From contig NZ_CP107996.1 in NCBI RefSeq assembly GCF_036088315.1, positions 5,291,501 through 5,355,500 on the forward strand: a stretch of DNA of 64,000 nucleotides, written 5' to 3'. This DNA comes from Streptomyces sp. NBC_00344 (GTDB lineage Bacteria > Actinomycetota > Actinomycetes > Streptomycetales > Streptomycetaceae). Numbering within the stretch: position 1 is the first letter of the stretch; every line of letters starts with the position of its first letter. A program made the position numbers and the translations under genes. Positions 1 through 64,000 of this stretch are shown in pieces. A model generated the notes under the pieces. The model worked only from the letters and a program-made list of their open reading frames with translations, was not told the DNA's origin and did no database searches.

Positions 1-1
1 A

Positions 2-2473
<2,472 letters not shown>

Positions 2474-2505
2474 TCAACCCGGGCCGGCCGGCCCCCTGTA
2501 ACCCC

Positions 2506-2538
2506 TCGAGGGCGCGCCGTGCACGGCGCGCCCCTCGA
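2506..2538 (+). terminator. Hairpin terminator after dnaE
   Basis: An inverted repeat of about 16 base pairs with one bulged G pairs 2506-2521 with 2522-2538. It lies 33 bases after the dnaE stop. There is no T-run, as is common in Streptomyces. It may also serve the convergent small gene at 2556-2744. Confidence 0.7.
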
Positions 2539-2555
2539 ATGCATTGCGGCTGGGG

Positions 2556-2744
2556 TCAGTTGTGACCGAAGCGCCGCTGGTGCTTACGCGCAACATCAGC
2601 CGGGCTGCCCTGCGGCATGGACTGGGGCTGTGTCTGGTTCTGCGACTCGAAGGAGCTGGACTGCGCGTCCTGCTGACCGCGCTCCGCGGCGGAGGAGCGA
2701 TCGTGCTGGCTGTCCTGCTTGTTCCGGTTCTTGTGCTTGGCCAT
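2556..2744 (-). CDS. Small basic Gln/Ser-rich protein of unknown function
   Basis: A 62-residue protein that starts with ATG 7 bases after a strong AAGGAGG ribosome site. The N-terminus is Lys/Arg/Asn rich (MAKHKNRNKQD). The middle is rich in Gln, Ser and Asp, and the C-terminus is basic again (ARKHQRRFGHN). It has no hydrophobic segment and is probably intrinsically disordered. It is convergent with dnaE and transcribed away from the NYN gene. I cannot assign a function. The excellent ribosome site and unbroken frame make it a likely real gene. Confidence 0.75.
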   Translation of the reverse strand: MAKHKNRNKQDSQHDRSSAAERGQQDAQSSSFESQNQTQPQSMPQGSPADVARKHQRRFGHN

Positions 2745-2982
2745 GGGGTGCCTCCTTGAGGGGGACTAGGGGCCAGGGCCGCTGCCAGACTCACATACCG
2801 AGCATACCGCCGCATTTTGGATCATTACCGTGCGTAATAAGGCCTTGTGCCAGGCAACTTCGCCGCAACTTCACGCTGCGCCACGCCGATGATCGAGTTC
2901 CGGCCGATAACCCTCATGCGGTCGGGCAGACTCGAAGGAAGCCCGAAAAGACTTCCCCTTCTCCCGAGGTACCCGAAAGAGG

Positions 2983-4233
2983 GTGGATCGCGTGGACCGC
3001 TGCGTAGTCCTGGTGGACGCCGGATACCTGCTGGGCGCCGCCGCGAGTCTGCTCGCCGGGGAGCCCGCCCGCTCCCGCATCACCGTCGATCACGCCGCTC
3101 TCATCCAGGGCCTGCGGGAACGGGCCGAGGACGACACGCAGCAGCCCCTGCTCCGGATCTACTGGTTCGACGGCGCCCCCGACCGGGTGCCGCAGCCGGA
3201 GCACCGCAGGCTGCGGGTGATGCCGCGGGTGACCGTACGGCTGGGAGCGCTGACCCGCAGCGACGGCCGCTGGGCGCAGAAGGGTGTCGACGCCGCGATG
3301 CACGCGGAGCTGACCGAGCTGGCCAGAAATCGCGCCTGCTCCGACATCGTGCTCGTCACAGGGGACGGGGATCTGCTCCCCGGTCTGATGTCCGCCAAGG
3401 AGCACGGGGTCGCGGTTCACCTCTGGGCGGTGCAGGCCGCCGACGGCGACTACAACCAGTCGGAGGACCTGGTCGCCGAGGCCGACGAGCGCAGGGTCCT
3501 TGACCGGACCTGGATCACCAAGGCCGTGCGCGCCAAGGATCTCGGCGGGGTCTGCGCACCTCCGCCGGTGCCCCGTCCGGAAATCGCCGCGATCCTCTCG
3601 GCGCCGCTTCCGGAGTCCGCGCTCGCCGCGTCCGCGGAACGCGCCGCCCGGGCAGCAGGCCTGCACGAAGGCCCGGCGCCGGCCGGGACGGCGGAGGCGC
3701 CGGCCGACGCGGAGCGGGAGCACACCGCGGGCAAGGGGGTGCCCACCCCCAAGGACCTCGCCGGGCTGCGGACCCACGGCCCCCAGCCCGTCGCCCCGCA
3801 CCCGGCGAGCGCGACGCTGCGCTGGTCGTCCGAGCGCGGCTGGGTCGAGCGGCCCGGCGGGCAGGCGGGCGAGCCGCCGGAGACCGCTTCGCTGCCCACG
3901 CTGGCCCAGCTGACCAGCGCGGAGCAGCGGTGGGCGGACCGCGAGGAGGACATCACCACGGTCGGCGGCGACCCCTTCGAGGTCGGTCAGGTCTTCGCCC
4001 GGCGGTGGATGGAGCGGCTGCCTGAGCCCGGACACGTGCAGAAGCTTTCGGCGATGTATCCGCGGATTCCGCACCGCATCGACGGAGAGTTGCTGCGGTA
4101 CGCGGCCCGGTTCGGGCTGCTCGCGCACAAGGACGACCAGATCGACGAGCACGACCGCTATGCGATCCGGGCAGGGTTCTGGCGGGAGATCGATGTGCGG
4201 GCAGCGGCGGACCGCCCGGCGGCGGGGGAGTAG
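2983..4233 (+). CDS. NYN (PIN-like) domain protein
   Basis: A 416-residue protein starting at GTG 2983; a second in-frame GTG lies at 2992. Residues ~7-165 form a NYN domain, the PIN/FLAP-like nuclease fold found in LabA and many RNA-processing proteins. The acidic residues expected at the metal site are visible: Asp12 in VLVDAGY, the aspartate in GVDAAM (~102), and GDGD (~127). A Pro/Ala-rich linker of about 130 residues follows. The C-terminal ~110 residues (FEVGQVFARRWMERL...) are well ordered and may be a separate helical domain. A metal-dependent RNase activity is inferred from the fold only. A strong possible site for divergent control, ATTAC-N5-GTAAT, lies upstream at 2824-2838. Confidence 0.8.
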   Translation: MDRVDRCVVLVDAGYLLGAAASLLAGEPARSRITVDHAALIQGLRERAEDDTQQPLLRIYWFDGAPDRVPQPEHRRLRVMPRVTVRLGALTRSDGRWAQKGVDAAMHAELTELARNRACSDIVLVTGDGDLLPGLMSAKEHGVAVHLWAVQAADGDYNQSEDLVAEADERRVLDRTWITKAVRAKDLGGVCAPPPVPRPEIAAILSAPLPESALAASAERAARAAGLHEGPAPAGTAEAPADAEREHTAGKGVPTPKDLAGLRTHGPQPVAPHPASATLRWSSERGWVERPGGQAGEPPETASLPTLAQLTSAEQRWADREEDITTVGGDPFEVGQVFARRWMERLPEPGHVQKLSAMYPRIPHRIDGELLRYAARFGLLAHKDDQIDEHDRYAIRAGFWREIDVRAAADRPAAGE

Positions 4234-4293
4234 CGGCAGCGTGTCACCGCGGGGCGAAACGCCCCCGGCGGCACCGGAAGTGGTTGAACCCCG

Positions 4294-4299
4294 TAGGCT
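4294..4299 (+). promoter_or_regulatory. -10-like hexamer for a leaderless ABC transporter mRNA
   Basis: TAGGCT lies 8 bases before the GTG at 4308, and no ribosome site precedes that GTG. This is the usual geometry of a leaderless Streptomyces transcript. No convincing -35 box is visible. Confidence 0.45.
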
Positions 4300-4307
4300 C
4301 GTACCTC

Positions 4308-5294
4308 GTGAGTACGGGCAATGTGTGCGTGGTGCGCGATCTGGTGAAGACGTACCCCGCCACGCGCGGCAGGCGCGGGACTCCCGCCACGGCCGAGGTG
4401 CGGGCCACCGACGGGATCTCGCTCTCGGTACGCCGCGGTGAGATCTTCGGGCTGCTCGGGCCCAACGGTGCGGGCAAATCCACCCTGGTCCGGCAGCTCA
4501 CCGGGCTGATGCGGCCGGATTCGGGAAGTGTCGAGGTCCTCGGCCATGATCTGGTGCGGCATCCGGAGCGGGCCGCACGGCTGCTCGGCTACCTGGGACA
4601 GGAGTCCACCGCCCTCGACGAACTGACCGTCGCGCTCGCCGCCGAGACCACCGGAAGGCTCCGCGGTCTCTCGGTACGGGACGCGCGGCGGGAGCGGGAC
4701 GCGGTGGTCGACGAGCTCGGGCTGGGTGAGATCTCCGGGCGGGCGCTGAAGAAGCTCTCCGGCGGGCAGCGGCGTCTTGCCTGCTTCGCCACGACGCTGG
4801 TCGGCGAACGGGCGGTCCTGGTACTGGACGAGCCCACCACCGGGATGGACCCGGTCGCCCGGCGCGCGGTGTGGGCGGCGGTCGACCGGCGCCGGGCCGA
4901 ACGAGGGACGACCGTACTGCTCGTCACCCACAACGTCATCGAGGCCGAGACCGTACTGGACCGGGTGGCGGTGATCGAACGCGGCCGGGTGATCGCCTGC
5001 GACACCCCGGCCGGACTGAAGGCGGAGATCGCCGGTGAGGTGCGGGTAGAGCTCGTCTGGCGGGAACGGGCGCCGATCGGCCTTCCCGAGGTCGCGGCGC
5101 TGCGCGAGTCCGCCCAGGAATCCGGCCGCCGCTGGGTGCTGCGGCTGGCCCCCGACGCGGCACGTGCGGCTGTCGCCACCGTGACCGGTGGACCCGCCTT
5201 CGCCGCACTCGACGACTTCACGCTGTCCACGCCGAGCCTCGAGGACGTCTATCTGGCGCTCGGCGGCCGTACGAAGGGGCTGGTGAAGGCGTGA
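4308..5294 (+). CDS. ABC transporter ATP-binding protein
   Basis: A 328-residue ATPase of a two-gene exporter. It contains Walker A (GPNGAGKST, ~residue 51), the signature LSGGQ (~150), Walker B VLVLDEPTTG (~170) and a switch histidine in LVTHNV. The C-terminal ~100 residues look like the extension seen in DrrA/CcmA-type drug or lipid exporters. The frame is open from TTG 4284, but GTG 4308 is preferred because it sits just after a TAGGCT hexamer and begins STGNVCVVRDL, where the domain starts. The stop overlaps the permease start, so the two are translationally coupled. The substrate is unknown. Confidence 0.9.
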   Translation: MSTGNVCVVRDLVKTYPATRGRRGTPATAEVRATDGISLSVRRGEIFGLLGPNGAGKSTLVRQLTGLMRPDSGSVEVLGHDLVRHPERAARLLGYLGQESTALDELTVALAAETTGRLRGLSVRDARRERDAVVDELGLGEISGRALKKLSGGQRRLACFATTLVGERAVLVLDEPTTGMDPVARRAVWAAVDRRRAERGTTVLLVTHNVIEAETVLDRVAVIERGRVIACDTPAGLKAEIAGEVRVELVWRERAPIGLPEVAALRESAQESGRRWVLRLAPDAARAAVATVTGGPAFAALDDFTLSTPSLEDVYLALGGRTKGLVKA

Positions 5295-6109
5295 CCGCCG
5301 TGATCCCCTCCGGGACGGTGACGAAGGCGGCGCACGGCGAGCCCGACAGCGGTGCGGCGCCCCTCGCGCCCCGTGCCCGGCTGCTGCCCGCGCTGGCCGC
5401 CGTCTACCGGGCTCAGCTGTCCAGGGCCCGGGTGTCCCGTATTCCGCTGCTGTTCGTGGCCACCTTCCAGTCGGTCGGGATCATGATCCTGATGCGCGGA
5501 GTCGTCGACGGCGGCGACGAGGCCCGCGCCGTGGTGGCGGGCTCCTCCGTCCTGGTCGTCGCGTTCGTCGCGCTCAACCTGCTCGCCCAGTACTTCGGCT
5601 CGCTGCGGGCGAGCGGAGGTCTCGATCACTACGCCACGCTGCCGGTGCCGCCGGCATCGGTGGTGCTGGGCACGGCCGGGGCGTATGCCTCCTTCACCGT
5701 CCCCGGCACCGTCGTCACCGCGGTGGCCGGCTCGGTGCTGTTTCAGCTGCCACTGACACATCTGTGGGTGCTCGCAGCGGTGATCCCGCTGGCAGGGGCG
5801 GCGCTGGCCGGGCTCGGCGCAGCGCTCGGCCTGCTCGCACCGCGCCAGGAACTCGCCACCCTACTAGGACAGTTGGGCATGTCCGCCGCCCTGCTCCTCG
5901 GCGTGCTGCCGGCCGGCCGACTGCCCGAGCCGATCGTCTGGGCCCGCGATCTGCTGCCGTCGACGTACGGCGTGGAGGCCCTGGCCCGCACCTTCGCCGC
6001 CCGCCCCGACTGGTCGGCCGTCGCTTTCGATCTGGCGGTCTGCACGGCTGTCGGAGTGGCCTCGCTGGCCGTCGCCACCTGGGCGTACCGCCGGGCGGCA
6101 GTCCGGTGA
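5291..6109 (+). CDS. ABC transporter permease (ABC-2 type)
   Basis: A 272-residue membrane protein with about six hydrophobic segments, starting at GTG 5291 inside the stop of the ATPase gene (GTGA overlap). The pattern of segments and the glycine-rich loop near the middle fit ABC-2 type exporter permeases. With the preceding ATPase it should form an efflux pump in the cytoplasmic membrane. Nothing in the sequence indicates the cargo. Confidence 0.85.
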   Translation: MTAVIPSGTVTKAAHGEPDSGAAPLAPRARLLPALAAVYRAQLSRARVSRIPLLFVATFQSVGIMILMRGVVDGGDEARAVVAGSSVLVVAFVALNLLAQYFGSLRASGGLDHYATLPVPPASVVLGTAGAYASFTVPGTVVTAVAGSVLFQLPLTHLWVLAAVIPLAGAALAGLGAALGLLAPRQELATLLGQLGMSAALLLGVLPAGRLPEPIVWARDLLPSTYGVEALARTFAARPDWSAVAFDLAVCTAVGVASLAVATWAYRRAAVR

Positions 6110-6143
6110 GGCGGCGCACAGGACGGCCTGGCACGATGGCAGG

Positions 6144-6833
6144 GTGACCGCACCGCTGACACCTCCTCACCAGCCGCAGCCCGAACACGACCCGTGGCAG
6201 AAGAGCCCATCGGGCGCCACCCCCTGGCCGGGCACGGCCGAGGAGAGCGGCCCCGGGATGCGGGCGGAAGTGATCCAGGCGGCGCTCGTCGTGCTGCTGG
6301 TCACGGTGGCGGGGGTGCTCCTCGGCCTGCTGTGGGTGTGGCTCGCCCCTCGCGTCCCGCTGGTCTCCGACGGCTCGACCGTCTTCCTCAAGGACTCCGA
6401 GGGGGAGGAGGCGATCGGCGCGGACGGAGTGTTCGCCCTGCTGGGTCTCGCCTTCGGCCTGGTGAGCGCGCTCGCCGTGTTCCTCTTCCGCAGGCGTGGT
6501 GGGGTGCCGCTGGTGATCGCCCTCGCGGTGGGCGGTCTGCTCGGCTCCCTGGTCGCCTGGGGTCTCGGCGTCTGGCTCGGCCCGACGGACGATGTGGTCG
6601 CCGCGGCGCAGCACGCGGGGAAGGGCGTCCCCTTCGACGCGCCACTGAAGCTGGCGGCGAAGGGCGCTCTGCTGGCCTGGCCGGTCGCGGCCATGCTGGT
6701 GCACCTCGGAGTCACAGCGGTCTTCGGCCCCCGGGACCCCGAGCCGGTGTGGGGCGCCGGGGACTACGGCATGGCGTCGCATCCGCTGCCGTCCGGGCCT
6801 GGCGACCGTCCGCAGGACGGGCCGGGGGCCTGA
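6144..6833 (+). CDS. DUF2567-like four-helix membrane protein
   Basis: A 229-residue protein starting at GTG 6144. A Pro-rich cytoplasmic N-terminus (~45 residues) precedes four hydrophobic segments: VIQAALVVLLV, FALLGLAFGLV, VIALAVGGLLG and LLAWPVAAMLV. Between segments 1 and 2 lies an acidic loop (SDGSTVFLKDSEGEE). I recognise it as a DUF2567-type actinobacterial protein; no function is known. It is 34 bases after the ABC permease and probably in the same transcription unit. Confidence 0.7.
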   Translation: MTAPLTPPHQPQPEHDPWQKSPSGATPWPGTAEESGPGMRAEVIQAALVVLLVTVAGVLLGLLWVWLAPRVPLVSDGSTVFLKDSEGEEAIGADGVFALLGLAFGLVSALAVFLFRRRGGVPLVIALAVGGLLGSLVAWGLGVWLGPTDDVVAAAQHAGKGVPFDAPLKLAAKGALLAWPVAAMLVHLGVTAVFGPRDPEPVWGAGDYGMASHPLPSGPGDRPQDGPGA

Positions 6834-6862
6834 GGGCTGTCCGGACGAACGATCCCGGCGGC

Positions 6863-7360
6863 CTACGCCCGCCCGATCGGCGCCATCGCGGCCGCGGTGA
6901 GCCCGGCCAGATCACCCGGCGCCAGCTCGACCTCCAGACCCCGACGTCCCGCCGAGACACAGATCGTGGGATGCGCGGAAGCCGACGCGTCCAGCACCGT
7001 GCGCAGCCGTCTGCGCTGGCCCAGCGGTGAGATGCCGCCGCGCACGTATCCGGTGGCACGCTCGGCAGCCGCCGGGTCCGCCATCCCGGCGCGTTTGCCG
7101 CCCACCGCGGCGGCCAGGGCCTTGAGGTCGAGGGAGCCGGAGACAGGCACGACGGCGACCGTCAGTTCGCCGTCGACCTCGGCCAGCAGCGTCTTGAAGA
7201 CCCGGTCGGGGGTGACGCCGAGCGCCGTGGCCGCCTCCTCACCGTAGGACGCCGCAGCGGGGTCGTGCTCATAGGCATGCAGGGTGTACGCGGTACCTGC
7301 CGCGGTCAGCGCGACGGTGGCGGGGGTGCCGCCCGGCTGCTTCTTCGGCTTCTTCGCCAC
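6863..7360 (-). CDS. ybaK: YbaK/EbsC-family aminoacyl-tRNA deacylase
   Basis: A 165-residue protein of the YbaK/ProX family, which hydrolyses mischarged Cys-tRNA(Pro) or related aminoacyl-tRNAs in trans. Family landmarks are the N-terminal TAAGTAYTLHAYEHD, the lysine in RVFKTLLAE thought to position the tRNA 3' end, and the GGISPLGQRRRL loop. The length is normal. It is the third gene of a minus-strand run with the LON-domain gene (35-base gap). The exact tRNA substrate cannot be read from the sequence. Confidence 0.88.
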   Translation of the reverse strand: MAKKPKKQPGGTPATVALTAAGTAYTLHAYEHDPAAASYGEEAATALGVTPDRVFKTLLAEVDGELTVAVVPVSGSLDLKALAAAVGGKRAGMADPAAAERATGYVRGGISPLGQRRRLRTVLDASASAHPTICVSAGRRGLEVELAPGDLAGLTAAAMAPIGRA

Positions 7361-7395
7361 GGGGGGCTGCTCCTTGTGCGGGCCTGGGGTACGCG

Positions 7396-8139
7396 TCAGT
7401 TGAGATTCGTCGGGGCGCGTGTCAGCTCGGTGGCGGGCAGCGAGGGAAGATGGCGGATCACCGCGGTCTCCGCCCGCAGCAGGGCGAGTTCCTCCCGCAG
7501 GCGGGTCTCGACGTCGGCCGCCTCGAGCAGCCGCTGCCTCGCGGGTACGTCCAGAACGACGGCGGCCGCGACGAGATACGAGACAACCGACGGCTCGTCC
7601 GGCAGATCCGCGCCGGTCGACAGCGAACGCTCGCGCGCTCCCGCCAGCCGCTTCTGGTAGGTGCGGAAGGCACGCAGCACACCTTCGGCGAGCGCGGTGG
7701 CCTCGTCGCCGGGGTCCTCGGCGAGCTCCTCGACCTCGGCCGTCAGATACGGCCCGCTCGCTTCCACCGAGCGGATCCTGACCCGGGCGGTGCCGGTCGC
7801 CAGTACCTCGAAGCTGCCGTCGTCGCGCTCGCGGATCGTCGCGGCGTCCGCGATGCAGCCCACTTCGTGGAAGGACCGCAGCGGGTCGTCGCCGAATCCG
7901 GCGGCCGGGCCCGGCTCGGGCGCCGGTGTGCCGTCCGGCAGACCGGGCGCGGTCGGGGCGACCTCGTGGCCGTCCCGGATGGCGACCACGGCGAAGCGAC
8001 GGGGCTCGGCCTCGTCGTCCACCTTCAGCAGGTCGCGCATCATGGCGCGATAACGCTCCTCGAAGATGTTCAGCGGCAGCACGAGGCCCGGGAACAGAAC
8101 CGAGTTCAGCGGGAAGAGAGGGAGGCGCGCGGTGGTCAC
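7396..8139 (-). CDS. LON substrate-binding domain protein
   Basis: A 247-residue stand-alone version of the N-terminal domain of Lon protease. It starts LPLFPLNSVLFPGLVLPLNIFEERY, the classic LON-domain entry. It has no AAA+ or protease domain, so it cannot be Lon itself. The role is unknown, possibly substrate recognition. Start choice: GTG 8139 matches the family N-terminus. TTG 8148 is three codons longer and overlaps the upstream stop by 4 bases (TTGA), which favours coupling with the preceding gene. The much longer open frame to 8595 is not coding. Confidence 0.88.
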   Translation of the reverse strand: MTTARLPLFPLNSVLFPGLVLPLNIFEERYRAMMRDLLKVDDEAEPRRFAVVAIRDGHEVAPTAPGLPDGTPAPEPGPAAGFGDDPLRSFHEVGCIADAATIRERDDGSFEVLATGTARVRIRSVEASGPYLTAEVEELAEDPGDEATALAEGVLRAFRTYQKRLAGARERSLSTGADLPDEPSVVSYLVAAAVVLDVPARQRLLEAADVETRLREELALLRAETAVIRHLPSLPATELTRAPTNLN

Positions 8140-8144
8140 AGCGG

Positions 8145-9161
8145 TCAAGCGTAATGGCCGTCGGCCCGGGTGTGCTCCGCCCTGCCGTACACCGGCCGCC
8201 CCGGAGCGGCCCGCAGCCGTGCGCCGGCCCGCAGTTCCAGGAACCGGCCCAGCGGATCGTCGTTCAGCTGCGCCCACGGGAACGACGTCACATACGGGCC
8301 GATCAGCCGGAACTGCTCCAGTGCCTCGGTCCACCGCTCGCGGCTGACCAGCACGTACACCAGCAGGTTCCGCATCTCCGCCGGCCAGATGTCGCCGGCC
8401 GGATATCCGGAGGACAGCGCGATCGCCCGGTCGGCCGCGGCGTCCATCCGCTCCCGCGCGATGGCCAGATGGCCGCCGCTGAGGAGGTAGGCGAAGGCGG
8501 CACGCACCGGCAGCGCCTGGATCAGCGAGTCCGGCTGTGCGTCGTCGGCGGCCTGCTCGGCGAAGTCGAAGCACTCGCGGTGCGAGCCGTACCACTGGGC
8601 CGAGAGGTACTGGAGGGCCGCGACATGGCAGCCGTAGTGCCGGGACGAGCGGTGGAGTGCCTGCTCCCAGAGGGTTTCGAAGGCGGTGTGCGGGGCGTGC
8701 ACACCCCGGGCGTGGTCCAGCGCTATCCGCCAGGGCACCGGGTCGTGCGGGTCGCCGGCGGCGGCCGCGTCGATCAGCGGACCGACCTCCCGCAGCCGCT
8801 CGGCGCGCGCGGGCGAGTCCCAGGCCTTGAGCACCGCGAGCTGGGCCTTGAGCAACCGGGCGTCCGGGTCGTAGGGGGCCGCCGCCAGCCAGTCCGAGAG
8901 CCAGTCCTCACGGCTGAGGGTGAAGGCGGCGAGCCGTGCGGTGTAGCGGTCCCGGTCCTCCCACTCGGCCGCGTCGCGGGTGGTGGCGAGGAGCTTGGCG
9001 GCCGGTTCGTACTCCCCGTTCGCCGCGGCGACGAGCGCGGGGGCCAGCCGCTCGTCGGGGACGTCGAGGAGTACCTCGTTGTCGAAGGGCAGCCCGGCGG
9101 CAGGCTGTGGCCTGGGCCGCAGCCTGCGCGCGGTGCCGATCAGGGAGCGAAGGTAAGACAT
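8145..9161 (-). CDS. Alpha-helical (TPR-like) protein of unknown function
   Basis: A 338-residue soluble protein starting at ATG 9161 (MSYLRSLIG); ATG 9173 is an alternative. After a short basic segment (ARRLRPRPQ) the protein is a series of Ala/Leu-rich helices with repeated Trp, Asp and Arg positions (DAAEWEDRDRYTARLAA, LKAWDSPARAERLREV, SRERWTEALEQFRLI). This suggests a tetratricopeptide-like superhelix. It has no catalytic motif. It is the first gene of the run with the LON and YbaK genes. Function unknown. Confidence 0.75.
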   Translation of the reverse strand: MSYLRSLIGTARRLRPRPQPAAGLPFDNEVLLDVPDERLAPALVAAANGEYEPAAKLLATTRDAAEWEDRDRYTARLAAFTLSREDWLSDWLAAAPYDPDARLLKAQLAVLKAWDSPARAERLREVGPLIDAAAAGDPHDPVPWRIALDHARGVHAPHTAFETLWEQALHRSSRHYGCHVAALQYLSAQWYGSHRECFDFAEQAADDAQPDSLIQALPVRAAFAYLLSGGHLAIARERMDAAADRAIALSSGYPAGDIWPAEMRNLLVYVLVSRERWTEALEQFRLIGPYVTSFPWAQLNDDPLGRFLELRAGARLRAAPGRPVYGRAEHTRADGHYA

Positions 9162-9314
9162 GGTGCGGACCATTGAAAACCGCAGGTGAGGAGGGCGCCA
9201 GGGGCAAGCTGTGAAGAGTTCGTATCGGCCGTGATGGTTGTACGGCACACAGTCAAGGGGCGGTAAAGACGTGGGTCAACTCCCGGAAGAATCAGCGCTT
9301 CCCGGGGTGTCCCG

Positions 9315-10913
9315 CTACCCTCTGCGCAGCAGCCGGGAGGCCCCGGCCGCGATAGTGGTGGCGAGGATCCAGCCGAGCAGGACCAGCGACGCGGCCACCC
9401 ACTGCCAGCCGCCGGAGAGTTTCCAGTAGCCGTCCTGGCCGAGATTGATCACCGGAATCAGTAGATCCAGGGCATACAGGGCGGCGTTCCACTGCGGATG
9501 CTCGTCCGCGTTCATCGCCGCCGGGTCGTAGCGCGAGAACGCCACGGTGCCCGCCGCCCACAGCACCGCCATCCACAGCGCGGCCCGCCCGGGCCGGTAG
9601 CCGTAGGCCACGGTCCAGTCCTGGAGGTAGCCCCACAGTTTCGCGGCCAGCGGGAGTGTCTCGCGTCGTCTGCGCTGTTTGGCCAGCAGCACCTCGCGGG
9701 CATCGGCGTCCTCGCCGCTGTTGCGCAGCACCGAGGCCAGCCGCTCATAGGGTTCGGGGGCGTATTCCGGGGTGGCCGCCGTCACCCATTCCAGCCTGCG
9801 GTCCAGCGGGAAGTGGCCGACCGGGACCAGATTCTCGTAGCTGAAGCCGCCCATGGCGAGGCCGCCGGGGCCGGGCCAGCTGGTCGACATGTCGACCAGA
9901 TTGACCACCTTGGCGCCGGAGAGAACCACGCGGCCCTGGTCGGGGCGCTCCCCGAGGAAGCGCAGTTCCGGGGTCTGGATCCGGCGCAGCGAGAGTTCCT
10001 GCTCGCCCTGCATCCGGAATTTCGCGCTCCGGAGATCCACGGCATCGCCGAAGCGCCCGTCGTCCAGCCGGACCCCGCCGTTGCATTCGAACGGCTGGAG
10101 CCGGGTGCCGAACCGCGGAGTGGTCCCCGTTCCGTACGGGGGTGTGGCCCCGGTGCCGGCGCCGTCGGGGGCCACCCCGGCGGCCGTCAGGTACAGCGTG
10201 CGCTCCACCGTGAGCTGGGGCGCGTTCAGTGCCCGGCGGCCGCCGGGGTTGAGCAGCCTGCTGCCGTTGAGGCTCAGTGAGACGCCGATCCGCGCCGCGC
10301 GGAGACTCACCTCGCCGTGCGACTCGATCATCTCGGCTTGCAGGTCCTGGCCGACCGTCAGTCCGTCCGCGGCGATCGAACGCCCCATCCGGTCCGGATG
10401 CACCACCAGCATGTTGAGCAGCAGATCGGTGCCGATCTGAGCGTCGGTGAGACGGATGCCGCGTGCCACATGGCAGCGGGGCAGATGCAGGTCACCCTCC
10501 GTGTGCAGCCGGGCCGCCTCCAGGCGCGGAAGGGCGCAGCCGACCATCCGGACCGTGTTCACCCGGCACTCGGGCATCACTACTTCGTTCTCGAAACGGC
10601 AGTCGTTCAGCTCCATGTACGGCTCGACGGTGCCGCCCGCGAGGTCGAGCGTGCCGCTGATCTGCACGCCTCTCAGCTTGAGTGCGGCGACCCGCCCGGC
10701 GAGCGCCTGCGGACCGTCGAGCAGCAGCAGCGCGACCACCCGGGCGCGGACGGTGCGCTCGGGCCCCCAGGCGCGCGTGGAGAGCGGATCGTCGAGTACC
10801 GGATTGCGAGTGCGAAGATCGTAGGTGCTGCCGTTGCGGAAGGCCTGCCACATGCCGACTTCGGCACCGGTCAGCCAGTCGGGCGCATCGTCGTCGTGCT
10901 GCGCCTCGGTCAC
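9315..10913 (-). CDS. Membrane-anchored beta-solenoid-like protein
   Basis: A 532-residue protein. GTG 10913 is preferred because GGAAGGGG lies 6 bases upstream; the frame opens at GTG 10961. After ~80 residues, a long region (~80-380) shows regular short strands ending in Leu/Val/Ile, such as LKLRGVQISGTLDLAGG, ELNDCRFENEV, TDAQIGTDLLL and GVRLDDGRFGDAVDLRSAKF. This resembles a pentapeptide- or bactofilin-like right-handed solenoid. A helical linker (YERLASVLRNSGEDADAREVLL) leads to two or three transmembrane helices at the C-terminus. Relatives are sometimes labelled membrane-associated oxidoreductase, but I see no cofactor motif. It is divergent from hisD. Confidence 0.75.
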   Translation of the reverse strand: MTEAQHDDDAPDWLTGAEVGMWQAFRNGSTYDLRTRNPVLDDPLSTRAWGPERTVRARVVALLLLDGPQALAGRVAALKLRGVQISGTLDLAGGTVEPYMELNDCRFENEVVMPECRVNTVRMVGCALPRLEAARLHTEGDLHLPRCHVARGIRLTDAQIGTDLLLNMLVVHPDRMGRSIAADGLTVGQDLQAEMIESHGEVSLRAARIGVSLSLNGSRLLNPGGRRALNAPQLTVERTLYLTAAGVAPDGAGTGATPPYGTGTTPRFGTRLQPFECNGGVRLDDGRFGDAVDLRSAKFRMQGEQELSLRRIQTPELRFLGERPDQGRVVLSGAKVVNLVDMSTSWPGPGGLAMGGFSYENLVPVGHFPLDRRLEWVTAATPEYAPEPYERLASVLRNSGEDADAREVLLAKQRRRRETLPLAAKLWGYLQDWTVAYGYRPGRAALWMAVLWAAGTVAFSRYDPAAMNADEHPQWNAALYALDLLIPVINLGQDGYWKLSGGWQWVAASLVLLGWILATTIAAGASRLLRRG

Positions 10914-11024
10914 TGCCGCCCCTTCCTGCCCATGAGTGATGGACTGAACGCTAATGGTCACGAGAGGCGTCCGTGGCGTGTATCAGCCACTGATACGGGC
11001 GACCGGTGGCCCCGGCCGGTCTGA

Positions 11025-11030
11025 GAGAAT
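11025..11030 (+). promoter_or_regulatory. -10-like hexamer for leaderless hisD
   Basis: GAGAAT ends 7 bases before the GTG of hisD, and there is no ribosome site in between. This supports a leaderless his operon mRNA starting at or near 11038. Confidence 0.4.
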
Positions 11031-11037
11031 TGGCCCC

Positions 11038-12360
11038 GTGATCTCACGAATCGATCTGCGCGGCGACGCCCTCCCCGAGGGCGGCGCGCTGCGCGACCTG
11101 CTGCCCCGTGCCGACTTCGACGTACAGGCCGCCCTGGAAAAGGTCCGGCCCATCTGCGAGGACGTGCATCATCGCGGCGACGCGGCGCTGGTCGAGTACG
11201 CGGAGAAATTCGACGGTGTGCAGCTCGCACGGGTGCGGGTGCCCGCCGAGGCGCTGAGTGCCGCACTCGCACAGCTCGATCCGGAGGTCAGGGCGGCACT
11301 CGAGGAGTCCATCCGCCGCGCCAGGCTGGTGCACCGCGCCCAGCGCCGCAGCGACCACACCACCCAGGTCGTCCCCGGCGGCCAGGTCACCGAGAAATGG
11401 GTGCCGGTCGGGCGGGTGGGGCTCTATGCCCCGGGCGGACGTTCCGTGTACCCGTCCTCGGTGATCATGAACGTGGTCCCCGCCCAGGAGGCCGGCGTCG
11501 AGTCGATCGCCCTCGCATCCCCCGCGCAGAAGGAGTCGGGCGGCCTGCCGCACCCGACGATCCTGGCGGCCTGCGCGCTGCTCGGCGTCGACGAGGTGTA
11601 CGCGGCCGGCGGGGCAACCGCCGTCGCGATGTTCGCGTACGGCACAGAGTCCTGCGCCCCGGCGGACATGGTCACCGGCCCCGGCAACATCTGGGTCGCC
11701 GCGGCCAAGCGGTACTTCACCGGCCGCATCGGCATCGACACCGAAGCGGGCCCCACCGAGATCGCGGTTCTCGCCGACTCCACCGCTGACCCGGCGCATG
11801 TCGCGGCGGACCTGATCAGCCAGGCCGAGCACGACCCGCTGGCGGCCGCAGTGCTGGTCACCGACTCCCCGGAGCTCGCCGACGCGGTCGAGAGGGAACT
11901 GGTCCCGCAGATCGCCGCGACCAAGCACGTCGAGGACCGGATCGTCCCGGCACTCCAGGGCAAGCAGTCCGCGATCGTCCTGGTCGAGTCCATTGACGAC
12001 GGCCTGAAGGTCGTCGACGCGTACGGCGCCGAACACCTGGAGATCCAGACCGCCGACGCCGCCGCGGTGGCCGACCGGGTACGCAACGCCGGAGCGGTCT
12101 TCGTCGGCCCCTGGGCCCCGGTCTCGCTCGGTGACTACTGCGCGGGCTCCAACCACGTCCTGCCGACCGGTGGCTGCGCCTGCCACTCGTCCGGCCTCTC
12201 GGTCCAGTCGTTCCTGCGCGGCATCCATGTCGTGGACTACACCCGCGACGCGCTCGCCGAGGTCACCCACCACGTGGTGACGCTCGCCGACGCCGAGGAT
12301 CTGCCCGCGCACGGCGCCGCAATGAGGGCGCGCTTCGACTGGAAGGTGCCGAACGCATGA
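11038..12360 (+). CDS. hisD: Histidinol dehydrogenase
   Basis: A 440-residue enzyme for the last two steps of histidine synthesis (L-histidinol to L-histidine with two NAD+). It has the signature region [14 protein letters not shown] and [11 protein letters not shown]. Zinc-ligand and catalytic residues are present in SQAEHDP and in the C-terminal HxxxLPTGG and [10 protein letters not shown] regions. The start is GTG 11038 (ISRIDLRGD); the frame opens further upstream at 10954 but matches nothing there. It is the first gene of the his operon and its stop overlaps hisC (ATGA). Confidence 0.98.
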
Positions 12361-13520
12361 CACACCCCGACCCGACCGGCTCCGTGACCGGCCCCCGCGT
12401 GGCGGACACCGGTGCGGCACGTATCGACGATCTGCCGGTACGGGAGGAGCTGCGCGGCAAGTCCCCCTACGGCGCGCCCCAGCTGGATGTCGCCGTACGG
12501 CTGAACACCAACGAGAACCCGTACCCGCTGCCCGATGTGCTGGTCGAACGCATCACCGAACGGGTACGGGAGGCGGCCCGCTCCCTCAACCGCTACCCCG
12601 ACCGGGACGCGGTCGAGCTGCGTACCGAACTCGCCAGGTACCTCAGCCGCACCGCCGGGCACCACGTCTCCACGGCCCATGTGTGGGCGGCGAACGGTTC
12701 GAACGAGGTCATCCAGCAGCTGCTGCAGACCTTCGGCGGGCCAGGACGCACCGCCATCGGCTTCGAACCCTCGTACTCGATGCATGCCCTGATCGCACGC
12801 GGCACCGGCACCGGCTGGATCTCCGGCCCGCGCAACGACGACTTCACCATCGACGTCGCGGCGGCCGAGCGGGCCATCGCCGAGCACAAGCCGGATGTCG
12901 TCTTCATCACCTCGCCCAACAATCCGACCGGCACGGCCGTGGACACCGAAACGGTCGTCGCGCTGTTCGACGCCGCTCAGGCGGCGGGTCCGTCGATGGT
13001 CGTGGTCGACGAGGCGTACGGCGAGTTCAGCCACGCGCCCTCGCTGCTCCCGCTGATCGAGGGCCGCCCCAACCTGGTGCTCTCCCGCACCATGTCCAAG
13101 GCCTTCGGCGCGGCGGGCCTGCGGCTCGGCTACCTCGCCGCGGACCCCGCCGTGGTGGACGCCGTCCAGCTGGTACGGCTGCCGTACCACCTGTCGTCCA
13201 TCACCCAGGCCACCGCGCTCGCCGCCCTGGAGCACACCGATACCCTGCTGCAGTACGTCGAGCAGCTGAAGGCCGAACGCGACCGTCTGGTCGCCGAGCT
13301 GCGCTCCATCGGCTACGACGTCACCGCGTCGGACGCCAACTTCATCCAGTTCGGTCGCTTCGACGACGCCCGCGTCGCATGGCGGGCGATCCTCGAACAC
13401 GGCGTCCTGATCAGGGACAACGGGGTTCCCGGGTGGCTGCGGGTCTCCGTGGGCACCCCGGCCGAGAACGACGCGTTCCTCGAAGCGGCACGCGCACTGC
13501 ACAAGGAGATCACCGCATGA
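12357..13520 (+). CDS. hisC: Histidinol-phosphate aminotransferase
   Basis: A 387-residue fold-type I PLP enzyme that converts imidazole-acetol phosphate and glutamate to histidinol phosphate. It shows [10 protein letters not shown] near the N-terminus, [18 protein letters not shown], and the PLP lysine in SRTMSKAFG. It overlaps hisD and hisB by 4 bases each. The N-terminal ~30 residues are a variable extension. Confidence 0.97.
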
Positions 13521-14119
13521 CTCGCGTGGGCCGCATCGGACGTGTGGAACGCACCACCAAGGAGACCTCGGTCGTCGTCGAGATCAACCTCGACGGCACC
13601 GGCAGGGTCGATGTGTCGACAGGCGTCGGCTTCTACGACCACATGCTCGACCAGCTGGGCCGCCACGGGCTCTTCGACCTCACGGTCAAGACCGACGGCG
13701 ATCTGCACATCGACTCCCACCACACCATCGAGGACACGGCGCTGGCGATCGGCGCCGCCTTCAAGCAGGCGCTGGGCGACAAGGTGGGGATCTACCGGTT
13801 CGGCAACTGCACGGTTCCGTTGGACGAGTCCCTCGCCCAGGTCACCGTGGATCTCTCCGGCCGTCCGTATCTGGTGCACACCGAGCCGGAGAACATGGCG
13901 CCGATGATCGGCTCCTACGACACGACGATGACCCGGCACATCCTGGAGTCGTTCGTCGCCCAGGCACAGATCGCGCTGCATGTGCACGTACCGTACGGAC
14001 GCAACGCACACCACATCGTGGAGTGTCAGTTCAAGGCCCTGGCCCGCGCACTGCGTTACGCGTCCGAACACGACCCGCGTGCCGCGGGCATCCTTCCTTC
14101 GACCAAGGGCGCACTGTAA
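13517..14119 (+). CDS. hisB: Imidazoleglycerol-phosphate dehydratase
   Basis: A 200-residue monofunctional HisB without the phosphatase domain that is fused in enterobacteria. Both metal-binding halves are visible: [14 protein letters not shown] with [14 protein letters not shown], and [20 protein letters not shown]. The start is ATG 13517 inside the hisC stop (ATGA). Confidence 0.98.
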
Positions 14120-14121
14120 GC

Positions 14122-14289
14122 ATGACTGGCCTCAACACCATCCTGATCGTCGTCGGACTGTTCCTGCTCGGCGGTGTCTACTCCTTCTACAAGCAGAAGA
14201 TGCCCGCGAGCCTGCTCATCCTGCTCTCCCTCGGCTCGGTGATGTGCCTGGCCGCGGGTGTGATGCGTATCCAGGGGATCTGGTCATGA
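14122..14289 (+). CDS. Small two-helix membrane protein in the his operon
   Basis: A 55-residue protein beginning [13 protein letters not shown] with two hydrophobic segments (residues ~5-22 and ~28-46) joined by YKQKMPAS. It begins 2 bases after the hisB stop and its stop overlaps the hisH start (ATGA), so it is translated as part of the operon. It has no resemblance to a histidine enzyme. Function unknown; a membrane tether or regulator is only a guess. Confidence 0.8.
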
Positions 14290-14942
14290 GCGCGCCCGGG
14301 ACGACCGCGCGCAAGAAGGTCGTGGTCTTCGACTACGGCTTCGGCAATGTCCGATCGGCGGAGCGCGCCCTCGCCCACGTCGGTGCGGATGTCGAGATCA
14401 CCCGCGACTTCGACCGGGCGATGAACGCCGACGGGCTGCTCGTGCCCGGCGTCGGAGCCTTCTCGGCCTGCATGCAGGGCCTCAAGGAGGCCCGCGGCGA
14501 CTGGATCGTCGGCCGCCGGCTGGCCGGCGGCCGGCCGGTCATGGGCATCTGCGTCGGGATGCAGATCCTCTTCGAGCGCGGCATCGAGCACGGTGTGGAG
14601 ACCACGGGCCTCGACGAGTGGCCCGGTACGGTCGGTCCGCTCAAGGCCGACGTCGTACCGCACATGGGGTGGAACACCGTTGAGCCCCCCGAGGACTCCG
14701 AGCTCTTCGCCGGCGTCGACCCAGGAGCGCGCTTCTACTTCGTGCACTCCTACGCGGCGCACGACTGGTCGCTGGAAGTCACCAACGCCAGGATCCGCGC
14801 CCCGCGCGTGACCTGGGCCACTCATGGCGAGCGCTTCGTGGCCGCCGTGGAGAACGGCCCGCTGAGGGCCACCCAGTTCCACCCCGAGAAGTCCGGCGAC
14901 GCCGGCGCCCAGCTGCTGACCAACTGGATCGGAACCCTGTGA
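14286..14942 (+). CDS. hisH: Imidazole glycerol phosphate synthase, glutaminase subunit
   Basis: A 218-residue class I glutamine amidotransferase that feeds ammonia to HisF. The catalytic triad is visible: the nucleophile Cys in GICVGMQ and the His and Glu in FHPEKSG. The oxyanion-strand sequence GVGAFSACM is also present. It starts at ATG 14286, overlapping the small membrane protein, and ends overlapping priA. Confidence 0.97.
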
Positions 14943-15679
14943 TGTCTGCGTTGCAGAAGAAGCTCGAACTCCTCCCCGCCGTCGATGTCCGCGACGGCCA
15001 GGCGGTCCGTCTCGTCCATGGCGAGTCCGGCTCGGAGACCTCCTACGGTTCCCCGCTGGAAGCCGCACTCGCCTGGCAGCGCGCCGGCGCCGAGTGGCTG
15101 CATCTGGTGGACCTCGACGCGGCCTTCGGCACCGGCGACAACCGGCAGCTGATCTCCGAGGTGGCCGAGGCGATGGACATCAAGGTCGAGCTGTCGGGCG
15201 GCATCCGTGACGACGCCTCGCTCGCCGCCGCGCTGGCCACCGGCTGCACCCGGGTCAATCTCGGCACAGCCGCCCTGGAGAGCCCCGAATGGGTCGCCAA
15301 AATCATCGCCGAGTACGGCGACAGGATCGCCGTCGGACTCGACGTGCGGGGTACGACGCTGCGTGGCCGGGGCTGGACCCGTGACGGCGGCGACCTCTAC
15401 GAGACGCTGGCCCGGCTCGACGCCGAGGGCTGCGCCCGCTATGTCGTCACCGACATCGCCAAGGACGGCACCCTTCAGGGCCCCAACCTGGAACTGCTGA
15501 AGAACGTCTGCGCCGCCACCGACAAGCCCGTCGTCGCATCGGGCGGTGTCTCCTCCCTGGACGACCTGCGGGCCATCGCCTCGCTGGTTCCCGCGGGCGT
15601 CGAGGGCGCGATCGTCGGCAAGGCGCTGTACGCGAAGGCCTTCACCCTTCAGGAGGCGCTCGAAGTGGTGTCGGTATGA
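14942..15679 (+). CDS. priA: Phosphoribosyl isomerase A (HisA/TrpF bifunctional)
   Basis: A 245-residue (beta/alpha)8 isomerase acting on ProFAR (histidine) and PRA (tryptophan). The catalytic Asp15 lies in PAVDVRDGQ, and the second acid lies in [12 protein letters not shown]. The Arg-Gly-Trp of GRGWTRDGG is the PriA feature used for the TrpF substrate. No separate trpF is seen anywhere in the window, which fits the bifunctional role known in Streptomyces and Mycobacterium. Start ATG 14942 or GTG 14939; hisH overlaps it. Confidence 0.95.
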
Positions 15680-16071
15680 GCGAAGTCCGCCGCATCACAT
15701 CGGGCGGGCCGTGGGAGGAGAGCGTCGGTTACTCCCGCGCGGTGGAACTCCCGAACGGTCTGGTCCTCGTCTCCGGCTGCACCTCGATCGTCAACGGCCA
15801 GATCTCGGCCGGCGGCCCCTACGACCAGGCTGTCACCGCCTTCGGTGTCGCCATCGACGCGCTCGGGCAACTCGGTCTCGGGGCCCGGCACGTGGTCCGC
15901 ACCAGGATGTACATCACCCACGCCCGGGACGTCGAGGAGGTGGGCCGCGCCCACAAGGAGCTGTTCGGCACGGTGCGCCCGGCCGCCTCGATGCTCATCG
16001 TCTCCGGCTTCATCGACCCGAGCCTGGTCGTCGAGGTCGAGGTCGACGCATATCGGGGGGACTCCGCATGA
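15676..16071 (+). CDS. RidA/YjgF family enamine/imine deaminase-like protein
   Basis: A 131-residue trimeric-family protein. It shows [18 protein letters not shown] at the start, the conserved Arg in [10 protein letters not shown], and the C-terminal [11 protein letters not shown]. Family members hydrolyse reactive imines such as 2-aminoacrylate that arise from PLP enzymes. It overlaps priA and hisF by 4 bases, so it is co-translated with them. The arginine that binds the substrate carboxylate in RidA is present, so activity is plausible. Confidence 0.9.
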
Positions 16072-16823
16072 CACTCGCCGTACGGGTCATCCCATGCCTC
16101 GACGTGGACAACGGCCGGGTCGTCAAGGGCGTCAACTTCCGGAATCTGCGCGACGCGGGAGACCCCGTCGAGATGGCCAAGCTCTATGACGCCGAGGGCG
16201 CCGACGAGTTGACCTTCCTCGACATCACCGCCTCGTCGGGCAATCGTGAGACGACCTACGACGTGGTGCGCCGCACCGCCGAGCAGGTCTTCATCCCGCT
16301 CACTGTCGGCGGCGGCGTACGGACCACCGAGGACGTGGACAAGCTGCTGCGGGCCGGCGCGGACAAGGTGGGTGTCAACACGGCGGCCATCGCCCGCCCG
16401 GAACTCATCCGGGAGATCGCCGAGCGCTTCGGACGCCAGGTGCTCGTCCTGTCCGTCGACGCCCGGCGCGCCGCCGACGGCTCGTTCGAGGTCACCACGC
16501 ACGGCGGACGCAAGGGAACCGGCATCGACGCCGTGGAATGGGCGCACCGGGCCGCCGAACTGGGCGCGGGCGAGATCCTGCTCAACTCCATGGACGCGGA
16601 CGGCACCAAGGATGGCTACGACACCGAGATGATCGCGGCGGTGCGCAGTCATGTCACCGTCCCGGTCATCGCGAGTGGCGGCGCCGGGGCCCTCGGCCAC
16701 TTCCCGCCGGCCATCACCGCCGGCGCGGACGCGGTGCTCGCCGCGTCGGTCTTCCACTTCGGCGATCTGCGGATCTCCCAGGTCAAGGACACACTGCGGG
16801 GGGCCGGTCACCCGGTCAGATAG
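16068..16823 (+). CDS. hisF: Imidazole glycerol phosphate synthase, cyclase subunit
   Basis: A 251-residue (beta/alpha)8 enzyme that with HisH makes imidazole glycerol phosphate and AICAR. The catalytic aspartates are seen in [14 protein letters not shown] and VLSVDARR. The phosphate loops TVGGGVRT and [11 protein letters not shown] are intact. It starts at ATG 16068 inside the ridA stop and is the last gene of this his operon. Confidence 0.98.
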
Positions 16824-16894
16824 CGGCAGCCCGGTCCGCCCGCAGTGCGAAGACCGGTGTTCCGGCCGGTGCCCGGCGACAGACGAGCCGCCAT

Positions 16895-16927
16895 GTGGAA
16901 ACCGCCGACGAATACGGGGGTTTCCAC
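16895..16927. terminator. Hairpin between convergent hisF and hydrolase genes
   Basis: GTGGAAACC at 16895-16903 pairs with GGTTTCCAC at 16919-16927. It lies in the 141-base gap where hisF and the minus-strand hydrolase converge, so it probably ends both. Confidence 0.6.
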
Positions 16928-16964
16928 CCGGTGGCTCCCCGAAGGCGGACGGGTCCGTTCCCTG

Positions 16965-17759
16965 TCAGGGTGCGTCGTCGTCCGTCAGGAAACCGGCGAT
17001 GGACGAAGCGAACCCGGGATCGCGCACCACGGTCAGGTGGTCACCCGGCAGCACCCGCAGCAGGGCCCCGTCGACGGCGGCGGCCAGCACCTCGGGGCGG
17101 ACGGCCAGCGGGTCCTTGTCCCCGGCCAGTACCAGTGCCGGAATCCTGATCCGTTCCAGTGGCATCGGCCCGCGCTGCGCCGCCCCCAAGTGGGCGACCA
17201 GCGCGGGCCGGTGTGCGCCCACCGCGTCGGCCAGCATCCGGAACGCGGCCGCCGCGGCGGGCGCGTCCGCCGGGTCGTCGACGCTCAGCGCCCGGGCCAC
17301 CAGCTCCACCGGCATCGCCCTGGTGTCGAGGCCGCCGACCTCCACCACACCCGCGCCCACCCCGCCGATCACCAGCCGGGTGATACGCGGGTCGGCGGTC
17401 GCGGCGAGCAGGGCGACCACGGCGCCCATCGAGTAGCCCGCCAGATGGATCCGGCCGGCCCCCGTCAGATCGATCAGCTCGCCGACATCGCGGGCCATCA
17501 CCCGCTCCCCGTAACTGCCCGGGTCCTCGGGCTTGGCGGACGAGCCGTGGCCACGGGCATCGAGGGCGAGCACCCGGCGGCCCCGGGCGACCAGTGCGTC
17601 CACCACGCCCGACGACTCCCAGTTGAGCCTGGCGTGTGCGGCGAAGCCGTGCAGCAGCAGTACCGGTGGCCGGGCGCTCTCCTCTCCCCACGCGTAGTAG
17701 CGCAGGGACAGCCCGTCGGATGTGCGCAGGGTGTGCGGCGTGTGCGGCGCAGAGGTCAT
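16965..17759 (-). CDS. Alpha/beta hydrolase
   Basis: A 264-residue alpha/beta-hydrolase fold protein starting at ATG 17759 (MTSAPHTPH). It has the oxyanion segment LLLHGFAAH, the nucleophile elbow GYSMGAV, the acid in LAGDKDPLA, and the catalytic His in PGDHLTVV. It has no signal peptide, so it is cytoplasmic. The substrate is unknown. The frame extends upstream to 17861 but that part is not family-like. Confidence 0.88.
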   Translation of the reverse strand: MTSAPHTPHTLRTSDGLSLRYYAWGEESARPPVLLLHGFAAHARLNWESSGVVDALVARGRRVLALDARGHGSSAKPEDPGSYGERVMARDVGELIDLTGAGRIHLAGYSMGAVVALLAATADPRITRLVIGGVGAGVVEVGGLDTRAMPVELVARALSVDDPADAPAAAAAFRMLADAVGAHRPALVAHLGAAQRGPMPLERIRIPALVLAGDKDPLAVRPEVLAAAVDGALLRVLPGDHLTVVRDPGFASSIAGFLTDDDAP

Positions 17760-17794
17760 GCGCACAAGGTAGGTGCGGACACCGTCCGATGCGC

Positions 17795-18085
17795 CGGGGG
17801 TGTGCGGGTGCACCGGCGCCCCGGACGTCCTGGCGGGTGCCCAGCACCTCGCGCCCCGCACGGGTACCTGCGGGCGCCTGTCCGCGGGAAGGCGGCTCTG
17901 TGCTCCGCCGTCCGGCTGGGCACCGGGGGAACGCGGCGCCGCCCGCGCCCGCCTCTCCTGTCACCGCGACACCGTCCTGAACCGGCTGCGCCGCTTCGAG
18001 CGGCTCACCGGACGTCCTGGCGCGCCTCGCCGACGCGGTCGAGGTCTTCCTCGCGCCCACCGCCCGCAGCCCGGCAGCTTCTCGG
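17795..18085 (+). pseudogene. Decayed PucR/CdaR-type regulator remnant
   Basis: The 415-base gap between the hydrolase and the ArsR gene holds pieces of one regulator. Near 17821 a frame reads DVLAGAQHLA, like the start of a PucR N-terminal domain. From about 17930 a frame reads GAARARLSCHRDTVLNRL and goes on to RRFERLTGR, the helix-turn-helix end of PucR regulators. Just after LTGR the homology jumps frame to DVLARLADAVEVFLAPTAR. This indicates a large internal deletion plus at least one frameshift. A 15-base exact repeat, CCGGACGTCCTGGCG, lies at 17821-17835 and 18008-18022 and may mark the rearrangement. Confidence 0.55.
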
Positions 18086-18125
18086 CGACCGGCCCGTGGC
18101 GCCCGGCCGATCCACGCACATCAAA

Positions 18126-18147
18126 TTGCGCAAATAATATTGTGCAA
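18126..18147. promoter_or_regulatory. Inverted-repeat operator before the ArsR-type gene
   Basis: TTGCGCAA, a six-base ATAATA spacer and TTGTGCAA form an imperfect palindrome in an AT-rich patch, 27 bases before the regulator start. Each half is itself nearly palindromic. The position and form fit an autoregulatory winged-helix operator covering the promoter of the regulator and MFS genes. Confidence 0.55.
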
Positions 18148-18174
18148 GTTTTCTTTTCTGTTTACGGTGGAGGC

Positions 18175-18768
18175 ATGGCAGACGCGCCCGGAGAACTCCG
18201 CAGGATCACCGATCTCGACACCCTGAAGGCGTTCGGGCACCCGTTGCGGATGCGCCTCTACCGCTCGCTCTACGTCGCCCGCACGGCCACCGCTTCGCAC
18301 CTCGCCGAACAGGTCGACGAGGCTGTTTCGCTGGTCAGCTACCATCTGCGCAAGCTCGCCGAACACGGGCTGATCGAGCAGGCCGAGGCGCAGAGCGGCG
18401 ACGGCCGCGAGCGGTGGTGGCAGGTCGTGGCACAGGGCCTCAGTTTCCACGACGAGGACTTCAGAGATGCCCCGGAGAAGGCCGCGACCCATGCCGCGGT
18501 CGGCAGGATGGCCTTCGAGCAGCACGCCGACATGTACCGCGCCCACCTGGACTCCCGGTCCGCCTGGCCGCCCGAGTGGCGCAGCGCGTCCTTCGGCAGC
18601 GAGTATCTGCCACGGCTCACCGCGCCCGAGCTCGCGGAGCTCAGCAGGGAGATGGACGCCCTGATGCGGAGATACAGCGAGATGGCCCGCCGGGCCGAGG
18701 AAGCGGGCGACACCGCCGGCCGCGAGAACGTCGCACTGCATGTGTACGGCTTCCCGTTCCGTGTCTGA
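18175..18768 (+). CDS. ArsR-type winged-helix transcriptional regulator
   Basis: A 197-residue regulator starting at ATG 18175 with a GGAGG ribosome site. Residues ~10-95 form the winged helix: DTLKAFGHPLRMRLYRSL, then ASHLAEQVDEAVSLVSYHLRKLAEHGL. The C-terminal half is helical, with no metal-binding cysteine cluster, so the ligand is likely organic. It is followed after 162 bases by an MFS exporter, a common repressor and pump pairing, and is preceded by a good operator candidate. Confidence 0.88.
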   Translation: MADAPGELRRITDLDTLKAFGHPLRMRLYRSLYVARTATASHLAEQVDEAVSLVSYHLRKLAEHGLIEQAEAQSGDGRERWWQVVAQGLSFHDEDFRDAPEKAATHAAVGRMAFEQHADMYRAHLDSRSAWPPEWRSASFGSEYLPRLTAPELAELSREMDALMRRYSEMARRAEEAGDTAGRENVALHVYGFPFRV

Positions 18769-18930
18769 TCAACGGGCGGCTGCCGGGTGTCGCGCGCCTG
18801 ATCCGTGGCGCGAAGGCCGATCCGCACCACAGACCCGACCGCGACCCGACCGCGGAAGGACGTGTCCGCACGCACCAACCCGTCCGCACCGGAGACCGAT
18901 CCGTATCCGAGACCGAGAGGACCGGCCAGC

Positions 18931-20172
18931 ATGAGCACGACCGCTGTCATACCCGCGGTTCCGCTGGAACGCCCCGCCCACCGCGACGGCAACGTGCTGC
19001 GCTGGCTCGCCGCCTACACCGCGTCGATGGTCGGCGACAGCGTCTACTATCTGGCGCTCTCCTGGGCGGCGGCCCGCGTGGGAAGTCCCGCGCAGGCCGG
19101 CCTCGTGCTCGCTGTCGGCTCCGTGCCCCGGGCCCTGCTGATGCTGGGCGGGGGAGTGTTCGCCGACCGCTTCGGACCGCGCCGGGTCGTCATCGGCAGC
19201 GATGCCGCCCGGTCCGTGATCATCCTCGGGATGGCCGCCTGTCTGCTGTTCACCGGCCCCGCACTCGGGCTGCTGATCGCGACGGCGCTGGTCTTCGGCG
19301 TGGTCGACGCGCTGTTTCTGCCGGCCGTCGGCGCGTTGCCGCCGCGGATTACCACGGAGGGGCAGCTCGGCCGGGTTCAGGGGCTGCGGGGGCTTGCCGC
19401 CCGGATCGCCAACGTCACCGGTGCGCCGATCGGCGGCCTCGCGGTCGCGCTCGGCGGATCAGTGGCCGCCTTCACCGCGGCAGGCGCCCTCTTCGCGGTC
19501 TCGCTGGCGCTGCTGCTCACGGTGCGGATGTCGCCCCTGGCCGGCGGGGCGAGGAGCGAGAGCACCGCATGGCGCCGGCTCGCCGACGGGTTGCGCTACA
19601 TCCGGAGCCACCGGGTGCTGGCCCCGCTGATGGTTGTCCTCGCGGTCGGCGAGCTCGGTTTCGTCGGTCCGATGAACATCGGGCTCACCCTGCTCGCCCA
19701 GCAGCGCGGCTGGGGCGCCGCCGGGATGGGCTGGATCGTCGCGGCGTTCGGAACCGGCGCCGGAGCAGCCTCGCTGCTGCTCGCGGTACGGGGACGGATA
19801 CCGCGGGCCGGGCTGGTCCAGTCGTGCGCTCTGCTCGGCGGGGCGGCCTCCGCCGTCGGTCTCGCCTTCGCCCCTTCGGTCGTGCTCGCCGCCGCCGCCG
19901 GCGCCCTCATCGGGGCCCTGGCAGGGCTGAGCGGAGCGATCTGCGGGGCCTTGCTGCAGACCGTGACCGCACCCGCCTACCTGGGCCGGGTCACCTCGGT
20001 CGCCACCCTCTTCAGCCTCGGGATCGCGCCGCTCAGTTACCCGGTGACCGGTGCGGCGATCGGCGCCTGGGGCACCGGCCCGGTCTTCGTCGCCAGCGCG
20101 GCAGTCTGTGCCACGGGCGCCCTGACCGGGCTCGCCTCCCGGGTGCTGCGCCGCGTCGAACTCCCGCACTGA
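18931..20172 (+). CDS. MFS transporter (efflux type)
   Basis: A 413-residue membrane protein with about twelve hydrophobic segments, starting at ATG 18931 (MSTTAVIPAV). The motif between helices 2 and 3, GGGVFADRFGPRRVVI, is the major facilitator motif A. The overall form is like the EntS/MefA drug-proton antiporter group. An upstream in-frame ATG at 18805 adds a poor-quality extension and is unlikely. The neighbouring ArsR-type gene probably controls it. The substrate is unknown. Confidence 0.88.
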   Translation: MSTTAVIPAVPLERPAHRDGNVLRWLAAYTASMVGDSVYYLALSWAAARVGSPAQAGLVLAVGSVPRALLMLGGGVFADRFGPRRVVIGSDAARSVIILGMAACLLFTGPALGLLIATALVFGVVDALFLPAVGALPPRITTEGQLGRVQGLRGLAARIANVTGAPIGGLAVALGGSVAAFTAAGALFAVSLALLLTVRMSPLAGGARSESTAWRRLADGLRYIRSHRVLAPLMVVLAVGELGFVGPMNIGLTLLAQQRGWGAAGMGWIVAAFGTGAGAASLLLAVRGRIPRAGLVQSCALLGGAASAVGLAFAPSVVLAAAAGALIGALAGLSGAICGALLQTVTAPAYLGRVTSVATLFSLGIAPLSYPVTGAAIGAWGTGPVFVASAAVCATGALTGLASRVLRRVELPH

Positions 20173-20188
20173 CGGCACTGCCGCTGAC

Positions 20189-20219
20189 CGCACCGTGCGC
20201 TCGCCGGCCACACGGTGCG
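20189..20219. terminator. Bidirectional hairpin between convergent genes
   Basis: CGCACCGT at 20189-20196 pairs with ACGGTGCG at 20212-20219, in the 66-base gap between the MFS gene and the minus-strand TIGR03085 gene. Confidence 0.6.
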
Positions 20220-20238
20220 ACCGCACCGGCCGGCGCCG

Positions 20239-20871
20239 TCACATCCCGAGCTTGGCCTCGAGCGCCCTTGCCGACGCGTCCTTGTCGCCCTCCAGCTCCA
20301 CCTTCGCCGCCTCCTGCCGGCCGAAGGCGAAGATGGTCAGCTCGCCCGGCTCGCCGGTGACCGTCACCACCGGGGTGCCGCGGTGCGCGACCGCGGTCTG
20401 GCCGTCCGGGCGGCGCAGCACCAGCCCCACCGGCGCCTTGCGGCCGATCAGCCTGGCCGCCTTTTCCAGCCGCTTCCACAGCGCTTCCGAGAAGACCGGG
20501 TCCAGCTCGCGCGGCGACCAGTCGGGCTGCGCCCGCCGGACGTCCTCCGCGTGCACGAAGAACTCGACCGCGTTGGCGCCCTCGTCGATCTGCTTGACCG
20601 AGAAGGGCGAGAACTTCGGCGGCCCGGTACGGATCAGCTGGATCAGTTCCTCGTAGGGCTTCGCGGCGAATTCGCCCTGGACCCGGTCGAGGCGCCCCCT
20701 GAGCGCGTCGATCATGATCCCGCCCGCCGCGTCGAGACGGCGTTCGCGCACCACCACATGGGCGGCGAGCTCGCGGGTCCGCCAGCCGTGGCAGAGGGTC
20801 GGGGCGTCGGGCCCCGCCGCTTCCAACAGATCGGCCAGGAGAAGTCGTTCGCGCTTGGCATGGGTCGACAT
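20239..20871 (-). CDS. TIGR03085-family DinB-like metal-binding protein
   Basis: A 210-residue protein of the mycothiol-dependent maleylpyruvate isomerase-like (DinB) fold. Conserved family residues are in [41 protein letters not shown] and [11 protein letters not shown]. The histidines in the last two are the likely metal ligands. It starts at ATG 20871. The substrate is unknown; mycothiol-linked chemistry or detoxification is inferred from the family. It is divergent from hisI (84-base gap). Confidence 0.85.
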
Positions 20872-20955
20872 GCCCGCCAGCGTACGACCGCGGCCTGTGT
20901 TCCGCCCAGTGGACGGCGCACTGCCGCGGCCCGTGGCCACGGCACAATGGACCCC

Positions 20956-21315
20956 ATGAGCAGCACGCCCGGCGCCAGCAGCCTCGCCCCCGACATCACC
21001 GCCCGCCTCAAGCGCACCGCGGATGGTCTGATTCCGGCCATCGCACAACAGTTCGACACGGGTGAAGTGCTGATGCTCGGGTGGATGGACGACGAGGCCC
21101 TTCACCGCACGCTCACCACCGGCCGCTGCACCTACTGGTCGCGCAGCCGCCAGGAGTACTGGGTCAAGGGCGATACATCCGGCCATGTCCAGCACGTCAG
21201 GTCCGTGGCCCTGGACTGTGACGCCGACACGATTCTGGTGAAGGTGGATCAGGTGGGTGCGGCATGCCACACCGGGGACCGGACCTGCTTCGACGCGGAC
21301 GTGCTGCTCGGATAG
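20956..21315 (+). CDS. hisI: Phosphoribosyl-AMP cyclohydrolase
   Basis: A 119-residue HisI without a fused HisE domain. It opens the adenine ring in the third step of histidine synthesis. The metal sites are visible: [11 protein letters not shown] (Asp and Cys ligands), [10 protein letters not shown] (Cys), and [13 protein letters not shown] 20956 is preferred; ATG 20947 is in frame 3 codons upstream. It lies 4 kb from the main his operon, next to trpE. Confidence 0.96.
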
Positions 21316-21336
21316 GTCCCGCTGTCCCGGACCCGG

Positions 21337-21365
21337 CCCGGCCCCGGGCGGCCCCCGGGGCCGGG
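21337..21365 (+). terminator. Strong GC hairpin between hisI and trpE
   Basis: A perfect 12-base-pair stem pairs CCCGGCCCCGGG (21337-21348) with its complement at 21354-21365, with a 5-base loop. It begins 22 bases after the hisI stop and ends 26 bases before the trpE -10 hexamer. It should separate the two units. Confidence 0.75.
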
Positions 21366-21391
21366 CAGCGGGAACTACCTGTCCGGCCCCC

Positions 21392-21397
21392 TAAGCT
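21392..21397 (+). promoter_or_regulatory. -10-like hexamer for leaderless trpE
   Basis: TAAGCT lies 7 bases before the trpE ATG, with no ribosome site in between. This implies a leaderless trpE mRNA and leaves no room for a leader-peptide attenuator on that transcript. Confidence 0.5.
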
Positions 21398-21404
21398 TTC
21401 CGCC

Positions 21405-22907
21405 ATGGACCTGGAGACCTTCCGCAAACTGGCCGCAGACCGCCGTGTCATCCCCGTCAGCCGCAGACTGCTCGCCGACGGCGACACCCCGGTGGGCCTC
21501 TACCGCAAGCTCGCGGCGGAGCGGACGGGCACCTTCCTCCTGGAGTCCGCCGAGAACGGGCGCTCCTGGTCCCGTTACTCCTTCATCGGAGTGCGCTGCG
21601 CCGCCACCCTCACCGAGCGGGCAGGGCAGACCCACTGGGACGGCGTCCCGCCGGTCGGCGTCCCCGTCGACGGTGACCCGCTGCAGGCGCTGCGCGCAAC
21701 CGTCGAGGCGCTGCACACCCCGCACGACCTGTCAGCCGGGCTGCCGCCCTTCACCGGGGGAATGGTCGGCTATCTCGGATACGACATCGTGCGCCGGCTG
21801 GAGAAGATCGGCCCGGGCGAACGCGACGACCTCAAACTCCCCGAGCTGACCATGCTGCTCACATCGGACCTCGCGGTGCTGGACCACTGGGACGGTTCGG
21901 TCCTGCTGATCGCCAACGCGATCAACCACAACGACCTCGAGACCGGGGTCGACGAGGCGTACGCCGACGCCGTGGCCCGGCTCGACACCATGGAGGCCGG
22001 CCTCGCGCGCGCCACCGAGACCGCGCCGGTCGCGCTGCCGGCCTCCGAGCTGCCGGAGTACACCGCGCTGTGGGGCGGCAAGGCCTACCAGGACACCGTC
22101 GACGACATCAAGGAGCGGATCAGGGCCGGCGAGGCCTTCCAGGTCGTGCCCTCGCAGCGCTTCGAGACCCCCTGCACGGCGAGCGCACTGGACGTCTACC
22201 GGGTGCTGCGGGCCACCAACCCGTCGCCGTACATGTACCTGTTCCGGTTCGACGGCTTCGACGTCGTCGGCTCCAGCCCCGAGGCGCTGGTCAAGGTCGA
22301 GGACGGGCGGGCGATGGTCCACCCCATCGCGGGGACCAGGCACCGGGGGGCCACCCCGCGCGAGGACCAGGAACTCGCCGACGAACTGCTCGCCGACCCC
22401 AAGGAGCGCGCCGAGCATCTGATGCTGGTGGACCTCGGCCGCAACGACCTGGGCCGGGTGTGCGAACCGGGTTCCGTCGAGGTGGTGGACTTCATGTCCG
22501 TCGAGAAGTACTCCCACGTCATGCACATCGTCTCCACCGTGACCGGCCGGGTCGCCGAGGGGCGCACCGCGTTCGACGTACTCACCGCCTGTTTCCCCGC
22601 AGGCACCCTCTCCGGAGCGCCCAAGCCACGCGCCATGCAGATCATCGACGAGGTGGAGCCCTCCAGGCGCGGACTCTACGGAGGCTGCGTCGGCTATCTG
22701 GACTTCGCGGGCGACTCCGACACCGCGATCGCCATCCGTACCGCGCTGCTCCGCGACGGCACCGCGTATGTTCAGGCCGGAGCGGGTGTTGTTGCCGATT
22801 CCGATCCGGTGTCCGAGGACAACGAGTGCCGCAACAAGGCCGCCGCGGTGCTGCGGGCCGTCGGTACGGCGAACCGCCTCGCAGCGCCGTCACCGGGTAG
22901 GGGATAG
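21405..22907 (+). CDS. trpE: Anthranilate synthase component I
   Basis: A 500-residue chorismate-using enzyme that commits carbon to tryptophan. The N-terminal [19 protein letters not shown] contains the LLES element of the tryptophan feedback site, so feedback inhibition is expected. Catalytic-domain motifs are [45 protein letters not shown] and [14 protein letters not shown] 21405 is directly preceded by a -10-like hexamer. The glutaminase partner (trpG) is not in the window. Confidence 0.97.
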
Positions 22908-23566
22908 TGGAGTGCGTGAGTAGCGCCGTACCCCCACCCCGATCCGAAACAGGACCGGCCGCCGCCTCCTCGGGCGGCCGCCGCAGTCTTGCCGCCGCCC
23001 TGATGCTCGGTGCGCTCGGCGCTGCGGTCGTCCTCCTCGCCTCAGGCCGGACATGGGCCGAGGGCAAGGCCGCCATCGGCGGTGGCGGCTCCCTGCCGCT
23101 CTCCGCCGACGGCGGGGATGTCACCGGTGTCCCGACCGCACTCGCGATAGTGGGCCTTGCCGCACTCGTCGCGATCTTCGCGGTACGCAGCGCGGGCCGG
23201 GTGCTGGTCGCGGCTCTGCTGGCGCTCTGCGGCGCCGGGGCCGCCGTGGCCGCCTTCATCGGTGCGCAGGACAGCAGCGCGCTGGACGAGAAGGCCGCCC
23301 GCGCGGCAGGCAACACCGCCGCCACCATCGGCTCGCTCTCCCACACGGCGTGGCCCTATGTGACCGCCGTGGGCAGCCTGCTGATCCTTTTCGCCGGCCT
23401 GCTGGCCCTGCGCTACGGCAGGCAGTGGCCGGCCATGTCCGGCCGTTACGAACGCGACGGCACCCCCCGCCAGCGGCGGGCCGCCCGCAAGGCGCCGGAC
23501 CCGGAGCGGCCCGAGGAGATCTGGAAGGCGCTGGACCGCGGTGAGGACCCCACCCGCGAGGCGTGA
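22907..23566 (+). CDS. Trp-region conserved membrane protein (TIGR02234-like)
   Basis: A 219-residue membrane protein with four hydrophobic segments. It resembles the actinobacterial Trp-biosynthesis-associated family found beside trpE/trpC. A charged C-terminal tail (PEEIWKALDRGEDPTREA) is typical. Start GTG 22907 overlaps the last base of the trpE stop; GTG 22916 is also possible. Location suggests a link with tryptophan or its precursors, but function is unknown. Confidence 0.8.
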   Translation: MECVSSAVPPPRSETGPAAASSGGRRSLAAALMLGALGAAVVLLASGRTWAEGKAAIGGGGSLPLSADGGDVTGVPTALAIVGLAALVAIFAVRSAGRVLVAALLALCGAGAAVAAFIGAQDSSALDEKAARAAGNTAATIGSLSHTAWPYVTAVGSLLILFAGLLALRYGRQWPAMSGRYERDGTPRQRRAARKAPDPERPEEIWKALDRGEDPTREA

Positions 23567-23657
23567 CGCTCAGCTCACCCCCCGGTTCACGCCGGGGGGC
23601 CCGGGTGCGCGACAATGTGAGTGAGCTTTTTGACTTACAGCTAACGAGGAGCAACTC

Positions 23658-23906
23658 ATGGCGGGCACCAGCCACGGACACACCCCGGCCGCCTGGACCG
23701 GCGTCGTCATCGCCTTCATCGGCTTCTGCGTCTCGGGCGCCTTCATGGTGGTGGCGAACCCGCTCGGGTTCTGGGCCGGCCTGATCGTCGTCGCCATCGG
23801 CGGCGTCGTCGGTTACGCCATGAAGCTCGCCGGCATGGGCATGCCCAAGGAGTCCGAGGCGAGCGTGCAGGCCAGGGCGAACGCCGCTCAGGCACAGGCG
23901 CACTGA
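23658..23906 (+). CDS. HGxxPAAW-family small membrane protein
   Basis: An 82-residue protein with the defining N-terminal motif HGHTPAAW followed by two hydrophobic segments (GVVIAFIGFCVSGAFMVV and WAGLIVVAIGGVVGYAM). It ends with an Ala/Gln-rich tail. It follows GAGGAG with good spacing. Between trpE and trpC homologues of this family are common in actinobacteria; function unknown. Confidence 0.85.
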   Translation: MAGTSHGHTPAAWTGVVIAFIGFCVSGAFMVVANPLGFWAGLIVVAIGGVVGYAMKLAGMGMPKESEASVQARANAAQAQAH

Positions 23907-23980
23907 AGCGCCGTACATCCGAAGTGAGGCGCAGCCCCAGCCGGGCTGCGCCTTCCGGCGTGAACGGGGACAATCACCGA

Positions 23981-24433
23981 GTGGATCCATACCCAGCGCC
24001 CGCCTTCCGGCCGTCCGCACCGGCCCCCTCCCCCGAACCCCTCGTACGGCGGCTCCTCACCCCGCTCGGCACGCTGGCCGCGGTGGGTGCCGCATTCGGC
24101 TACGTGGGCGCCGTCGATCCCAACCACCCCGGGCACTATCCCGTCTGCCCGCTGTTGGCGCTCACCGGCATCTACTGCCCGGGCTGCGGCGGTCTGCGCA
24201 GCGCCCACGCCGTCGCCCACGGCGACATCGTCACCGCTTTCGGTGACAACGCGCTGGCCGTGATCGGATACGGCGTCTTCGCGCTGGTGATGGCGGTGTG
24301 GCTGATTCGCGCCGTACGCGGCCGCCCCACCCAGGTGACGCTCAGGCCCGCCCTCTGGTGGACGATCGGGGCGGTGGTCCTGGTCTTCACCGTCGTGCGG
24401 AACCTGCCCATGGGCGCCGCACTGGCTCCGTGA
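23981..24433 (+). CDS. DUF2752 membrane protein
   Basis: A 150-residue membrane protein with three hydrophobic segments. The DUF2752 mark is the cysteine-rich stretch [21 protein letters not shown] after the first segment. GTG 23981 is preferred because GACAAT sits 6 bases upstream (leaderless form); the frame opens at 23924. The clustered cysteines may bind metal, but nothing is known of the role. Confidence 0.85.
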
Positions 24434-24548
24434 AAGCCCACCAGGTGGGACTCGCACCGACTGGATGCGGGGCCGCGGCCCGTATGCGGATAACATCGCC
24501 ATGGCTGATCCTGATCCATCCACACCGTTCCGGAAGGGGGCCGCTCGC

Positions 24549-25358
24549 GTGAGTGTGCTCGACGAGATCATCGAAGGCGTGCGCGCCGACCTCGCGGAGC
24601 GGCAGGCGAGCGTCAGCCTCGACGAGCTCAAGGACCGCGCCGCGAAGGCCCCCCGGGCGAAGGACGGTGTCGCCGCCCTGCGCGGCGACAGCGTCAAGGT
24701 CATCTGCGAGGTGAAGCGCTCCAGCCCCTCGAAGGGCGCGCTGGCCGCGATCGCCGACCCCGCCGCTCTCGCCGCCGACTACGAGGCCGGCGGAGCCTCG
24801 GTCATCTCCGTGCTCACCGAGCAGCGCCGCTTCGGCGGATCCCTGGCGGATCTCGAGGCGGTCCGGGCCAAGGTCGATGTCCCCCTGCTGCGCAAGGACT
24901 TCATCGTCACCGCCTACCAGCTCTGGGAGGCGCGGGCGTACGGCGCCGACCTGGTGCTGCTGATCGTCGCGGCCCTGGAGCAGGAGGCCCTGGTCTCGCT
25001 GATCGAGCGCGCCGAGTCGATCGGGCTCACCCCGCTGGTCGAGGCGCACGACGAGGACGAGGCCGAGCGGGCCGTGGCGGCCGGCGCCCGGATCATCGGG
25101 GTCAATGCCCGCAATCTGAAGGACCTCAAGGTCGACCGCGGCACCTTCGAGCGAGTGGCTCCCGAGATCCCCGCGCACGTGGTCAAGGTCGCCGAGTCCG
25201 GCGTCCGCGGTCCGCACGACCTGATCGCCTACGCCAACTCCGGCGCGGACGCGGTCCTGGTCGGGGAGTCCTTGGTCACCGGCCGTGACCCCAAGGCGGC
25301 CGTTGCCGATCTCGTCGCGGCGGGTGCCCACCCGGCGCTGCGCCACGGACGGGGCTGA
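24549..25358 (+). CDS. trpC: Indole-3-glycerol phosphate synthase
   Basis: A 269-residue (beta/alpha)8 enzyme that closes the indole ring. It shows [11 protein letters not shown], the catalytic lysines and glutamates in [12 protein letters not shown] and [19 protein letters not shown], and the phosphate loop VAESGVRG. Start GTG 24549 has GGAAGGGGG upstream at good spacing; an upstream ATG frame from 24465 is not family-like. It leads into trpM after 7 bases. Confidence 0.97.
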
Positions 25359-25365
25359 CCCGGCC

Positions 25366-25545
25366 ATGTCCATGTTCCCCGCGCTCCCGGCATCGTCCGG
25401 GCAGGGGAGCGCCCATGCCCGGCTCGCGCGTGGGTGCAAGCCCCGCGGCTGCCGTGCGCCCGCCCGGCGGGTGCACGGGCGGCGGGTGCGCTACCACATC
25501 GGCTCCGAGCCCGGCCAGATCAACGGCATGCGATGGCGTCGCTGA
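25366..25545 (+). CDS. trpM: TrpM-like small basic protein
   Basis: A 59-residue, very Arg/Cys-rich protein between trpC and trpB: MSMFPALPASSGQG, then a basic middle, then YHIGSEPGQINGMRWRR. Position and size match trpM (trpX) of S. coelicolor (about 63 residues), a small protein that modulates tryptophan synthesis and differentiation. The stop codon lies inside a perfect palindrome, so translation through the end of trpM would melt that hairpin. Confidence 0.75.
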   Translation: MSMFPALPASSGQGSAHARLARGCKPRGCRAPARRVHGRRVRYHIGSEPGQINGMRWRR

Positions 25546-25561
25546 GCAGCTGCTCAGCGAC
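25538..25561 (+). promoter_or_regulatory. Perfect 24-base palindrome at the trpM stop
   Basis: The half-site GTCGCTGAGCAG is followed at once by its exact reverse complement. The palindrome includes the trpM stop codon (25543-25545) and lies 59 bases before trpB. It could act as an RNA hairpin controlling readthrough from trpM to trpB or mRNA stability, or as a dimeric DNA operator. Confidence 0.6.
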
Positions 25562-25620
25562 ACCCCCACCCACACGTACGACTTCCTGCGTACCCGTACA
25601 CGTACCCGTGGAGATCACGC

Positions 25621-26861
<1,241 letters not shown>

Positions 26862-26865
<4 letters not shown>

Positions 26866-27674
26866 GCGGGAACATCGAGCTGCTGAGTTCGGTTCTCGGC
26901 CGGGCGAAGGGGGAGGACAGGTCGGCGCTCATCGCCTATCTGCCGGCCGGATTCCCCACCGTCGACGGCGGGATCGCCGCGGTCAAGGCGGTGCTGGAGG
27001 GCGGCGCCGACATCGTGGAAGTGGGACTGCCGCACAGCGACCCGGTCCTCGACGGCCCGGTCATCCAGACCGCGGACGACATCGCGCTCAAGGGCGGGGT
27101 GAAGATCGCCGATGTGATGCGCACGGTGCGTGAGGCCCATGAGGCGACCGGTGCGCCGATCCTTGTGATGACGTACTGGAACCCCATCGACCGGTACGGC
27201 GTGGAGCGCTTCACCGCCGAGCTGGCAGAGGCGGGCGGCGCCGGGTGCATCCTGCCCGACCTCCCGGTCCAGGAGTCCGCACTGTGGCGGGAGCACGCCG
27301 ACAAGCACGGTCTGGCCACCGTGTTCGTGGTCGCGCCGAGCAGCAGGAACGAGCGGCTCGCGACGATCACCGCCGCGGGGTCGGGCTTCGTGTACGCCGC
27401 CTCGCTGATGGGTGTCACCGGCACCAGGGCATCCGTGGGGGAGCAGGCCCAGGACCTGGTCTCGCGCACCCGGGCCACCACCGCACTGCCGGTCTGCGTG
27501 GGGCTGGGAGTCTCGAACGCGACGCAGGCCGCCGAGGTCGCGGGGTTCGCCGACGGAGTGATTGTCGGATCCGCCTTCGTCAAGCTGATGCTGGACGCCG
27601 CCGACGAGAGCGCGGGGCTGGCAGCCGTGCGTGACCTGGCGGGCGAGCTGGCCAGGGGCGTACGCCGAAGCTGA
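26862..27674 (+). CDS. trpA: Tryptophan synthase subunit alpha
   Basis: A 270-residue (beta/alpha)8 enzyme that releases indole from indole-glycerol phosphate. Catalytic Glu and Asp are in [30 protein letters not shown] and the phosphate-binding [11 protein letters not shown] are also present. It starts at GTG 26862 within the trpB stop and is followed by a hairpin terminator. Confidence 0.98.
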
Positions 27675-27703
27675 CGCCGTCGCTCGTACGGGTGGAACCG
27701 GGG

Positions 27704-27731
27704 CCGGGGAGGCGCGCTTGTGCCTCCCCGG
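27704..27731 (+). terminator. Hairpin terminator after trpA
   Basis: CCGGGGAGGC at 27704-27713 pairs with its complement at 27722-27731 across an 8-base loop. It ends 15 bases before the DsbA-like gene start, so it both ends trp transcription and sits in that gene's leader if there is readthrough. Confidence 0.7.
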
Positions 27732-27746
27732 TTCGTTGCTGCGGGT

Positions 27747-28568
27747 GTGAGCGAGAAGAACCGAGACGCGAAGAGGGCCGCCCGAGAGCGGCTCGTCGAA
27801 GAGCGCGAGAAGCAGAAGGCACGGGACCGGCGCAGGCGCGGGCTGATCGTCGGCGCGGGCCTGGTGGGCGTCCTCGCCCTGGCCGCCGTGATCGGAGTGG
27901 TCGCGGCGAATTCCGGCAAGGACGACAGCAGCAACAGTGCGAGCACGGTCGTCGCACCCCAGGGCGCGACCGGGAAGGACAGCCTGACGATCCCGGTGGG
28001 CGCGAGTGACGCGCCGTCCACGCTCACCGTCTGGGAGGACTTCAGGTGCCCGGCCTGTGATCAGTTCGAGAACGCGTTCCGCGGCACCGTCCATGAGCTG
28101 GAGAGCACCGGCCAGATCAAGGTCGAATACCACCTGGCCACCCTGATCGACGGCAACATGGGCGGATCGGGCTCGCTCCGCGCGTCCAACGCCGCCGCCT
28201 GCGCGCAGACCGCCGGAAAGTTCCCCGCCTACCACGACGTGCTGTACGAGAACCAGCCAGAGGAGACGAACGACGGCTTCGCCAAGAACAGCCGGCTGCT
28301 CCAGCTGGCGGGCAGGGTCGGCGGGCTGAGGACCTCAGCCTTCGAATCCTGTGTGAACGGCGGGAAGCACGACGGCTGGGTGAAGAAGTCCAACGAGGCC
28401 TTCCAGAAGGGCCAGTTCAGTGGGACGCCCACGGTCCAGCTGAACGGCGAAGCCGTCTATCCCAAGAAGGGCAACGAGCAGATCTCGCCCGACAACCTGA
28501 AGAAGTGGGTCGCGGAGGCGAACAAGGGCAAGAAGGCGGGAAGCCTCCCGCCCAGCCCCACGGCCTGA
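27747..28568 (+). CDS. Membrane-anchored DsbA-like thioredoxin-fold protein
   Basis: A 273-residue protein starting at GTG 27747 (SEKNRDAKRAARERL). A strongly basic N-terminus is followed by one membrane helix (residues ~35-55) and a short Ser/Gly linker. A DsbA-type thioredoxin domain with the active-site motif CPAC in FRCPACDQFE makes up the rest. The cis-proline is in SGTPTVQLNG. It probably acts outside the membrane in disulfide formation. Next to lgt, which suggests an envelope-protein neighbourhood. Confidence 0.9.
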   Translation: MSEKNRDAKRAARERLVEEREKQKARDRRRRGLIVGAGLVGVLALAAVIGVVAANSGKDDSSNSASTVVAPQGATGKDSLTIPVGASDAPSTLTVWEDFRCPACDQFENAFRGTVHELESTGQIKVEYHLATLIDGNMGGSGSLRASNAAACAQTAGKFPAYHDVLYENQPEETNDGFAKNSRLLQLAGRVGGLRTSAFESCVNGGKHDGWVKKSNEAFQKGQFSGTPTVQLNGEAVYPKKGNEQISPDNLKKWVAEANKGKKAGSLPPSPTA

Positions 28569-28599
28569 CACCCCCGGAGCTGCTCTCGTTACCAGGACG

Positions 28600-28634
28600 T
28601 TGCCGGGCGGGTTGCACTGCGCCCCGCCCGGCAA
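28600..28634 (+). terminator. Hairpin between the DsbA-like gene and lgt
   Basis: TTGCCGGGCGGG at 28600-28611 pairs perfectly with its complement at 28623-28634 (11-base loop). It lies 18 bases before the lgt start and 31 bases after the previous stop. Confidence 0.65.
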
Positions 28635-28652
28635 TGTAGCGTCGGCCTTGCC

Positions 28653-29681
28653 ATGAACCTTGCCTACATCCCCAGTCCGTCGACCGGCGTGGTCCATCTC
28701 GGGCCGATTCCGCTGCGCGGCTATGCGTTCTGCATCATCATCGGTGTCTTCGTCGCCGTCTGGTACGGCAACAAGCGCTGGGTCGCCCGGGGCGGCAACG
28801 CCGGTACCGTGGCCGACATCGCCGTATGGGCCGTGCCCTTCGGACTGGTCGGCGGGCGGCTCTACCACGTCATCACCGACTACGAGCTGTATTTCAGCGA
28901 CGGACGGGACTGGGTCGACGCCTTCAAGATCTGGCAGGGCGGCCTGGGGATCTGGGGCGCGGTGGCGCTCGGCGCGGTCGGCGCCTGGATCGGCTGCCGC
29001 CGGCGCGGCATCCCCCTGCCTGCCTGGGCCGACACCCTGGCTCCCGGTCTCGCCTTCGCCCAGGCCATCGGGCGGTGGGGCAACTGGTTCAACCAGGAGC
29101 TGTACGGCAGGCCCACGGACGTGCCCTGGGCACTGAAGATCAGTGCGGGCACGGACCGGGTCGCCGGAACGTACCACCCGACCTTCCTGTACGAGTCTCT
29201 CTGGTGCGTCGGCGTCGGCCTGCTGGTGATCTGGGCCGACCGCCGCTTCCGCCTCGGGCACGGCCGGGCCTTCGCGCTGTACGTCGCCGCCTACTGCGTC
29301 GGGCGCGGCTGGATCGAGTACATGCGGGTCGACGACGCGCATCACATCCTCGGTCTGCGGCTCAACGACTGGACCGCGCTGATCATGTTCCTGCTCGCCG
29401 TGACGTACTTCGTCGTATCGGCCAGGCTGCGGCCGGGGCGCGAGGAGATCGTGGAACCCGCCGCTGTCACCACGTCCGGAGAGAAGGACGCCGACGCGAC
29501 AGGGGACGACACCGGCAGTTCCGCTGGGGCCGCCACCGGTGACGCCGACGACGCGGACGGGAAGGAAAGCGGCGCCGGGGCGGCGAGCGACGGCACGGAC
29601 GCGAAGAGCGGCGATCCTGCGGACGGCGCCGGTCCGGTGAAGTCCGAGGACGCCGAAGAGGCCGGGGCCCACAAGAGCTGA
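28653..29681 (+). CDS. lgt: Prolipoprotein diacylglyceryl transferase
   Basis: A 342-residue membrane enzyme that transfers diacylglycerol from phosphatidylglycerol to the lipobox Cys of lipoproteins. It has about seven membrane segments. The Lgt signature is GRWGNWFNQELYGRPT, with further conserved residues in GGRLYHVITDYE and YHPTFLYES. The last ~80 residues are an acidic Ala/Gly/Asp tail that is typical of Streptomyces and not part of the core. It should process the lipoprotein SBP encoded at 37678-39000. Confidence 0.96.
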   Translation: MNLAYIPSPSTGVVHLGPIPLRGYAFCIIIGVFVAVWYGNKRWVARGGNAGTVADIAVWAVPFGLVGGRLYHVITDYELYFSDGRDWVDAFKIWQGGLGIWGAVALGAVGAWIGCRRRGIPLPAWADTLAPGLAFAQAIGRWGNWFNQELYGRPTDVPWALKISAGTDRVAGTYHPTFLYESLWCVGVGLLVIWADRRFRLGHGRAFALYVAAYCVGRGWIEYMRVDDAHHILGLRLNDWTALIMFLLAVTYFVVSARLRPGREEIVEPAAVTTSGEKDADATGDDTGSSAGAATGDADDADGKESGAGAASDGTDAKSGDPADGAGPVKSEDAEEAGAHKS

Positions 29682-29700
29682 GCGCACCGCACCCGACGGC

Positions 29701-29736
29701 GAGGGCCGCAGGACCGTGATCGGTCCTGCGGCCCTC
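29701..29736. terminator. Strong bidirectional terminator between lgt and the 11-gene operon
   Basis: A perfect 16-base-pair stem: GAGGGCCGCAGGACCG at 29701-29716 and its complement at 29721-29736, with a TGAT loop. It lies between the lgt stop and the convergent CitE-like stop, and so ends both units. Confidence 0.85.
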
Positions 29737-29783
29737 GCCCTGTGTCCGGCCCCAGCGGTTCCGCGGCCCGCGGCGGGCTGATG

Positions 29784-30623
29784 TCAGCGGCCGCCCCGCC
29801 GGGACAGCTCCAGCGTGCGCCGGGCGCCCGCCACCACAGCGGCATCCACGAAACGCCCGTCCGCGAGCGCCAGCGCACCCGCGTCGCCGGCCGCCGCCAG
29901 CACGATGTCCTCCGCCGCGCTGACCTCCTCCCGGCTCGGCAGATAGGCCTGCTCGATCACCGGCAGCTGGGCCGGGTGAATAGCCGCGCGCCCCAGGAAT
30001 CCGAGTGCCCGGCCCCTGGCGCAGGACGCGGCAAGGCCGTCCAGATCCCGCACATCGGGGAAGACCGACTGCGCGGGCGGGGCCAGACCCGCCGCCCGCG
30101 CGGCGATCACCGCACGGCTGCGCGGCCAGGCGAGACCCGCCTCGTCCAGCACACCCAGATCGGCGCGGAGGTCCGCCTCGCCGAGGGCCAGGCCGCATAC
30201 CGTCGGGGTCGCCGTGGCGATCTCGTAGGCGCGCTCCACCCCCAGCGCCGACTCCAGTATCGGGAAGAGCGGCAGATCCGCCCGCCCGCCGGCCGCGGCC
30301 CAGCCGGCGACCCCGCGCACCTCGGCGGCGCCGCCGGCCTTGGGCAGCCGCAGCCCGGCCAGACCGGGCAGGGCCGCGAGCGCGCGGACATCGTCCTGGG
30401 CGAGGGGCCCGTCCAGTGCGTTGATCCGCACATGCACCGGGGAGGGCCCGGGAACGGGGTCGGAGAGGAGTTCGGCAGTGGCCTCACGGGCGTATGCCTT
30501 GCGGTCGGGGGCGACCGCGTCCTCCAGGTCGACCAGTACCACATCGGCGCCGCTGTGCAGCGCCTTCGCGACCACCTCCGGCCGGTCACCCGGCACATAC
30601 AGCCAGGTCAGTACCGTGTTCAC
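29784..30623 (-). CDS. CitE-like HpcH/HpaI aldolase family CoA-ester lyase
   Basis: A 279-residue (beta/alpha)8 protein of the citrate lyase beta/malyl-CoA lyase group. It shows YVPGDRPEVVAKAL, the acidic pair in LVDLEDAVAPDRK, the Arg in VRINALDG, LPKAGG, the metal-ligand Glu in LESALGVERAYEI, and ALGEADLRADLG. Members split or form CoA-esters such as malyl-CoA or citramalyl-CoA. It is the last gene of the 11-gene operon and overlaps the CoA-transferase by 4 bases. Substrate not determined. Confidence 0.88.
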   Translation of the reverse strand: MNTVLTWLYVPGDRPEVVAKALHSGADVVLVDLEDAVAPDRKAYAREATAELLSDPVPGPSPVHVRINALDGPLAQDDVRALAALPGLAGLRLPKAGGAAEVRGVAGWAAAGGRADLPLFPILESALGVERAYEIATATPTVCGLALGEADLRADLGVLDEAGLAWPRSRAVIAARAAGLAPPAQSVFPDVRDLDGLAASCARGRALGFLGRAAIHPAQLPVIEQAYLPSREEVSAAEDIVLAAAGDAGALALADGRFVDAAVVAGARRTLELSRRGGR

Positions 30624-31852
30624 CGGACCGTCCCGGACTCACGGAGAGCGGCGATGTCCGAGGTGTCCAGGCCGAGCCCGGAAAGCACCTCATCGGTGTC
30701 GGCGCCGTGCGGCCGGCCCGCCCATCGGATGGCGCCGGGCGTCCCGGAGAGCCGGAACAGCACGTTCTGCATCCGGACGGTGCCCAGTTCCTCGTCCGGC
30801 ACCTCGGCGAAGGTGCCCAGCGCGCGGTACTGCGGATCCTCCATCGCGTCGGCGATGTCGTAGACCGGGGCGATGGCGGCCTGCGCTTCCTCGAAGGCCG
30901 CCATCACCTCCGCCCTGTCGTGCCGGGCGATCCATCCGCTGACCGCCTCGTCCAGCTCGTCGGCGTGCCGGGCGCGCTGCGCACCGGAGGCGAACCACGG
31001 CTCATCGATGACGTCGGGGCGTCCCACCAGCCGCATCACCCGCTCCGCGATCGACTGGGCGGACGTCGACACGGCGACCCACTTGCCGTCGCGTGTGCGG
31101 TAGGTGTTCCGCGGGGCGTTGTTGTTGGAGCGGTTGCCGGTGCGCGGCTGCACATAGCCGAGCTGGTCGTACCAGATGGCCTGCGGCCCGAGCACCGCGA
31201 GCATCGGCTCGATGATCGCCATGTCGACGATCTGCCCCTGCCCGGTCCTGTCCCGGCCGGTGAGCGCGGCCATCACGGCGTACGCGGTGGCGAGCGCGGC
31301 GACCGAGTCGGCCAGTCCGAAGGGCGGCAGGGTGGGCGGGCCGTCGGGCTCGCCGGTCATCGCCGCGAAGCCGCTCATGGCCTCGGCGAGGGTGCCGAAT
31401 CCCGGACGTCGCGCATAGGGACCGAACTGGCCGAAGCCCGTCACCCTGGCCAGCACCAGTCGCGGGTTCGCCTCGGACAGCCGGTCCCAGCCCAGACCCC
31501 ACTTCTCCAGGGTGCCGGGACGGAAGTTCTCGATGATCACATCGGCATCGGCGGCGAGCCGGAGCAGCACATCACGGCCACCGGGTGTGGACAGATCGAG
31601 CGTGATGGTGCGCTTGTTCCTGCCCAGCAGCTTCCACCACAGACCGATCCCGTCCTTGCTCGGGCCGTGGCCGCGCGAGGGGTCGGGCCGGTCCGGGTGC
31701 TCGACCTTGACGACATCGGCGCCGAAGTCGCCGAGCAGGGTGGCGGCCAGCGGGCCCGCGAAGAGCGTGGCGAGATCGAGCACCCGCATCCCCTCGAGGG
31801 GAGCCGGCGCCCGGCTGCCTGCCGGGATGTCCTTCGGTTCGTCGTCAGTCAT
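30620..31852 (-). CDS. Family III CoA-transferase (CaiB/BaiF)
   Basis: A 410-residue family III CoA-transferase. It opens with LEGMRVLDLATLFAGPLAATLLGDFGADVVKVEHP, the nucleotide-binding entry of the family. The catalytic aspartate is likely the one in GQIVDMAIIEPM. GYVQPRTGNRSNN and VSTSAQSIAERVMRLVG are typical. It overlaps the ribokinase and CitE-like genes by 4 bases. Together with the CitE-like enzyme it suggests activation of an acid to its CoA ester followed by C-C cleavage. Confidence 0.9.
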   Translation of the reverse strand: MTDDEPKDIPAGSRAPAPLEGMRVLDLATLFAGPLAATLLGDFGADVVKVEHPDRPDPSRGHGPSKDGIGLWWKLLGRNKRTITLDLSTPGGRDVLLRLAADADVIIENFRPGTLEKWGLGWDRLSEANPRLVLARVTGFGQFGPYARRPGFGTLAEAMSGFAAMTGEPDGPPTLPPFGLADSVAALATAYAVMAALTGRDRTGQGQIVDMAIIEPMLAVLGPQAIWYDQLGYVQPRTGNRSNNNAPRNTYRTRDGKWVAVSTSAQSIAERVMRLVGRPDVIDEPWFASGAQRARHADELDEAVSGWIARHDRAEVMAAFEEAQAAIAPVYDIADAMEDPQYRALGTFAEVPDEELGTVRMQNVLFRLSGTPGAIRWAGRPHGADTDEVLSGLGLDTSDIAALRESGTVR

Positions 31853-32769
31853 CGGGTGTTCCTCACGTACAGTGCGTCGATCTCGGTTCGATGGGGCATG
31901 GAGGCACCGGCTCCGGGACGCTGCACACTCAGCGCGGAGGCGGCCGACGCCCAGGCCATCGCCTCCAGGACCGGCCGCCCCTCGCCGACGGCGACAGCCA
32001 GGGCCCCGACGAAGGTGTCCCCCGCCGCGGTGGTGTCCACCGCCCGCACCGGCAGTGCGGGCACGGTCACCGGGCCGGTGCCACGGGCCGCGTGCAGACT
32101 CCCCGCCGCACCCAGGGTGACGACGACCTCGGGAACCAGGTCGAGCAGCGCGGTGGCCGCACGGTGCGGGTCCCCGCAGCCGGTGAGCGCCGCGGCCTCG
32201 TGCTCGTTGGGCACCAACAGGTCGGTGAGCGACAGGAGTTCATCGGGCAGCTGCTGCGCGGGGGCGGGTGTCAGGACGGTACGCACACCGTTCGCGCGGG
32301 CCGAACGGGCGCCCGCGAGCACTCCGGACATGGGCAGTTCGAGCTGGAGCAGCAGTGCTCCGGACGCGCCGATCCTGGCCTCGTCGCCGTCCGCGAGGGC
32401 GGTGACCGTGCCATTGGCGCCGGGGACCACCACGATCGCGTTGCCGCCCTCGTCGTCGACCACGATGTGCGCGGTGCCGCTCGGGCCCTGCACGGTCCGC
32501 AACCCGGAGATCTCCACACCGGATTCGGCCAGCGCGGTGCGCAGCCGGTCTCCGAAACCGTCGTCGCCTACGGCGCCGATCATGGTGACCCTGCCACCCG
32601 CCCGGGCCGCGGCCACCGCCTGGTTGGCACCCTTGCCGCCGGGAACCGTACGGAACTCCCGTCCCGTCACGGTCTCCCCGCGCCGGGGCGCCGTGGCGAC
32701 GTACGCCACCAGATCCATGTTGGTGGAGCCCAGCACGGTCAGCGTGGCGGCTGATGGTTCCCCGCTCAT
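31849..32769 (-). CDS. PfkB-family carbohydrate kinase, ribokinase-like
   Basis: A 306-residue kinase of the ribokinase family. It has the substrate motif LGSTNMDLVAYV, the PfkB signature GGKGANQAVAAARAGG, the nucleotide region VTLGAAGS, and the anion hole with catalytic Asp in DTTAAGDTF. The overall order is closest to RbsK, so D-ribose is the natural first guess. It overlaps the ADP-ribosylglycohydrolase at 34187 by 4 bases, which ties ribose phosphorylation to that family. Confidence 0.9.
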   Translation of the reverse strand: MSGEPSAATLTVLGSTNMDLVAYVATAPRRGETVTGREFRTVPGGKGANQAVAAARAGGRVTMIGAVGDDGFGDRLRTALAESGVEISGLRTVQGPSGTAHIVVDDEGGNAIVVVPGANGTVTALADGDEARIGASGALLLQLELPMSGVLAGARSARANGVRTVLTPAPAQQLPDELLSLTDLLVPNEHEAAALTGCGDPHRAATALLDLVPEVVVTLGAAGSLHAARGTGPVTVPALPVRAVDTTAAGDTFVGALAVAVGEGRPVLEAMAWASAASALSVQRPGAGASMPHRTEIDALYVRNTR

Positions 32770-34187
32770 GTCCTCGCGTCCCCTCCGCCGGCGTGGCGCA
32801 GGGTGCGCTCGGCCAGCTCGTCGAAACCGATACCGTCCAGACCACCGACCGTGGTGGCCAGCCGATTCCTCAACGGCTTCGTCCAGCGCTCGGGTACGGC
32901 CTGCGGGCCGCCCGCGAGGAGACCCGCCACGCTGCCTGCCGTCGCACCGTTGGAGTCGGTGTCCCAGCCGCCGGACACCGCACGGCAGATGGACCCGGTG
33001 AAGTCGCCGTCCGCATGGGTCAGCGCCGCGGCCAGCAGCGCCGCGTTCGGCAGCACATGCACCCAGTGGTGGTCCCCGTACGCCGTGTGCAACTCGTCCA
33101 CCACCGACTCGAACCCCCCGGCGGTGCCCAGCGGTTCCGCGACAGCCCGCTCGATACCGAACCGCACGGCGGCCGCGAAGCGGGAGCGGGGCGGTACGAC
33201 GCGCAGACCGGCCCGCAGCGCGCCGTGCACGTCGCACTGCCCGCCCGCGGCGGCCGCGATCACCGCAGCGGCGAACATCTCGCCGTACACACCGTTCGCC
33301 GTATGGGTGAGGACCGCGTCCCGCCAGGCGGCGGACGCGGCCCTTGCCGGATCGCCCGGGTTGGTCCAGCCAAAGATGTCCGCCCTGATCTGCGCGCCGA
33401 TCCACTCGCGGAACGGATTGCGGTACACCGCACTGTCCGGTGGCTCGATCCCGCAGAGCAGATTGCGGTACGCGGCCCGCTCGGCCGTGAAGGTACGCCC
33501 GGCCGGCAGCTCGTCCAGCCAGAGCTGCGCCACATCGGCGGTGGTGAAGCCGGGGCCGTAGCGGTCGAGCAGCAACAGACCGAGCAGCGGGTAGTTGAGG
33601 TCGTCGTCCTCGGGCGCGCCGTCGATGTTCTCGGCGAGCGAAGTGGGACGCGAGCGGCGGTTCCACGGATGTGCGGCGGCGATCTCCGGATCGAGACCTG
33701 ACGCGGTGAACCAGTTGTCCAGAGGCCAGTTGCCGGTGGAGCGGGCGATGGCCCTGATGCCGCTCAGGGTGAGCTTCTCGACCGGCTTGCCGAGCACGCA
33801 GCCGGCTGCGCGGCCCAGCCAGGACGCCTCCAGACGGCTGCGCAGCGCCTCCTGGCCGGCGGCGGCCCGGTGGACCGGCGCGGGCCAGTCGGCGCACCGG
33901 GAGCGGATGTCGTCGAGCCCGGTGGGCTCGTCCGCGGCCAGCGGGGACGCTACGGCGGCCAGTTCGTCCAGGATTTCTCCAGCGATGCGACGCAGCTCGG
34001 GGTCGGCGGGCCCGGGCGACGCACCGGCCCGCCCGGGGGCCGGATGGCCTCCGGCGGCCGTCCAGCGGCGCTCCGCCTCCGTCGTGTCACGCCCGTCCTG
34101 CGCGGCCTGGCGCAGTTCGTGGCCCACCAGATCCTCGGGCTGCACCCAGGTCAGCCGCAGCGGGCCGCCCGCACCGGGGGCCGTCAT
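32766..34187 (-). CDS. ADP-ribosylglycohydrolase family protein 1 (N-terminally extended)
   Basis: A 473-residue member of the DraG/ARH1 fold starting at ATG 34187. About 115 residues at the N-terminus precede the fold entry SWLGRAAGCVLGKPVEK. The metal-site motif that is usually TDDT is EDDD (193-196) in APEDDDLNYPLLG. The second motif is DTDS (409-412) in SGGWDTDSNGATAGSVAG. All metal-binding acids are therefore kept. It is the fourth of four paralogues in the operon and the least like the others. It may cleave a ribosyl bond, but the substrate is unknown. Confidence 0.88.
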   Translation of the reverse strand: MTAPGAGGPLRLTWVQPEDLVGHELRQAAQDGRDTTEAERRWTAAGGHPAPGRAGASPGPADPELRRIAGEILDELAAVASPLAADEPTGLDDIRSRCADWPAPVHRAAAGQEALRSRLEASWLGRAAGCVLGKPVEKLTLSGIRAIARSTGNWPLDNWFTASGLDPEIAAAHPWNRRSRPTSLAENIDGAPEDDDLNYPLLGLLLLDRYGPGFTTADVAQLWLDELPAGRTFTAERAAYRNLLCGIEPPDSAVYRNPFREWIGAQIRADIFGWTNPGDPARAASAAWRDAVLTHTANGVYGEMFAAAVIAAAAGGQCDVHGALRAGLRVVPPRSRFAAAVRFGIERAVAEPLGTAGGFESVVDELHTAYGDHHWVHVLPNAALLAAALTHADGDFTGSICRAVSGGWDTDSNGATAGSVAGLLAGGPQAVPERWTKPLRNRLATTVGGLDGIGFDELAERTLRHAGGGDART

Positions 34188-35341
34188 CGGGCACCCGCGA
34201 TGGCACCGAAGAACTCCTCGTGCTCGCGGCGGCGTTCCAGGTCGCGTGCGAACACCTCGCGGGTGACGGTGGCGAGGGCGGTGGCCGGCGCGTGCAGATC
34301 GAGACGGCTGGCGGTGGCCACGTCCGCCGCCCACTCGGTCGGTACCGCGTCCTCGCCGTGCAGCGCACCGATGATCGCGCCGCTCATGGTCGCGATGGAG
34401 TCGCAGTCGCGGCCGTAGTTGACCGAGCCGAGCACGCTCTCACGGAAGTCGCCGCGGCCCGCCAGCAGCATGCCGAGCGCCACCGGCAGCTCCTCGATGG
34501 AGTGCAGTCGCGAGGGCCGCCGGGCGCCGAGCGAGGGCTTGCGGTACTCGGGGCCCACCGTGTCGAACGGGGCCACCGCTTCACGCAGCGGCTTCAGGGC
34601 CGACTCGAATCCCTCGTGCCGCGCGGCGACTTCGCAGACCGCCTCTATCGCGTCCCGGGTGCCGTCCTTCGCCAGCGCCAGCGCATCCGCCACGACGGAG
34701 CCGGGGGTCGCACCCGGCTTGCAGGCCGCGGCGACCGCCGCGGCGAAGACCGCCGCCGCCTCCCGTCCGTAACTGGACTGGTGGGCACCGGCGATGTCGA
34801 GAGCCTCGGCGTAGGCGTTCGCCGGGCTGCCCGCGTTGACCAGGCCGACCGGCGCCATGTACATCGCCGCACCGCAGTTCACGATGTTGCCGACACCCGC
34901 CTCACGCGGATCGATGTGCCCGTAGTGCAGCCGCGCGACGATCCATTTCTCGGCCAGGAAAATCCGCTGCAACGGCAGTGCCTCGGCCTCGAGTTCGGGA
35001 ATCCAGCGGGGTGTTCCCATCAGGTCCGGCACCAGATGATCGGCCACCGCGTAGGCGTCCAGGTGGTCGCGCACCGTTTCGTACACGCGGATCAGCGCGT
35101 GCGTCATCAAGGTGTCGTCGGTGACATGGCCGTCGCCCTTGTGGTACGGCGCGATCGGGCGGGCGGTCCGCCACGCGTCCTTGTAGAAGGGCTCCACGAT
35201 GCCCTGGACCCGGCCACCGTGCCGCTCGCTGATCGCCTCGGGCGTCCAGCCCTCCACCGGGCCGCCCAGGGCGTCCCCGACTGCCGCGCCGATCAGGGCG
35301 CCGGTGGTGCGGTCCTCCAGGGAGTGGTTGGGGACGGTCAT
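34184..35341 (-). CDS. ADP-ribosylglycohydrolase family protein 2
   Basis: A 385-residue DraG/ARH1-fold protein. It enters with GALIGAAVGDALGGPVEGW (residues ~14-32). TDDT is at 74-77, and the second metal motif DCDS at 312-315 lies in NYGRDCDSIATMSG. VPTEW follows as in the family. The metal site looks complete apart from Thr to Ser in the last position. It overlaps its two neighbours by 4 bases each. It is probably an active glycohydrolase with unknown substrate. Confidence 0.9.
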   Translation of the reverse strand: MTVPNHSLEDRTTGALIGAAVGDALGGPVEGWTPEAISERHGGRVQGIVEPFYKDAWRTARPIAPYHKGDGHVTDDTLMTHALIRVYETVRDHLDAYAVADHLVPDLMGTPRWIPELEAEALPLQRIFLAEKWIVARLHYGHIDPREAGVGNIVNCGAAMYMAPVGLVNAGSPANAYAEALDIAGAHQSSYGREAAAVFAAAVAAACKPGATPGSVVADALALAKDGTRDAIEAVCEVAARHEGFESALKPLREAVAPFDTVGPEYRKPSLGARRPSRLHSIEELPVALGMLLAGRGDFRESVLGSVNYGRDCDSIATMSGAIIGALHGEDAVPTEWAADVATASRLDLHAPATALATVTREVFARDLERRREHEEFFGAIAGAR

Positions 35342-36543
35342 GATCGGGTTCCTTCCGGCGAAGCTGGCAGACGAACGGAGAGATGTGAGGAGAGCTCGGC
35401 GGCGACCTCGACGAGGTCGGTGCCGGCGAGTTGGGGCAGGGCGCAGCCGACCAGAGTGCGGCAGCTGTCCCGCCAGGTGGCCGGCAGCGCACCGGCCCCC
35501 GACACCGCGCCGGTGAGGGCGCCCGCCAGGGCAGGCGCGGAGTCGGCGACCCGCGAGAGGCAGGCGGCGGCGGGCACCGCTTCGGCCAGGGAGCCACCGG
35601 CCGCGAGAGCCATCGCCAGCGCGACGGGGACCGTCTCGGCCGCGGCGATCCCGTAGCTGTAGACATGGTCGACGATCTCGTGTTCCAGCACCGGGACCAG
35701 CTCGAACGCGCTGCCCGGCTGACCCGGTCTGGCAGCCGTCGCGGTGCGCGCCAGCGCCACCGCGTGCACGGCGTTGCGCCGGATCTCGCTGCCCTCCGGG
35801 AGCTGGGCCAGCGCCTCGTCCACACAGCTCTCCACTGACCCGCCGCCGAGAGCCGCGGAGACCGCCGCCGCCATCGCGCGGGCGCCGTGCACCCCGTCGC
35901 CGTCCTGGGTGTACCGGGCGTCGAACTCGGCGAGATCCGCGGCCGCCGCCGGATCCCCGGGGTGGACCACCGCGAGCACGGTGGCGCGCACACAGGCGGC
36001 GTCGTCGAAGTGATGCGGATTGTCATGACCGGTTGCCGGCGGGCGCAGTCCGGCCGCCAGATTGCCCAGACCGGCGCGCACCGAGATCCGGGCCCGCAGG
36101 GGCATCAGCGCCGACTCGATCTCGTCCACCTGCGCGGAGGCCGCGGCCACCTCGTCGGCGAGCGCGTTCCAGGCCAGCGCCAGCGCCGAGCGCACCCGCT
36201 GCTGCGGTGAGAGATCGCTGTGACCCGACGAGGCGGCGGAAAGCACCGCCTGTGCGGTGAACGTCGCCCACTCGGCGTCGTCCGAAGGGCCCAGCTGGAG
36301 CGGTGCGGGAGGCTGGTTGAGAGCGATCGGCACCGGAAGGGTGGTGGTCGCGTTCTGTTCGGCGAAGGTGTCCAGCTCACGGGTGAGCCTGCGGGTCCAG
36401 TTGGGCAGCAGGGCGGCGCGGTGCCGCCCGGCCGGCCAGCCCGCGGCGTCGCCCGCCGCGATTCCCAGCAGCAGCCCCTCGACGCGGCGGCAGGGGTCGG
36501 ACTCCGGGCGCCCGGTGGTGGAATGGGTCAGTTGTGTCGTCAC
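35338..36543 (-). CDS. ADP-ribosylglycohydrolase family protein 3 (degenerate metal site)
   Basis: A 401-residue member of the family with clear signs of decay at the active site. The entry EGLLLGIAAGDAAGWPAG is recognisable. The first metal motif is SDDAE (87-91) instead of TDDT. The second, normally D-x-D-T/S, reads V-A-D-S at 332-335, so the first Asp is Val. The rest of the fold (LAGALTGAVSGAGALPATW) is intact. It may be a pseudoenzyme that partners one of the other three. It overlaps both neighbours by 4 bases. Confidence 0.82.
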   Translation of the reverse strand: MTTQLTHSTTGRPESDPCRRVEGLLLGIAAGDAAGWPAGRHRAALLPNWTRRLTRELDTFAEQNATTTLPVPIALNQPPAPLQLGPSDDAEWATFTAQAVLSAASSGHSDLSPQQRVRSALALAWNALADEVAAASAQVDEIESALMPLRARISVRAGLGNLAAGLRPPATGHDNPHHFDDAACVRATVLAVVHPGDPAAAADLAEFDARYTQDGDGVHGARAMAAAVSAALGGGSVESCVDEALAQLPEGSEIRRNAVHAVALARTATAARPGQPGSAFELVPVLEHEIVDHVYSYGIAAAETVPVALAMALAAGGSLAEAVPAAACLSRVADSAPALAGALTGAVSGAGALPATWRDSCRTLVGCALPQLAGTDLVEVAAELSSHLSVRLPASPEGTRS

Positions 36544-37643
36544 GACGCGGCCTTCCTGTTGTCGTCCCGCGGAATGAGCCGGTCGGCGATATCGAGGATG
36601 TGGAGCCCGGCCATCGCGGGCAGGCAGCTGCCGCGCACCGGGCCGATGGCGTCGGCCCAGTGGGCCGGAATGCCCGACTCACCGCCCAGCGCCCCGGCGA
36701 GCGAGCCCGCGACGGCAGCCGTGGTGTCGGCGTCGCGGCCCATGTTGACGGCGCTCAGCACGGACGCCGAGAAGTCCCCGCGGGCGGCGATGAACGCGCC
36801 GAATGCCAGACCGACGGCCTCCGGTGCCAGATCGGTCCACGGGTAGCCGCCGATCACCACGGCGGAACGCACCGCGCGCTCGACGGGCAGCGGGGAGCCG
36901 TCGGGCGCCGGCACCGCACGCCGGGCCGCGCTCACCGCGCGGTGCAGCGAACGTGCGGTCCAGGAGTCATCGGGCACCACCGACAGCGCGGCCTGCACCA
37001 CCGCGTCGGGACTGTCGCTCACCATGGCGGCCGCGACTCCCGCGGCGACGGCCTGCCCCCCGTAGATGCCCTCGCCGTCATGACTGACCGTGCCGTCGAC
37101 GGCGACCAGCCTTGCGGCTTCCGCCGGCCGCCCCGTGGCGTACACCCCGAAGGGTGCGGCCCGCATGGCGAGACCGTCGCTCCAGGCGTGCCGGTGCTGG
37201 GCGGAGATGGGCGCGGCGAGGCCTCGTCTGAGGTTCTCCAGGGTGCCGCGCTCGCTGAAGCCCGCACCGCGGAAGGGGCCTTCGTCGCGGTCCGCGATCC
37301 ACAGGTGCCAGGCCGCCTCGACATGCGCGACGGTGAGTGCGGAACCGTGCTCGGCCAGCAGCAGCCCCGAGAAGATCGCGTACTCGGTGTCGTCGGTCCC
37401 GGCCGGCTCGGCCGAGACGAACCCCTCGATACGCCCCCAGCGTTCGCGGATCTGAGACGGTTTCATGTTCTCCGCGGGGGCGCCCAGCGCATCGCCAACG
37501 GCGAGGCCGAGCAGTGCGCCGCGGGCACGGTCCCGCAGCGAACGCGGGACGTCGGCCCGCTCGGACCGGAGCCGGGTCACCGGCTGTCCGTCTGCTTCGG
37601 GGGAGGGTTCGGGGCTGCCGCTCATGGTGCTGATCGTGCTCAT
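36540..37643 (-). CDS. ADP-ribosylglycohydrolase family protein 4
   Basis: A 367-residue canonical family member. It has GALLGLAVGDALGAPAE (~42-58), TDDT at 83-86 and the second metal motif D-A-D-T at 304-307 in NMGRDADTTAAVAG, then GIPAHW. All metal ligands expected from DraG/ARH1 are present. It is the first of the four paralogues after the transporter genes, with a 34-base gap from the SBP gene, the only real gap in the operon. Hydrolysis of a ribosyl N- or O-glycosidic bond is the family reaction. Confidence 0.92.
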   Translation of the reverse strand: MSTISTMSGSPEPSPEADGQPVTRLRSERADVPRSLRDRARGALLGLAVGDALGAPAENMKPSQIRERWGRIEGFVSAEPAGTDDTEYAIFSGLLLAEHGSALTVAHVEAAWHLWIADRDEGPFRGAGFSERGTLENLRRGLAAPISAQHRHAWSDGLAMRAAPFGVYATGRPAEAARLVAVDGTVSHDGEGIYGGQAVAAGVAAAMVSDSPDAVVQAALSVVPDDSWTARSLHRAVSAARRAVPAPDGSPLPVERAVRSAVVIGGYPWTDLAPEAVGLAFGAFIAARGDFSASVLSAVNMGRDADTTAAVAGSLAGALGGESGIPAHWADAIGPVRGSCLPAMAGLHILDIADRLIPRDDNRKAAS

Positions 37644-37677
37644 TTCTGGGGTTGTGCCGGGGCTCGTACGGGGCGCG

Positions 37678-39000
37678 TCAGCGCTGGTACCGGTCGAGGA
37701 CGCGCTGACCGTCGCCGGCGAGCTTGCCGCGCAGCGAATCCGGACCGATCGAGCCGTTGTAGTACTCCTGGAAGGCCGGGGTGGCGATCTTGTCCTTCCA
37801 CTCGGCGTAGCCGCGCACCCCGAGAACGGGGGAGGGGACCAGGTCGCCGGAGATCCTGTTGCCGGTGCGCCAGCCGTTTTTGGTGGTGTTGAGTGCCGGG
37901 TCCTTGAGTGCCGAAGTGCTGTTGGGAAGCAGCCAGTCGCCGAGGGCGAGGCGCGCCGCGTTCCTGCCCTGGGTGAGGAAGGAGATGAAGTCGGCCGCCG
38001 CCTGTTTGTGCTTCGAGTCCTGCGAGACCGAGAGGGTCTGCGGGACGACGCCCTGCTGCCGTCCCTCTGGGCCGCTGCCCGCCGGCATCGGCAGCACCGT
38101 CCAGCCGAAGCCCTTGGGCGCCTGCTGCTGGACCTGCTGCCGGTAGGAGAAGTTCAGCGGCACCATGGCGTACTTGCCGGCGAAGAAGCCGGGCAGGGTG
38201 TCACCGCCGCCCATGCCCAGGCTGCTCTTCGGCGCGGTGTGGTCCTGATTGATCTGACGGTTGATCACCCGCGAGACCGCCGAGTCCGCCGCGCCGAAAC
38301 TCACTTTGTTCTTGCCGTCCACCCGCGCGAAGACGGCGCCGCCGGTGGAGACGGCGCTGTTGACCGACTGGCTCACCGGCTCCTTCATCGACCAGGCCAC
38401 GCCGTACTGCCCGGTCTTTCCGCCCGGGCCCCGCACGGTGAGCTTCTTCGAGGCCTGCTCGAACTCCGCCCAGCTCCACGGGTGGGCGGCTGTCGGGATG
38501 CGCACGCCGGACGCCTTCAGCAGCTTGGTGTTGGCGACCAGCACCCGCGGCTCCTGGAGGAACGGCACGCCGTAGACGCCCTTGCCGAAGGTGGTCATGG
38601 ACCAGGACTGCCGAGGGATGTCCTGCTTCAGCGACCGGGGCAGCCTGCCCCGCAGATCGGCGAGGTAGCCGCCGTACGCGAAGTCGGTGAGGTCGGAGGC
38701 GTCGTCATGGATGATGTCCGGCGCCCGGCCGCCCTCGAACGACGTCAGCAGCTGGTCGTGAATACCGTCCCAGCTGCCCTGGACGTATTTCACCCGGACA
38801 TCGGGGTGGGCCCTGTTCCACTCCGCGACCAGTGCCTTGTTGGCGGCGACGGAGTCCTTCTGCCAGGCCAGGCTGAGGAATTCGAGGGTGACATGGCCCG
38901 AGGAGTCGTCACTTCCGCCGCCGCAACCGGTGACGAAGGTGAGTGCGGCGGCCGCGCCCAGCGCGGGCAGAGCGGTACGGACACGGGTACGGATGCGCAT
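37678..39000 (-). CDS. ABC sugar transporter substrate-binding lipoprotein
   Basis: A 440-residue extracellular solute-binding protein of the carbohydrate uptake 1 (family 1) type. The lipoprotein signal is residues 1-25 with Cys26 in the lipobox VTGC. The mature part begins GGGSDDSSGHVTLEFLSLAW, and it has the ANKALVAEWNRAHPDVRVKYVQG and APDIIHDDASDL regions typical of sugar-binding members. Its start overlaps the stop of the second permease by 1 base. The ligand cannot be read. The ATPase is missing from the operon, as usual for Streptomyces systems that share MsiK. Confidence 0.93.
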   Translation of the reverse strand: MRIRTRVRTALPALGAAAALTFVTGCGGGSDDSSGHVTLEFLSLAWQKDSVAANKALVAEWNRAHPDVRVKYVQGSWDGIHDQLLTSFEGGRAPDIIHDDASDLTDFAYGGYLADLRGRLPRSLKQDIPRQSWSMTTFGKGVYGVPFLQEPRVLVANTKLLKASGVRIPTAAHPWSWAEFEQASKKLTVRGPGGKTGQYGVAWSMKEPVSQSVNSAVSTGGAVFARVDGKNKVSFGAADSAVSRVINRQINQDHTAPKSSLGMGGGDTLPGFFAGKYAMVPLNFSYRQQVQQQAPKGFGWTVLPMPAGSGPEGRQQGVVPQTLSVSQDSKHKQAAADFISFLTQGRNAARLALGDWLLPNSTSALKDPALNTTKNGWRTGNRISGDLVPSPVLGVRGYAEWKDKIATPAFQEYYNGSIGPDSLRGKLAGDGQRVLDRYQR

Positions 39001-39854
39001 CAGCCCTTCACCGCCCCTGCGAGCATGCCGCCGACGAGCCTGCGCTGCAGCAGCGCGAAGAACAGCAGGCTGGGAATCGTGGCGATGACGGAGGCCGCCG
39101 CGAGCGGACCGAGATCCGCTGCGCCCTCCGCACCGGTGAATCGGGTGAGGATCACGGACATCGTCTGGTTCTCCGGGGACTTGAGCAGGACGAGGGCGAA
39201 GAAGAACTCGTTCCACGCGGTGACGAAGGTGAACATCGCCGTGGCCACGAGACCGGGGGTGAGCAGCGGGAGGACCACGCTCACCAGCGTCCGCAGCCGC
39301 CCGGCGCCGTCGACGGCCGCGGCCTCCTCCAGCGTGATCGGCACGGCCTTGACGTATCCCTGGAGCATCCAGAGCGAGAACGGCAGGTTCCAGACCACGT
39401 AGACCGCGACCAGGCCCGCGAGGGAGTCGATCAGATGGAGGTTCTTCAGCACCAGGAACAGCGGGATGATGATCAGCACGAACGGGAACATCTGGCTGAA
39501 CAGAACCCAGCCGTTGGCGGCCCGCGACATCCTGCTGCGGAAGCGCACCAGGGCGTAGGCGGCGGGGACGGCGAGCGCGACCGCGATCACCGTGGCGCTG
39601 CCCGACACGATCAGGCTGTTCAGCGCGGAGTGCAGCAGCGGCTGGGCGTCGAACGCCGCCCTGAAATTGTCCAGCGTCGGATGCCGGGGCAGCCACGTCG
39701 GATCGATGGAACCGAGCTCCCTGGGCGACTTGAACGCGGTGGAGACCAGCCACACCAGCGGGAAGGCCAGGAAGACCAGGTAGCACAGGAGGGCGAGGTA
39801 CTGGCCGGTGCGGCCGGCCGTCCGCCGGGCGCGCAGGCTTGTGGGGACACTCAT
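39000..39854 (-). CDS. ABC sugar transporter permease (MalG type)
   Basis: A 284-residue inner-membrane permease with six membrane segments. The ABC loop is EEAAAVDGAGRLRTLVSVVLPLLTPG. It overlaps the upstream permease by 4 bases (start ATG 39854). It would use the ligand delivered by the downstream SBP. Confidence 0.93.
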   Translation of the reverse strand: MSVPTSLRARRTAGRTGQYLALLCYLVFLAFPLVWLVSTAFKSPRELGSIDPTWLPRHPTLDNFRAAFDAQPLLHSALNSLIVSGSATVIAVALAVPAAYALVRFRSRMSRAANGWVLFSQMFPFVLIIIPLFLVLKNLHLIDSLAGLVAVYVVWNLPFSLWMLQGYVKAVPITLEEAAAVDGAGRLRTLVSVVLPLLTPGLVATAMFTFVTAWNEFFFALVLLKSPENQTMSVILTRFTGAEGAADLGPLAAASVIATIPSLLFFALLQRRLVGGMLAGAVKG

Positions 39855-40810
39855 GCCGTCTCCTCCTTCAGCTTCTTGCGCAGGAACAGGGTGAGGAAGA
39901 CGGCGACGACGGCGACCATCACCAGGCCCATGGCGGCGGCGTAGCCGAACTGGCCGTATTTGAAGGCCTCTTCGTAGGCGAAGAGGCTCGGGAGCCGGGT
40001 CCTGCCGCCGGGGCCGCCCTGCGTCAGCACATAGACCAGGCCGAACGAGTTGAAGTTCCAGATGAAGTTCAGTGCGGTCACGGCGACCACCACCGGCTTG
40101 AGCGCCGGCCAGGTGACGGTGGTGAAGCGGCGCCACATTCCGGCGCCGTCGAGGTTCGCGGCCTCCTTCAGCTCGACCGGAACGTTCTGCAGTCCGGCCA
40201 GAAGTACCACGGTGGTCTGCGGCATGCCCGCCCACACGCCGACCACGATGACGGCCGGAAGTGCGACCGAGAGACTGGTGAGCCAGTCGATGTTCTGGTG
40301 GATCAGATGCAGCTGCGTCAGCGTCTTGTTGAGGATGCCCGCGTCCGGGTGGTAGACGAGGCGCCACATGATGCCGACCACGACCTCGGGCATCGCCCAG
40401 GGGACGAGCGCCAGAGTGCGGGCCAGCCAGCGGAAGCGCAGGTTCTCGTTGAGCAGCAGGGCCAGACCGAGCGCCAGCAGGAACTGCAGCCCGGTGACGC
40501 AGACAGCCCAGATGATGCCGATCCTGAACGACTCCCAGAACAGCGAGTCGTGCCAGATGTCGGTGAAGTTGGCGATACCGGTGAACTGCGTGGGTGATGT
40601 GCGCCCGGCCTGCGAGTCGGTGAACGCGAGCGAGAGACCGTACAGCAGGGGCCCCACGCTGAGCACCAGGACCGGGATCAGTGCGGGGGCCAGCAGGAAC
40701 CATGCGCCCCGGTCCAGGCCCAGGGCGCGTTTGCGCTGCTCGGGGGAGCGGGGCGGCGGGGTGCCGCGGTGGCCCGGGGCCTCATTGCCCCGGGTTGCGG
40801 TGAGACTCAT
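39851..40810 (-). CDS. ABC sugar transporter permease (MalF type)
   Basis: A 319-residue permease with a basic N-terminal cytosolic stretch and six membrane segments. The ABC-coupling loop KEAANLDGAGMWRRFTTVTWPALKP is intact. It overlaps the LacI stop by 4 bases. No ATP-binding gene is found nearby, so a shared ATPase is likely. Confidence 0.93.
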   Translation of the reverse strand: MSLTATRGNEAPGHRGTPPPRSPEQRKRALGLDRGAWFLLAPALIPVLVLSVGPLLYGLSLAFTDSQAGRTSPTQFTGIANFTDIWHDSLFWESFRIGIIWAVCVTGLQFLLALGLALLLNENLRFRWLARTLALVPWAMPEVVVGIMWRLVYHPDAGILNKTLTQLHLIHQNIDWLTSLSVALPAVIVVGVWAGMPQTTVVLLAGLQNVPVELKEAANLDGAGMWRRFTTVTWPALKPVVVAVTALNFIWNFNSFGLVYVLTQGGPGGRTRLPSLFAYEEAFKYGQFGYAAAMGLVMVAVVAVFLTLFLRKKLKEETA

Positions 40811-41844
40811 ACGGACCTCGGCTTCTCCAGGTCGGTCGCCGGCGCGGTCGAGGCGCGTACGACGAGGCGGGGTATGGCGGTGGTGTGCTGGGGCGCCCGG
40901 GGTGCGGGCCCCGTCCCGAGCCGGGCGAGCAGCATCTCGGCCGCCGTTCTGCCGCGCTCGGTCGAACCGAGATCAACGCTGGTGAGCGGCGGCCAGGCGG
41001 CCTGGGCGAAGCTGCTGTCGTCCATCCCCGCGACGGCGATGTCCCCGGGGATCCGCAGACCCCGGGAGTGCAGCGTCCTGACGGCACCGACCGCCAGCAC
41101 GTCGTTGGCGCAGAAGAGCGCGTCCGGCCCGGCGCCGAGCAACTGCTCAGCGGCCGTGGCACCGGCCTCGGTGGAGAACTCCGTGTTCACCACGAGCGCC
41201 TCGTCGTAGGGCAGACCCAGACCGGCGAGTGCCGTGCGGTAGCCGGTCGCGCGGTTGCGCCCGGGCACCGTGTCGAGCGGTCCGTTGACGAAGGCGATCC
41301 GGCGCCTTCCGGTGTCGTACAGGTGCCGCACGGCGAGGGCGACGCCCCGCACCGAGTCGGTGCGGACGCTGTCGACCGGTACGGACTCCGGTACCGAACC
41401 GATGATGACGACGGGGGCCGCCGCCGTGCTCAGCGCCTGGGCATAGGCGTCGGTGACGCGGATGGGGCAGAGGATCAGCCCGTCGCTCGTGCGGTCGCTG
41501 AGGCTGCGGATCACGGCGAGCTCGTCGTCGACGACCGCATCGGTGGAATGCAGCAGAAGCCGGTATCCGGCGGCCCTGGTGACGGCCTGGATCCCGCGGA
41601 CCATCGCGACGTACACCGGGTTGCCGATGTCCTCCATCGCGAAGGTCAGCTGCCGGGTCCTGCCGCCCTTGAGGGACCGGGCGACCGCATTGGGTACGTA
41701 GCCCAGCTCCGCGACCGCCTGTTCGACCTTCTGCACGGTCGCCGGACGCGCGCTCATCCCGTTGAGCACCCGGGAGACGGATGCGATGGAGACCCCTGCA
41801 TGTTCGGCGATCGACACGATGGTCGGTGGCCCGTTCTGCGACAT
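40807..41844 (-). CDS. LacI-family transcriptional regulator
   Basis: A 345-residue regulator starting at ATG 41844. The DNA-binding helix-turn-helix is TIVSIAEHAGVSIASVSRVLNG (residues ~9-30), with hinge-helix residues up to ~60. The rest is a periplasmic-binding-like sugar sensor. It is the first gene of the 11-gene operon and should be autoregulated through the operators just upstream. The inducer is probably the transported ligand or a breakdown product. Confidence 0.93.
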   Translation of the reverse strand: MSQNGPPTIVSIAEHAGVSIASVSRVLNGMSARPATVQKVEQAVAELGYVPNAVARSLKGGRTRQLTFAMEDIGNPVYVAMVRGIQAVTRAAGYRLLLHSTDAVVDDELAVIRSLSDRTSDGLILCPIRVTDAYAQALSTAAAPVVIIGSVPESVPVDSVRTDSVRGVALAVRHLYDTGRRRIAFVNGPLDTVPGRNRATGYRTALAGLGLPYDEALVVNTEFSTEAGATAAEQLLGAGPDALFCANDVLAVGAVRTLHSRGLRIPGDIAVAGMDDSSFAQAAWPPLTSVDLGSTERGRTAAEMLLARLGTGPAPRAPQHTTAIPRLVVRASTAPATDLEKPRSV

Positions 41845-41885
41845 GACTGCCCCTGAGCGTCCGGTGATGTGCAAGGCGGCTACGG

Positions 41886-41920
41886 CTGTAAAGGTTTTCA
41901 GAAACTGGAAACGTTTACAG
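41886..41920. promoter_or_regulatory. Tandem LacI-type operators upstream of the 11-gene operon
   Basis: Two related elements lie 42-76 bases upstream of the LacI gene. One contains TGTAAAGGTTTTC (from 41887) and the other GGAAACGTTTACAG (41907-41920). The core AAACGTTT is a perfect palindrome with the central CG of LacI-family sites. The first element has AAAGGTTT in the same place. The two elements also form an inverted repeat with each other (12 of 14 positions). Core centres are about 19 bases apart. Confidence 0.6.
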
Positions 41921-42037
41921 ATGTTGCGTACATGTTTCTCGGACGTCAATGAGCACGCCGTGTGATGCATCTCTCGAAGAAGTTTCCGAAGGATCGGATT
42001 GAGGCTGGTCCGGCCCGGTCCCGACCTTGGTAAGTAC

Positions 42038-42066
42038 GGCCTTCCTTGCTGGCGGGAGGCCTTTTT
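42038..42066 (+). terminator. Hairpin with T-run in the VIT gene leader
   Basis: GGCCTTCC (42038-42045) pairs with GGGAGGCC (42054-42061), with an 8-base loop and one G-T pair, followed at once by five Ts. This is an unusual intrinsic-terminator-like structure for this genome. It lies 48 bases before the VIT start with no gene upstream on that strand, so it looks like a leader attenuator or the end of a small RNA. Confidence 0.5.
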
Positions 42067-42114
42067 CGTGCGTACTTTCGAAGCTGTTGGTGAGCTGGCA
42101 GAGGGGCGGGACAG

Positions 42115-42846
42115 ATGTCCATCATCGAGAACGAGGCGACGCTGCACGAGGCGCATCGCGACAACCACACGCATCGCGACGTCAACGGCGGCTGGCTGCG
42201 CCCGGCGGTCTTCGGGGCGATGGACGGACTGGTCTCCAACCTCGCCCTGATGACCGGGGTGGCGGGCGGTGACGTCACCCACCGCACCATCGTGATCACC
42301 GGACTCGCGGGACTGGCGGCCGGTGCGTTCTCGATGGCCGCGGGGGAGTACACGTCGGTGGCCTCACAGCGCGAGCTGGTCGAGGCCGAGCTGGACGTGG
42401 AGCGGCGGGAGCTGCGCAAGCACCCGATGGACGAGATGCAGGAACTGGCCGCGCTCTACGTGTCCCGGGGTGTCGAACCCGACCTCGCGGCCGCCGTGGC
42501 CGAGCAGCTCTCCAGGGACCCGGAGCAGGCCCTGGAGATCCACGCGAGGGAGGAGCTGGGCATCGACCCGGACGACCTGCCGTCGCCAATGGTCGCCGCG
42601 GTGTCGTCCTTCGGCGCCTTCGCGTTGGGCGCCCTGCTGCCCGTGCTTCCCTATCTGCTCGGCGCCGGCACTCTCTGGCCCGCCCTGCTGCTCGCGCTGG
42701 TCGGGCTCTTCGGCTGTGGCGCCGTGGTGGCGAGGGTCACTGCACGCTCCTGGTGGTACAGCGGGCTCAGGCAGCTGACACTGGGAGGAGCGGCCGCCGG
42801 AATCACGTACGCGCTGGGCGCACTGTTCGGCACCGCCCTGGGGTGA
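42115..42846 (+). CDS. VIT1/CCC1-family iron/manganese transporter
   Basis: A 243-residue membrane protein. The first helix is preceded by LRPAVFGAMDGLVSNLALMTGV, the VIT1/CCC1 entry. AAGAFSMAAGEYTSVASQRELVEAELDVERRE is the signature leading into the charged cytoplasmic helices. Three more membrane segments follow. The family moves Fe2+ or Mn2+ out of the cytosol. The N-terminus carries several His residues (HEAHRDNHTHRD) that could bind metal. Start ATG 42115 has GAGGGG. Confidence 0.9.
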   Translation: MSIIENEATLHEAHRDNHTHRDVNGGWLRPAVFGAMDGLVSNLALMTGVAGGDVTHRTIVITGLAGLAAGAFSMAAGEYTSVASQRELVEAELDVERRELRKHPMDEMQELAALYVSRGVEPDLAAAVAEQLSRDPEQALEIHAREELGIDPDDLPSPMVAAVSSFGAFALGALLPVLPYLLGAGTLWPALLLALVGLFGCGAVVARVTARSWWYSGLRQLTLGGAAAGITYALGALFGTALG

Positions 42847-43069
42847 GACACTATGCAGAGTGCGACATAGTCAATCATCGGCAGCCGTTGGTTACCCAGC
42901 GGTTTCGACCAGGTGTCCCCCGGGCATAAGGCGGAGGCGCCGTAGGCAATGACGCCCACTCCGCTTCGGGTCGACGGGTAGCGGTCCGGCCCTCGTGATG
43001 TCACTTCACCGCAGACCGGTGTCCGCATGTTGGAATGATTCATCCGCTTTTCGAGAATCGCTCCATCAT

Positions 43070-43085
43070 GTAACCTGCTCGAAAT
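43070..43085 (+). promoter_or_regulatory. Candidate GlnR box upstream of gltB
   Basis: GTAAC, six bases (CTGCTC) and GAAAT match the GlnR pattern gTnAc-n6-GaAAc. It lies 64 bases before the gltB ATG. The remaining ~300 bases between the VIT gene and gltB hold no ORF; a short ACTATG/CATAGT inverted repeat at 42850-42871 is the only other structure I see. Confidence 0.5.
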
Positions 43086-43148
43086 TTCGCTGAGGGCCAA
43101 CGTCGTCCCTACGCACATGCATATGCCACGACGACGACGGGAGAGCCG

Positions 43149-46100
43149 ATGCGCATCCACGCCTGGTCGCCCATGGACGGTCGCCCCGCCCAGCAGGGGA
43201 TGTACGACCCCCGCAACGAACACGACGCCTGCGGTGTCGGGTTCGTGGCCACTCTTACCGGTGTGGCCAGCCATGAGCTGGTCGAACAGGCGCTGACCGT
43301 ACTGCGCAACCTCGAACACCGCGGCGCCACCGGCTCCGAGCCGGACTCCGGTGACGGTGCGGGAATCCTGCTCCAGGTCCCGGATGCCTTCCTGCGCGAG
43401 GTCGCCGGCTTCGGACTTCCCGAAGCGGGCGCGTACGCCGTCGGCACCGCCTTCCTCCCGCTCGCCGAGGTCTCGTCCGCTGTCTCGCAGATCGAGACGA
43501 TCGCGGCAGAGGAGGGCCTCACCGTTCTCGGCTGGCGCGAGGTTCCGGTCACACCGGATCTGCTCGGCAACGGCGCCCGCGCCACCATGCCGGAATTCCG
43601 TCAGCTCTTCGTCGCCGACGCGGCCGCCGGCCCGGACGCCGCGCCCGTGACGGGCATCGCGCTCGACCGCAAGGCCTTCGTCCTGCGCAAGCGTGCCGAG
43701 CGTGAGGCCGGGGTGTACTTCCCCTCGCTCTCCGCCCGCACCATCGTCTACAAGGGCATGCTCACGACGGGGCAGCTGGAGCCGTTCTTCCCGGACCTCT
43801 CCGACCGCCGCCTCGCGACCACCATCGCCCTGGTGCACTCGCGCTTCTCGACCAACACCTTCCCCAGCTGGCCGCTGGCCCACCCGTACCGCTTCGTCGC
43901 GCACAACGGCGAGATCAACACGGTCAAGGGCAACCGCAACTGGATGAAGGCCCGTGAGTCGCAGCTCGCATCGGAGCTCTTCGGCTCCGAGAAGCTGGAC
44001 CGCATCTTCCCGGTCTGCACTCCGGATGCCTCGGACTCCGCCTCCTTCGACGAGGTCCTCGAGCTGCTTCACCTCGGTGGCCGCTCGCTCCCGCACTCGG
44101 TGCTGATGATGGTCCCCGAGGCGTGGGAGAACCACGACTCGATGGACCCGGCCCGCCGCGCCTTCTACCAGTACCACTCCACGATGATGGAGCCCTGGGA
44201 CGGCCCGGCCTGCGTCACCTTCACCGACGGCACCCAGGTCGGCGCGGTCCTCGACCGCAACGGTCTGCGCCCGGGCCGCTACTGGGTCACCGACGACGGC
44301 CTCGTCGTGCTCTCGTCCGAGGTCGGCGTCCTGGACATCGACCCGGCGAAGGTCGTCCGCAAGGGCCGCCTCCAGCCCGGCCGGATGTTCCTCGTCGACA
44401 CCGCGGAACGCCGCATCATCGAGGACGACGAGATCAAGGCGTCCCTCGCCGCCGAGCAGCCGTACCAGGACTGGCTGGAGACCGGCGAGATCGAGCTCGA
44501 GGACCTCCCCGAGCGCGAGCACATCGTGCACACCCACGCCTCGGTCACCCGCCGCCAGCAGACCTTCGGCTACACCGAGGAGGAGCTGCGCGTCATCCTC
44601 GCGCCGATGGCCCGTACATCGGGCGAGCCGCTCGGTTCCATGGGCACGGACTCGCCGATCGCCGCGCTCTCCGCACGCCCCCGGCTGCTCTTCGACTACT
44701 TCACCCAGCTCTTCGCGCAGGTCACCAACCCGCCGCTGGACGCCATCCGCGAGGAGCTCGTCACCTCGCTGCGCTCCACGCTGGGCCCGGCAGGCAACAT
44801 CCTCGAGCCGACGGCGGCCGCCTGCCGCAGCGTCACGCTGCCCTTCCCGGTGATCGACAACGACGAGCTCGCCAAGCTGATACACATCAACGCCGACGGC
44901 GACATGCCAGGCATGAAGGCCGCCACGCTGGCCGGTCTCTACCGTGTCGGCGGCGGTGGCGACGCCCTCGCCGCCCGGCTGAAGGACATCTGCGACGAGA
45001 CCGACGCCGCCATCGAGGCGGGCGCCCGGCTGATCGTCCTCTCGGACCGTCACTCCGACGCCGAGCACGCACCGATCCCCTCGCTGCTGCTCACATCGGC
45101 CGTGCACCATCACCTGATCCGCACCAAGCAGCGCACCCAGGTGGGCCTGCTGGTCGAGGCCGGTGACGTACGCGAGGTGCACCATGTCGCGCTGCTGATC
45201 GGCTTCGGCGCGGCCGCGGTCAACCCGTACCTCGCGATGGAGTCCGTCGAGGACCTCGTCCGCGCGGGCACCTTCATCGAAGGCCTGGAGCCCGAGCAGG
45301 CCATCCGCAACCTGATCTACGCACTCGGCAAGGGCGTGCTGAAGGTGATGTCCAAGATGGGCATCTCCACCGTCGCCTCCTACCGCGGCGCACAGGTCTT
45401 CGAGGCTGTCGGCCTGGACCAGAGCTTCGTCGACACCTACTTCAACGGCACCGCCACCAAGATCGGCGGCGCCGGCCTCGAGGTCGTCGCAACCGAGGTC
45501 GCGGCCCGGCACGCCAAGGCGTACCCCGCATCAGGGATCTCCGCGTCGCACCGCAAGCTGGAGATCGGCGGCGAGTACCAGTGGCGCCGCGAGGGCGAGC
45601 CGCACCTCTTCGACCCGGAGACGGTCTTCCGCCTCCAGCACGCCGCGCGCTCGCGCCGGTACGACATCTTCAAGAAGTACACGGACCGGGTGAACGAGCA
45701 GTCCGAGCGGCTGATGACGCTCCGCGGGCTCTTCGGCTTCAAGTCCGGCCGTGAGCCGATCTCCATCGACGAGGTCGAGCCGGTCTCCGAGATCGTCAAG
45801 CGCTTCTCCACCGGCGCCATGTCGTACGGCTCCATCTCCAAGGAGGCGCACGAGACCCTCGCCATCGCCATGAACCAGCTGGGCGGCAAGTCCAACACGG
45901 GTGAGGGCGGCGAGGACGCGGACCGGCTGTACGACCCGGCACGCCGCTCGTCCATCAAGCAGGTCGCCTCCGGCCGCTTCGGTGTGACCAGCGAGTACCT
46001 GGTCAACGCGGACGACATCCAGATCAAGATGGCGCAGGGCGCCAAGCCCGGCGAGGGCGGCCAGCTGCCCGGCCACAAGGTCTACCCGTGGGTCGCCAAG

Positions 46101-47729
46101 ACGCGTCACTCGACTCCGGGTGTCGGCCTGATCTCCCCGCCGCCGCACCACGACATCTACTCCATCGAGGACCTGGCCCAGCTGATCCACGACCTGAAGA
46201 ACGCGAACCCGCAGGCGCGGATTCACGTGAAGCTGGTCTCCGAGGTCGGTGTCGGCACGGTCGCCGCGGGCGTCTCCAAGGCCCACGCGGACGTCGTCCT
46301 GATCTCCGGCCACGACGGCGGCACGGGCGCGTCCCCGCTCACCTCGCTGAAGCACGCCGGCGGCCCCTGGGAGCTCGGCCTCGCCGAGACCCAGCAGACC
46401 CTGCTGCTCAACGGCCTGCGGGACCGGATCGTGGTGCAGACCGACGGCCAGCTGAAGACCGGCCGCGACGTCATCATCGCCGCACTGCTCGGCGCTGAGG
46501 AGTTCGGTTTCGCGACTGCTCCGCTCGTGGTGTCCGGCTGCGTGATGATGCGCGTCTGTCACCTCGACACCTGCCCGGTCGGCATCGCCACCCAGAACCC
46601 GGTGCTGCGCGAACGTTTCTCCGGCAAGGCCGAGTACATCGTCAACTTCTTCCGCTTCATCGCCGAAGAGGTCCGTGAGCTCCTCGCCGAGCTGGGCTTC
46701 CGTTCCATCGAGGAGGCCGTCGGCCACGCCGAGCTCCTCGACACGGAGCGGGCCGTGAACCACTGGAAGGCACAGGGGCTCGACCTCAACCCGCTCTTCT
46801 ACGTTCCCGAGCTGCCCGATGGCGCCGTACGCCACCAGGTCGCCGAGCAGGACCACGGTCTGGAGAAGGCGCTCGACAACGAGCTGGTCAAGCTCGCCGC
46901 CGACGCGCTGGAAGCCGACTCCGCCGAAGCGGCGCAGCCGGTCCGCGCTCAGGTCGCGATCCGCAACATCAACCGGACCGTCGGCACCATGCTCGGCCAC
47001 GAGGTGACCAAGAAGTTCGGCGGTGCGGGCCTGCCCGACGACACCATCGACATCACCTTCACCGGCTCGGCCGGCCAGTCCTTCGGCGCCTTCGTCCCGC
47101 GCGGTGTGACCCTCAGGCTCGAGGGCGACGCCAACGACTACGTCGGCAAGGGACTCTCCGGCGGCCGGGTCATCGTCCGCCCGGACCGCGGCGCCGACCA
47201 CCTCGCCGAGTACTCCACCATCGCGGGCAACACCATCGCCTACGGTGCGACCGGCGGCGAGCTGTTCCTGCGCGGCCGTACCGGCGAGCGGTTCTGTGTC
47301 CGTAACTCCGGTGCGACCGTGGTGTCGGAAGGCGTGGGCGACCACGGCTGCGAGTACATGACCGGCGGACACGCCGTGGTGCTCGGCGAGACGGGCCGCA
47401 ACTTCGCAGCCGGTATGTCCGGCGGCGTCGCCTACGTCATCGACCTGGACCTCGACAACGTCAACGCCGGCAACGCCGGTGCGGTCGAGGCTCTCGACGA
47501 CGCCGACAAGCAGTGGCTGCACGACGTCGTGCGCCGGCACGGCGAGGAGACCGGGTCGACGGTGGCCGAGAAGCTGCTCGAAGAGTGGGACACCGCGGTG
47601 GACCGCTTCAGCAAGATCATCCCGACCACGTACAAGGCAGTGCTCGCCGCCAAGGACGCCGCTGAGCTCGCAGGTCTCTCGGAGACCGAAACCACCGAGA
47701 AGATGATGGAGGCGGCGACCAATGGCTGA
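43149..47729 (+). CDS. gltB: Glutamate synthase (NADPH) large subunit
   Basis: A 1,526-residue GOGAT alpha subunit. A ~27-residue propeptide precedes the N-terminal nucleophile Cys28 in HDACGVGF. Then come the type II glutaminase domain, the linker, the FMN domain ([29 protein letters not shown]) and the 3Fe-4S cysteines in [13 protein letters not shown]. The C-terminal domain ([21 protein letters not shown]) is a right-handed helix. The gene overlaps gltD by 8 bases. Long antisense open frames over it are codon-bias artefacts. Confidence 0.98.
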
Positions 47730-49182
47730 CCCCAAGGGCTTTTTGACCACGGGCCGTGAGGTCGCGCAGACCCGCCCCGTCGAGGAGCGGGTGAAGGACT
47801 GGAACGAGGTCTACGTTCCCGGTTCCCTGCTCCCGATCATCAGCAAGCAGGCCGGCCGCTGCATGGACTGCGGCATCCCGTTCTGCCACAACGGCTGTCC
47901 GCTGGGGAACCTCATCCCCGAGTGGAACGACTACGCCTACCGCGAGGACTGGTCGGCAGCGAGCGAGCGGCTGCACGCCACGAACAACTTCCCGGAGTTC
48001 ACCGGCCGGCTCTGCCCGGCGCCGTGCGAGTCGGCGTGCGTGCTCGCCATCAACCAGCCCGCCGTCACCATCAAGAACGTCGAAGTCTCCATCATCGACA
48101 AGGCATGGGACAGCGGCGACGTCACCCCGCAGCCACCCGAGCGGCTCTCGGGCAAGACCGTCGCGGTCATCGGCTCCGGCCCGGCCGGCCTCGCCGCCGC
48201 CCAGCAGCTGACCCGGGCGGGCCACACGGTCGCCGTGTACGAGCGCGCGGACCGCATCGGAGGGCTGCTCAGGTACGGCATCCCCGAGTTCAAGATGGAG
48301 AAGGTGCACATCAACCGCCGCATCGAGCAGATGCGCGCGGAGGGCACCAAGTTCCGTACCGAGACCGAGATCGGTCGTGACGTGGACGCCGCGAAGCTGC
48401 GCCGCCGCTACGACGCGGTGGTCATCGCGGCCGGCGCCACGGTCTCCCGCGATCTGCCGGTGCCCGGACGTGAGCTGAACGGCATCCACTTCGCCATGGA
48501 GTACCTGCCGCTCGCGAACAAGGTGCAGGAGGGCGACCTCACGGTGGCTCCCATCACCGCCGAGGGCAAGCACGTCGTGGTCATCGGCGGTGGCGACACC
48601 GGCGCCGACTGCGTGGGCACCGCCCACCGTCAGGGCGCGGCGTCGGTAACCCAGCTGGAGATCATGCCCAAGCCCGGCGACGAGCGGAACGAGGGCCAGC
48701 CCTGGCCGACCTTCCCGATGCTCTACAAGGTCACCTCCGCGCACGAGGAGGGCGGCGAGCGTGTCTACGCCGTCTCCACCACCCACTTCGAGGGCGACGA
48801 GGACGGCAACGTCCAGTATCTGAACCTCGCCGAGGTGGAGTTCAAGGACGGAAAGCTGGAGCAGAAGGCCGGCACCGAGCGGAGGATCCCCGCTCAGCTC
48901 GTCACCCTGGCGATGGGCTTCACCGGCACCGACCAGGCCAACGGCCTGGTGCAGCAGTTCGGTCTTGAACTCGACGACCGCGGCAACATCGCCCGTGACG
49001 CCGACTTCGCGACGAATGTCCCCGGGGTGTACGTTGCCGGTGACGCGGGCCGCGGCCAGTCGCTGATCGTCTGGGCGATCGCCGAGGGCCGCTCGGCGGC
49101 ACGCGGCGTCGACCGGTTCCTGACCGGCGCAAGCGAGCTGCATGCCCCGATCAAGCCCACGGACCGCTCACTGGTGGTCTGA
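47722..49182 (+). CDS. gltD: Glutamate synthase (NADPH) small subunit
   Basis: A 486-residue GOGAT beta subunit. N-terminal cysteines in [24 protein letters not shown] and CPAPCESAC bind the two 4Fe-4S clusters. The FAD site is [15 protein letters not shown], and the NADPH site is [18 protein letters not shown]. The start lies 8 bases inside gltB. It passes electrons to GltB and is followed by a hairpin terminator. Confidence 0.98.
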
Positions 49183-49224
49183 CGGCTGCACAGAACGTCC
49201 CGCACAATGGGGTGCGGAACTGAT

Positions 49225-49270
49225 CACGGCGCCTGCCCTGTCCCCGACCGGACAATGGGTGGGCGCCGTG
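49225..49270 (+). terminator. Hairpin terminator after gltD
   Basis: CACGGCGCC at 49225-49233 pairs with GGCGCCGTG at 49262-49270, 42 bases after the gltD stop. A short CCC/GGG extension lengthens the stem. Confidence 0.5.
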
Positions 49271-49348
49271 GCGCGTCCGGGGACGTGTCGTAGGCTCGAC
49301 TGCTCCGGCCGCTTCACCGAGCCGGCCGGTGACCGAGCGGAGCGACGT

Positions 49349-50068
49349 ATGGCCATCAGTCTCCAGAAGGTGCAGGAGACGGCGCCCGCGCTCGTCAGCC
49401 TCTACAGGAGCGCCGGCCTGTCGCTGCGGAAACACGGACTGCACGGTGAGCGCGTCGCGGTCTACCTGGTCATCGACTACTCCGGCTCGATGAGGCCGTA
49501 CTACGACGACGGCAGCGTCCAGGCGCTCGCCGACCGGGTGCTGGGACTCTCCGCCCACCTCGACGACGACGGATCCGTGCCCCTCGTCTTCTTCTCCACC
49601 GATGTCGACGCGGTGGAGGAGATCGCGCTCAGCAACCACGAGGGCAGCGTGGGCCGGATCGCCGCGGGCCTGGGGCACATGGGCAGGACCAGCTACCACC
49701 TGGCGATGGACGCCGTCATCGACCACTACCTCGACAGCGGTTCGACCGCTCCGGCGCTGGTCGTGTTCCAGACGGACGGCGGCCCGGTCAACAGGCTCGC
49801 GGCCGAACGGTATGTCTGCAAGGCCGCCAGGCTGCCGCTCTTCTGGCAGTTCGTCGGCTTCGGCGACCCGGCGAGCAGGCAGTTCGAGTTCCTGCGCAGG
49901 CTCGACGAACTCGCGGTGCCCGCCCGCAGGACGCTCGACAACACCGGCTTCTTCCATGCGGGCGAGGACGTGCGGACGGTTTCGGACGGCGACCTCTATG
50001 ACCGGCTGGTCGGGGAGTTCCCCGCCTGGCTGAGCGCCGCACGGGCGAACGGCACGGTGAGCCGGTGA
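49349..50068 (+). CDS. VWA-domain protein (TerY-like)
   Basis: A 239-residue protein starting at ATG 49349. It has a complete MIDAS metal site: DYSGSM, then the Thr in GRTSYHLAMD, and the Asp in FQTDGGPVNRL. This form is close to the TerY/TerF-associated VWA proteins of tellurite resistance and to toxic-stress clusters. It has no signal peptide. A TAGGCT hexamer lies at 49291-49296 upstream. It overlaps the HutD-like gene by 4 bases. The role is unknown. Confidence 0.88.
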   Translation: MAISLQKVQETAPALVSLYRSAGLSLRKHGLHGERVAVYLVIDYSGSMRPYYDDGSVQALADRVLGLSAHLDDDGSVPLVFFSTDVDAVEEIALSNHEGSVGRIAAGLGHMGRTSYHLAMDAVIDHYLDSGSTAPALVVFQTDGGPVNRLAAERYVCKAARLPLFWQFVGFGDPASRQFEFLRRLDELAVPARRTLDNTGFFHAGEDVRTVSDGDLYDRLVGEFPAWLSAARANGTVSR

Positions 50069-50640
50069 CCGTACGCATCCTGCCCGCCGCGGGACGGACG
50101 GCCTCCCTGTGGAAGAACGGCGGGGGCACGACCCGGGAGGTCGCCGCCGGTCCCGAAGGCGCCGCGATGGACGACTTCGCCTGGCGGGTGAGCCTTGCGG
50201 AGGTCGGACGCGACGGCCCCTTCTCCGCGTTCCCCGGCGTCACCCGGACCCTGACGGTGGTCGAGGGCGCCGGAATGGATCTTGACGTGGACGGTGCCCG
50301 GCGGACGGTGGGCGAACGCTTCGTCCCACAGGACTTCGCCGGCGACGCGACCACGTATGGGTGGCTGCTTGCCGGCCCCGTGGTCAACCTCAATGTGATG
50401 TACCGCCGCGGGCTCGTCGACGCGCTGGTCTCGGTCGTACGGGGGCGGCTCACCTTCGGCGCGCCGCCCGGCACGACCGTGCTGGTCGTCGCACTGGACG
50501 GGACCGCGGCGCTCGAGGGCACGGGTACGGAGCTCGGGCCCTACGACGCGGCGTTGGTGACGGAGGCGGAGCCGGGAGTGCTGCGGGCCGACGGGCGCAC
50601 CGCGCTCGTCGTGTTCAGGCCCGGCTGCCCCGGCTGCTGA
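50065..50640 (+). CDS. HutD-family protein
   Basis: A 191-residue cupin-like protein. The HutD landmark is WKNGGGTTREV near residue 16, followed by FAWRVSLAEVGRDGPFSAFPGVTRTL. HutD proteins accompany histidine-use operons in many bacteria and may act as regulators that bind formiminoglutamate or urocanate-related ligands, but there are no hut genes here. It overlaps the VWA gene by 4 bases. Confidence 0.88.
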   Translation: MTVRILPAAGRTASLWKNGGGTTREVAAGPEGAAMDDFAWRVSLAEVGRDGPFSAFPGVTRTLTVVEGAGMDLDVDGARRTVGERFVPQDFAGDATTYGWLLAGPVVNLNVMYRRGLVDALVSVVRGRLTFGAPPGTTVLVVALDGTAALEGTGTELGPYDAALVTEAEPGVLRADGRTALVVFRPGCPGC

Positions 50641-50690
50641 GTGCGGCGCGGACCTGTGCCCGGCAGGGGCGTTGCGGCATAGTGGCGATC

Positions 50691-51065
50691 ATGACTTCGT
50701 TTGTGCGTCATGTGACCGTCGACTGCGCCGACGCCTACCGGCTGGGCAGTTTCTGGGCCAAGGTTCTCGATATCCCGCTGACGGAGGAGGACAAGCCCGG
50801 AGACCCCGAGGCGCTCATCCAGGCCCCGGGTTTCGGGCTGCTGTTCATCCAGGTCCCCGAGGCCAAGTCGGTGAAGAACCGCCTCCACATGGATCTGCAG
50901 CCGACGGACCGCACCAGGGAGGAGGAGATCGAGCGTCTGCTGACTCTCGGCGCCACTCTGGTGGAGGACCACCGCAGGCCGGACGGCCGCGGGTGGGCGA
51001 CGCTGGCCGACATCGAGGGCAATGAGTTCTGTGTGGAACGCAGCACGGGTGAGCGGTCCGCGTGA
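50691..51065 (+). CDS. VOC (glyoxalase-like) family protein
   Basis: A 124-residue VOC-fold protein starting at ATG 50691; CATAGT lies 7 bases upstream. It has FVRHVTVDCADAYRLGSFWAKVL at the start and the paired NRLHMDLQPTDRTREEEIERL and FCVERST ending. Its single betaalphabetabetabeta repeat pair is typical of stand-alone members. Substrate unknown. It is convergent with another VOC gene. Confidence 0.88.
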   Translation: MTSFVRHVTVDCADAYRLGSFWAKVLDIPLTEEDKPGDPEALIQAPGFGLLFIQVPEAKSVKNRLHMDLQPTDRTREEEIERLLTLGATLVEDHRRPDGRGWATLADIEGNEFCVERSTGERSA

Positions 51066-51078
51066 GCGCTCTGCCGGG

Positions 51079-51450
51079 TCAGTGACGGACCAGGCAGAAG
51101 GGGTGTCCGGCGGGATCCGCGTAGACCCGCCAGCCCTGTGCGCTGTCGTCGAGCAGATGGGCGCCCGCGTCGAGCACCTCCACCTCCGCACGGTCGAGGT
51201 CGGGCACCCCGAAGTCCAGATGGAACTGCTGCGGCCGGGTCGGGTCGGGCCAGGCGGGCGGACGGTGGTTCTCCGCGCGCTGGAAGGCCAGTACAAGCCC
51301 TGAACCGGTGTGCAGGGTGGACCAGCCGTCGCCGGTCGACCAGCGCGGGTCCGGCCGGTCGACACTGCCGCCGAGCACCGACTGGTAGAACGAGGCCAGT
51401 CCGGCGGGGTCGGGGCAGTCCAGGACTATGCACTGCAATGCGGCGATCAT
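51079..51450 (-). CDS. VOC (glyoxalase-like) family protein
   Basis: A 123-residue VOC protein starting at ATG 51450 (MIAALQCIVLDCPDPAGLASFYQSVLGG). It ends with FHLDFGVPDLDRAEVEVLDAGAHLLDD and GHPFCLVRH. Metal-ligand positions (His in FHLDF, Glu/His near the ends) are partly present. It is divergent from a ~600-base non-coding stretch and convergent with the other VOC gene. Substrate unknown. Confidence 0.85.
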   Translation of the reverse strand: MIAALQCIVLDCPDPAGLASFYQSVLGGSVDRPDPRWSTGDGWSTLHTGSGLVLAFQRAENHRPPAWPDPTRPQQFHLDFGVPDLDRAEVEVLDAGAHLLDDSAQGWRVYADPAGHPFCLVRH

Positions 51451-51888
51451 GTCCGGAATCCTAAGGGCTGTCCCGGGCGCCCCGTCCGGAAGTGCGGTAC
51501 CCGGGAGGGCCGTTGCCGGGCGGGTACGGGCAGACGGGCCGGGCCGCGTCCCGCACGGACGCGAGTCAGGGGAGTGAGGATCGCATTCGGCCGCCCACCG
51601 GGGGGCAACCGGTGATCCGCCCGGTGACCGACCGCACTTCCGTACGACCGGCGGCGCGCGGACGGATGGCGCGGCTTCCGCACGGCGGGTGAGGGCGGCG
51701 CCGGGCGGCCACGCGATCATCGAACGGCTCCGGAATCGACTCCCGCGCAGGCCAGGGCCACAAGATCATTCCAACTGTCTTTGCTGGTGGGCGAGTTGAC
51801 GTGGGATCGCCGAGCGGAGGCGCAGGCTCCGCGGAATGTGACCGCCGCCACGGTCCGAGGGGTCCGCGCATGCGGGCGTCGGGCGTGC
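51451..51888. other. Non-coding stretch upstream of the cold-shock gene
   Basis: About 440 bases between the VOC gene and the cold-shock promoter. The open frames there have no family-like sequence, ribosome sites or consistent codon pattern. I see nothing functional beyond the downstream promoter. Confidence 0.4.
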
Positions 51889-52058
51889 TAGGCTGACGCT
51901 GTTGCAGTTTTGGTACCCATGAACTTTATGTGCGCCTGACGGGAATGCTCCGACAGGCGCATTATTGTTTTCCGGCTTTCTCCGGATGGGGTTCAATGCG
52001 GCGACGCGGAATTCGTAAAGTGCGAATTTCCGGCACTGCACCTGTTGAGGAGAATGTT
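51889..52058 (+). promoter_or_regulatory. Promoter and long structured leader of the cold-shock gene
   Basis: TAGGCT at 51889-51894 is the likely -10, which gives a leader of about 155 bases. It holds two hairpins. One is GCGCCTG (51932-51938) with CAGGCGC (51954-51960), followed by a U-rich run. The second is GGAATTCG with CGAATTTCC around 52009-52030. The ribosome site TTGAGGAGA follows. This fits RNA-level control of a cold-shock mRNA. Confidence 0.5.
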
Positions 52059-52262
52059 ATGGCCACCGGTACCGTGAAGTGGTTCAACTCGGAAAAGGGC
52101 TTCGGCTTCATCGAGCAGGACGGCGGCGGCGCCGACGTCTTCGCCCACTACTCGAACATTGCCACCCAGGGCTTCCGTGAGCTCCAGGAGGGCCAGAAGG
52201 TCTCCTTCGACGTCACGCAGGGCCAGAAGGGCCCGCAGGCGGAGAACATCGTCCCGGCCTAA
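52059..52262 (+). CDS. Cold-shock protein (CspA family)
   Basis: A 67-residue single OB-fold protein. Both RNA-binding motifs are intact: KGFGFIEQ (RNP1) and DVFAHYS (RNP2). The start is [10 protein letters not shown] with a strong ribosome site. A long leader with two hairpins lies upstream, and a terminator separates it from a DEAD-box helicase gene. It likely acts as an RNA chaperone. Confidence 0.96.
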
Positions 52263-52284
52263 TTGCCGGACGCGTACCTCGCTG

Positions 52285-52319
52285 ACCGGGGCCCGCACCT
52301 CAAAGGTGCGGGTCCCGGT
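52285..52319 (+). terminator. Hairpin terminator after the cold-shock gene
   Basis: A 16-base stem with one G-T pair: ACCGGGGCCCGCACCT (52285-52300) and its partner at 52304-52319, with a CAA loop. It lies 22 bases after the stop and 38 bases before the helicase start, so readthrough would couple the two genes. Confidence 0.8.
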
Positions 52320-52357
52320 TTGTGCTGTTCCCCATCTGGCAGGAAGGCAAAAACTGC

Positions 52358-53926
52358 ATGACCCGCTCCGCTGAACGCCCGGCACGCCCCGCACGCACCA
52401 GCCCGCCGAGGGGCCGAGGCAAGGCTCCCGCAAAGTCTCCGGCCCGCAAGGCGGCTCCCAGGCCTGCGGAATTCACGCTGCCGGAGACCATTACCCCCGC
52501 GCTGCCCGCCGTCGAGGCCTTCGCCGAGCTGGACATGCCCGCCGCCCTGCTGAAGACCCTCGGGGCCCAGGGCGTCACCGCCCCCTTCCCGATCCAGGCC
52601 GCGACGCTGCCGAACTCCCTCGCGGGCCGTGATCTCCTCGGCCGTGGACGCACGGGGTCCGGCAAGACCCTTGCCTTCGGCCTCGCGCTGCTGGCCCGCA
52701 CCGCCGGCCGGCGTGCCGAACCGCGCGCCCCCCTAGCCCTGGTGCTGGTGCCCACCCGCGAACTCGCGCAGCAGGTCACCGACGCGCTGACGCCGTACGC
52801 CACCTCGGTGAATCTGCGGCTGACCACCGTGGTGGGCGGTATGTCCATCTCCCGGCAGACCGGTGCGCTGCGCCGTGGTGCCGAGGTGCTGGTGGCCACC
52901 CCCGGGCGGCTGAAGGACCTCATCGAACGCGGCGACTGCCGCCTCGACCAGGTCGGCATCACCGTGCTCGACGAGGCGGACCAGATGGCGGACATGGGGT
53001 TCATGCCGCAGGTCACCGCGCTGCTCAAGCAGGTCGAGCCCGACGGGCAGCGGATGCTGTTCTCGGCCACCCTCGACAAGAACATCGACCGCCTGGTGAA
53101 GATGTTCCTGACCGACCCGGTGGTGCACTCCGTCGACCCGTCGGCGGGCGCGGTCACCACCATGGACCACCATGTGCTGTACATCGCGGACGAGACCGAC
53201 AAGAAGGCGGTGACCACCCGGATCGCGGCCCGCGACGGCCGGGTGCTCCTCTTCCTGGACACCAAGCGTTCGGTGGACCGGCTGGTGAAGCGACTGCTCG
53301 CCAGCGGTGTGCGGGCGGGCGGACTGCACGGCGGCCGTTCCCAGCCGCAGCGCAACCGCACCCTCGACCAGTTCAAGAACGGCCTGGTCAACGTGCTGGT
53401 CGCGACGAACGTCGCCGCACGAGGCATCCACATCGACGACCTCGACCTGGTCGTCAACGTGGACCCGCCGACCGATCACAAGGACTACGTCCACCGTGGT
53501 GGGCGCACCGCCCGCGCCGGTGAGTCCGGCAGCGTCGTCACGCTGGTGCTCCCCGAGCAGAAGCGGGAGATGACCCGGCTGATGTCGGACGCCGGCATCA
53601 CTCCGCGCACCGCCCGGGTCAAGTCCAGTGACGAGGAGCTCACCCGGATCACCGGGGCGCGTGAGCCCTCCGGCGTGGCCGTCGTCATCGACGTACCGCA
53701 GCAGGCGGCGCAGCCGCAGCGGCGCTCCCGGCCGAGCAGGCCCGCGGCGGGTGCCACCGCCGGGTCCGGCCAGCCCGGTCGTGGTGGCCGTGGCCGCAGG
53801 GGCGGTCAGGGGCAGGGCCAGGGCGGTCAGGGCCGCAGCGCGCAGGGCGGTCAGAGCCGTGGCGCGGCCGGTCGAGGTGTGCAGGGCCGCGGTGGACAGC
53901 AGGGCGGCCGACGGGCCGCTGCCTGA
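52358..53926 (+). CDS. DEAD-box RNA helicase
   Basis: A 522-residue helicase starting at ATG 52358 after AGGAAGG. All motifs are present: Q-motif region, I (GRTGSGKT), Ia PTRELAQQ, II DEAD in VLDEADQM, III SAT, and VI HRGGRTARAG. The basic Pro/Ala N-terminus and the Gly/Gln/Arg-rich tail (~75 residues) are probably RNA-binding. Position directly after a cold-shock gene suggests a shared role in low-temperature RNA structure. Confidence 0.95.
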   Translation: MTRSAERPARPARTSPPRGRGKAPAKSPARKAAPRPAEFTLPETITPALPAVEAFAELDMPAALLKTLGAQGVTAPFPIQAATLPNSLAGRDLLGRGRTGSGKTLAFGLALLARTAGRRAEPRAPLALVLVPTRELAQQVTDALTPYATSVNLRLTTVVGGMSISRQTGALRRGAEVLVATPGRLKDLIERGDCRLDQVGITVLDEADQMADMGFMPQVTALLKQVEPDGQRMLFSATLDKNIDRLVKMFLTDPVVHSVDPSAGAVTTMDHHVLYIADETDKKAVTTRIAARDGRVLLFLDTKRSVDRLVKRLLASGVRAGGLHGGRSQPQRNRTLDQFKNGLVNVLVATNVAARGIHIDDLDLVVNVDPPTDHKDYVHRGGRTARAGESGSVVTLVLPEQKREMTRLMSDAGITPRTARVKSSDEELTRITGAREPSGVAVVIDVPQQAAQPQRRSRPSRPAAGATAGSGQPGRGGRGRRGGQGQGQGGQGRSAQGGQSRGAAGRGVQGRGGQQGGRRAAA

Positions 53927-54010
53927 GATACGGCGATCCGAAGCGGTCGTCCGGGGCGCGTGAGGTGCGGGGGCCCGCCTCCGCCCCGCCCCCGGAGACC
54001 TCCGGGCAGC

Positions 54011-54052
54011 GGAAGGGGCTGAACCGGGCAGATGCCCGGTTCAGCCCCTTCC
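54011..54052 (+). terminator. Strong hairpin terminator after the helicase
   Basis: A perfect 20-base-pair stem pairs 54011-54030 with 54033-54052 around a two-base GA turn. It lies 84 bases after the helicase stop. Confidence 0.85.
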
Positions 54053-54212
54053 TGCGTCGTGTCCCCAGGGGCGCGGCGGTGTCTGCCCGGTCCGGTCACC
54101 ACCACCGCACAGCCCGCCGGACACCCGGTCCGCACGGCCCCGGCAGACCGGGACCGCACCCCCGCGTCCGGACACCGTGCCCCGGGCGCGGCTCCCGGGC
54201 TCCCCGCGGCGC

Positions 54213-55983
<1,771 letters not shown>

Positions 55984-56020
55984 CGCCGGCCCGGACGAGC
56001 CGGCGGAACTGCCCGGACGC

Positions 56021-56053
56021 GCTTTAGTCCAACAGCTGTCCCCGCTTTGTCCA
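56021..56053. promoter_or_regulatory. Half-sites upstream of the GH101 gene similar to the AraC operator
   Basis: On the minus strand TGGACAAAG (from 56053) and TGGACTAAAG (from 56031) lie 22 bases apart. The first is identical to one of the direct repeats between the GH35 and AraC genes. They sit 67-99 bases before the GH101 start, where an activator could act. Confidence 0.5.
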
Positions 56054-56119
56054 TAGGCCTGTACGCCCGGCTCCTCCATCGTGACGTGCACGGATGATCG
56101 TCGCGATGGAGGAGCGAGC

Positions 56120-59100
56120 GTGTACCCAGCAGAGCGAGGTCCCAGCCGCAGGACCGTTGTAGCCGCCACGGCCGTGTCCGGTGCCGCCGCGGCATTCATC
56201 ACCCCGTCCGCCCGGGCGGCGGAGGCCGGAGCCGGCCCGGTCCTGCGCTCCACGGCCCTCGACGTCCGCGTCGACAGCGGATTCCCGAGGATCGTCTCGT
56301 ACACCGACAGGGAGACCGGCGCACTGCTGCACGGGCAGCCCGACCCGGTCACATCGGTACTGATCGACGGGGTGGCGCACACCCCTGAGGTCACCTCACA
56401 TCCGGGACGGGACCGGATCGCCTACATCCTGGCTTTCGACGGAGGCACCGAGATCCATGCCGAGATCCGGGTCGAAGGCCGGCGGGCGGACTGGCGGATC
56501 ACCCGGATAGCGGAGACCGCGGCCCTTCGCGTCGGGACGCTGCAGATACCGGGGCTCGCCTTCCTCTCCGTGCGCAGCGACCAGCCTGGGGCCGTGCTGC
56601 TCGCCGCGAGACTCGACCTCGACAAGGCGAAGAGCGGCGACACCCTGGTGAAGGTCACCGCCGACAGCCCCGCGGACCCGGCGGCACTCGGCTGCGCGTA
56701 CGCCGTCGTCGCGCACGACCGCCTGGGCGGGGCCGTCGAGACCAACACCGTGTACGACAAGCCCGACAGCGCCGCGGGTACCACCTGGGAGAACGGCAGG
56801 CTCTGGCGGCAGACCGTACGCAAGGACGGTTACACCGAAGCGCGTCTCGCCTGCGGCCAGTGGACGCACCGGGCGGCGACCGCACCCGTGGACGCCACCG
56901 AACCGCTGCCCCGGGCGACGGTCGTCCTCACCGGGGACCGCAACGGCGACGGCGTCGTCGACTGGCAGGACGCCGCCATCGCCTTCCGCGACATCATGGT
57001 GAACCCGCTCGGCGCGGACGAGACCCACCTGCGAGTCGTCCCGCACATCCCCTTCAACTTCGCCTCACAGGCGACCAACCCCTTCCTCGCGACGCTCGAC
57101 CACGTCAAGCGGATCTCGCTCGCCACGGACGGGCTGCGGCAGTACACCCTGCTCAAGGGCTACCAGTCGGAAGGACACGACTCCGCCCACCCCGACTACG
57201 CGGGCAACTACAACAAGCGGGCCGGCGGCCTCGACGACATGAACACACTGGTCCGCGAAGGCCGCGCGTGGAACAGCGACTTCGGCGTACACGTCAACGC
57301 CACCGAGTCGTACCCGGTGGCGCACGCCTTCTCCGAGGAGCTCGTCGACACGTCCGACAAACAGTGGGACTGGCTCGACCAGTCCTACCGCATCGACGCA
57401 CGGCGCGACCTGGTCTCCGGAGACATCATCAAGCGGTTCCAGGACCTGCGCGACGACACCGACCCGGCGCTCAACACGGTCTACCTCGACGTCTTCCGCG
57501 AGTCCGGATGGAATTCCGACCGCCTCCAGCGGGCCCTGCGAGACCAGGGCTGGCTGGTGTCCTCCGAATGGGGGCACGGCCTGGAACGCTCCTCGCTCTG
57601 GTCGCACTGGGCCAACGAGACCGACTACGGCGGCGACACCTCACGCGGGATCAACTCACAGCTGATCCGTTTCATCCGCAACCACCAGAAGGACGTCTTC
57701 GCCAACAAATGGCCCACCCTGCTCGGCGCCGGGCGCATGGGCAACTTCGAGGGCTGGGTCGGCAAGACCGACTGGAACGCCTTCTACGACATCGTCTGGA
57801 CCGAGGCCCTGCCCGCCAAATACCTCCAGGCCTATCCGGTCAAGCGGTGGACCGACCACGAGATCACCTTCTTCGGGCCCACCGCCACCGTCGTCGACGA
57901 CAAGGACGGCGAACGGCGCATCACCACCGACGGACGGGTCGTCCACACAGGCGGCAGTTATCTGCTGCCGTGGGAGCCGCGCAGGGCGACCGACCCGGCA
58001 AAGCTCTACCACTACAACCCGAATGGCGGTACCACCACCTGGCAGCTGCCGCGCGGCTGGTCCGGGGACTCCCGCGTGGCTCTCTACCGGCTCACCGACC
58101 AGGGCCGCGTGCACGAACGCGATCTGCCGGTCCGCTCCGGGAAAGTGACCGTGGACTCGGCCGCCGGTCAGCCGTACGTGCTGTACCGCCACCGGGCGGG
58201 CGCCCTCGCGTCGCCGCGATGGGGGCAGGGCACACCGGTGTACGACCCCGGGTTCAACTCCGGCTCCCTCCACGGATGGCGGACCGAGGGCCCGGCATCG
58301 GTGGTGCGCAACGAACTCGGCGACTACGAACTGGTCGTCGCGGCAGGTGCCGCCGCCACCGTCGGTCAGCGGCTCGGCCGGCTCCCCGCGGGGACATACA
58401 CCGCCTCCGTACAGGTCGACATCGGAAAGAAGGCGGGAGAGCGGCGCCGAGCGGCCCTGGAGATCCGCACCGCGGACGGAATCACCGCCGCCAACTGGAC
58501 CGACGTGTCCTGCGCCGGCAACTACGTCGCCGCCGACCGCAAGCACGACTCCCGCTTCCAGCGGATGTCCACCGTCTTCACCGTGCCCGGAGGCGGCGGC
58601 CGGGCCGACCTCGTGCTGAGGGCCGCGGCCGGCGACGCGCAGGTGCGCTTCGACAACCTCCGCATCACCCCGACCGCACCCACCGGCCGGCCCGGCGCAC
58701 TGGCCTTCGAGGACTTCGAGAACGTCCCGCAGGGCTGGGGAGTCTTCGTCAAGGGCGACGCCGGTGGCTCGACCGACCCGCGGACCCACATCGCCCAACG
58801 GCACGCCCGGTTCACCCAGCGCGGCTGGAACGGCAAGGCCATCGACGACGTCATCGACGCCGGCCAGTCGCTCAAGTCCCGCGGGGAGAACACCGGACTG
58901 GTGTACCGGACCGTGCAGCACACCGTCCGCTTCGAGCCGGGCAGGCGCTACCGGGTCTCCTTCCGGTACGAGAACGACACCGCAGACCAGTACGCCTGGA
59001 TCACCGGCGCCGACGGGCCCACGGCGCACGAACTCGAACGCACCCCGTTGCCGGTGGCCACCGAACCGACTCTGCTGAGCTACGAGTTCACCGCGCCGGA

Positions 59101-59194
59101 CACCGGGGACAGCTGGGTCGGGCTGCGCAAGACGGGCGACGACGGTGTCGCCGAGTTCGCCCTGGACGCCTTCGAGGTACGCGAGGTGCGGTGA
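56120..59194 (+). CDS. Endo-alpha-N-acetylgalactosaminidase (GH101), Tat-exported
   Basis: A 1,024-residue glycosidase that removes Gal-beta-1,3-GalNAc from Ser/Thr of O-glycoproteins. GTG 56120 has GGAGGAG upstream. The signal begins PSRRTVVAATA (a twin-arginine type) and ends near PSARAAEAG. The catalytic barrel spans ~270-640: the likely nucleophile is Asp457 in VYLDVFRESGW and the acid/base is likely Glu483 in SSEWGHGLE. The C-terminal ~330 residues form jelly-roll domains (two similar modules of ~150 residues) that may bind carbohydrate. Confidence 0.93.
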   Translation: MYPAERGPSRRTVVAATAVSGAAAAFITPSARAAEAGAGPVLRSTALDVRVDSGFPRIVSYTDRETGALLHGQPDPVTSVLIDGVAHTPEVTSHPGRDRIAYILAFDGGTEIHAEIRVEGRRADWRITRIAETAALRVGTLQIPGLAFLSVRSDQPGAVLLAARLDLDKAKSGDTLVKVTADSPADPAALGCAYAVVAHDRLGGAVETNTVYDKPDSAAGTTWENGRLWRQTVRKDGYTEARLACGQWTHRAATAPVDATEPLPRATVVLTGDRNGDGVVDWQDAAIAFRDIMVNPLGADETHLRVVPHIPFNFASQATNPFLATLDHVKRISLATDGLRQYTLLKGYQSEGHDSAHPDYAGNYNKRAGGLDDMNTLVREGRAWNSDFGVHVNATESYPVAHAFSEELVDTSDKQWDWLDQSYRIDARRDLVSGDIIKRFQDLRDDTDPALNTVYLDVFRESGWNSDRLQRALRDQGWLVSSEWGHGLERSSLWSHWANETDYGGDTSRGINSQLIRFIRNHQKDVFANKWPTLLGAGRMGNFEGWVGKTDWNAFYDIVWTEALPAKYLQAYPVKRWTDHEITFFGPTATVVDDKDGERRITTDGRVVHTGGSYLLPWEPRRATDPAKLYHYNPNGGTTTWQLPRGWSGDSRVALYRLTDQGRVHERDLPVRSGKVTVDSAAGQPYVLYRHRAGALASPRWGQGTPVYDPGFNSGSLHGWRTEGPASVVRNELGDYELVVAAGAAATVGQRLGRLPAGTYTASVQVDIGKKAGERRRAALEIRTADGITAANWTDVSCAGNYVAADRKHDSRFQRMSTVFTVPGGGGRADLVLRAAAGDAQVRFDNLRITPTAPTGRPGALAFEDFENVPQGWGVFVKGDAGGSTDPRTHIAQRHARFTQRGWNGKAIDDVIDAGQSLKSRGENTGLVYRTVQHTVRFEPGRRYRVSFRYENDTADQYAWITGADGPTAHELERTPLPVATEPTLLSYEFTAPDTGDSWVGLRKTGDDGVAEFALDAFEVREVR

Positions 59195-59325
59195 GCGGGG
59201 CCGGCCGAAGGAGAGGGCTCCCGTCCCAAACGGCGCCGGCCGAGGAGAGGAAGCCGGGCGGCGCGCCCCCTCCAGTCAAGCGCAGCTGACGCCGATCGGG
59301 GGCGTGTCCGAGCAGAGTCACCGCA

Positions 59326-61065
59326 TCACACCGGCGGGCGGGGTGGGCCGAGAAGCAACCGCGGCTCACCCGCGCCCGCCAGCTCCAGCACCCACACCTC
59401 GTTCTCACCCTCCCGCAGCACCGGGCCCGGCACGTACAGCGAATCCTGCGGCCCCGCCGACCAGTAGCGGCCCAGCCCGAAGCCGTTCACCCAGACGAAC
59501 CCCCGTACCCAGCCCGGCAGTTCCAGGGTGGCGTCCCCGGCGCCCCGCACCTCGAACACCCCCCGGTACAGGCCCCTCGCCCCGCTCTCCGCGGGACGGA
59601 AGGGCAGCGCCGCGACCGCCACCGCATCGTCGAGGGCATCCAGTCGCAACCCGCGGGCCCGTACCCCGTGCAGATACTGACGCTCGTGCAGCACCCCTCC
59701 GGTGATCCCCTTGGACTCACCCAGCCGCGGCCCGTAGTTGACCCGGCCCAGCGACTCCACCCACAACTCCACCGACGCCGGCCCCGCCACCGGTGCGCCC
59801 AGCCCGGTACGCACCCCGTCCACGTACAGCACCGCCACATCACGCAGACCGCGGACCGTCAGCGGATACGGCTGCCGCGGTCCCGGCACTGCGACCCGGT
59901 AGCGGACCACCCCGCGATCCACATCCAGGTCCTCGAACGTCGGCGGACGCCCCGCCTCGTGCTCCGGCCCGCCGAGCGCGTCCATCACCGCGTCCAGCGG
60001 CACCCAGTCGGACAGCCAGGCCTCCACCCGGACGCCCAGCACGGCTGGGGCCGGCGGCAGAGCAGGCGGCGGAGCGTCCAGATACTCCGCCAGGACCTCA
60101 CGGAACAGCCAGAACTTCTCCGTCGGCCGCCCGTACTCGTCGACGGGCGCCCCGTAGTCGTACGACGTCACCGTCGGCTCGAGCTCACCGTCATGCAGGT
60201 CACCGGACCGGTTGGCGCCCGCCCAGCCGGCGAAGTTCGTCCCGCCGTGCGCCATGTACAGATTGACCGACGCACCGCACTCCAGGATCTCCCGCAGCGC
60301 TCCCGACGCCTCGGCGGCATCCCGCACCACGGGCTCCGAGCCCCAGTGGTCGAACCAGCCGCACCAGAACTCCATGCACATCAGCGGGCCCTTCGGACGA
60401 TGGCGGCGCAGCACGGCGAAACCCTCGCGCGCGCCCGCGCCGAAGTTCGCCGTGGCCGGCACGCCGGGCACCGAACCGCCCGTCAGCATGTGGTCCTCGG
60501 GGCCGTCCGACGTGAACAGCGGCACGCTCACCCCGCGGTCACGGAGCAGGCCGGCCAGATGACGCAGATACACCTGGTCCGAGCCGTAGCTGCCGTACTC
60601 GTTCTCCACCTGCACCATGATCACCGGGCCGCCCCGGTCGATCTGCCGGGGCACCACCTCGTGCAGCAGATGATGGAACCAGCCGCCGACCGCGCGCAGA
60701 TACTCCGCGTCACGGGTCCGCACCCGGTTCCCCAGCGCTCCGGTGAGCCAGTGCGGCAGCCCGCCGTTCTCCCACTCGGCGCAGATGTAGGGGCCCGGGC
60801 GCACCACCGCCCACAGCCCGGCCCGCTGCGCGGCGTCCAGGAAACGGCCGAGCGCCTGCACATCATGGAACCGGCCCTGCTGCGGCTCATGCAGATTCCA
60901 CGGCACATAGGTCTCCACCGTGTTGAGCCCCATGGCCCGCAGCATCGACAGACGGTGCCCCCACTGCCCCTCGTGCACCCGGAAATAGTGCAGCGCCCCC
61001 GACAGCAGCCGGACCGGCCGGCCGTCCATCCGGAAGTCCTCGTCATCCACAGTGAAATCAGCCAC
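59326..61065 (-). CDS. Beta-galactosidase (GH35)
   Basis: A 579-residue GH35 enzyme with the acid/base Glu156 in ENEYG and the nucleophile Glu232 in CMEFWCGWFDHWG. GRPGPYICAEWENGG and the start VADFTVDDEDFRMDGRP are typical. GTG 61065 is preferred; ATG 61101 would place the coding region over the AraC half-sites. There is no signal peptide, so it acts inside the cell, probably on imported beta-galactosides. It is convergent with GH101 and divergent from the AraC regulator. Confidence 0.95.
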   Translation of the reverse strand: MADFTVDDEDFRMDGRPVRLLSGALHYFRVHEGQWGHRLSMLRAMGLNTVETYVPWNLHEPQQGRFHDVQALGRFLDAAQRAGLWAVVRPGPYICAEWENGGLPHWLTGALGNRVRTRDAEYLRAVGGWFHHLLHEVVPRQIDRGGPVIMVQVENEYGSYGSDQVYLRHLAGLLRDRGVSVPLFTSDGPEDHMLTGGSVPGVPATANFGAGAREGFAVLRRHRPKGPLMCMEFWCGWFDHWGSEPVVRDAAEASGALREILECGASVNLYMAHGGTNFAGWAGANRSGDLHDGELEPTVTSYDYGAPVDEYGRPTEKFWLFREVLAEYLDAPPPALPPAPAVLGVRVEAWLSDWVPLDAVMDALGGPEHEAGRPPTFEDLDVDRGVVRYRVAVPGPRQPYPLTVRGLRDVAVLYVDGVRTGLGAPVAGPASVELWVESLGRVNYGPRLGESKGITGGVLHERQYLHGVRARGLRLDALDDAVAVAALPFRPAESGARGLYRGVFEVRGAGDATLELPGWVRGFVWVNGFGLGRYWSAGPQDSLYVPGPVLREGENEVWVLELAGAGEPRLLLGPPRPPV

Positions 61066-61100
61066 GCTGCCACCCTGAAGCCTGGCGGTGGCCCGGTCCA

Positions 61101-61137
61101 TGGACAAAGATCGACGCCCATTGGACGAAGAACGACG
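61101..61137. promoter_or_regulatory. 21-base-spaced direct repeats, AraC-type half-sites
   Basis: TGGACAAAGATCGACG (61101) and TGGACGAAGAACGACG (61122) match at 14 of 16 positions, with exactly 21 bases between starts (two helical turns). This is the classic spacing of AraC-family tandem half-sites. They lie between the divergent GH35 and AraC genes. Confidence 0.6.
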
Positions 61138-61159
61138 AGGCGGGGAGGGCGGAGAGCCG

Positions 61160-62032
61160 GTGTACCACACCTGGATGCGCTACTTCACGCCGAGCCCCGT
61201 GCACCACGGACTCGGCCTCGTCTGCCTGGGCGTCGGACTCCAGCACGGGACACTGCCCCCCGTCGGCCCCCGCACCCTCGACCACCACGTCGCCGTCGTC
61301 GTCGGCGCGGGCAGCGGCTGGTACACGGGCGCCGACGGACAACGCCGGACCGTCACCGCGCCCGCCCTGATCTGGATCACCCCCGGCGTCACCCACCACT
61401 ACGGTGCGGACCCGGCAGCCGGCTGGGACGAATCGTTCGTCGACTTCGGCGGACCCGCCACCGCCACCTACACCGAACTCGGCTACATCGAACCCGACAG
61501 GCCGGTCGTCCCGCTCTCCGACGTCACCGCCGCCCGCTCCGCCGTTGGACGCATCGCCCGTGCAGCCCGCCGCGGCAACCCACTGCTCGAAGTGGAGACC
61601 GGGGCCGCCGTCCACGAACTCCTCGTCGCGCTGCGCCGCGCCCGCGCCGACGCCGACGGCGACCCCGTCCTCAAGGCACTCACCCGCGACGCCTTCCAGC
61701 CGCTCACCGTCGCGGAACACGCGGCCCGTCACGGAATGACACCCACCGAGCTGCGCAACGCGGTGCGGCGAGGAGCGGGCTGCAGCCCCAAGGACTATCT
61801 GCTCGGCATCCGCCTCGGCCACGCCAAGGAACTCCTCGCCGGCACCGACCTGCCGGTGGCCGCCGTCGCCCGGCGCGTCGGATACGACGACCCCGCGTAC
61901 TTCTCCCGGCTGTTCACCCGCCGCGTCGGCAACCCGCCCGTCGTCTTCCGCCGTCTGCAGGGCCACACCGTCCCCGGCGGCTGGAGTGACCAGATACCGG
62001 ACCCCGACGACCCTCCGACGATCACGACGTAA
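61160..62032 (+). CDS. AraC-family transcriptional regulator
   Basis: A 290-residue regulator. GTG 61160 has GGAG upstream and begins YHTWMRYFTPSP; upstream starts (61088, 61100) would run over the half-sites. The first ~160 residues form a cupin-like sensor. The C-terminal HTH pair is VAEHAARHGMTPTELRNAVRRGAG and PVAAVARRVGYDDPAYFSRLFTRRVG. It probably activates GH35 and, by shared half-sites, GH101 in response to a galactoside or mucin sugar. Confidence 0.9.
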   Translation: MYHTWMRYFTPSPVHHGLGLVCLGVGLQHGTLPPVGPRTLDHHVAVVVGAGSGWYTGADGQRRTVTAPALIWITPGVTHHYGADPAAGWDESFVDFGGPATATYTELGYIEPDRPVVPLSDVTAARSAVGRIARAARRGNPLLEVETGAAVHELLVALRRARADADGDPVLKALTRDAFQPLTVAEHAARHGMTPTELRNAVRRGAGCSPKDYLLGIRLGHAKELLAGTDLPVAAVARRVGYDDPAYFSRLFTRRVGNPPVVFRRLQGHTVPGGWSDQIPDPDDPPTITT

Positions 62033-62043
62033 GCTCGACAACC

Positions 62044-62346
62044 ATGACCGAGACAGCCCCGTCCGTACAGGCCGAACTGGACCGCCTCCGGGAGTCCATC
62101 GACAACATCGACGCCGCCGTCGTCCATATGCTCGCCGAGCGCTTCAAATGCACCCAGCAGGTCGGCCACCTCAAGGCCCAGCACCAGCTGCCCCCCGCCG
62201 ACCCGGCCCGCGAAGCCCGCCAGATCGCCCGGCTGCGCAGCCTCGCCGAGAGCGCCAGACTGGACCCGGCGTTCGCCGAGAAACTGCTCAACTTCATCGT
62301 CGCGGAAGTCATCAGGCACCACGAGCGCATCGCCGAGGCGCACTGA
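62044..62346 (+). CDS. Chorismate mutase (AroQ type)
   Basis: A 100-residue all-helical protein that turns chorismate into prephenate for Phe and Tyr. It shows LRESIDNIDAAVVHMLAERFKCTQQVGHLK and the C-terminal FIVAEVIRHHERI. The Arg, Lys and Glu expected in the active site are present. TAAGCT lies 8 bases before ATG 62044, so it is probably leaderless. It has no prephenate dehydratase or secretion signal. Confidence 0.92.
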   Translation: MTETAPSVQAELDRLRESIDNIDAAVVHMLAERFKCTQQVGHLKAQHQLPPADPAREARQIARLRSLAESARLDPAFAEKLLNFIVAEVIRHHERIAEAH

Positions 62347-62365
62347 GCCCCCGCCCGCCGGGCCG

Positions 62366-63196
62366 ATGACCGACCACACGACCACCCACACCCTGGCCAT
62401 CGGCGACGCCACCGTCGTCAAGCGATTCCGCTCCTGGGACCGGGGCGAGCCCGAGCGCGAATGGCGGGCGCTCGGCCTGCTCGCGCGGTACGCACCCGGC
62501 CTGGCACCCCGGCCACTGGCCCGGACCGCGGTGCCCCCCTCCCTCACCATGGAACGCATCCCCGGCGCCCCACTGCGCGGCAGCACCGTCGGCCCGGCCC
62601 CGGCCACCGCCCTCGCCGCGGCCCTCCACCGCCTCCACGAAGCTGTCCCGCGCACCGAGATCGACGCCCTGCCACCACGCCTCTGGAGCCCGGCCGACAT
62701 CCTCGCGGCAGTACGCGGCCAGTGCGCCGCACTGGCCGCCACCCCCGGACCGCCCACCGACCCCGAGCCGTACGCCGCGGCACTCACCGCCGGCACCGCC
62801 TGGATCTCCGCACCCCGGCTGGACACCCTGGCTGCCGCCCCGCCCACGGCCCCCGTCCTCGGCTCCGCCGACGGCAACCTCGCCAACTGCCTGTGGGACG
62901 GCACCCGCATCCGCCTCGTCGACTTCGAGAGCTCGGGCAGGGGCGACCGGATCCAGGAACTCGCCGAGATCACCGAACACGTTTCGGCCTGGTCCGACAG
63001 CGACCTCGACACCGACGCGCTCATCGGGTGTTTCACCCTCACCCGAACCGACACCTCACGGCTGCGCGACCTCCGCAGACTGACCGCCCTCATGTGGCTC
63101 TGCATGCTCACCCACGACAGCCGAACCCCCCACCCGCGCAACCCCCCGGGAACAACCGGACGACAGGCGCGGCGGTTGCTGGACCTGCTCGGATGA
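62366..63196 (+). CDS. Aminoglycoside phosphotransferase-like (APH) protein
   Basis: A 276-residue kinase-like protein. The catalytic loop, usually HGD-x4-N, reads SADGNLANCLW, keeping the Asp and Asn but not the His. The metal Asp is in IRLVDFESSGRGDR. The N-lobe shows ATVVKRFRSWDRGEPEREW. It is 19 bases after chorismate mutase. A small-molecule kinase is likely but no substrate can be named, and resistance should not be assumed. Confidence 0.75.
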   Translation: MTDHTTTHTLAIGDATVVKRFRSWDRGEPEREWRALGLLARYAPGLAPRPLARTAVPPSLTMERIPGAPLRGSTVGPAPATALAAALHRLHEAVPRTEIDALPPRLWSPADILAAVRGQCAALAATPGPPTDPEPYAAALTAGTAWISAPRLDTLAAAPPTAPVLGSADGNLANCLWDGTRIRLVDFESSGRGDRIQELAEITEHVSAWSDSDLDTDALIGCFTLTRTDTSRLRDLRRLTALMWLCMLTHDSRTPHPRNPPGTTGRQARRLLDLLG

Positions 63197-63261
63197 ACAG
63201 CGCGTACACCGGAACCCGGGACCCCGTGCGCGGTGTCACCGGTGTACGGCACGATGGGTTC

Positions 63262-64000
63262 ATGTCCGTACTGACGCGCGACGAAGCGCAGAACCGAGCC
63301 CAGTTCCTCGATGTCCAGCGGTACACGATCGACCTCGATCTGACCCGGGGGGATGAACTCTTCGACTCCCGCACCGCCATTCACTTCACCGCGCACGCGG
63401 CCGGGGACACCTTCGTCGAGCTCAAGCCCGCTGAACTGCGTTCCATCACGCTCGACGGACAGCCCCTCGACCCCGAAGCGCTGACCGGCAACCGGTTCCC
63501 CCTCACCGGGCTCACCGAGGGCGCCCACGAACTCCAGGTCGACACCGCCATGCGCTACTCCCGCACCGGCGAAGGAATGCACCGTTTCACCGACCCCACG
63601 GACGGCGAAACCTACCTCTACACCCAGCTGTTCATGGAAGACGTCCAGCGGGTCTTCGCCGCATTCGACCAGCCCGACCTCAAAGCCGTCTTCGAACTCG
63701 GCGTCACCGCCCCCGAGGGCTGGAGGGTCCTCGCCAACGGCATCACCGAACACACCGGGGACGGCCACTGGCACGCCGCGCCCACCCCCCTCATCTCCAC
63801 CTACCTCGTCGCCGTCGCCGCAGGCCCCTGGCACTCCGTGACCACCGAACACGCCGGGCTGCCCTTCGGTATCCACTGCCGCCGCTCCCTGGCGCCCTAC
63901 CTGGAAGCCGACGCCGAGGAGATCCTCGAGATCACCCGCGCCTGCTACGACCGCTACCACCAGAAGTTCGACGAGCCCTACCCCTTCGACTCCTACGACC
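63262..64000 (+). CDS. pepN: Aminopeptidase N (5' part)
   Basis: The open frame from ATG 63262 runs off the window after about 246 residues. It is the N-terminal beta domain of an M1 metallo-aminopeptidase: QFLDVQRYTIDLDLTRG, the substrate-edge RVFAAFDQPDLKAVF with SYLYTQLFMEDVQRV, and ISTYLVAVAAGPW. The GAMEN exopeptidase and HExxH zinc motifs are beyond the end. The protein is typically ~850 residues. Confidence 0.95.
   Translation, partial: MSVLTRDEAQNRAQFLDVQRYTIDLDLTRGDELFDSRTAIHFTAHAAGDTFVELKPAELRSITLDGQPLDPEALTGNRFPLTGLTEGAHELQVDTAMRYSRTGEGMHRFTDPTDGETYLYTQLFMEDVQRVFAAFDQPDLKAVFELGVTAPEGWRVLANGITEHTGDGHWHAAPTPLISTYLVAVAAGPWHSVTTEHAGLPFGIHCRRSLAPYLEADAEEILEITRACYDRYHQKFDEPYPFDSYD

Follow-up and report, generated by a model that had tools for sequence, protein, structure and literature searches.

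A conserved Streptomyces operon with four ADP-ribosylglycohydrolase-fold genes appears to encode an undescribed pathway for the import and breakdown of a sugar-acid conjugate

What is broken down by an operon in which four genes of the ADP-ribosylglycohydrolase (ARH) family stand between a sugar-type importer and the genes for a kinase and a CoA-ester module? In this study, we addressed this question for a locus of the soil bacterium Streptomyces sp. NBC_00344, which lies in a stretch of 64,000 nucleotides that is referred to here as the window. The locus comprises 11 minus-strand genes (Table 1) with ten junctions, of which eight are 4-base overlaps, one is a 1-base overlap (permB/sbp) and one is a gap of 34 bases (sbp/arhA). 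The layout of overlapping genes with a single gap that was given in the original prediction was therefore exact by coordinates. The family assignments made there were also borne out, as all 11 proteins scored above the Pfam cut-offs of the families that had been named. Four of the eight ARH-family genes of this genome are located within the operon.

Table 1. Genes of the operon and the operator-like site before it (positions in the window).
Feature	Position	Strand	Description	Details
lacI	40807..41844	-	LacI/GalR-family regulator, 345 aa	Pfam LacI and Peripla_BP_3
permA	39851..40810	-	ABC sugar importer permease, CUT1-like, 319 aa	BPD_transp_1; best NCBIfam UgpA/MalF, below cut-off
permB	39000..39854	-	ABC sugar importer permease, CUT1-like, 284 aa	Pfam; best NCBIfam GlcU/MalG, below cut-off
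sbp	37678..39000	-	solute-binding protein, 440 aa	SBP_bac_1
arhA	36540..37643	-	ARH-fold protein, 367 aa	metal motifs complete: GDALGAPAE, GTDDTEYA, GRDADT
arhB	35338..36543	-	ARH-fold paralogue, 401 aa	degenerate metal site: GDAAGWPAG, GPSDDAEWA, SRVADS; strong conservation
arhC	34184..35341	-	ARH-fold protein, 385 aa	metal motifs complete; conserved-core member
arhD	32766..34187	-	ARH-fold protein, 473 aa, about 120 extra N-terminal residues	GCVLGKPVE, EDDD, GWDTDS; conserved-core member
rbsK	31849..32769	-	ribokinase, 306 aa	TIGR02152 305.1 bits, cut-off 299.65
caiB	30620..31852	-	family III CoA-transferase homologue, 410 aa	Glu215 where 4ed9 and YfdE have Asp
citE	29784..30623	-	CitE/HpcH-HpaI-like CoA-ester lyase, 279 aa	Arg66/Glu124/Asp151 conserved
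operator-like near-palindrome, LacI-type, TGTAAACGTTTCCA	41906..41919	.	62-75 bases before the lacI start	6/7 half-site positions

A search with arhD located loci in 54 of 296 genomes. The same gene order was encountered in other actinomycete families when the neighbourhood check proposed in the original prediction was carried out, and because of this recurrence, the grouping is not a matter of chance. A smaller core of the gene set is also present in Alphaproteobacteria and Deinococcota, while caiB and citE accompany ARH genes in 38 of the 40 other Streptomyces loci, in 19 of the 20 loci from other families and in other phyla. Since much of the gene set recurs in such distant bacteria, the operon probably represents a real, undescribed pathway that would import and break down a sugar-acid conjugate. 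Aimed literature searches returned no paper on this gene set among the matches listed, which is in agreement with the earlier statement that no described pathway is known to have it. What stands of the earlier interpretation is one conserved, catabolic-looking unit that combines an importer and a ribokinase with ARH-fold proteins and a CoA-ester module and is not known from a described pathway; no support was obtained for the ADP-ribosylated substrate, the four hydrolyses or the importer and regulator as fixed parts.

Taking the observed gene order, protein families, conservation, motif state and operator-like sites as its parts, we infer every reaction of the pathway and the identities of the sugar and the acid. 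We put the chance at about even that the operon serves to import and degrade a conjugate in which a furanose, most likely ribose, is joined to a hydroxy acid. LacI would repress the operon until an inducer appears. The binding protein and the two permeases would take up the conjugate using an ATPase encoded elsewhere, as none of the 11 genes encodes a transporter ATPase. The glycosidic bonds would be hydrolysed by the ARH-fold proteins as metal-dependent glycosidases, namely by arhC and arhD and by arhA, which would be paired with the seemingly inactive arhB; outside Streptomyces, where an extra gene, here called X, often joins the operon, the amylase-fold X may take the place of arhA and arhB. 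RbsK would phosphorylate the released ribose, the CaiB-family protein would transfer CoA onto the acid and cleavage of the resulting ester by the CitE-like lyase would yield an oxo-acid and an acyl-CoA.

The kinase encoded by rbsK scores above the NCBIfam ribokinase equivalog cut-off. The gene is missing from 10 of the 40 other Streptomyces loci, from the four loci of the Devosia type (L190-L192, L207) and from L197, and therefore some of the loci may serve a sugar other than ribose. It is conceivable that the ARH-fold enzymes act on another furanose or on a non-glycosidic bond in a pathway that is catabolic but not ribose-based, with a kinase of shifted specificity. These losses of rbsK would fit such a pathway, as would the binding protein, an SBP_bac_1 member with weak similarity to sugar and oligosaccharide binders of solved structure. 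However, the equivalog match of the kinase argues against it, as does a PfkB kinase close to X in Sphingomonas, in which no ARH turned up, and we regard this alternative as unlikely, if the most serious of those considered. As for the acid, caiB matches the family III CoA-transferases (PF02515) with 426.2 bits against a cut-off of 23.3. Enzymes of this family have a catalytic Asp. In caiB, Glu215 is kept in at least 97% of 136 aligned rows, and among five aligned solved relatives, this column holds Asp in two (4ed9 and YfdE), Glu in the benzylsuccinate CoA-transferase subunit B and Ser in both chains of the succinate-hydroxymethylglutarate CoA-transferase. The column is not strict, since all three residues occur among the solved relatives, but since the residue of caiB differs from that of 4ed9 and YfdE, the CoA-transferase reaction is less sure. 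The citE protein matches the CitE-like lyases (PF03328; 121.1 bits), and its R66, E124 and D151, which correspond to the Arg/Glu/Asp site that is the motif of these lyases, are each kept in at least 97% of 137 aligned rows. Judging from the two enzyme families only, an acid of the malate, citramalate or 3-hydroxy-3-methylglutarate type would be our guess.

All four ARH proteins match PF03747 with 127.6 to 197.2 bits against a cut-off of 26.2, and the binuclear metal motifs and the Glu flap are present in arhA, arhC and arhD of the window but not in arhB. In the original prediction, as understood here, the imported compound is ADP-ribosylated or of the nucleoside type, and the four ARH enzymes strip the ribose from it in turn. 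The fold itself, the DraG proteins as the closest solved relatives of arhA and the presence of a ribokinase favour this proposal. An ADP-ribosylated substrate is nevertheless unsupported because the equivalog cut-offs for ADP-ribosyl hydrolases were all missed by far: the best scores among the operon proteins were 77 of 337 bits for DraG (TIGR02662) and 56.8 of 490 bits for the ADP-ribosylarginine hydrolase Tri1 (NF041672). Moreover, no phosphatase, nucleotidase or pyrophosphatase family was found by Pfam among the 11 proteins, and arhB is degenerate. In S. coelicolor, SCO2028 and SCO2030 are probably arhA and arhC, with which we equate them by gene order. In the available passages of PMC13036486, both proteins were inactive on U-alpha-ADPr, the one substrate concerned. 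When arhA alone was aligned with 2woc, its Arg125 fell in the column of DraG Asp97, a residue near the metal according to the part of PMC7050489 that was available. The Glu of the ExxA motif that contacts adenine in DraG aligned with Ala, but in a column that directly adjoins a gap. We consider the import and stepwise stripping of such a compound to be decidedly unlikely.

Four successive hydrolyses are also doubtful because arhB has lost two metal or catalytic positions: the metal-ligand Asp (the first of DxD) and the Glu of the Glu flap are gone in every sequence checked, that is, in the window and in the aligned relatives. Despite these losses, arhB is strongly conserved, and we infer that it forms a complex with arhA. 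A phylum-wide search with arhB gave strong matches in nine of 346 genomes, all from the genus of the window, and one weak match, but this search under-reports since most of the loci of other families, which were found through arhD, hold arhB-labelled genes with 44-50% identity. In 69 of 80 X-bearing loci, arhA/arhB are missing, which speaks further against four steps; arhA with arhB on the one side and X on the other look partly interchangeable from this distribution. X is absent from all 61 Streptomyces genomes examined. Its structure was predicted poorly from five sequences (pLDDT 53.5), while the prediction from 40 sequences gave an alpha-amylase-type fold (pLDDT 83.9), by which X is probably a glycosidase. 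This fold is common to many glycosidases and also to the CD98 heavy chain, a non-enzyme, and a profile search against solved structures matched essentially only the C-terminal, formylglycine-enzyme-like part of X.

The importer and the regulator had been taken as fixed parts of the pathway, a view that we rejected as 35 of the 40 other Streptomyces loci have neither of them on site. A sister importer is often found elsewhere in those genomes; the binding protein was not found at E 1e-40 in nine of the 31 searched Streptomyces genomes that have no importer on site, and the stand-alone importers had no ARH neighbours in the three loci examined. Upstream of the lacI genes of the operon, a perfect 14-base palindrome with an AACGTT centre was found in 19 of 82 regions, and in 15 of the 19 it was TGGAAACGTTTCCA; these are raw counts, uncorrected for chance matches, in which some genomes are counted twice. 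No LacI-type palindrome preceded arhA in the 34 LacI-less loci (L079 has one unrelated palindrome), and a sigma-70 scan of the operon region, which is uninformative for this host, gave no site. The absence of the importer and LacI from most of these Streptomyces loci would suit a module of ARH proteins that reverses intracellular ADP-ribosylation, with the metabolic genes as neighbours that share no common task, and the many DraG homologues of S. coelicolor are indeed discussed with ADP-ribosylation in the available passages of PMC5087735 and PMC9411070. This is very unlikely given how constantly caiB and citE accompany the ARH genes, across phyla as well, and given that nearly all of the operon junctions overlap. 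In a further alternative, the ARH enzymes would free ribose from an alpha-N-riboside, for example from alpha-ribazole, which is the lower ligand of cobalamin. This reading agrees with the selectivity of ARH1 and ARH3 for alpha-1'' linkages (PMC7050489, in part) and with an arhB-arhC pair that in Streptomyces L058 directly follows an ORF which, judged by eye, resembles a fusion of a nitroreductase and a CobT-like protein, but it is extremely improbable, as a CobT-like neighbour occurs in a single genome and caiB, citE, X and the sugar-type importer are left unexplained.

The catabolic pathway for a sugar-acid conjugate can be carried further in a bolder proposal, which we offer tentatively and hold to be somewhat less than evenly likely. 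The ARH-fold proteins of the operon family would form a new class of metal-dependent glycosidases that serve sugar catabolism instead of ADP-ribosylation; arhA would join the degenerate arhB in an obligate heteromeric enzyme, exchangeable with the unrelated amylase-fold X, and together with the unusual CoA-transferase and the CitE-like lyase they would break down an unnamed natural ribosyl hydroxy-acid conjugate that is used by several bacterial phyla. If so, carbohydrate enzymes would make up a branch of the proteins annotated as 'ADP-ribosylglycohydrolase', this genome would lose four of its eight ARH-family candidates for the reversal of ADP-ribosylation, and a substrate used by actinomycetes, Alphaproteobacteria and Deinococcota would have yet to be named.

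Sugar-utilisation operons of actinomycetes combine a LacI-controlled ABC importer with a glycosidase. The operon resembles them in its LacI, two permeases and binding protein followed by hydrolases and a sugar kinase, but ARH-fold proteins stand in the place of classical glycoside hydrolases and a CoA-ester module is added. In the itaconate degradation set, a CoA-transferase also stands beside a CitE-like lyase, RipC; citE reaches 163.1 bits with the RipC profile (NF038242), below the cut-off of 375, and no partner hydratase was found by Pfam among the 11 genes. DraG, ARH1 and ARH3 belong to the same Pfam family, and arhA, arhC and arhD keep the metal motifs, but the specific cut-offs are missed, arhA lacks the DraG Asp97 in the alignment and the operon genes are found in a setting of the sugar-uptake type. 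The S. coelicolor genes SCO2028-SCO2031 are presumably the orthologous set to the ARH genes of the operon, by gene order. These four consecutively numbered ARH-family genes are named in PMC9411070 and three of them also in PMC5087735, where the available passages discuss them as uncharacterised ADP-ribosylation hydrolases and do not mention an operon, importer, kinase or CoA genes. In E. coli, yegTUV (regulator GgaR/YegW), the functions of which are called unknown in the available part of PMC10819704, likewise brings together a transporter, an ARH-family protein and a sugar kinase. It differs in having an MFS transporter of the nucleoside type, a GntR regulator, one ARH and no CoA genes, whereas the operon has an ABC importer and four ARH genes. 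YegU also matches a different ARH of the NBC_00344 genome better (35% over 326 aa) than it does arhC (26% over 356 aa).

In this analysis, the operon, which runs from lacI through two permeases (permA, permB), a solute-binding protein (sbp), four ARH-fold proteins (arhA to arhD), rbsK and caiB to citE, was found to be a conserved catabolic gene cluster that is apparently new to the literature. Its eleven genes and all of their junctions were as originally predicted, with overlaps of 1 or 4 bases at nine of the ten and a 34-base gap at the remaining sbp-arhA junction, and the predicted gene families were borne out by Pfam. The host genome (7.06 Mb) has eight ARH-family genes, and its placement in Streptomyces is based on the best named homologues of arhD. 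The operon is flanked by a trpA-lgt segment on one side and a VIT1-gltB segment on the other (names by eye from the ORFs).

Coordinates of features in the window and in fetched loci
Feature	Sequence	Position	Remark
caiB	window	30620-31852	
Terminator-like hairpin with T run	window	42038-42061	separates the operon's upstream region from the VIT1-like gene
VIT1-like gene	window	42115-42846	metal transporter (name by eye), divergent to operon
arhB-arhC locus	L058 (genome G012)	9587-11892	
Importer remnant	L138	9963-13089	
X-type locus	L194 (Sphingomonas sp. ERG5)	123-11956	
Genes adjoining the Devosia locus	L207	11997-16614	

A search of the class with arhD gave matches in 54 of 296 genomes, of which 23 belong to the window's genus and 31 to others; 20 of the latter, mainly the better matches, were fetched (family f89, Jiangella-type, 14; f87, three; f85, f8 and f95, one each). 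The gene set, which the original prediction suggested seeking in other actinomycetes, was indeed found in other families, and most of these 20 loci kept the window's order, L135 being rearranged. Both permeases, lacI and sbp were present in 18 loci, the other two ending at contig edges, arhA and arhB in 17 (one more was cut) and caiB and citE in 19; L136 is without arhA, arhB and rbsK.

Within Streptomyces, strong arhB matches (E 6e-119 or better) were found in 88 of 121 genomes, only weak ones in 15 and none in 18. Forty of the 87 other strong loci, selected by rank and contig size, were scored for gene content by tblastn at 1e-8. The arhABCD-rbsK-caiB-citE set without lacI and importer accounted for 27 of them, the same without rbsK for six, the complete eleven-gene set for three, the complete set minus rbsK for two, and arhABCD alone and arhB-arhC alone (L058) for one each, and the eleven-gene form is therefore a minority form among these loci. 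The VIT1-like gene, divergent to the operon, and lgt both lay within the fetched stretch in 35 of the 40; the exceptions were L049-L052, which bear lacI and lie at another site, and L058. As a thought only, the VIT1-like flank may be connected with the metal that ARH proteins require. In L058, arhB and arhC lie directly downstream of an ORF that by eye looks like a nitroreductase plus CobT-like fusion; nitroreductase and CobT genes are cobalamin lower-ligand genes. Internal stops in the extended ORFs of rbsK (L060, L064) and citE (L056, L060, L061, L086) may be frameshifts or match-merging artefacts.

The binding protein was sought in 40 genomes, 36 of those with a fetched locus and four without an arhB match, and was matched at E 1e-40 in 29. 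Among the 36 it was in the operon in five (in one also elsewhere), only elsewhere in 22 and absent in nine; among the four it was absent in two, stand-alone in one and a remnant at the VIT1/lgt site in one. This remnant (L138) consists of sbp-permB-permA, 85-93% identical to the window, with no lacI or ARH match found at the locus. In a tree of 29 binding proteins, the stand-alone Streptomyces copies (94/84) were sister to the Streptomyces operon copies (99/99; joint fork 100/100), and copies of other families fell outside both groups. Moreover, a tree built on arhB+arhC+caiB from 39 Streptomyces loci placed L055, which has no lacI, inside the lacI-bearing group (100/99). Both trees are consistent with an ancestral operon that included an importer, which was subsequently duplicated or relocated and in many cases disappeared from this site. 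The stand-alone importer may serve the operon's pathway; no ARH gene adjoined it in the three loci read.

A near-palindrome, TGTAAACGTTTCCA, is a candidate operator 62-75 bases before lacI in the window. By raw count, perfect AACGTT-centred palindromes were present in 19 of the 82 upstream regions compared, and 15 of the 19 were TGGAAACGTTTCCA. None was found in the other five lacI-bearing Streptomyces loci, nor any AACGTT-type palindrome within 430 bases before arhA in the 34 LacI-less Streptomyces loci examined.

A tree of 54 ARH proteins from selected loci, with the alphaproteobacterial arhD proteins left out, placed arhA, arhB, arhC and arhD in separate clades, with arhA and arhB as sisters at modest support (89/69). 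Both arhA and arhC retain the N-terminal Glu along with the TDD-type and DxD[TS] motifs, as do nearly all of 60 arhD rows (with EDDD), apart from single clear departures at the first and at the last motif. In arhB the DD pair is kept, SRVADS stands in place of the GRDADT of arhA, and no Glu follows GDAAGWPA. Streptomyces rows read SRVADS in 40 of 41 and SRLADS in one, and rows of other families have ADS without the first Asp in 16 of 17 and are further degenerate in one, L058 being counted in both sets. Many other arhB positions are near-invariant, which indicates that it is under selection. It may be an inactive partner of arhA or may have a changed active site. Since arhB is without the Glu and the first Asp, the four-step ribosyl removal by ARH proteins that had been proposed is doubtful.

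Outside Streptomyces, an extra gene, X, probably a glycosidase according to an alpha-amylase-type fold model, adjoins caiB in 13 of the 20 loci. Every one of the 20 has X and/or arhA+arhB: arhA+arhB only in seven, X only in two (one cut), and X with arhA/arhB in 11 (one with arhA beyond the contig). X was absent from 61 Streptomyces genomes when searched with a query that does match other loci; the Streptomyces loci carry arhB through the choice of query. To judge by this distribution, X and arhA+arhB may in part stand in for each other.

Scanning with five X proteins gave 242 relatives, the best 80 of which included Jiangella, Micromonospora, Amycolatopsis, Pseudonocardia, Oerskovia, Promicromonospora, Prauserella and others, as well as Sphingomonas sp. 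ERG5, two MAGs of Trueperaceae and further MAGs of Devosia, Pelagibacterium, a Paracoccaceae and a Rhizobiales bacterium. Among the 66 loci that reach 8 kb or more before X and 4.5 kb or more beyond it, with genes labelled by tblastn similarity, arhC, arhD and caiB were each found in 65, citE in 66, rbsK in 60, lacI in 63, sbp in 61 and arhA+arhB in 10, counts that are not independent events because close relatives are over-represented. Identities in the alphaproteobacterial loci are 27-31% for arhD and 30-37% for citE. The Sphingomonas locus has two X-type genes, a PfkB kinase, a CitE-like lyase, a sodium-solute symporter and, by reading, TonB-receptor-like ORFs; no ARH match was found in it. 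The arhD protein of a Paracoccaceae locus (L191) is extended by a segment that gives weak, sub-threshold lectin-like matches, and the arhD ORFs of L190 and L207 are similar in length. An X-caiB gap of 1.3-2.5 kb occurs in 21 of the 80 loci; in L180 it contains a PF00756 esterase with what looks like an N-terminal signal peptide, gap ORFs of L189 and L200 resemble this esterase by eye, and in L197 (Trueperaceae) an esterase adjoins the cluster. The lectin-like extension and the esterase companions speak for a sugar conjugate as the substrate. A Gfo/Idh plus aldo-keto reductase fusion and a GH4 glycosidase adjoin the Devosia locus.

In the CoA module, at least 97% of 136 caiB rows share Glu215. 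At this column the family's Asp is found in 4ed9 and YfdE, Glu in benzylsuccinate CoA-transferase subunit B and Ser in both succinate-HMG CoA-transferase chains. The citE lyase keeps Arg66, Glu124 and Asp151, and neither the caiB nor the citE proteins reached an NCBIfam equivalog cut-off.

That the gene set is not known from any described pathway agrees with aimed literature searches, covering subscription journals in part, in which no title on the operon was among the matches listed. Nor is it described in the available parts of PMC9411070, which gives S. coelicolor eight uncharacterised DraG/ARH homologues including SCO2028-2031, PMC5087735, which gives seven, PMC7050489 on residue roles of ARH and DraG, PMC8319183 on ARH3, PMC10819704, which calls the functions of yegTUV unknown, or PMC13036486. 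Another ARH gene of the window's genome (locus L002) shares 35% identity with E. coli YegU over 326 aa and is nearer to it than any operon gene. PMC13036486 reports SCO2028 and SCO2030 as inactive on U-alpha-ADPr. The originally proposed ADP-ribose substrate is unlikely; the operon's ARH-fold proteins probably act as glycosidases.
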